Assembly: GCA_003993805.1 (NCBI GenBank)
Contig: RSEF01000012.1
Coordinates: 3,012,575 to 3,076,574, forward strand
Direction: 5' to 3'
DNA: 64,000 nucleotides
Source of the DNA: Himantopus leucocephalus
Taxonomy: Eukaryota; Chordata; Aves; Charadriiformes; Recurvirostridae
Shown here piece after piece: positions 1-64,000 of the stretch. A program made the translations under genes and the position numbers. Positions within the stretch are counted from its first letter, which is position 1. Each line of letters opens with the position of its first letter. The notes beneath the pieces are model-generated. The model was not told where the DNA came from, did no database searches, and worked only from the letters and a program-made list of their open reading frames with translations.

Positions 1-991
1 CACATAAAGAAGCCCTGTGTTATGTTGACAGAAGGCCCTTTAGTGGCCAATATATTTTAGGTATTAGACACTGCCTCAACATTAAGGGATTATGTCTCCA
101 TAGCTGGTTATTCACACTTCAGGATCAGCAGAGCACTGCAAAGCATGGTGAACGCAAACAAATAATAATCGTTTGGAAAATACAACTTTCAAAGTGTCCT
201 AAACCTGATGGCTCAACGTCCTGACAAAATATCTGTCCACCTAAATACAGCATACAAAGCTACCTATAAGCCACAGGCAGCATTAATTGTATTATCTCCT
301 ACTACTTGTAATCTCTTCCTGGGTGTAGGCTACTGACTCACAGATGGATTTTTGATGGTTTCTTTATCTTCTTATTTCATTGAAGGATTTTTATCTCTGC
401 TGTGAAATGTCAGCGCATTTGAGCACCAGCATAGAATTACTGCCTCCCACGCTAGTTAAAACTTGATACATTCATTCAAAAAAACCCAAGTTAGCAGTGA
501 ACCACATCTACACAAAAGCACTGCATATCAACAGCATTGTGTAAGAGCACACCAGCTGCTGTGGCTCAGCTGACAAGCTGCATTTTGTTAAGTGGCCGCA
601 GCCTGATGGCATTCTGTTGTGTTGGTACCCCAGCCCACCCAGACAATACGCCAGGGAAGGATCACTCCTGTTCTTATACACTTCCTCTAAGACTCTGCCT
701 GCAGAGCACTTTCAGATAGATTAGCAATTCTAAGGGGACTTTGATCTGATCAGTTTGGCAATTTTCATGGCTACTAATGCTGCTAAGCTAACTAAAACCT
801 ACTCAATTAGGAAAGATTGGCAGATACATGCTATGTTGCACTGTATCAGCTTAACAGGTGACCAGCTGTCTGTAACATTTTAATTAATGTTTACCAGTAC
901 AAAGGGTGAGCAGTTAGGCTGAGTAGTATTGATTTCTTTGCTGTGTTAAATGATAAAAAAGGGAAAAACCACCAAAACATAATCTGATCAC
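1..991 (-). other. TKT: TKT intron 12 (partial)
   Basis: No TKT exon 13 similarity and no repeat family recognised. The window edge cuts this intron. Confidence 0.8.
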
Positions 992-1085
992 CTTTTCTCA
1001 GCTGCTCTGCTGCAGCCAGAGCCTCATGCAGAGTGACTCCTGCTCCAATCACAGTCACTTGGTCATCCTTACTCTTCAGAACCAC
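992..1085 (-). CDS. TKT: TKT coding exon 12 (last TKT exon in window)
   Basis: 94 nt, residues 494-524, [20 protein letters not shown] through AAAEQLRK. The acceptor is TGCAG| and the phase-1 donor AAAAG|GTGATC. Exons 13 and 14 would lie left of the window. Confidence 0.94.
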
Positions 1086-4000
1086 CTGCAAGAAAATGTT
1101 TCCATGTATTTTAAACAATCTTATTGATATTTCTAACATTTCTGGAGATTTTCTTAAGAAGATCAAATCTTTGGGACTGGAATTCTTTAGAGGGAAAGGG
1201 GCTTTTATAGGAGGAACTTTGCATATTCTTTCTGATTGTATTTATCTGGGCAATATTTACCTTTGCCTGTCCAATATGGAAGTCCTCGTTGTTGTTGTAA
1301 ATGACAGGATTTTCAGGACGACTAGTTCTTATGAAACAAATACCCTGTTTCCGAAGTAAACATGTTATAAGTTACAAAATCAGAAAGGCGTTGACATTCT
1401 ACTTTGTAAACCCTATGAAAAAAATACAGCAAAATGACTTTTTCTATTTGTCTTTCACCCTTCTACGTTACCTCTGGTTCTGCTGAGTAAACTTTTCTAT
1501 GCGNCCCCCCCCCCCCCCCCAATTCCCATTAGTCCTTTTTCAATAGCTGGTTGTTTCAGATATTACAATACAGTTAACCTCTTCTTAGAGTGTACTGATA
1601 ACTTACAATTTTCTTTCTGATTCCAAGATCTTTATTTCTCTTTTGTTCTCTTGTGAAAATGGAGAATCCTACTTGAGTTAATTAGAATCTTAGAACTTTA
1701 CCATATATGTGCAAATTTTACTCTAGCGACTTGAAAGCTAAAGAAGAAATGCTCAGCTGAAAGCAAGGAAAAATGGTTTCCATCAGTTAACGTTCAGATG
1801 CCCTTCCAAAAGAAATAACAAACCCATACTTTAATCGCTCCCTCACAATACCTTACACTCCTTTCCCTTACAAGCCCCATCTTTTTTTCACAAACCACTC
1901 ATCACACTTGTTACAGACCAAATTTGCACACTCTTTCACTTAAAAGTTGTACTAGCATGATTGAAATTTTTCAGATTATTTGCTCCTTTCTCAAGGTATA
2001 TTCCTATGGCAGCCAAAAGAAGTACCAATCAAGGAGAGGATCTGACCCAATGCTACCAATGACATTTGACCATTATTATGTCAAACTAGCTGAAGGTAAG
2101 AGAGATCAGAAACCCTGTCACAGCCACATAGGAAGTCTTAGGCGTCTTCAGCCACAGTTCAATTTAACTGCAACCCATCACTGGCAACAGAGGAGCATAA
2201 GATGACCAGTGAGACTGTTAGCTAGTGTAAGCACCAGCTCTCAGTATCTCCAAAAGATGTAGACTGCCTTAGACTAGAGGACTGACTCCTGAGCTTTCAT
2301 GTACAGGCACTTAATGATCAAAATCCTGAAGATAAATTTATCTTTCCATATCCAGCTTCCATTTTGACCCCAGAGATATCATACTAGGAGTGTACTTTCT
2401 GTAAGTTTGCAAAAGACCAACAAGAGTTACACTTGCCCTTATTTCTGAGCCAATTTAGACCCAAACTGCAATCGCTGTGTAATCATTTACATCTCCCCAA
2501 ATCTGGCCCACAGCATTCCAGACTGTTCGTTCTGCAGTAGCCTGGATAGAATGTCTGCAACCTTTCCATGCAAAGAAAACATCCCCCTGCCACGCTGGAG
2601 CCTTTGAAAGAATTTATGTGGGTAGAGACATGCAAGAAACACGCCAGAAGCAACAAAAGAAGTACAAAAAAAAAAATCATTCTCTGGCCCAGAAATACTG
2701 TGATGCAAACCTTGGTGTTGGCAGCTATTTCTACTGCTTTTTCAGTGGCTACAGCATCGCTAGGGTAAAACACAGTGGCAGTGGGAATAGCCCGGAACAT
2801 GGACAGATCCTCCAGTCCCATCTGAGATGGCCCATCCTCACCTAAAAGAATTAAACCAGGGTTACAAAAGAGTAAGTGCACACTTTTGACAATCACACAA
2901 CATAGCAGTAAGGTTCACTGTAAACCAGAAAAAAAAAAGTAGTATAAAATCAGGCACACACAGGACATGCAAGTCTACCTGCTTGAGAAAAGAATCGTCT
3001 TCTCTTTAAACTTGGAACCATCTAAACAGTAAATAAAGATAGAAAGAGACTAAAAAGAAAGAGAACGGGGGTTAAAAAGAAAAAATAGAAAATAAAGTAT
3101 AACAATAAAACGAGAAAAGGAAGACAACCAAAGCAGGAAGGGTACAGATGTAGAAAGAGGGTCACAAGATACCTGAGCATCTTCAGATTTACATGTACTG
3201 AGGCTGCACAGGCAAAATTTGTACTTGTCAATAGTGTTCCTCTACATTTAAACTGCTGGAAATGTGAAAGGAGAATTGCATGTCTTCCATCAGAAATGGA
3301 GAGTGCACTTGGTACAACCACTCTCAAATTCTTAGGCTCACTTCAAGATTAAATGAAGGGTATGTATTTTTCAATACTATAAAAAGTCTCTTAATGAGCA
3401 ATAGGGCATCCGTGTTATTAATGTAACAACTCAAGCACCTTATGGCATAAACTGGAAATCTGCAAGAAAGAATCGTTAGCCAGAACATGTGCTGGATGCC
3501 ACGATTTTCCATAGTTAAAGAAACAAGCACCACAACAGCACCCGCCCCCAATGACCTTATGTAACGGTGCTCTGGGAATGGCACCCTTCCAAACTAACCG
3601 CACAGAGTTCTGAATCCAGTCATGTCACAGCCTGCAGAGCAGAAGCAGGGCAATAAGCCTTCCCACATGCACCCACTACCTGTTACTCAAGAAGGACGAG
3701 TTCACGAGGAAGGAGGAGAATATTTTCATAAGAGCAGCACAAAACTCTGAAGAACTTTAAACACGTTAAAAAAAAAAAAAAATCAATCATTGAACTCTGC
3801 CACTATATATTACTAATAAAGTAAGCACGAACCAGGAAAAAAAGAGTGTCTCAGCTTTCAGTCATGACATGAAAAAAATTGTCAACATCACAGTTTCTAA
3901 ATCTGTATGCACTCTGACTGAATCAGTGGGATCTCAGTGGGCATTTTCATTTCCTAAAATGCACCCACACAATGTATACATAGAAGTGAAATTATGAAGA

Positions 4001-7000
4001 ACAAAATTAACGGGTACCTGAATCAGAATCTTACCCAAGGTAAAGAGAGTACTCATGCTTATCCTACTTTTGCTAACATGGTGCCAATAATAACCATCAT
4101 TCCCAGTTCATACTGGTAACTTACAGACTAGCACTCTGTTGAGTTTGGCCACATCTTTACAAAATCCTGATTTATGTGGTTTTAGAGTAACACAGATCAA
4201 AAGAGAGTAATTTTCCATTACATCTGCAAAACCTACATTCATAGCTTCATAAAAAAATGTGAGCGCTTAATATGAACAGTAACAAGTGTCTAGACTATAA
4301 AACTGTTGTCTAAACAATTGGTATTCCTGCTTTTGACACATGTACACTACGATTTCTTTCCCTGTATGTTCAGTTTGGAAAATATCTATTTTCTATTATT
4401 CTCTTATGACCTTGAAAACATATTTAATGTATCATTAGATGTCTTGGTCCATCAGCAACTATTGGTCTGGGATTGAACTTAGTACAAGTTCAGAAGGTCA
4501 TTGTGATAGTTATTTCTCAGAAATTTAGTGGTTCCAACTTTCAATGCAGCAGAAGCCCAGGTCTACCTAGAACTGCATAAATAAGACTTCAATTTTCACC
4601 ACAGATCCAGTTAGGATTCTGAATCCCATGCGGGTCCACAGTTCTAATAGGAAGTACCCTTAATTCATACCCTTCCATTTAAAATTGAATTTTCTAACTG
4701 CTAAAGGGTTTTTCTCTGAATTACTTTCTTTTACAACTTGGTTGCAAAACTTTGGGTTCAAATTCTTTTTTGAAAATCAGAGTTGAGACCTGAATCAGAT
4801 TTGTAACTCAAAGAACTTTATAAGTCTAAGCATGCACTCCACAATCACAGCTCCCAGCAGAACATTTCAAGTGCTGAAAATTGAAACTTGGAAGTGTAGT
4901 TCTAGGTGACAATTCATGTAGCCCAAAGGAGTTGTATCTTCTTAAATGAGCAAAGACCAAAGCTAGTTGGCTTTTGCACAAACACCCTTTGCTGTTTGCT
5001 AAAAGACTTCAACTGGATTGAACTGGGCTACGATGAGGGGGGAGGACTGATTTTAAACAGAGAGAGGCTTGTAATAGAATCCCTCCCTTAATGACATACA
5101 CAAGCAGTAATCTGATATAACTCTACTTACAGTCTCCACTACTAAAGCATACTCTATACCGCTGCAGGTTAAGCTTGAGGTTCTGGATAAGACTACACAC
5201 GTTTATGAAGCATCTTTAAATCACTACCAATAGTACAAGTTAAGAACTATTTTGCTTTAAACAAAAACCCCAACCCTCCTCCAAACCATACTGCTAGCCA
5301 AAACTATTAAATCAATTGAAATATTGACATATGCAGAGAGGCTTAATTTACTACTCCAGTCAGCTCTCCCTCTCCTTCTTTTCCCCTATAAATACCTAGT
5401 AGTTTTTCAAGCATGAATGTCTGCTGTTATTTTTCTTCTTGGTATGCAAGTCTGCTCCTGTTTTCATGGGTGAAGTCTATGCATTTCATTAAAAAAACAA
5501 AACTCCCTTCCTCCCTCAAACGCCAATATGATCTGACATGTACCAAACAGTTATGATGGGAAGCAAGACCAGAGAAGGCACTGCCAATTTCCTGAATTAT
5601 ATAACAGCTTCACAGTTCCCGTTTCATTAGTACTTTGAGGTTTTCAGGTTTTTTAGTCAACACATTAACTGCTCCAGTAGTAAGAAATACCGAGATAAGT
5701 TGAAGCAATTACTTCATATCTGTGATCTTCAAAGGCATAACAAAACAAAAATATTTATCCCTTGTAAAGCGGTTTTGAGATTGGCAGACAAGACCGTCTG
5801 CGCAAGAATAAGTATAATTAGTTTCTCATTTTAGGAACCGGGAAACAAAGGTACACAACTATTCTCATCACAGAGGATGTCAACCGCGAAGATGGAAAGG
5901 AACCTAAGCTCCTCACTTTCAATCAAATCCCTTTATATCACTCTATACCTTGTACAGTAGAACAACTTGTAGGGAAAAGACCTGTTTTTATCAGGCCAAA
6001 CCGACAACCTACCAATAGAAACACCGCAGTGCGACCCACAGAGATTGATGTTACTCTCAGAGATGGCAGCCATACGGATCTGGTCAAACGCCCGTGTGAA
6101 GAAGGTAGCAAAGGTGCTGGCAAAAGCAACAGTTCTGTCACGAGTGGCACAACCAACTGCAATGCTCACCTGAAAAGAGGGAGATTGTACAGGAACAGTG
6201 AATTCATCATTTATCGACTGTCTCCAAGAGATCATCTGTGGGACTTCCTACTGTGAAACTTTAGCAAGAAGCTCTCAATGCAGATTAAAAATCTGTCCAG
6301 TCCTGCTCTTAACTGTTGGCCTTTCCAAAAAAAGAAAGGAGGCAACTCACTCTTCCAGCACCTCCTCTGCTCCTTGCCTCAACTGCTAGCTGTTATCATT
6401 GATCCTTACTGGCAGCATCTTTTCTTCATCTGCTCCAAACAGCCATTCACAGAGTTTTAAGACTTATCCCCCCCCTTTCTTTTTCTGGATCAGAGGCTTA
6501 TACTTTCAGTCCAAAGGACATGGTTTTATTATCTCCAGCAGACTAAAATTATCATTACTAAGTGGGAATGGATTTACCTGTGTTATTTTTACTGATATTT
6601 ACTAAAAGGGCCTTTCTTCAGCACGATGGAAATTAGAACAAGGTCCTTAAATTGTTTATTGCCACAATTATCCCATACATTTGTTTTACATAGAAATTAG
6701 TCTGCTCTTCACAGCAAATTGGTAAATCCAAAATGCCTGACTCAAGCTTATAAAACTGCCCTAGTATAAAATTTGCAAGAGACAGTCCATGGGTTCTTTG
6801 ATTATAAATCATTAAAGACAACAACAAATTTCTGCCTAAATTTGTGTGTTTAATTTCATTTGCTTCAGTGAACCCATACAGGTGGCAGCTGCTCAGTCAA
6901 GCAGATGAGTTATCAAATTATTTTAGTCCTTGCTGTACAAATTTCATCAGGCTAAATTTACTAAGTGTTTCTCTGTCCTCATCTTTATAGATCAGTCTGG

Positions 7001-10000
7001 CGTAGCACTCATTGTCACGTTGTGGCATTCTATTTCCTGTGATGAAAATAAAAAAACCCAACCAACTAAAAAGTCTTTCAGAGTTAAATCTCTACAAATC
7101 ACACTGTGGAAAGTATTGCTGCTGTTTACATGTTGCCATCTACTTGTGTTCTGCTGAAAGGCAGACAATATGACCACAAAAAGAAAAAAAGAGGGAGATT
7201 TAGGAAAGAATTATTAGAAGCACTCCTGTTCTATTATATTTGTAAACTTTTGCCACAGCCTAGATTTTCCCTAAGAAGTGAGCAAGTCAAATTAAATATC
7301 CACGAATACACATCTGAAAAGCAAATACTAAAACCCTACTCTCTGAGGACTCAAGACTGGACGGTCTCAGATCCTGCTGTGTAATACCAGTATTTCATAA
7401 AACCGAGAGACTAGTTACCATGTTCTGTTCAGCAATGTAGCATTCAATGTAGCGATTGGGATGTTCTTTCTTAAAAAGCTCCGAGAAGGTGGAGTTCTTT
7501 GTATCTCCATCCAAAGCAATCACTCGATCATTAGCATGGCCCAGTTTTGCAAGTGCAACACCATAAGCTTTGCGGGTAGCCCACTAGGAAAAGAAAAATA
7601 NNNNNNNNNNNNNNNNNNNNNNNNNNNNNNNCCCCCCCCCCCCCCCCCAATTTCTTGTTTTCCCATGAGTGCACGCACATACAATTAAAAAAGAACCTAA
7701 ACCAAAACACAACCAAAAAAATTCATATGAGAACAGTGACACATAGAAGAGTAAAGACAAAAAGAAAAATACAGTGAAGCATCAGGGCACACGTCTGTGC
7801 TGAAATCACCAACTCCCTACCAATCCAAGCTAGGAAATTTTGAAAACTTTGGTTTCCAATCATGGAAATCCACTGAACCTAGTGGAGTTTCTTTAATTTT
7901 AAATACACATAAAATTGTCTGGATAATTGATAATTATCACAAAATGAAGAAGAGTTATTTGAGTCTTTATACTTTAATATACCCTTTCAATACCCAGTGA
8001 GCTGAATGTCTGTGTCACACCACAGAGGTAGGTGTTTACCAGGATACCCAAAACAGGAGAAAATAGGTGGGCAGTTGAAATCATGGCAAGGGATAACACA
8101 AAACCTCCTGCCACCCACTAAACAGTCTCACACTTCGAAGATATCTGACAAACAGTGAAAAAGGAAGGGAGTACCTTTTCTCCCACTTTGTAAGTTGGTG
8201 GAGATGGCATCTTAATGTTTCTAATATTTATGATAGGTGCGTCTTCTTCCGGGAGGGCTGGAGAAAGCTTTTTCTTATTTTGAATTTTATCATCTATTTC
8301 CTGAATGACTTGTTCAGCCATGTTTTTTGGAAGGGGCTTTCCATGCCAACTTTCCTTATCTTCAACACCTGTGTATTTAAAATTACATTACTAATAAGGA
8401 AAATATAAAAACTATTTAAGTTTTCAGCTGAAGATTTTACCCAGATAAAATAGCAGTGGAGTGTGACAGTCCAGTATAGTCTTCCAAGGAAGAATTTCTT
8501 TATTATTCCCACTGTAACAAATTACAATAGTATTCAATTGCATTAAGACAGACATGTTTAAATACAGAAGAGAAATAGTCAAATTCCATATATTCCAAAC
8601 CAGTGATGAAATTCTGGCATCTTCTACTGAAATTGTTTTTAAGTTGGCACCTAAAAAGACCTGGTCCATAAGTGTGGCAAGAAGTAAACAGTAAATCAGT
8701 GTTAACAGTTAACATGAAATTTCAACAGCTAGGCCTAAATCAACAAACTCAGCTAAGTTTCAAATAACAGTTAACCAAGCTGTCTAATTCAAACAAGACC
8801 TGAAGTTTTACAGCTTTATTTTAATAGCTTCTGATGACTCTTATCTTTGTGCACCCAGCACTAACAGCAAAATTACCTCTCTGGCTGATATGCTACTTTT
8901 CACTGAGTAAGTCACTAAGAATAATGAATTTTTCTTGCTTACTCAATGCAAAGGAATGCAGATATTCACTGCTGTTACTAATATTTATCTGGTCAGAAAG
9001 AAAAAAAATCAGAGTGCTGATAAAAACTGTAGCTGAACAGAATCACGGCAACCCCTGACACACTGAACATGCATTTACTCCATTCTACAGATAATGCTCA
9101 GTAGCTAGCACACATCTCACTTTCAAGAACCAAAACAGTTTTCTTAGCACTAACGCTGTTGAGAAGTATAAAGAGTTTGAAAGACTTTCTGCATGCTGTT
9201 GCTGAAATGTGTAAGTACCCATCTGTCCCCTGGACAATGACATTTAGGTAAGTTTCACACCATGTGAAAACTACAAGAGGATCTTAGAGGCATCATGAAC
9301 TCCAAAATTTAAACAGCTGCTAACCTATGAAGCAATTTATATGGACTACTGTATCCTGTATCTCAGTGAATACACATCAGATCATATGAAATAACTTGTA
9401 GTAAGACCAGGTAGCTTATGTACCACATCTCATGCAGCTTTGTCAAAACTGTAAATGCAGAAAGTGTCCTCATTTTCTATGCATTTATACTGTCTGGCTG
9501 GTAACAAGCAGACCCAGCTGTCTGCAACGTAGGGAGCACAGAGCTTCTGTGACAAAGTTACCCCCTCCTCTGTCTCACAGTAGTCTCTGTGAGCCTGGGG
9601 ATCAAAAGCAAGCCAAGAAGGTTGCCTTCTTTTGCTAGGGCAATTGTCAAGACCAAGTCATATGGTCCAATGTTCCCCCCTGCTCCCGGCCATCTTCCAG
9701 AGTAAAAATGACTTTCTAAAGAGTAACAATTCAAGTACAGCTGACAGCAGAGGAAATCCTACTCTGCAACTGGGGATCTGTAAAAGCCCAGTCAACATGG
9801 AAGCACACCTGGTTGAATAATGTGAAGACGTGGGAGCCACATCTTTGCCTGCTTCCAATGAAGTGTCAATCTAATGTTCTCCATAAGAAAAGGTAACAAA
9901 GGAAAAAAAAAACATAGGATGAAATTCTGAGTTTTCAGATTGTATGGTAGCATGATCAAGTCAAAAAGCTGATAGGATACCAACTTTTTTCTAATGAAAA

Positions 10001-13000
10001 GTTCAACTTCTATATTTTGTAGTGATTGCACCTTTATTGCAGCACTAGGTACATATTATTATATACACATGTATATGCAAAGCAATAGATGTTTTATTAC
10101 CTGATATGCCTTTGCCTTTAAAAGTCTTTGCAATGATAGCTGTTGGCTGATGTTTGGCCTGGCCAAAGGCTTTGCAAAGTTCCTCCACACTGTGTCCATC
10201 AACGATGATAGCATGCCAGCTAAGAACACAAACAGATCAACTCTTTCTAAAGGGTTTTAGCATGTGACACTCTCTGGTCGTTAACAATAACAATAACAAA
10301 TACTAACTTCATTCCAACGCAGTGTCTTTTTAAGAGACTCAAAGTATGCCAGAAACATGAACTAGCATTTGAGATCATAAAATATCATAGTCCCTTTTTT
10401 ATAACGCAAAATGAAACACAGAGGTAGTAACAGCTACTAGCAAAATTCACAGCCTACAGATACGTAAGTTCTTCTAGACTTCTTCAGACATAATAGCCAT
10501 TTTTAATCACAAGAGCAAATCAAACATCCAGAAATCAATTAAAAAAATGACAATGAAAGCTGATTAAAATAAAGAAAATGGCTGCTATTTTATCTGACAG
10601 TTTTTTATCATGGATTTTTGCATCTACATAGAAACATACATTTCTAAACTGAACGAAAGCCAATACACAAAGAATCCTCTTAGAAAGTAATGGTTTCCAT
10701 GCCCTTTTTTCTGATCTACTTGCTATGACTGCACATTTGGTCACACAAACAGTTATAAAATCTGTATTTAATGTGATAAAAACTGCTTTAAGATGCTCTA
10801 ACAAATTTATCTGAGTTAGCAGTCCTTTTATTTTTCCTCTAAACAGAAAATTCCGCCACTTTTAATATTCCTGCTGTACAAATAAAGATGACCAATATCA
10901 GGCATTAAGAAAGACCATCTTTCTTGGTGATGGTATCCTTTAGAGCTGAAAGCTCATTTGAAAAATTCTGAAAAGCAAATAATACATATAGTTTCAAATG
11001 GGAGACTGTACTGAACTTCTTCCAATCACATACCCAAAGGCTTCGCAGCGTTTCTGGTAAATTTCAACCCGATGCTGCAGAGGGGCAGGGTCACTTTGTC
11101 CAAGTCGGTTAATATCAAATATAGCAACCAGATTATCAAGCTTGTAAAACCCAGCAAAGGCCATTGCCTCCCAAACAGAGCCTTCAGATAACTCTCCATC
11201 TCCAAGCAGACAATACACTCGATAGCTAGAAGAAGAAATTAAAAAAAAATAGTTTGATGCGTAAGCCAAATTAAATCAAAAAGCAAACCCCCTCTAACAA
11301 TTCATAGTGAGAATTCACTGCTTTTTCTGTTCCAAACTCAACTCCCATTGCTTAGTGCATTCACCTTGGATAACCTTACACAACCTTAGACCAATTAAAT
11401 TAAAATACTTTTGAGCTGTTACACATGAAATAAACTAAGATTAGAAACACTGTACTCCTTTTCAAACCTTTGTCTCAGGAAAATCAGGTCTTAAGCCTCC
11501 TATTGCAAGGCTTGAATGAGCAGGCCCATTGAACACTGTCACTGTGACTCAGCAAGCTCACTAACAATGCGTGAAAGGCTACTGTCTGCTTCCTCATCTG
11601 CTTCCTCATTCTTACCGTATCCTCCCTGGAAGGAGGACCAATAATTTAATTTCAGGAAACTATAAATTGAGGATGAACTCAACTACAGATTAAAGTCTGC
11701 TGCATAACCGAATTCAGGAAAAAGACAACCAGCATGGTATGACTTTGTAGACTACTTCTCCAAACACTGAAGCTTTTTATTTAGGTAAAACTCAACTAGC
11801 AGTAGTACTGCCTAATCTCCGTGGAATTCAGCTGCTGTATTTTTCTTTTATTACCACTCTATTTTTTTGGATGACAAAGCTTTATAAATGTTTATTACCT
11901 ATTAAAATTAAAAAAAAAAAAATAGTGAATTAGCCTCCAAATACATAATTTTAAAACAAAATAATCAAGATGGCTGTTAGCAATTTTTTTTTTACTAGAC
12001 ATTAAGCTATAACAGACTTTTGATCTGAATCCCACCTGCCTTCAGCTAAATCTGAACCCCTTCCACATAAGCTGCTCCCCAGTACTCCATGCAAGCCCAC
12101 CTTTTTCTTATGTCATGTAAGCACTGGTTCGATTTTTTCCACACGTAGCATCTGCTAAACTCAATTAAAATCAGCAAGTCATCTTTCACAGAAATGATTT
12201 CAAGCTAGTGAAGTGTAGGACACATTAACTGGGCAGCCTATGCTCGAATGTACTAGAACTGTCACATAAAATACATCAACTACATCAGGCTATTTTCCTC
12301 CTCATACAGATTTGCCTTTAGACATCTATTTTTCTTGTCCACAAAACAAACGGCAGAAGCAGTCATGTTTGTCTCTATGGAGTCGAGTGCCTTTCTGATA
12401 ACATTTTGAAGCCCCACTTTATGATTCAATGCTGTTATTACTGACTGTAACAGTTCCTTATCCAGATACGTGTTCTCCATTATTTGTCATCTGACTTTGA
12501 ACAGGCACACCTCTAGTTTGCGTCTTCCTTCTAAGGGGATGCATACCAGTCTCAAAATGGCAATCAATTACTCTCTGGAAGTTAGAGGCTGCTCCAACAA
12601 CTGTCTTCTCTGTTCAGGAACATCACCCCGCAATGCTGTCAGGTTACAAAAGGAAGACACATATGCACTAATTCTTGCTAATCCTTAAATCCTTCGTAGT
12701 TTCCCCAGCAATGGCTTTGTAATTATCGGGCTAGCAATCTATCATTTAAAACCTGAATTTGAAATTAGATTTGAGAATGAAGAACAGAATAAAGGAGTTT
12801 TTTTCTTCCTTGATTTAGATAATAATATAATTTATTTTCACAAAATATTCCCACTGAACATCTATAATAATGAAATATGAAGATGGAATTACCTGGCTCT
12901 GTCAAAGAATTTGCCAGTGTATGCCATTCCACATGCAGCACCAAGACCCTGACCAAGGGATCCAGTAGCCACATCAGTGAATGCTTGTCTCTGGGAATTA

Positions 13001-16000
13001 AAAAAAGGCAACAGTTATTTTACAGTTTCTTGGTTTGAGAAACAGAGGAACTAAATTCCAGTGCTAGGATTCCAGTGCTAGATCAAAATTCAGCTTCTCA
13101 GCCATAACAATACAGTGCAAGTCCCTCCAAATCTTGCCCTCTTCCCCTTCTTTCCCTGCAATGCATGTACCTTGGTGATCAATGTCACAAGCCAACCAGG
13201 CCCTCTGAGATGGAACGGTATGTGTGGCTCAGGGATTTCTCAGCTATGCCTTGGATGGCAAAAGTTAAGAATTGATGATTTTGTGTAAAAAAATCATTTG
13301 AAACAACTGGCTGAGAATGGAAAGATCAATGAGGTGACCAAACTGGATATAAACTCTTGAAATACCTCAAAGCTTCTTAAAGGACAAGAAAAGCCATGCT
13401 GGAACTTTATATAAACCGTATTTAAATGGAAAATATTGACGTACATGACTGCAGGGGAACTTTACTACAACAATAAAGGTCATTTTTGCATGCTCATTCA
13501 AATGCAGACACTGATTCAGTTGTGAAGTCATAAATATCATCATCCTTCTTGTAAGTCTTTATCTTTCCTGTACAGTAGCTGGCAACCAAGAATTGCTGCA
13601 AAATACATGTGCTTCTTGTTTTATAGAAAACGCCATGTTATATCAATGGTTATAAGCACTCACTGGAACTGGGTGTCCTTCTAAGACAGAATCAATTTTC
13701 CTCAAGTTCAGTAATTCTGCTTCTTGTAGAAAGCCAGCCTCTGCCCAAACAGAATACAAAATTGGTGCTGCGTGACCCTAGAGAGAAACATAAATTTTAA
13801 GCAAAGCACAAGTTTCACAATATCCTAGTATCAAGGCAAAATTCTACAAAGCTGACAAACCCTGGCATCAGGTTCTTACATCCACTAAAAAGGGATTAAG
13901 TTATAAAACACTTCTACAATGCAAAATTCACACTGATGCTTGTTTCCAAGTCCCCCATGCCCTTGCTTAGAGCACTCCAGATAGCTGACTACAGTGAAGA
14001 CAGATGTCCTCAAGAAAATCAACATGGAAGAGTAAGAAGGTCTCCCTCAGCCATGCAGGTCCAATTCCAAAAAGTAGTTTTGGTATCCAAATAATAACAC
14101 TTGATTCCATTTGCTTAGATATCAGTTTCAAGAACAGAGCACTGTTCGCTAAACCAGTAAGCAGATGGATGAGCAAGTATTATCTCATTAGAACTTCTTC
14201 AATACGGAATCACGGAATCACGGAATTTTCAGAGTTGGAAGGGACCTCTAGAGATCATCTAGTCCAACTCCCAATACATATGTATTGGGACTGCAGTACA
14301 TACATATGCATTCAAGGTAAGATGCAGTGAGTGACAACAGGCAAAATTTTAAGCTTTATACACTCAGATCCCTGTGGCCAAGTCCAACTGGAGAACTGCA
14401 GAGTAGTAGTCACCTTCCACCCATGGAGTCAATTAGGAGTCAAAAAAACACGCAGAGGTTTGAAGCCATTTAGCAACTCTAGGCAGAACCCCTGATTCAT
14501 TAGAGAGGTAAAGCAAACATGAAGAAGTGACTCTCTTATTGCTTTACCACCTCAGCATTAGCTACTTGCTGCTCATCCAATTACTTATTTCGGAATGGCA
14601 ATTGAAGTGGCAACAGTTATATCCAATGCAAAGATATACACCATCAGCTATGCAGCACTACTGTAAGCCACCACTTGAGGAAACTGACTCAAAGATGGAA
14701 CCTGCCTCACTGGAGTACTTAATCTGCCATTTTTTACATCATTATTTTTTCTGAAGGCCCCTCAACTGCTTTTATGTCAGAGGATCGAAACGTCCCTGTG
14801 ATTTGCAAGGGCACAATGCAAAAGGGGATAGAAACACTAATGGCCAGTTGAGATTGTGGTTTTACGTGTTTTCTGAACCACAGTGGCTTCAGAAGTAGTA
14901 TTGACTTCAATATCATACTGGCACAGTAGGAACGTGAACTACCCACTAGCCTACCATATCTATTTTATATAATGCTCCCTGAAAAGCTGACAGTAATTAG
15001 TGCGCATTGTGACGTGACTGCAGGCATAACAGCATGGCTGCATTTAACAAGTAGAGCACAAAAGCTAACTGCGACTTACGTGTTAGAAAATCGGTTATGC
15101 CAAAATAAAACAGACATTAATATGTCTTGATAGATTTTATAGACACTATAATAACATTTATTTCATATTAGAACTGAACATAGCGAAGTTATGACTTAAA
15201 GACACATTATACAGACACTTTTTAATTATTTTTGAGTTATGCTACAAATAAACTCAACCAGCTTTTATTTGTCTTTCTGAAGTGGACAAATTCCAAGCTC
15301 TCAAGTATTTCCACTAGACTTCTGTGTAGATGCACGCATAAGTTAAGGAAGACAAGTCAATTTAATTTACAGACAGACATCTCTTTACTAGCAGACTGCG
15401 ACACTATAGCATAACAGTTATGATTTTACCTTTGAAAGAACAAACCGGTCGTTGCTGGCGTTTCTCGGATCTTGCACTTTGTACCTCATGGTATGGAAAA
15501 ACAGCACAGACATAATCTCTGCTGCACTGCAACATGATGTAGGGTGGCTACAAGTCAAGACAGACCCAAGATTACCACTTCTCATTATTGTTTGGTCAGG
15601 ACCATATCTTTAAAATACCACTTTACCAGTCCCCTACTCCTCAATATTAAAATACACAGTCTAAAGCGTTTTTGATAACCCACCCCATCTACCATTACCC
15701 CAATGCCAATTAGTTGTACTTTGAGACAAAGGGAGCCTTCTTATCTAGTTAAAGTGGATGTTAAAAGATAGACCCTAGTGACAGCTCAAGGACACGTCTT
15801 TTAGAGGTCTCTGTTCTTCTTCATGCCAAGGAACACCACCCTAATCAGCGACTGTGAAGCACAGGAAGCAGTACAACCCTGTGCCTGAAATCATACTCCA
15901 CTGACTTATCTAGCGGCAGAAATTCACACTAATGCAGAGGAAACAAAGACAGATTTCCACAGTACTTTCGCCACTCACTGAGTGAAGGAATTAAAAGTGT

Positions 16001-19000
16001 GGCATCACGACTTGTTCAGGCCCCGTTGCACAGGCAGGGACTGGTAATGCAAGATTAATTTTCGCAGAAAGTTCTGGAACATTTAGAACTGTATAAGTAC
16101 CCTTAAAAAAAATATTTATTTTACTGTTAGAGTTGATAGAACTAGAATTCTGATTTCTAAGGAGGGCATTAATACAATTATTGCATTTCCTCTTATACTG
16201 AAACTGGACACATAAATTTACTGTCTCCAGTAAACACCCAGATACACATTGTAAAACACTAATTTGCTTAATCTTTGGCTAAGAAAGGAACCATATTTTT
16301 TTTACATTTACATCTGTATCAGTTTGAAATATCAAATTAGTTGGTGTATCAAATCTTTATAAGTATCTGGGATAGTTTCTCCCACTGAACTATCTGGCAT
16401 GACTTTTGCAACAATTTTCAACAGTAGCACAAATTAATACTTCAACTATAACTTAGAAATACACAGGCCCATTTCAGAAGCAACTATGCCATATAGTGTA
16501 GTTACCAACAAGCAAATATAGTTACATGAAAAGGGTTATTATCCAAGTGGCACATACTGAGTTATTCCAATACAAGCTATACATTTCATCTGAAGTGTAA
16601 CAGAAGGGCACACAGCTACTTTTATTTATCTATACTACTGTAATTTTAATAATGATCACTGTAGTTCTTATGCATCTTGAAGGAATGGCACTACTTGAGG
16701 GTATCAGCCTTGGCTTTTCACTTGCAGTAAAGCCTGAAATGGGTAAGAAGGCTTTTTAAAAACCTTTATTGAGTGTGGGAAGTAGCATTTTTCAGATTTT
16801 ACAGGTATAAATAGGATCAGTCTTTACATCAGTGGTTGCTACTGAAGCACAGGAAAGTGAATGATGAAGAGTAATAAGGTTATGGCTGCAGAAATCTGCA
16901 CCAGCTTTGAAGATAACCCTCAGTCTCATCTCAGTTTCTCTTCTACCAACGTTTATTTTTCATCTTTAAGATCATACTCTTAAAATATTTGACCCTACTT
17001 GTAAAACAGGACAAACTTACTATGAAAGTGTCACATTTCGTTTCCCGCATGTACATTTACCATGCATGTTAGGATTAGACAACACTTTCACTAGAACTTT
17101 AATCACAATATTCTCTTCGGGTAGTAATAAACCTTCCCTCCCAACATCCCAGTGCTGAAAAAAGAGAATAAGAACATGCAAAACACTAGCAAAATATGAA
17201 TTACGGTTAGTGTCCATCCCTTAGTAAGTACTCACGCACAGGGAACCAAAAGAATTAGCTTTAAACCGTGGTTCAAACATATTAGTAAATATTTATGTAT
17301 TTGAGTTAATCAATAAGCCTTACATGCTTGTTTAAAGCTTTCATTCCTTTAATTTTATTAACTTTATACTTAACCATACTTCTATGAACTCCTGGTCTTG
17401 GTAAAAAAAGTTTTAAACAACCTAAAATGGTAGCGTGTGGAAATAAAAAAAAAAAGGGTAGAAAAATTTAATAAATGACCTGAAAATTGGAAAAAAAATA
17501 ATCCTGTTAAAACCACAGGTTAATTAAATTACTTGCTACTAACAGAAGTCATCCAAAATTTAACTACATATCGGATATTAGAAATCATTCTAAAATTAAC
17601 TAGACAATTTTCTTTAAATATAAATCTTAATTACATCTTCTGGTCTTCTATTAACTCATACTTTTCTAACAAGTTCTGTCAAAAGAACTCCTTGTTAAGC
17701 CTAGCAAAGCGTATTACACTTCGTGTACAAGGGGAGAAAAAACCCACAGCCAGTCATCGCCGCTATTCTCACACAATCTTCCATATTTTGTTCCTGACTG
17801 ACGAACAACCTAGAACTTTGCGGTGATGGTCTGATTAACACACTTCTCTGCCAGATAGCTTCCACTGAAGAACTGCCTTATTTGAAATTATATTTGAAAT
17901 ATAGCCCTTCAGCTGGAAACCAAATTAAAGTATATTAGAACACTGAAATCCTGGATCCACATGAATCAAGAGTAAAATAATTACTCCAATGTAGTTTTGT
18001 GGGTTTTTTTTTTATTACTCTACATCAAAATTATCGCTTTCGACAACTACCTGAAAGGAGGTTGTAGACAGGTGGGGATCNAAATCCTGGATCCACATGA
18101 ATCAAGAGTAAAATAATTACTCCAACGTAGTTTTGTGGGGTTTTTTTTATTACTCTACATCAAAACTATCGCTTTCTACAACTACCTGAAAGGAGGTTGT
18201 AGACAGGTGGGGATCGATCTCTTCTCCCCAGTAACAAGCAATAGGACAAGAGGAAATGGCCTCAAGTTGCATCAGGAGACGTCTAGGATGGATATTAGGA
18301 GAAATTTCTTCACTGAAAGGGTTATTAAACATTGGAACAGGCTGCTCAGGGAAGTGGCGGAATCGCCATCCCTGGAGGTATTTAAAGGCAGGCAGATGCA
18401 GTGCCTAGGGACATGGTTTAGTGGTGGTTTTGGCAGTTTTAGGTTGATGGTTGGACTTGATGCTCTTAAAGGTCCCTTCCAACCTAGACGATTCTATGGT
18501 TCTATGAAAATTTGTATTAGCTCCATCTACGTATTTAAACTAAAAAGAACAGTGGTAGAATGTTAAAAAGGTATACTGAGTGAAAGAGAAAAGCTAAAAA
18601 ACTGAAAGAGAAAATAGTTGGCAGCAAGTGATCATACCACATGTGTCATGGTTTGGGCCACACAACACGTTATGAAATTCAACTGTCTCTTAAGAAACTC
18701 CTGAAACTTCCACTTTTAAGAATTTAACCACGTAATTCTAGGAAGTCAGGCACTGTTTAAAAACTGCAGAAATTTATCATTAGCTACAAAAGAGACTACC
18801 AGTTTTGATTAAAGCATCTGCACCACTTATCTAAAAGAAAAACTTCTTCCACACCCAAAAGCAAGTATGTTCAATCTTTACAACTAACTTAATCAAATTT
18901 TTCCCCACCTAAGGCATTTTAAGCACAATTTTTTTTCCAGTTCACTGAATTTTTCCAGTACAGCTGGTAAAGTACTCAAAGTTATATGTTTGAACATCTT

Positions 19001-21508
19001 CAGGATCAGACTACCTGATCTTTTAGTTCTTGTCGGCTCTTGTCCAGACAAAGGCTGCACTTTCTTTAACAAAAGTTAGTACAAGTAAATACTGCAAGAA
19101 CTGGTGTGTCACATCTACCACAGAACCACTTGTTCTGTTGCAATATATGCCATAGTTTACAGAAATTACTTCCTTGAATGAAGTAGGCAGGTCCTGTTTC
19201 GTTTGAAGTGCTTTTATTGCTAGTATTTCCTTCAGTTTTACAAACTACGCCTTTAACAAACACAAATTTCCCTAACAAGGTCAATTTTTTTTATTAACTG
19301 TAAGCTTCTATTTAAATTTAACTTGCATTCAAACACCCTTCTACATTCTTAGTGTATACCAGCAATTTAAGCAAAGCTTACTGTCTCATTCAGGTTTTGG
19401 AAAACACATTGATAACGTATAGTTGTTTTAGAAATTTATGTGATTTGCCTAACACTGCAACAGACTCTGAATGCCTTTTTCTTTTAGGCACATTATTACA
19501 CTATCATCTTGGTAACCAAACCTCATTAATTAAGAAAATATATGACTTGTTAACAGAATCTTCCCTCCAGAGCACATCTTTCGTAATCTACTCATTATCA
19601 GGTTGTGTAATAATTTCAGACTCTACACAACTCTAGTGCTTATTCTTATTCTTAAGCTAGAGTAATTAATGAAATACCTTTGTGCAAGAAGTAGTCAGTA
19701 TTGTAGCATACATGAACCAGGAATAAAAAGCTTGAGTAAAACTACTGTTTCTTCATCAGTATGGGGAAAACGGGTTTACTATTGAATTTCATGGACCACA
19801 GAAGAGAAGCAAAGGCCGTAGCATGATCCTTATTCTTAACAGCACATCAGACAAAACAGAGAAGTAATTTTATCTGTAAATAAATACCATACATCTCTAC
19901 AGCCTGCTTAAAATACACACTAGAAGCTCAAGACTGAAGCTCTCATTCTACTAAGTAGATTTAGCACAATTTTTCTTACCTACATTTTCACACAGGCTTG
20001 TGTAATACTGCCTGTACATTGTAGCCTTGAAAAAAATCAAGAATTAAAAGAGCGACTGTTGGGTATCCTGTGCTTCTCTCTTCAGACCGGACCAAACAAG
20101 CTACAGCTTTGTAAAAACCCACTCTTCTGGCTAGCCCAGAGGTTCCCAGTGTCCCAACACGCCGTTTTACAGGAAGAACCAAAGCAGCATTTCCATTTGC
20201 TGTATGCAAAAGGAACGAGTAAAGTTCAGTTTCTGTATGCTTTGAGAGAGAGCCATGTGAGGGGAGCCCATGCCAGGCACAGGGTGGAAAGCGTAAGGCA
20301 ATTCAAAGAAGAAGCTTTAAAACATTTTGCACACCACCTCTCTCCACACAAACCTCAGCANTTTTTTTTTTTTTTTTTTTAAAGCACTACAGCCAGTTTC
20401 AAAGAGGTCCAAGGGGAAAAATTGCAACAAGATGGGATATTAAAAAAAAGAAGAAAAAAGGCCAGCGTTCTGTATGGAAGCACTCAAATGTATTATTCAA
20501 GCAGAAAAAATGGCTTTAATTTTACATGACTAAAACCGGATTGTTTGCAGAGATTTTTTTCCATAGGTAAAGCACGATCAAAGGAAGGATAACCCTGGAA
20601 TCTGCACACATCAGAGCCCACACTAAATCCTGTCCAGAGGCCTGAATAAACTGCCCATTTGAGACCGCGGGCATTTCACAGATAATCCCACTTGGGCTCA
20701 CTTGAAATTCTGCGCAGAATTAGTTCCAACTGACGGGCACGAAATGAAAAAGAAACCGCTCGCGCCTCGGGCACAAATTCTTTGGTTTTCAGTCCTGCAT
20801 CAACTTAGCATTCCCGGCCTCTCTCCGCAGTCACAACACCCCCCCGGGCCCTGGCCACCGAGGTGGCCCCCGGCGGGGCGGCTGTCGCCCCCGGGCCGGG
20901 CCGGGCCGGGCGGCCTTTGGCGGCGGGAGCCCCACACCTCAGCCGCGCTCCTCACTCTCCGCCGCCATTTCCCGGCGGAGCACCTCCGCAGCAAGCGGCT
21001 TGGCGGGAAGACCCCGACGTGCCCGGGGGGCCCGGGGCGAGGGGGGGGAGGGCAATACAGGGAATTTGGCCGTGACCCCCGCGGTAACATCCCTCCCCAT
21101 CCCCGGGGCGGCCCACCGGCGGGAGGCAGCGATGGGCCCCCGGCATGGCCGGTGTTCCGCAGAGAGCGAGGGGTGGCGGGGCGCGGGATCTGCCCTGGGG
21201 AGGCACCGGTGTGTCCCCGGGCAGCGGGTAACGGGCTGAGGGAGCCCGGAGCTGCCCCTCCCAGCGCCACCCCGCCTCGGCCTCCCTGCTGAACGGATGG
21301 ATGGAGGAAGCCGGGAAGGGCGGGCGCCGCGTAGCCCGCGGGCGAACGGCGGGGCCGGTCCGCGGGCCAGGGCTGGGACGCAGCCCGCCTGCCTCACTCA
21401 CCCGGAGCCGGCCGCGGTCGTGGCTTTGATGGAGCTGATGCGGAGCCGGTTGGCCGTATCCTTCAGGGCCTGCAGGGTCTGCTGGTCGGGCTTGTGGTAA
21501 TCCTCCAT
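992..21508 (-). CDS. TKT: Transketolase, exons 1-12 of the gene (3' end off the left edge)
   Basis: Transketolase is the thiamine-diphosphate (ThDP) enzyme of the cytosolic non-oxidative pentose phosphate pathway. It moves two-carbon ketol units between sugar phosphates. Twelve coding exons join in frame: 21402-21508, 15430-15547, 13664-13777, 12893-12990, 11034-11225, 10101-10219, 8175-8368, 7419-7583, 6013-6169, 2711-2841, 1261-1344 and 992-1085. The sum is 1573 nt, or 524 codons plus one base. Residue numbers coincide with human TKT. His37, His77, His110, the GDGE ThDP/Mg motif at 154-157 with Asn185, His258, catalytic Glu366, His416, Asp424 and Arg474 are all present. The start [10 protein letters not shown] is the first in-frame ATG: the open frame upstream contains no other ATG. 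Residues from about 525 to the stop (623 in human) are missing because the window begins in intron 12. No disabling change was seen. One odd residue is Trp315, where human has Ile. The identification is essentially certain; the exon edges are read by eye. Confidence 0.97.
1261..1344 (-). CDS. TKT: TKT coding exon 11
   Basis: 84 nt, residues 466-493, [20 protein letters not shown] and on to GQAK. Arg474, a substrate phosphate-binding residue, is present. The acceptor is AACAG| and the donor AAAG|GTAAAT. Confidence 0.95.
1345..2710 (-). other. TKT: TKT intron 10
   Basis: Contains the single N and C16 tract at 1504-1520; nothing else recognised. The short open frames here look like chance. Confidence 0.85.
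1504..1520. other. Single N followed by a poly-C tract
   Basis: N at 1504, then 16 C residues, in TKT intron 10. Similar single N joins occur at 18081, 20361 (before 19 T) and 44426. Confidence 0.95.
2711..2841 (-). CDS. TKT: TKT coding exon 10
   Basis: 131 nt, residues 422-465. It reads [20 protein letters not shown], including Asp424, then [20 protein letters not shown]. The acceptor is TTTTAG| and the donor CCAAG|GTTTGC. Confidence 0.95.
2842..6012 (-). other. TKT: TKT intron 9
   Basis: AT-rich, with A13 near 3769 and a purine-rich stretch 3020-3130. No gene or repeat family seen. Confidence 0.85.
6013..6169 (-). CDS. TKT: TKT coding exon 9
   Basis: 157 nt, residues 370-422. It reads [20 protein letters not shown] and ends [10 protein letters not shown], which includes His416. 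The phase-1 donor is ATTG|GTAGGT. Confidence 0.95.
6170..7418 (-). other. TKT: TKT intron 8
   Basis: No supported feature. Confidence 0.85.
7419..7583 (-). CDS. TKT: TKT coding exon 8 (catalytic glutamate)
   Basis: 165 nt, residues 315-369. It holds [20 protein letters not shown] and IAEQNM, in which Glu366 is the residue that activates the ThDP aminopyrimidine. The first codon is TGG (Trp315) where human has Ile; the exon begins 18 bases from an assembly gap. The donor is ACATG|GTAACT. Confidence 0.93.
7584..8174 (-). other. TKT: TKT intron 7
   Basis: Holds the 31-base gap and poly-C tract next to exon 8; otherwise plain. Confidence 0.85.
7601..7631. other. Assembly gap (31 N) with adjacent poly-C
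   Basis: N run followed directly by 17 C residues (7632-7648), in TKT intron 7. Confidence 0.99.
8175..8368 (-). CDS. TKT: TKT coding exon 7
   Basis: 194 nt, residues 250-314. It begins [20 protein letters not shown], with His258 of the active site, and runs through the less conserved linker to YKVGEK before the central (Pyr) domain. The donor is AAAAG|GTACTC. Confidence 0.95.
8369..10100 (-). other. TKT: TKT intron 6
   Basis: No supported feature beyond AT-rich unique sequence. Confidence 0.85.
10101..10219 (-). CDS. TKT: TKT coding exon 6
   Basis: 119 nt, residues 210-250. It reads [20 protein letters not shown] and then KTFKGKGIS. The acceptor is CTTAG| and the donor ATCAG|GTAATA, with phases that match exons 5 and 7. 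Confidence 0.95.
10220..11033 (-). other. TKT: TKT intron 5
   Basis: No supported feature. Confidence 0.85.
11034..11225 (-). CDS. TKT: TKT coding exon 5 (ThDP motif)
   Basis: 192 nt, residues 146-210. It contains [15 protein letters not shown] and, 28 residues after the aspartate, [13 protein letters not shown]. This is the GDG-to-N signature that binds Mg2+ and the ThDP diphosphate (Asp155 and Asn185 in human numbering). The donor is GG|GTATGT. Confidence 0.96.
11226..12892 (-). other. TKT: TKT intron 4
   Basis: Contains the ARE-type site at 11545-11554 and an open-frame-rich minus-strand stretch at about 12280-12750 (see findings). No retroelement recognised. Confidence 0.85.
11545..11554 (+). 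promoter_or_regulatory. Antioxidant response element / MARE-type site in TKT intron 4
   Basis: TGACTCAGCA fits the ARE core TGACnnnGC and half of the Maf recognition element exactly. Mammalian TKT is a known NRF2 target, which makes the site plausible. A 9-10 base motif will also occur by chance. Confidence 0.35.
12893..12990 (-). CDS. TKT: TKT coding exon 4
   Basis: 98 nt, residues 114-146 (last codon split). It includes [16 protein letters not shown], the glycine-rich stretch near the cofactor pyrophosphate. The acceptor is CCCAG| and the donor GCCAG|GTAATT. Confidence 0.95.
12991..13663 (-). other. TKT: TKT intron 3
   Basis: No supported feature. Confidence 0.85.
13664..13777 (-). CDS. 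TKT: TKT coding exon 3
   Basis: 114 nt, residues 76-113, beginning [16 protein letters not shown] and ending EGHPVP. It holds His77 and His110 of the active site. The donor is CCA|GTGAGT and both ends are phase 0. Confidence 0.95.
13778..15429 (-). other. TKT: TKT intron 2
   Basis: Contains the CR1 tail at 14203-14272 and a 20-base palindrome at 14270-14289; the rest is unremarkable. Confidence 0.85.
14203..14272 (-). mobile_element. CR1 LINE, 3' terminal fragment
   Basis: The plus strand reads tandem GGAATCAC units then AGTTGGAAGGGACCTCTAGA and GATCATCTAGTCCAAC. This is the reverse complement of the CR1 3' end, so the element points along the minus strand, in sense with TKT. It is a severely 5'-truncated copy in intron 2. 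The terminal octamer is ATTCCGTG rather than ATTCTATG. Confidence 0.9.
15430..15547 (-). CDS. TKT: TKT coding exon 2
   Basis: 118 nt, residues 37-75, beginning [12 protein letters not shown]. It holds His37, which contacts the substrate in the human enzyme. The acceptor is TTGTAG| and the donor TCAAAG|GTAAAA. Confidence 0.95.
17946..18215. repeat. Near-identical tandem copies separated by one N (likely assembly overlap)
   Basis: 17946-18080 (135 nt) and 18082-18215 (134 nt) are the same sequence apart from about three substitutions and a homopolymer length change. A single N at 18081 joins them. The second copy continues into the CR1 element; the first stops at the N. Both begin AAATCCTGGATCCACATGAA. 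Confidence 0.85.
18170..18506 (+). mobile_element. CR1 LINE, 5'-truncated copy
   Basis: The copy starts near CTACAACTACCTGAAAGGAG and contains ATTGGAACAGGCTGCTCAGG and CATCCCTGGAGGTATTTAAA. It ends with GGTCCCTTCCAACCTAGACG and ATTCTATGGTTCTATGA. It is antisense to TKT in intron 1. The 143-codon open frame through it encodes [20 protein letters not shown], a product often mistaken for a gene in bird genomes. Confidence 0.93.
20894..20912 (+). promoter_or_regulatory. G-quadruplex-type run, GGGCC repeats, in intron 1
   Basis: CCCGGGCCGGGCCGGGCCGGG: four G runs with CC loops, inside the CpG island just downstream of TKT exon 1 in the transcribed direction. Confidence 0.5.
21402..21508 (-). CDS. 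TKT: TKT coding exon 1 (start codon exon)
   Basis: The ATG is at 21508-21506 on the minus strand and is followed by [20 protein letters not shown]. The exon ends after 107 nt at GG|GTGAGT in codon 36 (phase 2). The context CCCATGG has the favourable G at +4 but a C at -3. It sits inside the CpG island. Confidence 0.95.
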
Positions 21509-21543
21509 GGGGGCGACGCAGGAGGGCGGCGGCGGTGGCACCT

Positions 21544-21567
21544 GGGGCTGGGCTGGGCTGGGCTGGG
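21544..21567 (+). promoter_or_regulatory. G-quadruplex-type run upstream of the TKT start codon
   Basis: Five G runs separated by CT (GGGGCTGGGCTGGGCTGGGCTGGG) lie about 36 bases upstream of the ATG. They are on the template strand of TKT, so the mRNA carries the C-rich complement. Confidence 0.6.
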
Positions 21568-21645
21568 CTGGCGGCGCTCCGCGAGGGCTGTGGACAGCGC
21601 GCCGCAGCCGGGCCGTGCGGTGAGGGGGGAGAGAGAGAGAGCGAG

Positions 21646-21663
21646 CGGGCGGGCGGGCGGGCG
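21646..21663 (+). promoter_or_regulatory. Second G-quadruplex-type run, (CGGG)n
   Basis: Four GGG runs with single-C loops follow a short GA repeat. This lies in the same template-strand orientation upstream of TKT exon 1. Confidence 0.55.
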
Positions 21664-21911
21664 CCCCGCCTCCCGCCTGTGCCGGCCCGGCCGCGCACAC
21701 CGCCGCCGCCGCCCGCAGCAGGGGAGGGGCGGGGCGGGCCCGGCTCGGCGGGGCCGACAGCGCCCCCTGTCGGCGCCAGGAGGCGTCTGCGGGCGCCCGC
21801 CGGCGCCGTTGGCGCCATTTCCCCTCCCCGCCCGGCCGCTGGTGAGAGGGGGCGGCGCGGCGGCCCCTCACAGCCCGGGGCGGTAAGCGGGGGCGGCCCT
21901 GAGGGCAGCGG

Positions 21912-22202
21912 NNNNNNNNNNNNNNNNNNNNNNNNNNNNNNNNNNNNNNNNNNNNNNNNNNNNNNNNNNNNNNNNNNNNNNNNNNNNNNNNNNNNNNNNN
22001 NNNNNNNNNNNNNNNNNNNNNNNNNNNNNNNNNNNNNNNNNNNNNNNNNNNNNNNNNNNNNNNNNNNNNNNNNNNNNNNNNNNNNNNNNNNNNNNNNNNN
22101 NNNNNNNNNNNNNNNNNNNNNNNNNNNNNNNNNNNNNNNNNNNNNNNNNNNNNNNNNNNNNNNNNNNNNNNNNNNNNNNNNNNNNNNNNNNNNNNNNNNN
22201 NN
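21912..22202. other. Assembly gap (291 N) in the TKT promoter region
   Basis: The N run interrupts the CpG island on its upstream side. The TKT transcription start or proximal promoter elements may be missing here. Confidence 0.99.
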
Positions 22203-25200
22203 AGAGTTTAAACAGACAACAACAGCAAAAAAAATCCAAATACTTCAGCTCTTGCTCACAAAACCTGGTATCCCTGCACTGCACTCTCCGTGTATTTTGG
22301 CTGTTCTGTCCCCTGGTAGTTTGTCCTGAAAGCTGTATTATATGACAATATATTTTGTATTATTGTTTTTTTTTATATTTTAATATATATCATGACTAAT
22401 ATTTAAAAAATGTTTTAAATGCAAACTGTTACATCTAGTGAACTATCACTATCATTATCTAATTTCAGAAGACAAGAGTGAGGCATACCATTTAACATTA
22501 AAAAACCTACACTTTTGCCTTCAAGACTGAAGACTTCGGGTTTCAGAAACAAAGGAAACAACCTGTATTTACAAAGTATCCATGCTCACTCCACAAGTTG
22601 CAGCTAGAAAGTGACATGTGAAACCCTTAGCAAGGTAAGATAAAACTTTCTTCCATAAACTAACCACTTTGTTGGAAGAAATAAAAGCAGACACCGTTCC
22701 TTTAGCTTAAGTGTTTTCTTAAACTGCTCCATCAGTTGTCTTTTCAAAAATCCTTTTATTAAAAAGACCTCAGAAGAAAAACTAGACTGGAAACAGGCTA
22801 TATGCCAGGAAGAAGGGAAAAACAGAGCCAAACAACCAAACTTGACAGTAGCAAAGTGCAGAGTTCACTTTAGCAAGCACTATACAAAGGTTAGTTGCTG
22901 CAACTGCCATTTGCTATACTCCACTCTGTATTCTACTTTAAAGTAATTAGGTAGGCCAAGTACTTTATTTTCTTTTTGCAGAAGCAGAACCAGTTACAGA
23001 TCATTTAATTTCAGTAATACACTTTGAAGTGATATGGACTGTAAAATTGGGATATGGAAGAGCCTGATGAGAATTGCGTAAGCCTTGGTTTAAATTTAGG
23101 AACTCTGAAGATGTGGCCTATAATGCCAAGAAGCTTCCAATGGCAGAGCAACGCCACCTTAGAGCAGAGAGCCAAGAACTGAAGTAGTTAATGTACTTCA
23201 AGGGTCATTGTGCAGATCTGCTACTGTCTCAAGGTACAGAAAGACATGTCATATACCCTGTAATGGGCTATGTCTAAACAGCTACTTAAAAATTAAATAA
23301 TACTTGATAGCTTGAAATTAGGTAGTTGTGTAGGAAATCACATCAAGGAGAGCCTAGCTGAGGAAACATAGAAAAAGGACTGCCAGACATGGTGGAAGCA
23401 ATCAACAGCCATTCTTAGTAGCACTTTCCCCACAATATTCCTGTTGACGTCCACTTTGGTTCAACAATACATGGACTTCTTTTATCCTCCTGGAGCTATG
23501 ATGCCCAAAGGAATATGGTCAGTAGGGGGACTATGAAAGGTCTCAAGAGTTACAGTAGCATCTACAAGAGAATTACTGATTTAGGGCTCCTCCTTTTCAG
23601 ATTTTCAACTATCAAACCTACCTTAACTATTGGAGAAGTAACAACAATTCAAACTTTAAGTTCCCCATAAAAGATCCTTAACTGAGCCTTATACTTGCTA
23701 TATACCAGCAAATGTCTTGCCAGAGATCTGGCTGTGCCATAGCATCAAATAGGCCTAAAACTCAGTCTAATCTTGTAGAGTGAGGGTTACCAACCTCTGC
23801 AAGCAAGTTACACGGCTTTCCTTCTTCTCCTTTGTCCTTTCTTGCATCCTTTCCACTACCTCTTAGCCTTTCTCAAGGCAACATCACATTTGATTCTGTC
23901 TGCAGCCATATGGTCGGAAGGTAAGTCTAAAGTAGCTTGAGCCAGAAGTACAGTCAAATCTGGTGATCATCCTTGCTTACTGTGCTTTGGCTTGCCCTGC
24001 AGAGCAGTCTCAGAGCTCATTAACTGGATTCCTTTCAAATAAAGATGAAACAGAAGATTCCGTCTGAGAAAGCAGCTAATACGCCCCAGCCATTAATGAG
24101 CATTCAGTCCAACAGGACTAACAAGAGCTAGTCTGGAGCAGAATTCAAAAAACACATGTAGTGTGGATGTTGAGTCTTCAGCGCAGTCTCATGCGCTCTA
24201 TAGACCTGCTATACTGGAATCTCCTACCTGCTAATATAGATGGAGCCAGAGAAGCAAGTTGCTAGCACAGAAGCATTTATTAGCTTGAGCTGTGATCCAT
24301 GCTTACTAACGAAGAGCAGTTGTTAACATACTAGCTGTGCTAGGGAGTGAATAGCATTTTTTTTCCTCTCACACCTGCTGTTTAAACGCTGTTCTTTAGA
24401 CAGATGTTGACAGCTGGCTCAACCATCATCTCAGTGACATGGATAACTTCATGGCAGTTAAGCGAGGTTAGGCAAGATAACTTGGTCTACCCTAATCTGT
24501 GGTTTAGAAGAGGTGCATTAAGTAAATTCAAATGAGGCCAAGCATAAGTGAAATAATGGCTATGATACCAAACTCCACAGTATTCAGTGTTGACTGAAGA
24601 TACATTAAGAAAACATGGCTGTACACCCTTCCAATTTCAGCTGCAGACAGTAAGTTTGCAAAAACTTCAAAAACACCTTTGCATCAGGAAACAAAAAGCT
24701 TGTTTTAGAGATATGGGTACTTCATCCTTCTGGATGGCTAGTAGTATCTATAAACACAGTAGAAAAATATCATAATGGAAACAGGCATCATGGGAACAAT
24801 CAAACCAGTAATTTCTACACTATGTTTTTTGCTTCTAATAGATTCATTTACTCCATGTTTCATGTATATATAGTGCGATTAAGACGAAAGCATTGCCAGG
24901 CTGTTACTGTTTCTCTCTGCATATATCATAGGTAGTGACAAAGTGAGATAACACTCAACTAAAATAAAGTTCAGTCACTCCCTGCTCCTTAGTCAACATC
25001 CTTCGTTTTCCCTCACGGTTCTTTTAAATATACACTGACTAGATCATAGCCTCAATTTTACTGGCTTTATTATTCATTCTTTGGCTGAAGAGTAAGGCCT
25101 GTGATCAAGTCTCTGTGATTACAGTGAAGATGTGCCCTTGAATCTTCATTTTAAGGATGGGTCCTTCACAAACTGTCTCCCACGTGTACTGCAGCAGTAG

Positions 25201-28200
25201 CAATCCTATCAACTGCCTTCTCAGGCTGCACATGCGGTGCTTTCTTTTTTCCCCTCCTGTAAGAAAATAAGGGGGATGATCTGGTTAAGAACAGCATTAC
25301 TATGGCTCATAACTTAGTTTCCTCCATTGTTATCTGGATGGTAGAAAGACATTAAGATAGACTTAGCTTAGATAATGTCATTGGCAGATTACTGGCTGCA
25401 ACTCACCCTCCTTTCCCTGAATCCCCATGCTGCATCACTGAGTGCTTATTTATGGTATTGTGTTGTTAAAACAGCAGCTCAAGCATACACAGGATGAAAT
25501 TCCACCTTGTGTCAGTGCCTCCACTTTGATCTACTGAAGTGGCATGTTATTTCTGCAACTTTAACCAAGCGTGACTGACTGTAAAGCAATAGCTAAAGTC
25601 ATGGTATACATTGTGTACAACAGTCAACATTTCTTCCACATTCTTGGCGTTTGCCTCTGAAACCACATACAATATGATTAAAACAGGATGCAAATGAATG
25701 GACAAACAGTCTTGCTTCAGTATATACAATCATATCTCATTAGCTTCAGTATTAACTACTAGACTAGACAGCTTCTTAAATACATACACAGGACAATTGG
25801 ATTTTTTCCGTCCCCTCCTCCACACATTGCACAGTCAGGGCATTATGTGCAGTAGAAGCATGGAAGCTGAGCTATGGCTGTCATTTGCTGAGATACTGCA
25901 AAAATGCATTGCTGACATAAGTAGATGCAACCCTGTTTACCAGAGCAGGAGCTGCATGCACTCAGCACTGCTGGAATCCAGCCATTTAGCTACTATGGGG
26001 CTACAGGCCCAATTTTGCCTTAAAAACTTTCTCAAAGGAAATTCCAAAATCAAAGTCTAGTGAGAACGCTGAGTGGTTAGGTAGCTCATTACCTACAAAA
26101 TCCAAACAACAGTGAGAAAAGAAAATGAGTGGCGGCATGGGAGGAGACCAATGGGCTGTGCAATTGCAGTTTAAGCACTGTACAGATTGCAAACTGTACT
26201 GCAATCTGTCGATCACTGCTGGCATGGATTGTAACCTTGCTAGTCCTGAACATCTCTGTATAGGGTTTAATTTCATTTGCAGGGTACCTTAAAAAAAGAC
26301 AAGTTATGGTCTGGAATTCCAGTCATTGTAGTCTGGTGTATGGGAATGTAGTACATTCTCAGACCAAATCTGCTGCAGCTTTTCCAGAGATTCAGTCCAC
26401 GCTGTCATATCTTACTCAAAACAAATTCTGTTCTTTTGTCAGTGATAGCAAGTGGTTTTAGTTAAGCGCAAGTGCACACAAGTAAACACCCTGTGAAAAG
26501 AATATTCAGCAGGCTGTGAAATAATGATCAGCTCTGCAGTTCCAACTGGAGCATGAAAAACACTTTAAACATCCTTTAGCTTCCATAGAACAGCAGTTGT
26601 GTCTGCTACGCAGGCTACAAACCGCTATAACCAGCAACCTGGAAAAGGCAAGGTTCTCATGCAGCACCTGATGCAGAAATATCCAGACAGGGAAATGAAT
26701 TCACCTTTGAAGTCCATAAGAGCAGGACACAAGAAAGAGACACGTATATGCAGAACATATTCATAATTCAACTCAGCTACAACCTTCTCCTCGGATACAG
26801 CTGACAAAGTAATCTGCCAAAGGAAAACTGTTTATGGAAAGCTTCATAACAGACCAGACCATTTTTGAGCTACAGGCAGCCAAATGTTGGATAAAAATAA
26901 TTTTAAAATCGTAGTAATTTTTATATTGCCTCTAAACAAAATGTCATTTAGTAAAAAAAGACTGGAAAACAAACTAAAATTTGCATAGTTTCCAAAATAT
27001 TATGGCAATTTTATGACACATGAAAAATTGTTCAGATTAAACCAAATAAGTTGAGACAAGTTTATGTCTCTCTCTCTACAAAGAGACTTGTTTATCCCTA
27101 TCTAGCATGTAGTCTATCAGAGAGAAAACAAATCATTGCATGTCTCGCATAGTTAGAAGGAATTCACTGTGACTGGTTTTGCTAATTGCTCTGCTCTTTG
27201 ACGATATTTAGGGAAGTATTTCTGCTATCAATGCAACAGAACTACAATATTTAAACTGAAGCTTGTAACGCTAATACAGCAATATTTGAAGGTATTTGGA
27301 TTAGCTTTATTTAACCAATTGCTGATATTAGTATTTATAAAATTTTTGTAAATTTACAAACTGAATTTTCACTTGTTGCAATTTCTTCCTATTATCTGTT
27401 AAGATAAATATGAAATACTTATGTAGATGAGTTTGAGGCATTTGCCTGCATCTATGCTTGAAAGACCTACTGAATACATAAACATTCCACATCACTTCAT
27501 CACATTTGCTTTCTCTATTTGATTCTTAATAACCTAGCTTCCATAACACTTACTCTTCAAACAAGCAGGGAAGTTATTAGTCACTTTAGACTCTGTTTAA
27601 ATTAGTATCTGCATTCAAATAACTGAATTTGCTAAAATTAAGAAAATAAAGTTATTGATAACATGCTAAGAGAAATCTCTCAAACAGCAATGCTTTCATA
27701 GGTTGTGTAAATTTAGAAAAAAGGTAGGAGACACAGCTATAATGACCAAATAAAGCAGGATTTATTTGTGCTGTAATTTATATGGAAAGAAACAAACTGA
27801 AAGAAATTTTCTTCAGCTTGTCCTCTGCAACACAACAGGCTTTGACTATTCCTGCCCTTTGAAAGAACAGCTGCATTAGAAGCCCTTCAAGAAGGGAACT
27901 GTTCAAGAATGGATGAGATGGATTTATGCCAAAGCATTCTCTAATTATGCAGACCATTATCCATCACCAGCACATCCCTCCACATGTGCAAAAATACAGT
28001 GACTTCAGTTGTACATTGAACACATTGTTCAGCTAGTCTTCAGTAATAACATTACTTAGCTGCTAATGAATTTAAAGTAAAAAAAAAAAAAGAAAAATAA
28101 AAAACCCTCCTCCAATTTCTTTGCAGCATAGCTTCAAGAATTGCGAGAAATAATGATATGTACTACATGGAAACAAGTATAGGTGTAGTAGTAAGATCAG

Positions 28201-31200
28201 GCTGTCTTTTTTATCTAATATGAAGCTACAGATGGAGCTACACCAGAGGCCTGTGGTCAGTCACTATGTAGTGTGCAATCTACATTACTTTCACATCTTT
28301 CATCTTAGCAGTTTCCTTCACAGTGCTATCCTCGTATCTGCAGAATATTGATTTATATTTATTTTCAACCCCTTATTAAAAGTGCTGCATGTGTTTCTAA
28401 CCAAGTCTTTGGATTTTTTGTAAGGGCTTCTGTTGTGGTTTGGTTTTCCTATTCAATCATTGTGAAGCAGAGAGCTCTCCTTATAATGGCTGCCCTGTGT
28501 CTTCCATCTTCAAGACTACACCAGGAGCAGGGCTTGCTGTAAACCACAACAGATTCTGTACACATCTAAATCCTGCAGGCTTTAATTTCACCCTTGTATC
28601 TCAGTTCTCGTGGTAAGTTTAAGATAGCAGAAACCTCCTTTACAGCAATTTTGTTACATGGGAGAACTGTGCCCCCAGAGAATAGAAGCTAATTTATTTG
28701 ATGCTTAAAAAGTAAACTAGAGAAGACACTTAGCATTATCCATAAGTCTCAGGTCTACACAAGAAAGTCAGATGGATAACTTGCTAAGCCTTTCCCATCC
28801 CTCTTATGAACCACAAGAAGTAAAGCAGGATGTGCAAACCATATGCTCTCTAAATTAAGACCACAGAGTTTTGCATACATGAGACAGGCTGCGAGATCTT
28901 TGCTCTGTAGATGCCCTTAAAGCTTCTTGACATATTTATGAGGAGAAAAAAACCCGCAACTTGTGCATTTACATCACATACCTGCATATTTTCAAGTAAG
29001 GCCTAAGGGCAAATGCCTTCATTTCAGCCAGCACATAAAGAAAGCTTATTCCTTTGTGGTTATATTCCCCAAGGTTGATTTTGAAAAATGGAGCTTCTTG
29101 AATTTTAAAGAATGGATTATGGTAGAAATATTTTTAAAGGTTTATTTAAAATGAAAGAAAAAGGGCAACTAGGTATGAGCAGCCTTGTTCTACGTAGCAG
29201 ATTTTAAGCTGTGATGTGAGGCCATAAAGCAAAGATAAAAATTAGCTACCACTATGAGTGAGTCAACTCCATTATGCTGCTTCATAACTGGAGGTTATAA
29301 AAACCCCATATCAGACCTAGCAAATTATGTATTGGTACCTCAAGAATTAGAGAAGGGAAATCACAAACCAGTCTGTTTTGGAACACACCCTGAAATATTC
29401 TGGATTCTTACTGGCAAACCACATTTGAGCTTTGGAAATACCTGAAGACATACAGCAGTACAGAAACAAAACTGTAACTTAAATTTTTCTGAGCTTCAGG
29501 AAATACCTTCGCAGGCCATACTTGTCTCTACATTATTCCCTTTTGTACTCTTGCTATTCCTTCCCTTGTTCACTTCTCAGGAATCTTCTATTCACTGGTC
29601 CTTCCCCTTTCATTTTATTGCAAGTGCTCTTTCAAAAATGCAGCAACTGACAAAAATATTCTCTCTTCACTGCCCTCTTTTCCCAATGCTTTTTGAACCT
29701 AATTAGGAGTCTCATATGAAGAAGATTCTAAGAGGAAATGAAAAATTGTTGCATAACTGACAAAGATGAGCTTTACAGTTAACGGCCATATTTCAGCTAC
29801 AGACCTATCACTGAAGTTTAACTGTCCTAAATTAGTACATCAGTTCAAAAGTAAATCCCTCAATCATACAATCTGGAAGAGAGAAAAAAGGTGATTCACA
29901 TTTGAAGTTGTGTGAAGATAGGAGAAAAATATTCCACTATTGGGCACTGAAAGTAACCTTCAAAATTGTTTAACATACATTATAATTTCTAATATTTTAG
30001 ATTTCAGATTAGGTCACTAAACAGAGTAGTTTACCTCAGCTATACTGAAGACTGCATTTAGTGATTTGACTGCATCCTGTTCATAAATGAAGAAGAGTTG
30101 TATGAATGACAGGTTTCTTATTCTCTATACCAGTGTTAATCCCCCAATAACTTGTATATCGAGAATGAAGTACAGTTGAACCCTTACCAAATACATGAGT
30201 CCACTGATGTCAATTAATTTGGCCCACGAACACGAGCTACAACTTTGTTTAAAAAGCCAGTTGTTATTTCATTCTGCAAGCCTGCAAATAAAATTTGAAA
30301 TTTAGTGGCCGAGTTTTAGGAAGCCTAAGGTTTACTCCTTGATTCTATCTAGTGCTGTATCACCATGACATTAGGGATTGACTTTATGCTCTCATGCGCT
30401 CTCAGAAAACATGACTGTAGAGCACACACTAGCAAGAGAGAAAAGGCAAGAAGTATTTTGGTCTGCATAAATTTTTTGTGCAGTGCCTGGTTTAGCTGCA
30501 GCTACACATAGCAAATCAGAAGTATTCTCTTATTTCCAAACCAAAGGGGAGTACTTCACAGGAGTAACAGTAACAAGGAATACCTGGATCCAGAGAAGAC
30601 AAAAAGGTTAACAGCATCAACAATGGAAAAAAGAAGCTTCCTCAGTATTTACCAAACAGGCAACACATCTAACATAGAATTGAAAGTTAGATTCTAGGTC
30701 TTAGCTGTTTCCACTTTTTCCTCAATTACCTTACAGTAAATCCACGACTTCTGTACTTGTTTTGTATGGTAGTTTTCTATTAGAAGAATCTTCTTCTGTA
30801 TATAGTACAATATTATGTATTGTATGCCAGTTCAATATTAACTACTAGAGCAGCAAACACCATTCTTCAGTGGCCCCTCCTGACATTTGGCGCGCCTTGC
30901 AATCTCCAACTCTTACGAGTAGTTAGAATGGGAATAAGCATCTAGCTAAGATAAGGGACTTTGGCATAAGGTTTTGTTTAACTTCAAGATCTATTCAAAC
31001 AGAACTTCTGCTGTGGTGTTTTCCTCCTCATCAGCTTCCCTATTTTACTTTGTGAAATTCGCATTGATCAGTTGCATGATACCAACCAGCTGTGGTAAGA
31101 GACCAACTGCGATTTCCAAAGCCTATGATCAGAGACCAACACTGGATTGAGTATCATATGCCACATCTAGACTGTTGAGAGAGGATACCATAAAAAAAAG

Positions 31201-31587
31201 TGCTAAGGAAAGGCACTAAAACCAGTTACAGTTGTACTTATAAGACAGTGAACTTGCAGCTGCATTTCTTAACGTGAAAGGAAATTGGTCTGCTTATCAA
31301 ACTCAAAATGCAAGCCTACTGACAGCAATAGAGAGGATCGCCAGAAGCTGTTACAAGTGACAGATGCTATTCTCAACTGTCCTTCAAGCAGACATGCTGC
31401 ATTTTCTTTAGTGAATGAATGTAATTTGATTTTGGCCCCAGTATGAAGTAAGGAGTTTGAGTTTCTTCTCTGAAAAATATTAACCCTAAATAAAATCTGA
31501 ACTTAAGTTTCTAGCAGGCTATTAGCTCTAGAAATAAAAGGAAGCATTGGAAGATTTTTGGAGGTGCTGAAACATTTGTTTTGAAGT
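22203..31587. other. Intergenic region between the TKT promoter and the DCP1A 3' end
   Basis: About 9.4 kb with no coding exon, RNA gene or retroelement that I can support on either strand. The longest open frame (25698-26060, plus, 120 codons) has no recognisable motif. A short perfect hairpin lies at 26182-26209, and A12 at about 28080. Confidence 0.7.
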
Positions 31588-31593
31588 TTTATT
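31588..31593 (-). terminator. Candidate DCP1A poly(A) signal (distal)
   Basis: AATAAA on the minus strand, about 4.0 kb after the stop. Beyond it the sequence looks intergenic. Confidence 0.35.
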
Positions 31594-32374
31594 ACAAAAA
31601 TATATTTGCAAACATACAAAATTTTGGATGAAAAAATGCTCATTCTTAAACATTTATGCAATAACTTAATAACTGCAAACATACATAGGTGCTATAAAAT
31701 CCATACCATACCAAAAACGTTAATGATGCAGTATCTATGTTTATTGACTTACAATTATTCTTATTCCTGGTTTCCAGAAATCTTTCCTGAAGTCCCCCTT
31801 CCCTGTGGTCTTCATTTTGAAAGAACATGCAAATGGGTACAACTGGTGCATCCACAAAAGTGGCAAAACTCAGAAATTACTAAAAGCACATAATGTACAT
31901 TAAAAAACTTAACTAACCATATGCCCATACACTGAATAGATAAAAATAAATACACCACCAAATTAGAGATACTGCAATTTTTCCAACTTGAAGTGAAGGG
32001 AAGATATTGCATCTTAACATTTTTGTTACATTGCCAGACAAAACCGAGGTGATACATATTGCACACATTCCTCCTGTTAAGATATGCTGTACAAAGCAAC
32101 CCAAATACCTGGCAAAAAGGTGGATGATTTGTTTAGAATACTTTTAAAAAACAAGAAGTCCCAAATTAAAGTTCATTTTCAAAAATATTTCAGAAATTGT
32201 ATCAGTGATGACACGTGGCATAACAGGTTTCAGATATACCAAAATGAAGCAATTAGAAATGCAAGCAAAAATGAGATACATCCAGCAGTAAGTTTTTAAA
32301 TATTATATTGAGAATTTATACACAGAATTAAACATTTTATATGAAATCAAGATGAATCACTTATTTTTTTTAAC

Positions 32375-32380
32375 TTTATT
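32375..32380 (-). terminator. Candidate DCP1A poly(A) signal (proximal)
   Basis: Plus-strand TTTATT is AATAAA in the DCP1A transcript. It is preceded by A/T-rich sequence and followed in the sense strand by a mildly U/G-rich region. Confidence 0.35.
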
Positions 32381-34193
32381 CAATCATTCTGCAAATCTTG
32401 TTTAATTTGGAAAGATATACTGCTTCTAAGTTAATAGCTGTTAGGCACCTTTCGTATAAACTTTGCATTATTAAATAGCAGATAAAGTCTAACTACAAAA
32501 CGGAGAATTTTGATTTTCTGAATAATTCAGCAGCTATAGGTTTTAAAACTGTCTTTGATTAGGTTTGAGTTTGGTTGGGGTTTTTTTTGTTTGTTTGTTT
32601 TAAAGTGACTTAACGCTAGCCATGAAACACATGCTTAGATAACACAATTAATTTGGGGAGTATAGTCTCAACTAATAATCTTAATTCTCATAGGTAAAAT
32701 CCCATTAAGACAGCAGTTTTTTTTTAAAAAAAATTAAACAAAAATCACTTGAAAATGGTCACAATAATTTCCTGTGATGACCCATGGTAACTTGCTATGC
32801 ACTAGCTATTCCTACATGTGGCTAACATCAATCAAGGTCTTTGACAAGCTGGCAATTTTAGATTTATACAAGAAGTTAAAATAATCAGGAAAATAAAGTT
32901 TTTAAATAACGCAGTCCACATTAAAAAAAATAATTCAAATTTTACACTGTAGTTGAGCTTGTGTTTTACAACGCAACTTTTCATTAAAGAGGTTTATCTG
33001 TTAAATCCACTACCCTGGCACTTTTCATAAGTAACAGACTGTAACTCTGCGGTGTATTGGATGACACCTTGATTGGTTCCAGTGTCTGTTGGCTACAAGT
33101 AGAGAGGTTAAAACAAACACATGCAGGTGATCAAGATGAACAGGTTTGCTTGTTGTAAAAATGCCTGCCTAGTAACTACGATTTCAACTCTGTTTCTCTT
33201 CCAATTCATTTTGAAAGCTGGGGGGGGTGGGTAAGTAAACCAATAATGTAAGTAAACCACTTGTTACTAGTACACTAGAAAAACAAAGTAAAGATCTGCT
33301 AACTGCTTGTGGGGGTTCCTGGACAGCTGGAAACAAGTTAAGGTATTCAAAGTAGAGTCAAACTCTCGTAACAGCATTGCTACTCTAAACAGTATTACTT
33401 TTGTCAATTGTACATGACTGAAGAACTCAAAATACAACTCCTTCCTATCGTATCTATAGATCTTTGGATATGACTGTATTTAGCAAACAGAACAAATATG
33501 CACTAGCAGCTTCCAATATTTCTATTCTTAGAAACTTTTACCAAATCTTCCTTCGAAGAAATGGGAAGCTGTCTGTAAGAAGTGAGAAGTTATGGACTTC
33601 GTCTTTGCTAAATCCAGATAAAAAGCAAGTCTCTATTTGGTTTAGGCTATCAATTTTTGTTCAGAGGAACTGCTCATTGGTTTGTCCCTTTCAGTGAAAG
33701 TTTTTCTAGAAAACCCAACAAAACAAATTAGTTTAGACCTTAGATCTAATTTGAATCTCATTGTTTATGCGCATACACAGTATTGTAACTCTAGAATTTA
33801 TACAGAAAGCTCCTGTCTTATTTAACAAGGCTGTTTATATTGCTGAATTCAAATGCTACCATTAAAGCCAATATATTTCTTGATGAATGTGCATGACATT
33901 AGCATCTTTCCCTGAATTTTGCACATTTTTCTAACAAAATACCATATATTTTAACTGGAAACACCAAACTCAAAGGCTGAGAAGAGCTTTTCAGAAGGCA
34001 GGTAGTGCTAAACAAAGTATGTTTTCTACTAAAAAGCTATGAAAAAACTAAAATAGATCAAATACATAAAAATGTAAATATTTGTTGTATCTAAAACATA
34101 CCGATTTGTGAACAAGTCACAATTAAAGCTCAATTACTAGCTTCCAACGAAATGCCCATGCACCTTGACTACATCAACATCAACTAATCCTTA

Positions 34194-34216
34194 GGATATA
34201 TATATATAGATATATG
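34194..34216. repeat. (TA)n microsatellite
   Basis: Alternating TA with one GA interruption, in the probable DCP1A 3' UTR. Confidence 0.85.
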
Positions 34217-34845
34217 TTGTAAGGAGCCAAACAATTTTTTTCTTCATATTTCAATAGTGCTTGAGGGAAAAGAAAGAAGCAGTGCATCATAACTTGCTAC
34301 AGGTTATCTTTTTACTCAATAAACCAAAACTTTTCTACTGGAAAAGCATCCTTTAAAACTACTATTGCTAGAAAAAGTTGGGACCTGAAGTCTTATTAAT
34401 TACCTTCGCATGCCTTTAAGAAATAAATACAAGCCATGGGTAAAACAACACAGCAGCATAAGAAACTATAATTAGATTTTTTCTGACTTCAAATGGGAAA
34501 GTATCCAGTTAAATTCTTACATTAGGGAATTACTAGATCACATATAAGAAGCATTTTAATTAGATATACTTCAGACTATGAAGTGTGCACTAACAATCTG
34601 GGGAGAGGGCAACAGAAGAAAAGCATGCATTTGTTCCCCATCTGCATAGTTTTCAACACTGCAGTTCCAATACAACTGAGGAATGAAAGCCAACTACGAC
34701 ATGGTCTGCCCTTAAGCTAAAAGGGAAACAAAGTATTTAAATTATTTCAAACACTGCTGAAGAGGGAGAGGGCCTTCCAGTGGTGGTCTCCTATCTACAA
34801 GTTTAAAACGAGAACTTCAACATGCAGCAGAACTACTCTGTTGCT

Positions 34846-34911
34846 TTAAAAACAAAAAAAAAACCAAACAAAAAACCAAACAACACACCACCACAAACAA
34901 ACCAAAAACAA
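34846..34911 (+). repeat. A/C-rich low-complexity tract
   Basis: AAAACAAAAAAAAACCAAAC-type sequence on the plus strand, hence G/U-rich in the DCP1A transcript, within the probable 3' UTR. Confidence 0.8.
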
Positions 34912-35606
34912 TCACTGAGGATTTTGCATATTTCAAATTTTACCTTTTTAAAGAAAACAGCCTTACTCACTTAGATACCTATTTAATGTCAGCAATGCAG
35001 AAGCAAGTAAGATTAATGGAATATTTAAAGGATGAATTTATGTGCATTAGCTAAAGACTGTCAATGTATCGAGCAAATCACATTTTTAAATTTTTTGTTA
35101 AAGATTTAGCTCCAAAGGCCTGGCTTCCAGATCTGTTCCTTCCCCACAGCTGCCAACTTAAACCACAAGGCATTTTACTCCTTTTCCTCAGTCCTCCAAA
35201 CTGGAACTATGTTACCACAGCTGAATTTTGTTCTGGTGTGGTGTAGTGTACTGTACTATGCATCTGCTGGTTTAAATAGTATCGAGTCTGTAATACTTGA
35301 ACAGTGAATACAGCTAGGAATGAAAGCCGGAGCAAACATTTGCACATTCAGTTAATGCTAATGAGAGCTCAAATGCAACTTAAGTCCCCTCCCCAGTAAA
35401 AACAAAGGTTTGCTGGTGATGATCACAGTGAAAACCTAGATCACTTCTGAGAACATTACTTTCATAAGTATTTAAGGAATAGTCTTTCCTAACAGGTTCA
35501 AATTCAAGACGTTGAAAACTAAATATTCTTTTACAAAAATATTAGTTTTATAGACGAGGCATAATTGTTTCTAAAATGGATATATTTTAAGTAGATTTAG
35601 CCTTGA

Positions 35607-35687
35607 TTATAGCTTAATGTTGTCTGTATTCTTGGTTAGGACTTGCAAGTAGACTTCATGAATAGTGCTGAGAAAACGGGCATCATT
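35607..35687 (-). CDS. DCP1A: DCP1A last coding exon
   Basis: 81 nt, NDARFLSTIHEVYLQVLTKN then TDNIKL and TAA at 35609-35607. It matches the human C terminus FLSTLHEVYLQVLTKNKDN. The acceptor is TCTGCAG|. Confidence 0.95.
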   Translation of the reverse strand, partial: NDARFLSTIHEVYLQVLTKNTDNIKL

Positions 35688-38600
35688 CTGCAGAAAAGAA
35701 AAAAACACATTAGAAACGTTAGTAAAAAGATGCAAAGGAAGTTTAACTTCATGCCATTTAAGTTCTGCGTAAGAATTCCTTACAGTGCTAGGTATCTGTG
35801 AGTTAAGGGAATGGAATTAGCTGCATACTTGTACAAGAGGCGATGCTTTTTGGACAACATACAGACTTTGAACCATGAAGCTGGTAGGACAGCTGAAGAG
35901 ATCACTAAGCACACTGGATGCTCAAACAAACCAGCCAACCCAGGGTCACTAGGTCAGCCTTGGCCATGTATTTTCACTTCCCTCCAGAGTCCAAACCTTA
36001 GTCTTAGACACAGAGAATTCCATCCTACGTACAGACTCCCAAATAAAATCTGCATGATGTCAGAAATAATGTTTTTTCTGTCTGTCAGACCAGCCTGAAA
36101 GGGATTGCAGTGTGTTATACAAGAATTCTTATGTCAAAGCATTACTGGGAAGTGAATTTGTTTAATCTATAGACAATATTTAGAGATATTTCCTGAGTTT
36201 AATTCCTTCAGATGCCAAGTTTACAAAAGCGGTATCTAATCATGTAGCTTGAAGATGTAATATTCTTTTTACAAGATATGCACAGCAGTTCCCACTTAGA
36301 GTGCTGTGCAAGAGTACTCCTATGCTGCAGGGTATGCCTATTTTGGTCTTCATTCAGCTATCTCTCTATTTAAAGAGAAGATTAGAGACAAACATTCCAG
36401 TCAGCTCTCTAAAGTCACTACAATAATGTTCTTCAGATTACTGGGTGAGAATCAGTGCACTATGTCCCTAATGAGAATAAGACTTCTGGCACTTGGGTTC
36501 AGTTGCAATACTCACAAGTAAGCTAGTTTAACTCTTTACGAGAAAAACAAACTTATGCACCAACAAACAAAAGGAACAACGTAGATAAAACAGGCAACCT
36601 AGCTGATGATGGGATCTGGTTGTGGCCCTTTTTGGTCCTAACAACTTCATCGCTGGGAAGATACTACATTTAGACTTGCATTCTGGGTGTAAGCTCTACT
36701 AACATCAGCATGGAGAGGGCAAGAGAATCCTGAGTTAACAAAGAACTGTGTCATTCATGGCAACTTCACCATGACATTAGAGGTCAAAATGATCTCACTG
36801 TATGGCTACTTCCACCACAGATGCATTCAACTGAACTTTTTAGTCCCTAGAAATAGCAGAACTAGAACTTTGTGATTTCCATTTCAAAGACACATACTTC
36901 AGTTAAAGATCAGGAACAGTTCTAGGGAACTGGAAACAGGAAAGCTTTCCCGGGAAAAGCAGGAACTCTTATAAAGACAACAAAACCAACCCCCCATCCT
37001 CATACCAGGCCTTCTGCTAGGGCAACTTTTTCCTCATTGTCCACAAATTCATACAGATGTGAAAGGACACATCCATGTGCAGCTCTGTCCTTTTAATTCC
37101 TTCGTCTTGCTACCAAAAGGAGCAAGCTGCACCATACACTACATGTACAGTGTGGAGTAACCTCCTCCTTCCAACAGAAAGGAACAATTTTTGTAATGTT
37201 TCAGGACAAACAAAATTATAGGGGTACATAGAATTTCTCAGTACTGGCTACTGTGGTCTGAACCCCATCCCTCAGAAACTAAGCTCTGTAAAGACAGGAC
37301 CTTTATTAGATGTATCAGTGCTTCCTGAAGCTGAGACCTACTGAGAACAGTAGGCGGTATAGTCTGAATTTCTGTTGTTCCCAGTGTTAAAGGCGAAGAA
37401 GAATTGGCTTTATTCTCCACTTCAGTAGCTTTTGTAGCTGATTGCTGAAAAACACTAGGAGACAAGAGGATTGAAGGCGTTACTGTAGTTGTGGTTGTAA
37501 CAAACTGCGGAGGTGCAACCTGTAAAAGAACATAAAATTAATAAGCACCATGTCCATTAAGAATGAATGCTGTTATAAAGGCTGGAGAGATGAACATTAA
37601 AAAAATGTAGCCACTGTTATTCAGTCAGGTATTACAGAAGAGCTGCTCTTAATGAAGAAATATCTGCCTATGAAGAATAATATCAATAGTAATTCTCATT
37701 TAAAAAGATCAAGAAGGTAACAGTCTTCAATATTCTTGTGTGCAGACTCCTTCCTCTTCATGTGGTTACTACCTTCCAGAATTTTTGAAATATAACACAT
37801 GAAATAAGAGATGAGCTTTTCAGCTAACTAATCAAAGGAGCCTGTAGTTGTTTTGCAAATTATTATTTTCCATAGGAGTTTACAGAAAGGCTAGTCCTGC
37901 TTCCCACGCTCCCGTTTCTTTGGTCTCCAACAAATACACTTATAATTTGAAGTAAAGTATCTCAAAGGTATTTAAAATGACTGACAAACTATAATTAACG
38001 TATTGGAGTACATTGAAATATTCGAAGTACATTTTCCCCTGTGAGGGAAATCACAAATGTACAGGAATATTGTATTTGCATGAAGTGGATGTGAATAAAC
38101 ATCAGCCTTGAGCAATTCTGACCATCTCCTGATAACTGCAATTATTATTCAGTATGATAATCTACATCTTGCTCAGGCTTTCAGAATGACCAACATGGGA
38201 AAAAAAAAAGAAAATAAACAAGCCAATCTCATGCAAAAGAAAATAAGAGTAAATGTGGTATGTAAAGATGTTTGATACATCAGCAGAATTTCCCTTGGAT
38301 AATCAAAAATCTTCAGAAGAAGAAAAAGCAAAGCCATCTGAAGTTAATGCGGATATAACAACATCAACAACAGTAGAACTAGCAAATTGATTTTGTTACA
38401 GTCAAAACTGAAGACTTACAGCATGGGATATCAGCTGAAGACGTGTTTAAACCAAATACAGTTTACCATACAACACGCACACGTTTCTTAAAATTCCAAA
38501 AACCATGTAAAATGCTTTTATTTAGATAATTATTTACTAACTCTGTCATGAACAGACAGTATAGCTTGTCTTATAGCAGGCCAGTAGTTAAAACAGCATT

Positions 38601-41600
38601 TTACTTTAAGCAGCACCATTTTTACTGCCTTCACAATCAGATCTGGGCATGCTACTAAAACTGCTTTTATTTAGTGCAAGCTGGACAAGAATGATGCAAT
38701 TTAACAGATTTGAAAAAGGAGGGGGTGGGTAAAGGAAAAGTAGAATTAAATTACAGATGGTATCCTGAAAAAAATATGCAACAAAAAGGCAATTAAAAAC
38801 AATTCTTGAAGACTTAACTATTATCAGTTATTTTTTGACCTGCAACCTGAAATTTTATATTGACATTTTGAACTGTTATTGAAAGGCAGTTCTAATAATG
38901 TTAAATCTATATTTAGATCGTTAAAACTTGCTATTAGGAAGTTTTGCAGTAGGAAATGCTTGTTATTCTTTTCTTCCTCTATCTTCCTTTTTTTTTTTTC
39001 CGCTTGCTATCTTTTTCGTAAGAGATAAGGTTTCTCAGCAAAACAGAAAGAGACAGCAAGGCAAGGATTGCATTTTATGCCTCTGGGGTGCTTAAGGTTG
39101 GGCTAAGGCTAACAGACCCTACTGCAATATTAAAGCATTAGTACTGTTTACGTACAAGACAAAAAAACTCAGTTCAAACGGTGCAAACTCAATGCAAGAC
39201 TGCAGATCCAAAAACGTATTCTCATTTCTGTGTTAGCATCAACAATAAGAAGCACCGTACAACAACAAAGCGTACTCATTCATAGCAGTCTACAGAAACT
39301 CCCACTTGCCTCAGTACAGCTCGTTTCTGCTTGATAACAATGCTTTAAATATGGTCAGTGGGCAATGACTATCCCCTTTTTTTAAGAAACCCAACAAAGC
39401 CTTAGCAGAAGTATTTATTCACTTACTTGACTTGCTTTAGACAAAGTCTTCTGCTGTGGAAATACTTCAGATTCCTTGTTTTGTTGTACAGTCTAAGTGA
39501 AAAAGAAAGCATAATCCACAAGTTAGCATCCACAGCTCAATTTCCAGTGGTGGTTCTCTGTTTTTTATGAAAGCACAAAAATGTAAATTTCAACAGATTT
39601 TAAATGCAATTTGAACCATTTTGTAAAACTAAGATAATCAATGAGAGGCTGGAAAAAGAGGAAAGATTTGAATTTATGTTTTATGCTTTCAATATTATAG
39701 CAGACCTGTAAAGCCATAACAAAACACTTCTGAAGACTACCACAGTTAAAAAAAAATCTAAACATTAAAACACAAACTGAGAACAAAACAAATACTACAA
39801 AGTGAAGAGAAGCAGTTTGGTAAATTTCCAGGAAGGTTAAATTTTTTCTAGGCTTTTTATCTAATTAACTTCACAAAAATTCAATGCTGTTTTCTGCTAG
39901 AATTTCAGAAGTATTTTATACCTTTACAAACAGCATCCAGATATTTAAGTCAGATTTCAAGACTATAATATAATAAAATTCAAATATGAAAACATTAGAA
40001 AACACAACAAAAGACATGTAGATAAGGTACTTCAGTAAATTCCTGTGGCATCCTTGGAAAGGCTTGTTACAGCCATTTGGAATACCTCTTGGCAGCCCAG
40101 AACAGGAAAAAACCCTTTGCAACAGACAGTACTTAGCTCACTTGAACTGTAGTGAAGAAACACTCAGGGAATTGATAGTCTTTAATGACAAAAATAGCTT
40201 TATGAAGTGGTAACAAGCACAAGATCAAATTCTTAAAGTCTAATTACACAAAAGTTAAGAGGTCTTTTGCTAGTTTGAGAGTATATTTGGACTATGGAGT
40301 ATTTTGTCTAATGAAAATATATACACACCGTGGGCTTGGCGGAAGGAAAAAAAGAGTGTAAGACTGGCATATGAAGAGCTAATTCCCAAGGCTATCAAGG
40401 AGATGTTGAATCAATGCAGTGAAGGGCAGTTATGGATAAACCCAGCCAGCTTTTCTAAGTGCTCAAAGATATCACAATCTTCAGAGAAATCTGTACGAAG
40501 GTTTAGTAGTACACGAAAGAGAAATACTGCTCAGAACGTACAGTTCTTCAATACTAGATCAAGATAGCGCCTCAATGCTGTACTTGGACCTCCTCCTCCC
40601 TCTGCAAAATGAATCCATCCAAACATCTCAAAAAGGTGATCACTAGCAAATTAATCCTAGCATGTAGCAGTCACAGCCTTCTTGAAAATTTTCAAGAACA
40701 GCAGTAGATTAGAAATAAAGCAATTAGAAAGACAGCACAATAAAACCACTCCCATTTCTTAAACATTAAGACAGGGATAATTCTTCTGAGAACAGAAAAT
40801 CAACACTCGAAAAATACAGGGTATTCTAAAATAACGCTTAGGACAAGTTACAAGCTGAAGAATTGAGCTTTTGGTTAGATCTCTTTTATGATTAAGTTAT
40901 CACCATATTCATAGCAAAGAGTAACAGCTGACCCAGACGGCGCTACCAAAGATCTTGTTAAAACCCAGTGGCAAGTGCTGGAAAATAATAAACATTAGGA
41001 AATTCATACAGATGTAGCTGTAAGTAGTTTTGTTTGGTGGTTTTTATTCTTGCATTATCACTGTACCCAAGATGCAAGAATACCTAGTGTCTCAAAAGAA
41101 ATTTACTGCTTCGGCTTATATATCAAGGCATAGACAATAGGTCCTCCTCCAAGAAATAAAAAGTTTAAGAGGTCCTTTTTAAGTGGTAGTAATATAAAAC
41201 AAATCAAGGCAGTCAATTATACAAAATAAATCAGTTCATAATCCATTTTACTAAATAACTAACTATCTCAGTGTAGCCCACAGGTATCCCCAAGCAGAAG
41301 GTGGTCAAAACCGAAGGAGTACAAAACATCCAAAAGCAGAATAACCAGAAACAGGAAATTGTTTGTTTTGTACGTTCAAAAAAGGTACAGACTAGACTTC
41401 CACAGCATCAAGTCTCATAACACTGTTCAGTCTGTACCCTTCTGACCTTTCTCAGATCATCAGTTCCTAGCAGTATTTTTCTGACACAAGTACAGATGAA
41501 TTCTTTAGGACACATTCATCCCCTAACAGCACCAGCTTGAAAAATGTCTTCCTCTACAGACAGGTCTGCCACTGATAGCGGATGCTAATGATATGAAACT

Positions 41601-44600
41601 AATGGAACTGGATGTCTACGTTAGTAATTCAATTGATATCACACAGTGGAAGTCCTTAATTATTTTTAAAAGGCTAATATATAACAGCACATTTTCCAAG
41701 GGAAAACACACGTAGACTAAAAACAGTCTAAAGCTTCATGGATATAAAAACCCACAGAATACCTGAAGGGGAGAGATTATCTTGCTGTTCAAGGCTGATG
41801 GCTTACTGTGAGATTCTTTGAAGCTTTCTGGTGTTGCAAGTTGGCCAACCGAGGCAGAGATGTTTGGTGTTAAGGAAGTCTTAGTGAGAGACTGCTGTTG
41901 CATTTGGTCATGCTGTGGGGTCAACCTGAGTTTCTGGAGAAGATCAACACTTGTATGGGATGTATTTGAGACAGTTCCTGTACTTGTTGATGTCAAGGGT
42001 GCTATAAGCTGGCTTTGGCCAGCCATTAGATTTTGTGGAGCGTGGTTCACTTCAGATGGCGGCTGATTCACTAGTGGGGATATCTGCTTGGCAGCTTGCT
42101 GCATAACTTGCATTATACTGTTGTTTTGTTTTAGGCCAGGAAGCATCTGAGCAGGGGCAGCTTCCATTGTCGAGGCTGAATTAAGATTAGGGCTTAAACG
42201 AACTGAATAGCTTGAAACATTTTTTACATCAGGCTGGGAAACTGAAGCTGGAGGTATTAGCATAGGTGTTAAACATTCCTGCTGATTCAAAGGATTGGCA
42301 CTGGTTTTAACGCTTGGACTTTCAGATTTCCCTAGTGATTGTTGTATTACTGTTGACTGGTCAAAGGAAAAAGGCAAGAGTAAACTGTGCTGCTCTCTGG
42401 CAGAGGTGTCAGTCTGCAACTTTTCCATTCTCTCTGGATTGGGATACGGAGCTGCAGGCTGTTCCTTTGGTACAGAGGTTCCAAAGAGTTCCTCCAAAGT
42501 CAGATGCTTCTGCCTTGACTGAAATAGCTAGAAGGGAAAAGGAAGTTTTCAGTTTAGAAACATACATACTACTGTGCAGCTCTCACAGTCTATTACAATT
42601 TCAAGAAAACTATGAAAGACAACTAGCTCAAATGCATTTAAAATACAGGTTGGATATCAAGTGTTCCCTATTTACAGGAATTTTGAAATCAATTTCATTT
42701 ACAAGGAACATCCTGTCTACAGAAGCTGTTTCTCTATAGCCTTCTATGGACACACTGTGCACTAGTGGTAAAGAAGGGGGAAGGCTATAGATTACATACG
42801 GATATGTAATTAAGATGGCACCTGCCATCATCAATCAGCCCTAACTACACAAGGCACTTCAGGGGGCGGGGAGCCACCAAAAAAACCCCCAAGCATACAT
42901 GTTGAAAAAATCCACATAGAATTTGTAGAGTTGGAAATAATTAAATGGCCTAAAAGATGGGAAAGGAACAGAGAAACCTGAAGGTACATAACTAATCTAG
43001 CAATACATGCCTAGACAGTTCTTCTCACTCTTTTCATTAACAATGCAATAGATGTTACAATAGGTAAAAGAATCTATGTAAACCTAGATGTATGTATATA
43101 TATCTCCTTGAAAAGTGTGTGTATATATACACACACCATTACATCTACCAGTCCTTTAGTCTCTCCTGAAAATATACATCTAGCCTACAGCACTGACACT
43201 GTTAGAAAAATCTGATGTTAAGGACATAATCTTCGTAATATTTTGCTGAAAGTGTTTAAAAATGAGTTTCACTACAAAGAAACAGCTATTAACACCCTGA
43301 ATCTCAAAATTTTCCCTTTTTTTTTTCTGGTTGCACAGGACCAGAAGTTATGTAAAACAGCTGGACTAAAATACAACATTCTGTTCAGAAGACTGAATGG
43401 CCTGCAGCACAATTCCAGTGTATTCTGCTGGTATGTCTAAACAAAGATGCTATTTTACAATGACAACTACTATACCATGACATTGCTCTGATTTTACTAG
43501 AACGGATAACAGCAGTGAAGGTATGGCAGAACAGGTAGCATGCAAGTAGCCTAACAAAAAACACTTCAGCTTGAAATCATATTGATTTCTGCCCAGGTTA
43601 CTAATCTCTACTGACGTTGTTATTCATTTTTTTAGCTAGCTTAAAATCAGGCACACTTTCATTTTGCAGCTGATATGTTCTATAATTTATAAACCTTGTT
43701 AATTATGTTAGGAATTCTTTTTAAAAAGTTGTTTTTACTTTTCTCCACTGATACTGATCTAAGACCTGTCTTTCAACTGTAAAGATTCCGTTAACAGAAA
43801 AATCACTATTCCATCTCATTTCAAACTCAGCTTTTCGCTTCAGTATGATAAATTGACTAGCTTTCCTTTGTTCTATGATTAATACATTACAATATTCAAG
43901 TAATAAACAGAAATCTCTACCATGTTCTGATCCAAGTCAGGCTAGCCACTTATGTGGATACAGTCTCAAACATGAAGTTAATTTCAAGCCTGAAGTATAA
44001 AACACATCTGTTGCCTGTTCCATCTGTGGCTGAGGTATATTATGAGCGTATCATCAACTAGGTGTGTTCTGAACACCCTTATCAGCAGCGGCTGCAGAGA
44101 GGCAACAGGATCACTTCAGTTGATAGAAACACAGTGCTGCTCAGAGGGTTTCTCCAAAAATCATTTCAGATACATTGAAACATGAATTAGCAGTCAGAGC
44201 TGGCATTATAAAGTTTAATTTCAGTGTTCTGATTCAGTTTTACCAATCGCTGGCACAAAAGCATTTCATGTTAGAACTGTTTTTCATTTTGAACTGCCAA
44301 GATAAACACTTGAACTTCAGAATATCACAGAGAAGACATTTATTTCTATTGCCAAATCTGTGATATCTTTAGCATGAAATGAAGTTACTCAATCAACATA
44401 CAAGTGTGACATTTTGGCGGGGGTTNGAATCTCACCGTACTTATCATATGTACACTAATTTTTAATTGCATTGGTCACCTGTTTCAATTAGATGAGAAAT
44501 GTATTTTTACAGTTGAAACTGACTGTTTTTCTGGTAGTCTTCCAGTTGTCCACATTATTACGAACATGATTAAGAATAAACACATTTATTATATACTTGA

Positions 44601-47600
44601 ACCCAGTTAACTAGCTTTATAGAATTATTATCACTTATGTTATCCATTTTTTTTTCCAGTATCTCTGCAGCTATTATTTTAAATAGCTCAACAGAATTAA
44701 AAATATACCATTTCACCTGTTCTATAAATGGACTCTTTAATTACTTCAGAGCAATTTGTTAGAATCTTATCTTTCACATTTTTCCTTTAGTAGTTATTTG
44801 ATTTCTGTTCTGCAATTCCATGCACTATCAGGTGGGGCACTTCAGCTGATTGCATACAGTCTACATGGAGTGACACCACCCCTCCACCCCCCCAAATACA
44901 TCTTTTTTAAAACAAAGCCTCAGGCAACCCTGCTGCCAGGTCTCAAGACCAGGCACACAGGGAGAGGAACTGGCTGCCAGGGGTCGGTCTGTCACTTGTG
45001 CTGATCCAAAAGCAGAGGTGCCGCTGAGGGGGTAGAGGGGCCTGCCATAGCCAATAATCCCAGCGAACCTCCCACCACTCATTTTAATGAATTAACTGTT
45101 ACAGCCCTATCCCCTAAAACAGATTCCTGCTGCTCATACCCTAGCCCTAACCTGTACTGGAAATTATTTACTACTACCACTACAAAATAAGTATTTTGTT
45201 TACAATTACTAAGTGCAAGGTTGCACACATTTTCATAGGTAATTTCATTTTTCAGACACGGTGGTTTATTGCGTCAGGAACACAACAGTAAAGCATGGCA
45301 AGAAGGGGAGGCAAGCCTTGCCGCTTACCTCAGTGAGCTATTTTTTGAGGAGAACCGCTACTGACCTTTCTGTGCCCACTGGGTGGCACTGTGAGCAGGC
45401 CCAAGTTACTTAAATGTTAGCGAGAATTTAGTTATTAGAGACAAATTTAGAAAAAAAATAATCTGCAAAGTCTTGTATGAAGCTACAGCTTCCTTGTGCA
45501 GAAACGCCTACTAGACAATGGAGCCAAATACTGAACTACTACTACCTATTCCAGCCACTCCAGTGATGATACCAAATATTTTGTAATATGTTTCCTGTGG
45601 TTCAAATATATATATAAAAATATGTGTATATATATACATAGAGAGAGTGCGTATATTCCTGTGGTTCAAGGAATATACTGCCACAAAAGGTTTTAACACA
45701 GCAAAAAAAACCCCAAACAACACTCCTCTGCCCGCAACAAAACAAGAAGCCCCTGAGGCAAATCAACAGAAAACCACATACACTTTTTCCATAATCTAAG
45801 TATGAAGGAATCAGCCAAGCTGACTGATAATCATTACCAAACAGTCATACAAGCAGAAGTTCAATGCAAGCTACAGAAGTGTGGGATGAGACAGGTAAAC
45901 ACATTTTCAGTTATGCCAATGAGAATTTGGTGCTGCCATGACCAAAGCACTTTCCATTTCTTGTCTAGCAACTCACTGTTGATTAAGTTAGCACCTTCAG
46001 TAAATGTCTCAAACATGAGAAAACAGTACTTGAGTTCATGTGTGAAAGACTGCAACACAGTATACAGCTAACTGATGCCATATTCAGCCAAATAACGTGG
46101 CAGAGGTAATCTTCTCTAGCTTCTGGGCTCTGCAAGTCATCCTCCACATTACCACAGTCTGATGTCTTCCAGAATCCAAGTTAGCCCTTTTAAACATATT
46201 TGGATATTCACAGTAGTCTGACATAGCCTCATACTTTTAAATGCTAAGTCAAAAGACAGAATTTAGGATCCTAAAAGTCTTGAAACCCCTTTGTTTCTTT
46301 AAAGCAGTAATACATTCAGCAGACTACGCTGCAGATATTCTAAGAAAAAAAATATTTTGATACCAAACCAAAGTAATCAATGAAAGAGAAAAAGAGAGCA
46401 CCTTATTTAGGTTTGGATTAAACATACCGGGTCTTGAACTTGTAATGAAGATTTTTGTTCTGAAGGCTCTGTACTTTCTGGCTTTGGTGGATTTGCATTT
46501 TGTTGCATTCCAGAACTTGATATAATACTTAAGTCACTGATCTGATTCTGGGGGGTGAAAAAAAAAATATTAACACAAATACATGAGTTTTAAGTCTACA
46601 TTTATTCAATACTACAATCCTGTTTACATGGCACTTTGAAATCCAGACAGAGTACTGATTTTTGTAAGACATTGTGGAATTCACAAATTTTAGGAAATAA
46701 AAATCATACCACTACATTCACCATCTGGTGTGTATTCATACAGCTTTTACTCTTTATTATTAAAAAAAAGGCAACTGGCTTCATACTTTTTCACTGAGAA
46801 AAAAAATTAAAAAAGAGGCAGGCTTTTCACATCCTTTATCTACATTAGCTGGTAATGAGGAAGTTTGCTACACTTCATTAAATCAAGAACCCAAACTAGA
46901 AACAACTTAGAAAAAAAAAATCCTGTCAGAAATCATTCTAAGTGGCTGGCAAGAGAGCCTGTCAGTGACTTATTTGCACCAGGTTTAATTAACCACATAC
47001 ACGTATTTTCAGAAGGTGTTACTTTGGTTTTCTGTGAACAAGGCAAAAAACCAAACGAGCGAGCTGCATTATGACAGTATGTTTACAGATTGAGTTGACT
47101 TCTGTCTTTATTAAATGTATACCTAAACAAAAATAGAAATTGTATTACAGTTTAAATCACCAGTGAAAAAACCCAAACTGTAGAACAGTCTAGTCTTCAA
47201 TAGGTAAACTACACCTTATGTATATGATATAGCTGAACTTTTAGCACGACACATGATGATTGCTGTGGTCACTTACCCACAGCAGCAAAATAGGTATGGG
47301 TTAAACTTTTTAGCAGCAAGTTAAAAAACAATCTGTGCTTTATTATTATTTTGTTTTCAATTTCTAATTGAAAGCAATAAATACAAAATCAGGAACTACA
47401 TATTGTTATTTAGGGACAGAGGTGAGAAGCAGCTCTCCCTTCTTTCTGACTTCTAGCCGCTAACTTGAAGGTCAAAAACTGTGCTTGAAACGCTGGATGC
47501 ATTGTGATTACAAAATCAGACAAAGCATAGTTTTCTTTTCACTAGAGGATGTTTCCATGCTCACACTGAAACACACACACAGAACATCACACTATAAAAA

Positions 47601-50600
47601 GCATCCATTCACTTCATTTAAAAAAAAATAATCTCAAAATTCATTCATTTTCACATATGGACTTGATGTAGCGAGTACTTGAAGGATTAAGCTGATTTGG
47701 AATCCTAGATTAAATCACTCAGACCTTCATAAATCTCTTTTTCACTCCCTCTGCCCCCTTCTCATGCTGACACTCTGCCAATCTCATGTGGGCTGCACAC
47801 AAGGATTACTGTATGATCCATCTGGAATGTACCAGGCAGATAAGTACTTTCTGCTCCTAAATACAAATTCATGCACAATTACCGAGTGCCATAAAACATT
47901 TTTTTTTTTAAATTAAGACAGGAAAGGTCTCTCAAGAAGCCATCTTCAAAACAAGTTGGTTACCTAATCATGTTAACGTTGACATACCTTGGCTACAAGG
48001 AGTTCCAAGATTAATGTGCCAGAGGTTTGTTGCTAAAGCTGAGGTGGTCAACAGAACATTCTCCAAAGAAGTTTGCTTGAAACATGACCAACATTGCTCA
48101 ATTCTGTTTATCTGGCAACTTCTACATAACTACAGTCATAGCAGGCTATGGGATTATGCTCAACAGATTCAGTGTACAGTTCACATACACACACAAAAAT
48201 AGGAAATTAAATAATTATGCTAGTTTCATTAGTGTTCTAAAAGCATCAAAAACCAGACACACACAAACAACAAATAATCAAGATCAAGACACAACCCCCC
48301 CAATTATATACTAGCTCTGCTGTAGTCCATGACCTGCGTATTTCCCTATTGTATTACAGGCACCACAGGCATCGACTGTCCACCCCATAATCTGCATACC
48401 ATTGACTGTTCATCAGTATTTTACTTGTCTACTGAGCTTCTTCTAAGATGCTCAGGAACTTTGTAAAGCTTTTCAGTACTCTCACATGAAAAAGATCTGA
48501 AAATTAGGAGAGGAGAAGCTTGAATATCCATTCTGAGTCATTTTTAAGAGCCATCTGTTGGCAATGTATATTATCCAATACTGCAAGGACGAAGAGGGAG
48601 AAAGGCTTCATCACACCCTAACAGGGCACTACCAAAACAGTGAGTTCTTGTGGTGTGTGGTTTTTTTTTTTTTCCTTCCCCAAAAGCCTTCAATTTCTTC
48701 AAACCTGGCTCAATTGATACAACATTGAAAGATGACTCATTCAGCTTTTGATGCTTCCTTCTGTGCTCTCACAAAAGCTGCTACTTCCACAATGCTGGTC
48801 TTCATACAAAGACACCTTCTCCCCAAAGAGCATTGATGCTCAGGGAATCAGAAGCAATTTACGTTTTTTAAATCTGTATTTAAGGCATTCAAAAAACCAC
48901 ATTACTGTTTTTCAGAAACTAGTATCTAGGCTGGGTCAAATATATTGTATCGTTTGTCACATTCACCTGCCCTCAATCTATGGCAGAAAGCGACAAATTA
49001 AGTTGGCTCATACAAGGCTTAATCCATGTGTTCGTTCTTTTCTCCTCATCTGACATTGTTCCTTAACAATCTGGAATCCTACAAAGACTCAGATCCCAAG
49101 TACTCAAAGGAACTCTGCTGTGACCCACTGCACAAGCAAGTTCTGGAAGGAATCAAGCACTCTACTAATGTGCTGACTCTTCTCCCACCAGTACAACAAC
49201 AAAAACCATACCACAGTTCTGCAATGTTATACTCACAGATCACTTTACTATTGCACATTCTTGTATTATTATACTTGGGGAGAGGTACATATGTTCAGAA
49301 TCTTTGTTTCCTGTTTTGGATTTCCATATATTACCCTTATATTCATCCTGCATGCATGAATTTGGTCCTTAGGAAGGAATTACTTTATGTAGCCCTAAGA
49401 GAAGTAATATTCTCCTTCGTTATACAAACTTGTGAATTTAGCACTGGCAATACATACCACACTCACCCTTCTGAAATCAGGTAATTTATTAAAAGGATAG
49501 ACACACAGTAGACAGGACAGAAGTAGTAAACTGGGGAACAGAAGGATCAGGGAACAGTACTGTTATACTTAGTCTACAGCTATTAAAAATATGCTTCATA
49601 GAGTCTACAAATGTACCAAATAACTAAATCTCTAATCTCTATCACAAGACTTCTCTTGAGACTAAAAAGAGACAGACGTTGTTGGGTACAATTTTTATTT
49701 GCTATTCCCAGAGACAAAATTTTCTCACAGCAGTAGAAACTGTTGTAAAATGGGTCTATCAAGCTATATTTCAAGTTGGATCACATGATCACTATTCAAC
49801 CTGCCTTGTCTGAAATCAGAGACTGTTTCCTAGTAAAGTGTACTTGAGAGAGGGAACAAGACATCAGTCTGAGAACAAGGCTACTGAAACAATGGCAGAG
49901 AATGCCTGCTCTTTGAACAAAACACAGTTGATGCACTAAAACCTAGTTTCCAGATAGGCTTTCTTAAAAATGAAAAATAATAAAACATGTCAGCAGAGAG
50001 TTGCCCACTAAGGTAATAATTAGAGAAAAAAACCTTAGGAATTCATGTAACATGCAAATCCCAAACTGTTTTAAAATAGGAATTTTTCCCCACATTACCC
50101 CTTCTCTCTAAGTCATTGTACATCTATGCTTGTATCACAGACATGGGATAGCTCACAGAGTTTCTGGGCTTCTGTTCTATTATTCAACATGCCAAAGCAT
50201 TTTAGTGTGCAGCTCAATGAATGCTCTTGATTATGGCATGAATTATAGCAGATCTCCTCCAGTGACTTTCAATATAGAGGAAAAAAACTGAAAAACCAAA
50301 GCGTCAGCCACTATAAGGAATATTTGCAATAATGGAACTTCAAGATCACAAAACCAGATATGTTCTGTGGTACATTCTTCTACAGTGTTACATATATACC
50401 TATTTGTTCATGTTTCTTTTGGCAATGATCTCACAAAACAAGACAGTACACAAGTACTGAGATCAAGCAGCCCTATTTAGAAAAATATTTTGTTGTGTCT
50501 GCATCTCCAGGTATCTGGTTTTAAAATTGTATTTTTCCCCCCAGAAGGTAGTAATTCAAACATAAGAATACACAGGCCCATTAAATTATTGATTAGGTGC

Positions 50601-53600
50601 ACTACTTTGCAATCTTGAGTTAGAATGTATTACACAGGACAATTTAGTATATCAGAATTATTCTCGATCATCTCCCTCTCAGAAATCACAGGGCATGCTA
50701 TTTCAGTAGACTCCACATGATGTCCTAAGCCCCTTACTCGGAAGAAGAAGCAGCAGTGTTTTCATTTGTTCATAAGGTTAGGGAAAAGAGAAGAAAAAAA
50801 GGAAAAAAAAAAAAGAAAAAAAAAGAAAAAGAGACATTTCCTTACTCGTTCATATTCATCCTTGGCTTTACTAAGCATTTCCAGGATGTCAATGGGCCTG
50901 TTTTCATTGCAGCCATTGGTTCTGCTGGGACTTTTTCGGCCCTGGGAAACTTGCTGTGATCTCTGAGCTTCTTGTTCTACCACTCTATAACAGGAAAGGA
51001 GAAACAGGATTTTAAAATTTTATCTGGAGTTAACATCTTGCAAAAAGCAGCAAAGAAAAATGTACTCCCAGCACATTAACACATTTTGTTCTGCCTGTAT
51101 AAAAACCTAACACATAGTTGACCAAAGTTACACAAGTTTTCATGTGCTACAAGGTTTATACAAGTCAAATTGTCAAAGGGTCTGTAGAATTTATCTCCAA
51201 TCCAGACAGCCCTGGTCTGTCTCTCACAAAGTTCGCCTACAGTAAACACTACTTCTGTAAAACTGTCATATTTAGACATTTTTAAATTAAAATAAGTTGT
51301 CATTCAAGCATGTTATACAAAGAACACATGTACTGTACCATAGACTGAGTAAAACTTTTTTTATTCTTTACTTCCTAACATTCATTTTTTTCCATATTTA
51401 ACCAAATCAAGCTATGTTATTCAACGAAATCAATTACAGAACAGTTTTAATTTAGGATGAGGCCTACCATTACACAACACAAGACACGGGGAAAGAAGAG
51501 CGCTGGCTCACATCACATGTCTCTGGAGTCGGTCTGCAAGGAGGCTTAGAGCAAGTTACCCCTCACTCCCCCACTTAAGGCTCTGGAAAGAAGGGCAAAC
51601 CATTTTCTTCTCTAACTGCCCTGTAGTCATTCCACTTAGAGCGTGTCTTTTCCTCTGGCCTTTGGTGCCTACAGTTCCTTCACCACTTCTACTCCACCCC
51701 TACCTGCCTCAAGTATCAAAAAATTTCACTTCAAAAGACAGTTAAGATATGGAAGAAGATGATGTGTACCTGGTACATTTCATTAATAAAAGTAAAGGCA
51801 GCATATATTTCTACTCCTAATCCATACGCAGTTCACAAGATATACATGGCTGTGCAATGCGCTAAAGCTTATCCTCTTGAAATAAACACACACTAGCCTG
51901 TAATCCCTTCTTTTTTAAGCCTGCATTAATCAAATATGTTAAGAAAAAACAAGCGCTGTAAACAGGGCAGAGCTCTGGAGCTGGCATGTCCCTTGAGAAC
52001 TCTCATGCTGTGGAACTGATGGCTGGTGGGGGAGCCAAGAGGTGCCATCATAACAATCACAGAAAGTATCAATCATTCCAGCCTCCAGTTCCTTTGGGTC
52101 AGTTAGGATTCAGGAGTAACTCTAGATTGTGTAGACTGTAGAGTAACTAGATATTTACGTGCACCTCTATGTTGCTATTTCTGAGGAAAAAAAGAATAGT
52201 TCAAGTCTTGGAAGTTTCTTCCCAGTTTTCTAGCAACCACATCTCTCTACTTTGCTAGAGTTTAGCTGTGTTTATTTGAGGAAGGGTTAGACTTGGCTTT
52301 TAAGAATTCAATGCTGCTTTCAAAACTACTTTGAAAATTTTTAATCATCCAAGCTGCTTATTTAACCAGGTTCTCACCTTTCTCTGTAAGCAAGCATTCC
52401 CTGCAAATGTAACTCGGAATAGGGAGGCCAATCTACACTCTGACAATTTTTAAGACCTTCAGCATGTGCTCATTTGGATGAAGCAGCTCAATACTGTGCA
52501 AATGTTTCTATGGTGACATCCTGAGAGAACATTTTGTTCTAGCAGCCCACGTGGTCATACAGTCCTGACTTCGGACTTATCTAAACTCAGCTCTGAAACC
52601 GGGGATGAGAAAGGGCAAGGTAAAAGAACCAAAATACTTTGCTGAGATTTTAAGCATCAGTGTAATTGCATCAGAAAAAAAAATACTTCAGTTAAAGGGA
52701 AAATTCTGGACAGCTGAAGTCATGCATATGCTGCCTGATAGGTGAAGCAAAGGCTTCAGTCCTGAGACCCTCCTTCTGCTCTTAACTAGGTAGTACAGAA
52801 GGTTTCAACAAAACATCTTCCCATTAAAATAGTACTAATTGGTCTCATAGCAAAACATCTTCAAGGAGTGCATCCATTTCACAGAAATGTTTTTCAGAAA
52901 TCTTTGTGAAACATTTCATAATATTTTTTCTATTGTCCTATCGTTCATTATGAAGTATTTGTTGCTTTTTTGAACTGTGGGTTTTTTTTTTAAGAATAAC
53001 AAATTATCGTCTCATGTAGATAATTGTCTAATAGCTCTTCCTCTGTCTTCTGTCTTGTGCAGGTTACATTCAGATGGTGCTGATGGGGTAACTGTGAAAC
53101 TGCCTACTCCCGAAACTCTCTGAGGTACTCTCCCATTTCTCGCTTGCTGCCTGTATCTCAGAAGCCAGTTTGGGTCTGACTGTTGAAACAGGGTAAAACA
53201 AGCCTATAGACTAACCTAAATATAAAAAATCCTATAAAATTTACATGTCAGAATGCAATAGTTTCACAAAGATTTGAAAAACCCTAGTTTTTGTCTTACT
53301 TCTAGGAAGCTCATCCCTCATAAACAATCATCTTGACCCAAATTAATTCCTTCTAAAGTTAGAAGTCTGATGACTCCCATAAGTTTTTAATTTCAGAAAA
53401 TTCTAGAATTCTTAAAAAAAAGCCACCAAAAAAAGTTCTGTAAATCGAATATCTTTGCTGTGAAAAAAACCCAAACAACTAATGCAAATCTGTACAGTGA
53501 GCATGCTCTGTGTGCAATCCAGGATTAAATCTTTTTTAAGCAAGGCCTGCTGTTCCTTTCCATTATATCAGCGGAAGAGGCACACATTCCTTCGGGGACA

Positions 53601-56600
53601 CAGTAGCTGCTGTGACAGTTTGCTTAAGAATATCTGCAGTTATAGCATTGAAAATATACCTGGCACAACCTCACAGAAGAGAGGGTGGGGAGCAGGGGGA
53701 GAGAGAGAATGTGAGAGGTGAAGTCCATGACTACAAAGCCCACGAACACTAATTTACTTTTCTTTTAAGAGATAAGCCACCAAAATATAAATGGATGGTC
53801 TGCAATCTTTTTAACTCAGTCTGGCACAATAAGGTCAAGTCAAACAGCAGGAAAGAAGTGCAAATCTCCTTGAAACCTTTTATGGTTATGTTTCTGAAGC
53901 TCTGAGGTACTACAAAGGCAGTACTCTTTCCTATCAGTGACACAAAAAACCCCACCTAAACGAAAGGGTGCCAATACAAATTTGCACCCAAGGCAAAGAC
54001 AAAAACTGTGGAACAATATTAATACTCTTAGAAGACAACATAAATATTTATTTCAAAAATATACTGATCTAAGCCTGATGGAGCCTGATACCATGCACTG
54101 AAATGCAGTTTTCCTTCTGATTTAAGATTTAATCTAATTTATTTTTTAAATTAAAAAGTATATTTTAAGTTTTCTTAAACACATCTTTCGTCCCAGGATG
54201 AAATAATTTCTGCAGTTTCAGCCTCCTTGTAGAGAAGCACACAGAAGTATCAGCACTTTTACCTTTCTTCTGACTGCCTTCTACACATTTTGGGGGAGAT
54301 AAAGCTTGATGTTTGTGGAAATGGATGTCGGCATAATAGTACCAATCCACTTTTCATCAAGTCTAACAAAAGCCTCAGAAGTGCAGCTTTTCCATCCTAC
54401 AGTAATGTGCAACTAGAATGCCTTCATTTCATTTTCCCTAGTATGAATCTTTAGATACTCAGAAGCTATAAGGCATGTAGTACCAAATGAAGTGTGATTT
54501 CATTCTACAGTGCTTTAGCAACAAGTAAAAGTAAATACACTTGCAGTAAATACCTTTCTCAGCAGAAAAATGTCTTCTGCAAATACTTGTTACCCCCAAA
54601 CCAATACACAGTTTTAAAGAAAAAAAAGAACTAGAAGTATTCAGACATTCCATAATCTAATAATGAAGAAAGGTGTTATGAAAAAAAGCACTCAAATAAT
54701 GAAACCTAGCACTACTTAGGCTAGCGAAGACCACTTATACCTTTTTTTAACAAGTTAATGGCATTAAAGTCTAAAAGTCATGCTAAAGTGAGCTCCTAGC
54801 CAGCTCAGCAAAATTTAACTGTCTGTATTCTGTCAATATCCAATCAATAAATCTTTGTGTACACATTCAATTTCTCTGGTTTCACTTGCATAAGTCTGAA
54901 GTGACAAAACTCAATACATGTTTCTCAAAGTCTGCTTGATGCATTAACTCTAATTTCAGTTTCAAAGATACTTTTAATCCACAATCATTCCAACACCTAC
55001 TGTAACAAATTCCAACATTAAAAAAAAAAAATTCAGCTTTTTGACCTTCCAAAATAATTTGTAGTCTCAGAAACTTCCTAGGGTGCCAAGATGCTACAAT
55101 TACAAGTGCGAGTATCTGCACCATAAACAGGGGTGGAGCAATAATGCCAACTTCGGCACTTCTGCCTCTCTGTGTTAATAAAGCTGCATTACAGGCATCA
55201 GGGACCCAAGAAAAGGCAGGCTACAGTAGTTTACAAGCAGATGACAATAAAGCTTAGATTGTTCCCATACTGACTTTAAACCAACCTACAGCTATTTCCA
55301 GAATATTACAGGATCCAGCAAAAAGGCTAGACATGCTTTATGGACTGCTGAGCCATGGCTAGACTGGTCTGTTACCTGATTACACTTAGAAAGATCCCTG
55401 AAGTATCTATAGCCCATGATTTGTGCTACAGTGACTAGACGAGTTTCGTACCAAATGAACTCAAGTTTTGTTATGTGACACTGAGATCTGCAGTGTAGCT
55501 GTGCATGACAGAATAAGAATATGGTAGAGTTTGAAGGGCTCAGCTCTCTCCCCCACTGCAGACACTAATCATGGTTTCAAAATAAAAGGTGCGTCAAAAA
55601 ATACCTTTCCCCTTCTGATGCTCTGTTTATAAAGTGGAGAGGCAATAGACATTTTATTAGTTTGGGAACAATTTCCAACAGTCACTTTCACACAATTGTT
55701 TTCCATTAATCCTTATAATTAATCCTTACATTTGGACAAGCCAAATAACAGCAAAAAGTCCAACACAGCCGGGGAAAAAAAGAAAAAAGTGGGAAATGGG
55801 AACTGTGTAGGGTTATCAGGATGAGAGCAAAGAAAAATAAGAATTTAGAAAGACACCTTGATATCAAAGTCTGTCATTTGTGTTGTCTTACATTGACTTT
55901 GTGGGGAAAAGTCAAAATAACCCGAAGCAAAAATCCCAGAAAAAGAAATCAAAATTCAACTAAAATGTCTACACTACGACTATTTTCCATATAATTAAGT
56001 TCTGCCAGTCTTCAAGATATCCTGACTTGCAAGACATGACATGCTGATTAAGGCGTGCAATAGAAAAGAAAGTTCAGGAAAGTAGAGTGTGATGAAGAAA
56101 AGCAAAGCAGAGAACAAGGGATGAGAAGATATGCTGTGCAGTATATCTGCATTTTGCAGTTTCGCGTGTTTGCTAGTGTAACTGCCCTGTCAACACACTT
56201 CAAGCTCCTTCCTTTCGTAAGAACATTGAAGGTTTGCTTAAGTTCATTCTCATTCTTTTCTATTAGTAAAAAGTCTTGGCTTAATCTGCAAGGGACCTCA
56301 CCTGAAGGAACAAAAGGTTCAAGAACACCCTCCAACCACAACATGTTTTAAAGACCTTACGCCACATTGCCAACTCAACCAGTTCCAGCCTTCTTTGACC
56401 TCTGTTGTTCACACAAACTTCTGTACTCTACTCTGAAGCCCTCCTCAGCTGTGGCAGTGCAACCATCTACAGTACAGACAGGCTAACTGCACTGCTATAG
56501 CGATAGCAGCTGAAACAAACTAACAAAACCATGTTATTGCAAACATAGTCTGTCTTTTAAGATTTCTTTAAATTGGGATCACTTTCACAAGTTCTGCTGC

Positions 56601-57359
56601 TGCATGACATCTCTAGGAGCCCTTGGAACTACAAAACAAAAGCAAGTGACATGGCAGCTTTACAAACCAACTTTATCTCCAAAGGGGGGGAAAAAGGAAA
56701 GACAGAAAAAAAAATAAAAATCAAACAATCCAGAAATTAGCAGCAGCAAGTTCCTATTATTTCATAGTTTTGCCTGCTCTCTAACATCACTTCAATTCTA
56801 TAAGATTCCACCTACTTCTCCCACTATTCTCCATTCGCTTCACTTTAGTCAGGAATAATAACTAAGCCTTAAAAAAAAAAAAAACAACCCCACAAACCCA
56901 AACAAAAAAACAGCCCACCACCAAAAAAACCCCACAAAACCAACTAAAAAACATGGCCATCATTTATTTAATTACACTTTCTGCATCAGTGGATCTTTTG
57001 CCAGCATCCCTATACAAAACAAAATATAAAATAAACAGTGTTTGCATGTGCTTTCTTTGGAGAATGCCAACTAATACTTCAACTGATTTTTTTACCGCTT
57101 AACTAAAAATTTTAATTTTTTTTTTTTTAAAAAACAAAACCAACATTTTGATTACTAAAAAAACTGGTACCAGCAAGAATGTTGTATCTTTCTATTTAAG
57201 GAGAGTGAGAAAAAACCCAAACACATTTAATAGGTTCATTTTTTTTTTCTGTATTGCATAAAAGAATTACAGAATAAGACCACAGTACTTACTTAGCCAT
57301 GAGTTTTGCTATTCGATGACAGTCATTCTTGTCGTAAAACCAGATACTGTAAATTGACA
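35607..57359 (-). CDS. DCP1A: mRNA-decapping enzyme 1A, C-terminal seven coding exons (5' exons off the right edge)
   Basis: DCP1A is the DCP2 cofactor that promotes mRNA cap removal in cytoplasmic P-bodies. Seven exons join in frame: 57293-57359, 50846-50984, 46428-46547, 41763-42518, 39427-39492, 37301-37519 and 35607-35687 with the TAA stop. Together they give about 481 residues, matching human DCP1A from about residue 103 to its end at 582. The first exon encodes the end of the EVH1 domain (SIYSIWFYDKNDCHRIAKLM, with the Trp near human 108). The long middle is low-complexity Gln/Ser/Pro linker with two conserved short motifs: HLTLEELFGTS, and VDLLQKLRLTPQHDQ in the large exon. The last two exons encode the trimerisation helix region (SQLQEALIHLIK, then HEVYLQVLTK). 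About 100 N-terminal residues are missing. The paralogue DCP1B is less likely, given the match to the DCP1A-specific C terminus and the TKT neighbour. Confidence 0.96.
35688..37300 (-). other. DCP1A: DCP1A last intron
   Basis: No supported feature. Its first codons read on from the weak donor for 20 residues before a stop at 37238-37240. Confidence 0.85.
37301..37519 (-). CDS. DCP1A: DCP1A penultimate exon (start of trimerisation domain)
   Basis: 219 nt (73 codons), VAPPQFVTTTTTVTPSILLS through LSRSQLQEALIHLIK. The end matches human SKSQLQDTLIHLIK, the first part of the C-terminal trimerisation region. The acceptor is TTACAG|. The donor AAG|GTCCTG is weak beyond the invariant GT. Confidence 0.94.
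37520..39426 (-). other. DCP1A: DCP1A intron
   Basis: AT-rich unique sequence; no repeat family or gene recognised. Confidence 0.85.
39427..39492 (-). CDS. DCP1A: DCP1A small exon
   Basis: 66 nt (22 codons), TVQQNKESEVFPQQKTLSKA and SQ, matching the human QQNQDPEVF segment. The acceptor is CTTAG| and the donor CAA|GTAAGT, both phase 0. Confidence 0.9.
39493..41762 (-). other. DCP1A: DCP1A intron
   Basis: Contains an 87-codon plus-strand open frame at 40304-40567 without recognisable family or splice context. Nothing else seen. Confidence 0.85.
41763..42518 (-). CDS. DCP1A: DCP1A large central exon
   Basis: 756 nt (252 codons). It begins SRQKHLTLEELFGTSVPKEQ, a conserved DCP1 motif, and runs through a disordered Ser/Thr/Pro/Gln-rich linker. 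It then has SVDLLQKLRLTPQHDQMQQQ and a GQLATPESF block, ending ISPLQ at the donor CAG|GTATTC. The acceptor is ATTTCAG|. It aligns colinearly with the human linker although much of it has drifted. Confidence 0.95.
43088..43137. repeat. (TG/TA)n microsatellite, interrupted
   Basis: GTATGTATATATAT, a 13-base interruption, then GTGTGTGTATATATACACACAC, in a DCP1A intron. The second half is self-complementary. Confidence 0.85.
45605..45655. repeat. (TA)n/(GA)n microsatellite between 14-base direct repeats
   Basis: ATATATATATA, TGTGTATATATATACATA and GAGAGAG tracts. The direct repeat TTCCTGTGGTTCAA lies at 45592-45605 and 45656-45669. Confidence 0.85.
46428..46547 (-). CDS. DCP1A: DCP1A linker exon
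   Basis: 120 nt (40 codons), NQISDLSIISSSGMQQNANP through QVQDP. It is weakly conserved and Ser/Gln/Pro rich, as in the family. The acceptor is TTCTGG...CCCAG|AATCAG in the sense strand, the donor is CCG|GTATGT, and both ends are phase 0. Confidence 0.9.
46548..50845 (-). other. DCP1A: DCP1A intron
   Basis: Begins in the sense direction with the long U-rich tract at 50781-50834. Otherwise no supported feature. A 152-codon plus-strand frame at 49026-49484 is judged to be chance. Confidence 0.85.
50781..50834 (+). repeat. Polypurine A/G tract
   Basis: Long A runs broken by single G residues. In the DCP1A transcript this is an almost pure U/C tract beginning about 11 nt downstream of the exon donor at 50845. 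Confidence 0.9.
50846..50984 (-). CDS. DCP1A: DCP1A exon with the PIDILEML motif
   Basis: 139 nt, beginning VVEQEAQRSQQ and ending RPIDILEMLSKAKDEYER. It closely matches human DCP1A just after the EVH1 domain. The donor CGA|GTAAGG is followed by a long U-rich tract in the transcript. Confidence 0.95.
50985..57292 (-). other. DCP1A: DCP1A intron
   Basis: About 6.3 kb. It holds the A/C-rich tract at 56871-56952. No exon or repeat family recognised. Confidence 0.82.
56871..56952 (+). repeat. A/C-rich low-complexity tract
   Basis: A14 followed by ACAACCCCACAAACCCAAAC-type sequence. In the DCP1A sense strand it is T-rich with GGG and GGGG runs, about 340-420 nt downstream of the exon at 57293-57359. 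Confidence 0.8.
57293..57359 (-). CDS. DCP1A: DCP1A exon encoding the end of the EVH1 domain
   Basis: 67 nt, SIYSIWFYDKNDCHRIAKLM plus A, split codons at both ends. The acceptor is TTCAAG| and the donor GCTAA|GTAAGT. The split codon joins the next exon to give a Lys before VVEQE. Confidence 0.93.
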
Positions 57360-60300
57360 CTTGAAAATAAGAAAAAGGCATGTGTAAGACAAAGGTTAAA
57401 AAAGAAATCAAATCAACAGAAAAAAAAAAGCAGAAAACCAGCAGTCCATTAGATCTGCAATATACGAATTGCCATCAATTTCCATTCAATATTCTGTGTG
57501 CTACTGACTGCTATTTATAATCAGAAGTAGCACATGTGCAAACACAAATACAACTTCAGACAGATTAAATACAAGAACTTCAAAACATTGGTACTGTTTG
57601 TAAATTAAAGTGGCAGGAAAATGAAGTTTTAACTACCAGATTTCTTCTCACTACAGTTGCAACCTCCTGTTTTGAATTACTGACTTTACTATTTAAACTA
57701 GTCTACAGAATATCCTTTTTTTTTTTAAAAAAACCCACTTATTTTTAAATTTTTCCATTTTTGAAGCTCAACAAAAATACTGAAGTTTGAATTACAGTAT
57801 GACGATTCGGTCAGAGGCTCTCTAGAAGGTTCCCTCTCCAAATTCTTTTTGTAAGAGAAGTAATTGTATAGGAAAGAAGCAGTACTAAAGCTTCAATCTT
57901 ACTGTCACATTCATGGAGCAGCTTAAAACTGGATTCCCATTGAACCCTACTCTTCGCAGGTATCAAGGACAAAGCAAGAAGGGCAAAAGGGTTCCAGCTC
58001 AGCAAGACACTAAGCCCCATTCTGGCTTTCAGAATAAGTAAAATTCCACTGAAAATTGGCAGACGTAGAGCCTGACCACCGAGCTGAAAGATACTCCATC
58101 TGAGAGCGAAACTTTGTCAGTAGTACCATGTACTATTTCTTCATCAGCAATCCCACTTCAAAGAAGCCATTTTTACCCACACGCATGCTCATCTCCTCAC
58201 TGTCCCTTCCCACAGTTGCACCAACACAACAAATCTGAAGAACTCTTTTCAGAATTGTATTTAATCCAGCCCACAAAGCAGGTTATTTTAAATTTTGGTT
58301 CACCTATGAAGTTTGTCAATACATGATGTCCAACTACATCAAAGGCAGTTGGACACTATGCATATTACCATTAAAATATTTTCATTTCTGAAAAGACACT
58401 TTTAGCCTTTTAAAAATCATCTTTACATTGCAGTTCATGCCAAAGTTTTTATGAAGTTGAAATCACTAACCAATTATAAAAATATGACTTGAAGTGATGG
58501 AAAAGAATGTGTTTTTTTAAACAGCCTTTTCCAGACAGATGCAGTTTTTTATTTAAAAGTGAAACTCTTTCCTCCCCTCCCCCCACTTTTTTTTTTTCCC
58601 CCCCACCTCAAAACACTCAAATCTCAACCACAGTCCACTCAGAATTATTTCAAGCCATGGCAAAGAGGAACAATTATTTATCAACCTTTTTTTTTCTTCC
58701 TAGATCTGCCAGTTATCCTAGGCTTACTGTGTTGGACCAAACCCCTCAAAAAGTCATGCCCACACCTCTTTTCTATAACAATATCTTAAGACAAACTGAA
58801 TTTCTACTTTGCTTCTTTTTAAAAAATTTTATTAAATAACAACCATATCCATTTGGGTGTTTGTTTCTTCAGAGGTTACAGCTTAAGTAACAGACAACAA
58901 AGCTTTTCAATTCCTAAACAAAGAAATCAATACAGCATAAATTTAAGGAATTTTCTTCTTACAAAAGACATAAGCCAATAAAAAAAGTCATTTCATACAT
59001 GTAGTCAATGCTTATGAAATACTTATTAATATTTACAGTTTAATACAACTGGATTGTCTACTGCATAGAAACCTGAAAATGTTTCCAGTCTGAGCTATTA
59101 CTTTAGTCATGTACCATATTTTAACACTAAAGGAAACTCTTTCCCTTCCCTGACTCCATTATCAGACAAACTGCCAAGAGAAGAAAGCTTCTTCAAAAGC
59201 ATACTTGCTGAAGAAATGAAGATAAGGAACCTATAATGATATCTTAATGGGACAAATGATAAAAGTCACACTCAATTCTGCCAGAAACAGGCCTACACAA
59301 GACCAGAAGTAGATCCAAATCTCAGTATGGTGTACAGAGTATCAGGCTTTTTTCCACTTTGTACTACTGGCAAGCAATCACAGGGAGCCACTGCAAAACA
59401 TTAACAGTATTACAAGGATGTAAAGCAGATTATGAGCAAGTAAACTCGGGCATGAACTCAGATATGGTACAACAGGCTGGAATGTTTCCCTTCTTCTTTT
59501 CAAAAGAGGACTCGTTTGTACTATCAGTTCAGCTCCCATGCCCCAGAAGCGTGTGTGTATGTCCCAACTGCATTACTATATTTGATACACTTCATATATG
59601 CAGGCAACTTTAGCTATGATCATCCTTTAAACATCATTAAAAACCAGAGTTGGTACTTACCAGTTCTTTTCAAATCTGTCATCTTTTTACTACACCCAGC
59701 ATAAACATTAGCTGAATGTTCATACGTCTAATGGCATGTCTTTCTACTGCAATTCTTTTAAGAGTTTCATCCAACAGAAATCACTAAATTAAGTGACTCA
59801 TTCTTCCACCTAGTTCAACACTTTCCATCCAGCTTTTCTCCACTGAATGCTGGGCAGCATCTTTAGCATTCAAGTAGAAGTAGTTTGCAATCATCAGGAG
59901 CAATATCTTTCAGCTGGATTCACACTACATTTTGACACACATGAAGTCACAAATAACCATATCACAGACAAAACAAATTTCATAAAATTAAAGTAAGTCA
60001 TCAGTTATCTTCATCTACATTCTTCTTAGACATCGTCATTTTTATTAAAAACACTGAACCGCAAATATTTATCTAAACACACAACACTCAACTTCTCTCC
60101 AAACTTGACTGGATCAATCATTAAAACTTTACTGAAACTGCCACAGGAGAAGAGAGATTTTTCAGAAAACAAAAGCATTATGGAAGTCTTCCTGCTCAAG
60201 TCTAACAGCTGGATTACACCAAAAGGAAGGTCTTACTCTCTTCTACATTGTGTTCCCATTGCTTCGTGGGGCAGTCAGCAGTTCCAATGCTGCCCAGTTA

Positions 60301-62006
60301 GCAGATGTGGATTAAGAGTGGGGATAGCAAAGCACCACAGTGAGACACAGAGGCCTCACTCTTTGGCAACATAAAATGAAGTTGCATCCCAAAGCTGTAG
60401 TTTCACTTCAATTTTCCATTAACTCATTCTACCCCAATTCACTCCTGTCCCTGACGTCAGCCGGATACATTTTAGTCCAGACCTGTTCCTTAATACTGCT
60501 TGCGCGTCAGCTTCACAAACATGCCATCTAGCACAACAGAGAGGGCAGAAACAAGAAGCTGGGGGCAGCACAAGGCGGCAAAACCATTAAAATGTTCATG
60601 AAACTGTAGCCTGAGAATGCTATGCTGGAAGAAGTGTACACGGGACTTATCAGCACTGCCAGTTTCGGAGATTCCAGATGCTACTCTCCTGCCTTAGGCA
60701 ATTTAGCCATCTGTGCAGATACAGCTTCATGTCATTCAAAAAGATGATCTGTTTCGAAGTTACCTTAACTAGTTGGAAGAGCTGATAGAGGACAGAGAAA
60801 GTTCCAATTTAGATGTTGCTACACAATGAAGCAGAACTCAGAGTGGGGCACAGTTACCTTTCAAACTCTCTTTGGAAAGACTTGTATTTTGACACCCATC
60901 CCATAAGGTAATAATGGAAATCAACACAATCTCACTCCCCTAAAGCAAAGCACATACATGCATCATTTTACACTTCAAATAGAGTTTAAGGTATAATGCA
61001 ATAAGCACATAAAGCAATCTCTCTCAAAGCTCCTATTTCTTCCAGTAGCAAGGTTAGCTGAAATGCCACCTCTCCTCAGTCACTCTGCTCCAATATCTTC
61101 TTCACTGAGATTCCTCATTCACTATTCATTTTTTCCCTCAATTTAAACATTAGCCTGCCACACAGATTTATAAATCATTAGAATTAATTAAAAAAGAGTC
61201 CCTCCCCTTTCTTATTGTTTTGAATATCTAAGGCCATTTCACAAATACAGTTCGCAGCACAATCCCACAAGCAGTTGCATTGGAGTAATTTGGCAGGTGA
61301 CAAACAGCATCTGAGATCAGGAACACTTTAACAAACTGCCATCTGACAAAGCATAGCGTGGAACCAGAGGGATTACTACTTTGCAACACTGAACCAGAGT
61401 GGAAAACCCCTTCCAGTTAGAGTGCTATCTTTCAGGTCAAACAAAATATTTTTAGACCTTCTTAACAGCTTTCAATGGTTCCTCCCCTCCCCCTAGCTTG
61501 CACTGCTGCTTCTGCTATAAAGGTATCAAGAACAGGCTCCTTCCTTATCTCAGACTAAACGACTGGGTTAATGCGCTTGCTGGAGAGCCATTCAGCTTCG
61601 GCAATCACAGAAACGCATTACACTTAATGCATTGCCAGCCAGGAGCAAAGGTGATAACGAGAGACTTTCCTTACCAGTAAAGATGCCCTGTTTTGAAACC
61701 AGTCAGGAGCTCTTTCAAAGAATTTTGGAAGCCATTTGAAATAATGCAACTCATTTTGCTTTTGCTGTTCTGAATACAAGTTTAATGATAATATATCAAG
61801 ACCAGAAGAATGCACTTTGTAACTGAGCTTTACACTTAAATGTATAAACCTCTCCAAAAATCCATTATTTTTGTTTTATTAACTCTTACCCTTGGACAGA
61901 AATAAGAAGTAAGCAAGAAAAAAAAAAACCCAACCAAAAACGCCACAGCAAACAAGGACTATTTATTTTGATACCCAAGTTTTATCCTTAGCATCTGTCT
62001 TTTCAG

Positions 62007-62149
62007 GACCATGGAAATCAACCTGCCTGACCTCCCAAATGAACTAGCTTGGATTAAAAAGCCTTTTAATCAAGACCAACGCCACCGATACAGAGGGAAA
62101 GTTATAAATGAGAAAGGCTTAGAAGAATACTTCTTGCAGACTTTAAGAG
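62007..62149 (+). CDS. Nested gene, first coding exon
   Basis: The exon starts at 62007 after TTTTCAG. The ATG is at 62011 and 46 codons plus one base follow to the donor AGAG|GTAAGATGG. The peptide includes NELAWIKKPFNQDQRHRYRG and EEYFLQTLR. Charged, aromatic and hydrophobic residues are mixed in the manner of real coding sequence, unlike the flanking AT-rich intron. Confidence 0.62.
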
Positions 62150-63361
62150 GTAAGATGGCCATTGTTTAAAACTTTGACTAGTTATACTCTATTATTAAGC
62201 AAACTATATCAACTATCAGCTTCAAGTTCTCACATTATAGACTGAGAGAAAGGACTGAACTTTCAGATTGGGCTGTTATTATTGCTCCTGGCAGAACTGT
62301 ATGCATTTTTTTTAAACAGTCTAACATAATTGTCACAAAATACAGACAAGAGGAAACAAATTTAGGTTCATTAAAAAAAATAAAATAGGTCAATGGGTTT
62401 CAGTGCTTCATGAACAAATACTCTGAATACTATAAAGAATGTGCATGCATCCAGAGGGAGTTAGACAGGGATCAGCTGTACCTGGCAACACATATTCCAG
62501 ATTAAGCAATAATAAATAGCACATTAAGTATGAAGTATAATCTAAAAAAATTCTACCTTTTAAGAGGAATCCTAAATTAAAAATATTGTACATTACGGAA
62601 ATTAAAAGAAATTGACCTAATTTCTTGATTTGTTCACATCCAGAGATATTTGCTTTCTTTAATTCTAACAATGAAAAGTAGAATACCTTCTTTTTTTTTT
62701 ATTTATCACAGTAACTGGTATAATGTTTCACAGCTTCTTAGTCATACCCCCTGTCATTTTTGCTGTATGACCTGATGCATCGTGAATAAATGGTGTAAGT
62801 TTTCAGGCAGCATTATATACAACTTTCAAAGTAGACAAAGCTTTTTTCACAATTTTTGGGTTTAAGTATGCTTTTGGGGCTTGAACTGTATTATGTAGCC
62901 AGAATGATTCTGAGAAAAAGAAGTCTGGAGTTGGGAAACATTTCCCCATTAATAGCTAAATTATTAAAAAGGTATTATTTTCACGGGGGTAGAAGCCTCT
63001 ACATGCCTTACATCTAACCAGAATAACGAATAACAAATTGACCCAATTGTCTTCCGTTTCATTCAGTGAACACAACAAAAGGTAGATATAAGAAAGGTAC
63101 CGCATCGCTTGGTCTATTCTCCTTCCAGAATACCCATGGAAGACTCCTTCATATCCCATCCTGCAAAAACAGGGGAACCCCTCCCCAACAACTATGAAAG
63201 ATAAGTCAGGCCTCCTTTCCTGTGAGAATAACATGGCAATTACCTACTCTTGTTCTACGTATGAAAAAGCCTTTGTGCAATTGGATAGAGGATCTCATGT
63301 CTACAGTGTAACAAAATTAAGTTCTGATACACAGCAAACTAAGAATTCCATTGTGTATTAA
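62007..63361 (+). CDS. Unrecognised two-exon gene nested antisense in a DCP1A intron
   Basis: Two plus-strand exons, 62007-62149 and 63129-63361, join in phase to a predicted 123-residue protein. The first has a pyrimidine-rich acceptor (CTGTCTTTTCAG|), a strong start context (GACCATGG, ATG at 62011) and donor AGAG|GTAAGA in phase 1. The second has acceptor TCTCCTTCCAG|, completes codon 47 and stays open for 76 codons to TAA at 63359-63361. The product begins MEINLPDLPNELAW, is basic, polar and rich in Tyr, Ser, Thr and Lys, and has YPWKTPSYP at about residues 48-56. I see no signal peptide or membrane segment. I do not recognise the family. Short Tyr/Pro/Trp motifs of this style occur in small ciliary or sperm microtubule-associated proteins, but that is only a guess. 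The four bases between acceptor and ATG imply an upstream non-coding 5' exon that I could not place. A further exon between these two is possible. Confidence 0.6.
63129..63361 (+). CDS. Nested gene, terminal coding exon
   Basis: The acceptor CTATTCTCCTTCCAG| lies immediately before 63129. The reading frame set by the first exon gives YPWKTPSYPILQKQGNPSPT and later TYEKAFVQLDRGSHVYSV, then TAA at 63359. An internal donor-like CCT|GTGAGA at about 63221 offers an alternative splice. Confidence 0.55.
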
Positions 63362-63881
63362 AAATAAGTATTTGAACAAATCAAACTCTAAAAGAATGGT
63401 AAAACCCACCAAAAATATTATGACCTAGCCTGACCAGCAAATCATTCAGTACAGCCTCCAGCCAAGCAAAAATAATATCTATATACTCCTTGCAAAGTTT
63501 TTCATGTAACTTATTAGCAGCTCTGCATAGACTGGAGTACATCACTTGATATAGTCAGAACAGTTCTCATGCCATTTAAGACAGAAATGCCAGAGGTCTG
63601 ATCTGGTATACATAAGAAGATAATGAGGGCAGCCTGTTAAGTCAAGACAGAATCCCAGAACAAAGTGAAAACATGAAGTTTATAAAACAGTAGTCAACAA
63701 TCTTTATAACTGAATATGATACATGGAACCTTCCCCGAATATGTGGTGGTATAATTTTGCTTTCATCATATACTATTTCTACCATGCCCTGGGAAAGCGT
63801 AAACCACGATTTGCCATTGATCCTGCTACAACCTAAATATATAGGCACAAAAGATGTTTGTCTCTGCCAAATAGCAGTATT

Positions 63882-63887
63882 AATAAA
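63882..63887 (+). terminator. Candidate poly(A) signal for the nested gene
   Basis: AATAAA lies about 520 bases after the predicted stop codon and is the first canonical hexamer I saw downstream on the plus strand. It could equally be a chance match in AT-rich DNA. Confidence 0.3.
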
Positions 63888-64000
63888 CATGATTTTAGTT
63901 TTTTATCAGGTAGTCTGAACCATTCCCCATCCATAAGCTAAGGAAACAGAATCATCAGTTCAATCATTCAGCAGCGTTAGCAGGACAAACTTACTCTTAA

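Follow-up and report, generated by a model that had tools for sequence, protein, structure and literature searches.

A candidate antisense transcript with a labile 3' exon inside an intron of DCP1A in Himantopus leucocephalus

We report that a 64,000-nucleotide stretch of the Himantopus leucocephalus genome (contig RSEF01000012.1; hereafter the window) carries, inside an intron of DCP1A and on the strand opposite to it, two exon-like segments that join into an open frame of 123 codons, and that this frame is broken over the second exon in both relatives available for comparison. Our favoured reading, held tentatively and with somewhat less than even confidence, is that exon 1 supplies a short reading frame to an antisense transcript whose 3' exon is labile and whose 123-residue product is not conserved. 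Specifically, a plus-strand transcript antisense to DCP1A would be spliced from exon 1 (62007-62149) to a second exon at about 63.07-63.13 kb, and the exon-1 frame would be the sole reading frame of this transcript common to the relatives found. The join of exons 1 and 2 would encode, in at least one of the relatives, a peptide of approximately 49 residues (ending ...LREYP before a stop), while in this lineage TGG in place of TGA, together with other indels in exon 2, may have produced the 123-residue product, which looks lineage-specific. Since the 3' exon drifts, such a transcript would be an antisense RNA, non-coding or of micropeptide type, or else it would belong to a gene that is losing or remodelling its C-terminus.

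The initial annotation of the window had described two plus-strand exons with a strong ATG context, a GTAAGA donor and agreeing phases, and all of these features were reproduced. Exon 1 (62007..62149) has its ATG at 62011 in the context ACCATGG and holds codons 1-46 plus one base; it is followed, after 62149, by the donor AGAG/GTAAGA (the slash marking the predicted junction). The putative intron (62150..63128; GTAAGA...CCTTCCAG) closes with the acceptor TTCTCCTTCCAG/AA before 63129, and exon 2 extends to the stop (63129..63361), such that the join is phase 1 to phase 1 and runs for 123 codons to TAA at 63359-63361.

Splice sites were scored with simple weight tables, and acceptor-ATG-donor-acceptor-stop structures were enumerated on both strands of the window, with at least 123 codons, the first ATG no more than 60 bases from the acceptor, an intron of 80-5000 bases and a last exon of 200 bases or more. 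On neither strand does any other such structure reach the site scores of the candidate, and relaxed scores added one more exon 1, on the minus strand at 21.8 kb in a GC-rich island. An equal structure at the candidate's site scores occurred in one of 150 dinucleotide-shuffled windows (mean 0.0067), a figure that is optimistic because the thresholds were taken from the candidate itself; with relaxed scores the mean was 0.093 structures per shuffled window (8% of 150). Pure chance is probably not the sole source of the exon pair.

The host gene was mapped by tblastn with a human DCP1A sequence, which placed DCP1A exons on the minus strand at 35.6-57.4 kb of the window, and 40 kb of DNA past the window was added for mapping the remaining exons. 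Exon 4, which lies within the minus-strand tblastn match at 57295..57399 (acceptor approximate), borders the host intron, and exons 3, 2 and 1 lie on the minus strand in the DNA beyond the window (66773-66645, 68582-68541 and 69706-69572, respectively, in extended coordinates). As exons 3 and 4 flank the candidate, it is antisense within intron 3-4, and its position wholly between these exons bears out the nesting first proposed. A search of the genome (1.1085 Gb, 316 contigs) scored nine places, and the candidate matched this locus alone, as two exons; moreover, the stretch 61000-64000 has no second copy anywhere else in the window. We also observed a second DCP1-type gene in the same genome, probably DCP1B (G000:C1:75223055-75226891; L009, L011), where the candidate had no match. 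Elsewhere in the window, minus-strand exons at 894-11275, downstream of DCP1A, are taken to be transketolase (TKT)-like (named from the translated frames), and a plus-strand open frame at 18117-18563 resembles the terminal part of an avian CR1 element, which fits a bird genome. The GC-rich, CpG-island-like stretch at 20600-22400, in which 291 consecutive bases (21912-22202) are N, is perhaps the TKT promoter. Between 57500 and 64000 Rfam gave 0 matches at the gathering score, that is, no known structured RNA.

Searches of a protein database gave 0 relatives for the spliced 123-residue query, two proteins (P0001 and P0002) for the stop-to-stop frame of exon 2, and nine clusters (P0003-P0011) for exon 1. 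All carry the label 'lgn', which we take to denote assembled public reads. None of the nine exon-1 relatives spans the proposed junction; all continue into the intron (RGK...) and therefore look genomic rather than spliced, and these searches yielded no protein match crossing the junction. Pattern matches in viral contigs (6 and 4) included 0 confirmed homologues.

The exon-1 frame is common to all nine clusters. As P0003 and P0006 do not differ within the exon, these represent eight distinct sequences, and they are 72-96% identical to the window over 46 codons. Two clusters have a one-codon deletion, and a frame shift was seen in 0 of 9. All 10 rows have residues compatible with the GT donor (GK), and all four rows that extend to the first acceptor are compatible with it as well. 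Because these relatives were found as open frames, the missing stops are no evidence of selection, and truncated or shifted copies would escape notice. Variable columns number 21/46 in exon 1, 2/8 upstream and 3/4 after the donor codons, and variability in the exon is not below that of the flanks (21/46 vs 5/12 for both flanks, Fisher p = 1; p = 0.34 against the 3' flank alone). The core from W14 to Y40 has 9/27 variable columns vs 12/19 in the remaining exon, a split that was picked post hoc, after inspection of the data.

For exon 2, a frame-tolerant alignment of the window with P0001 and P0002, the only two relatives seen for this frame, gave a different picture from the stable 123-residue protein that had been proposed, and does not support that proposal. 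P0001 enters exon 2 in frame 2 and finishes in the frame of the window; P0002 enters in frame 1, crosses the window's frame and then departs again. Both have indels of lengths not divisible by three around 63180-63191, ahead of MKDKSGLL, and P0002 alone has a further one after SCS near 63258. The frame is kept in neither relative, which is not the pattern of a conserved protein gene. Moreover, the W50 codon of the window (TGG, 63137..63139) would correspond, as deduced from residues and alignment, to TGA in P0001, since the residues MK over 63136 force it, and in P0002 to TGA or, should P0002 encode its histidine otherwise than by the window's CAT, to CGA. With TGA at codon 50 the proposed splice product of P0001 would end after 49 residues. 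Over 72 columns, counting gaps, P0001 is 62.5% identical to the window in the claimed frame, and over 17 columns read out of frame the figure is 71%; P0002 differs at 2/28 residues in the intron reading just before exon 2 and at 2/24 in the claimed frame, so that nothing in the latter comparison marks the claimed frame as constrained. The initial annotation had named frame-breaking indels in close relatives, combined with a lack of spliced plus-strand reads, as grounds for giving up the gene; such indels are present in P0001 and P0002 and, if these are close relatives, cover one half of that statement.

Other joins were also considered. A second acceptor before 63067 would extend exon 2 upstream (63067..63128, plus strand) and join the phase-1 donor, giving an 89-residue product in the window; in P0002 the frame from this acceptor point runs 85 codons. 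As the ends differ between the window and P0002, this join does not rescue a stable protein. Among 11 acceptors other than 63129 that score at least 4 up to 66640, read in phase 1, it alone gives more than 19 codons (43). We ruled out that the 5' indels of exon 2 are masked by an internal acceptor, the scores there being no higher than 0.0.

Close behind our favoured reading ranks an origin without any coding function, which we regard as unlikely though appreciable: chance open frames would lie over splice-like intronic sites, possibly inside a non-coding antisense RNA. This would account for the frame conflict in exon 2 and for a variability of exon 1 that does not fall below that of its flanks, and openness as such is common, the masked window holding 45 other open 77-codon segments. 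It sits less well with the rarity of the structure in shuffled windows and with nine exon-1 relatives that share one frame and differ by one-codon indels only. Codon scores, which were computed with human codon usage against a non-coding set from which the TKT side and the DCP1A exons were masked, also lie in the upper tail of the non-coding segments: exon 1 was equalled or exceeded by 23/308 open 46-codon segments and exon 2 by 2/45 open 77-codon segments of the masked window. The candidate's scores (-0.05 and -0.10) fall within the range of three DCP1A exons (-0.19 to 0.17). They favour coding mildly, and of the earlier statement that the composition looks coding this mild lean is what stands.

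A further reading, which we consider improbable, is a decaying older protein gene (a unitary pseudogene) in which exon 2 has deteriorated more than exon 1. In the window and in both relatives, these having been found as open frames, exon 2 has long open stretches; the window and P0001 share the ending of its frame (SIVY) in spite of internal indels, and both exons score as mildly coding-like, but Pfam, the solved structures and the protein database yielded no intact ancestor. It is likewise a slim chance that the locus is an unannotated micropeptide gene of many birds or sauropsids, in which a functional exon-1 peptide (core KPFNQDQ..YRGKVINEKDLEEY) would end about three residues into exon 2, and in which stop loss and indels would here have added about 74 residues, a C-terminal extension in progress. 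Least probable is a functional 123-residue protein as first read, with P0001 and P0002 from lineages that lost it: the window offers 123 open codons, good sites, a strong ATG context and mildly coding-like codons, against which stand the broken frame in both exon-2 relatives and the identities of P0001 and P0002 given above. What endures of the gene originally described is the exon pair, its antisense nesting, the exon-1 frame and the slight codon preference; the stable protein is not supported.

The suggestion of a link to small ciliary or sperm proteins found no backing. No Pfam family matched the 123-residue product or the 89-residue alternative. Matches that we rejected were FBD (Pfam) for one of the ten exon-1 rows (E = 0.095, not credible) and, as best solved-structure matches at chance level, a phosphatidylinositol phosphodiesterase and a phycobilisome degradation protein (E = 0.37 and 0.41, respectively); the alternative product had 0 solved-structure matches up to E = 10. 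Human CFAP141, used as a positive control, matched 7ung, 8j07, 8otz, 8i7r and others among the solved structures, although the candidate gave no sequence link to a known axonemal microtubule inner protein there or in Pfam. One strict X-box pattern had 0 matches in the window, which is a weak indicator. A structure model of exon 1 reached a mean pLDDT of 62.6, too low for a fold search. In the literature, four peptide strings from the candidate were without any match, DCP1A was absent among the matches listed for nested genes, and searches on nested or antisense transcripts of DCP1A matched through 'DCP1A-as' only, in papers that are unrelated by their titles and the start of their abstracts.

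If exon 1 is translated, a small gene within DCP1A has been missed by annotations, and the locus would show a protein end altered by stop-codon and indel differences. If it is not, the locus shows how persuasive a two-exon frame can be until other species are compared.

Three known systems offer a comparison. Small axonemal microtubule inner proteins (SPMIP, CIMIP and CFAP) resemble the candidate in that it is short and has a YPWKTPSYP-type stretch, an impression of the initial annotation, but differ in that it lacks a credible match in Pfam or to a solved structure. Genes nested antisense in introns share with it the position wholly within a host intron on the opposite strand; in contrast, neither exon-2 relative retains its 123-residue product, and its transcription is predicted. 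Finally, the candidate, whose expression is putative, has in common with antisense lncRNAs carrying short translated frames the splice-like exons, a short one-exon frame and a drifting 3' exon.
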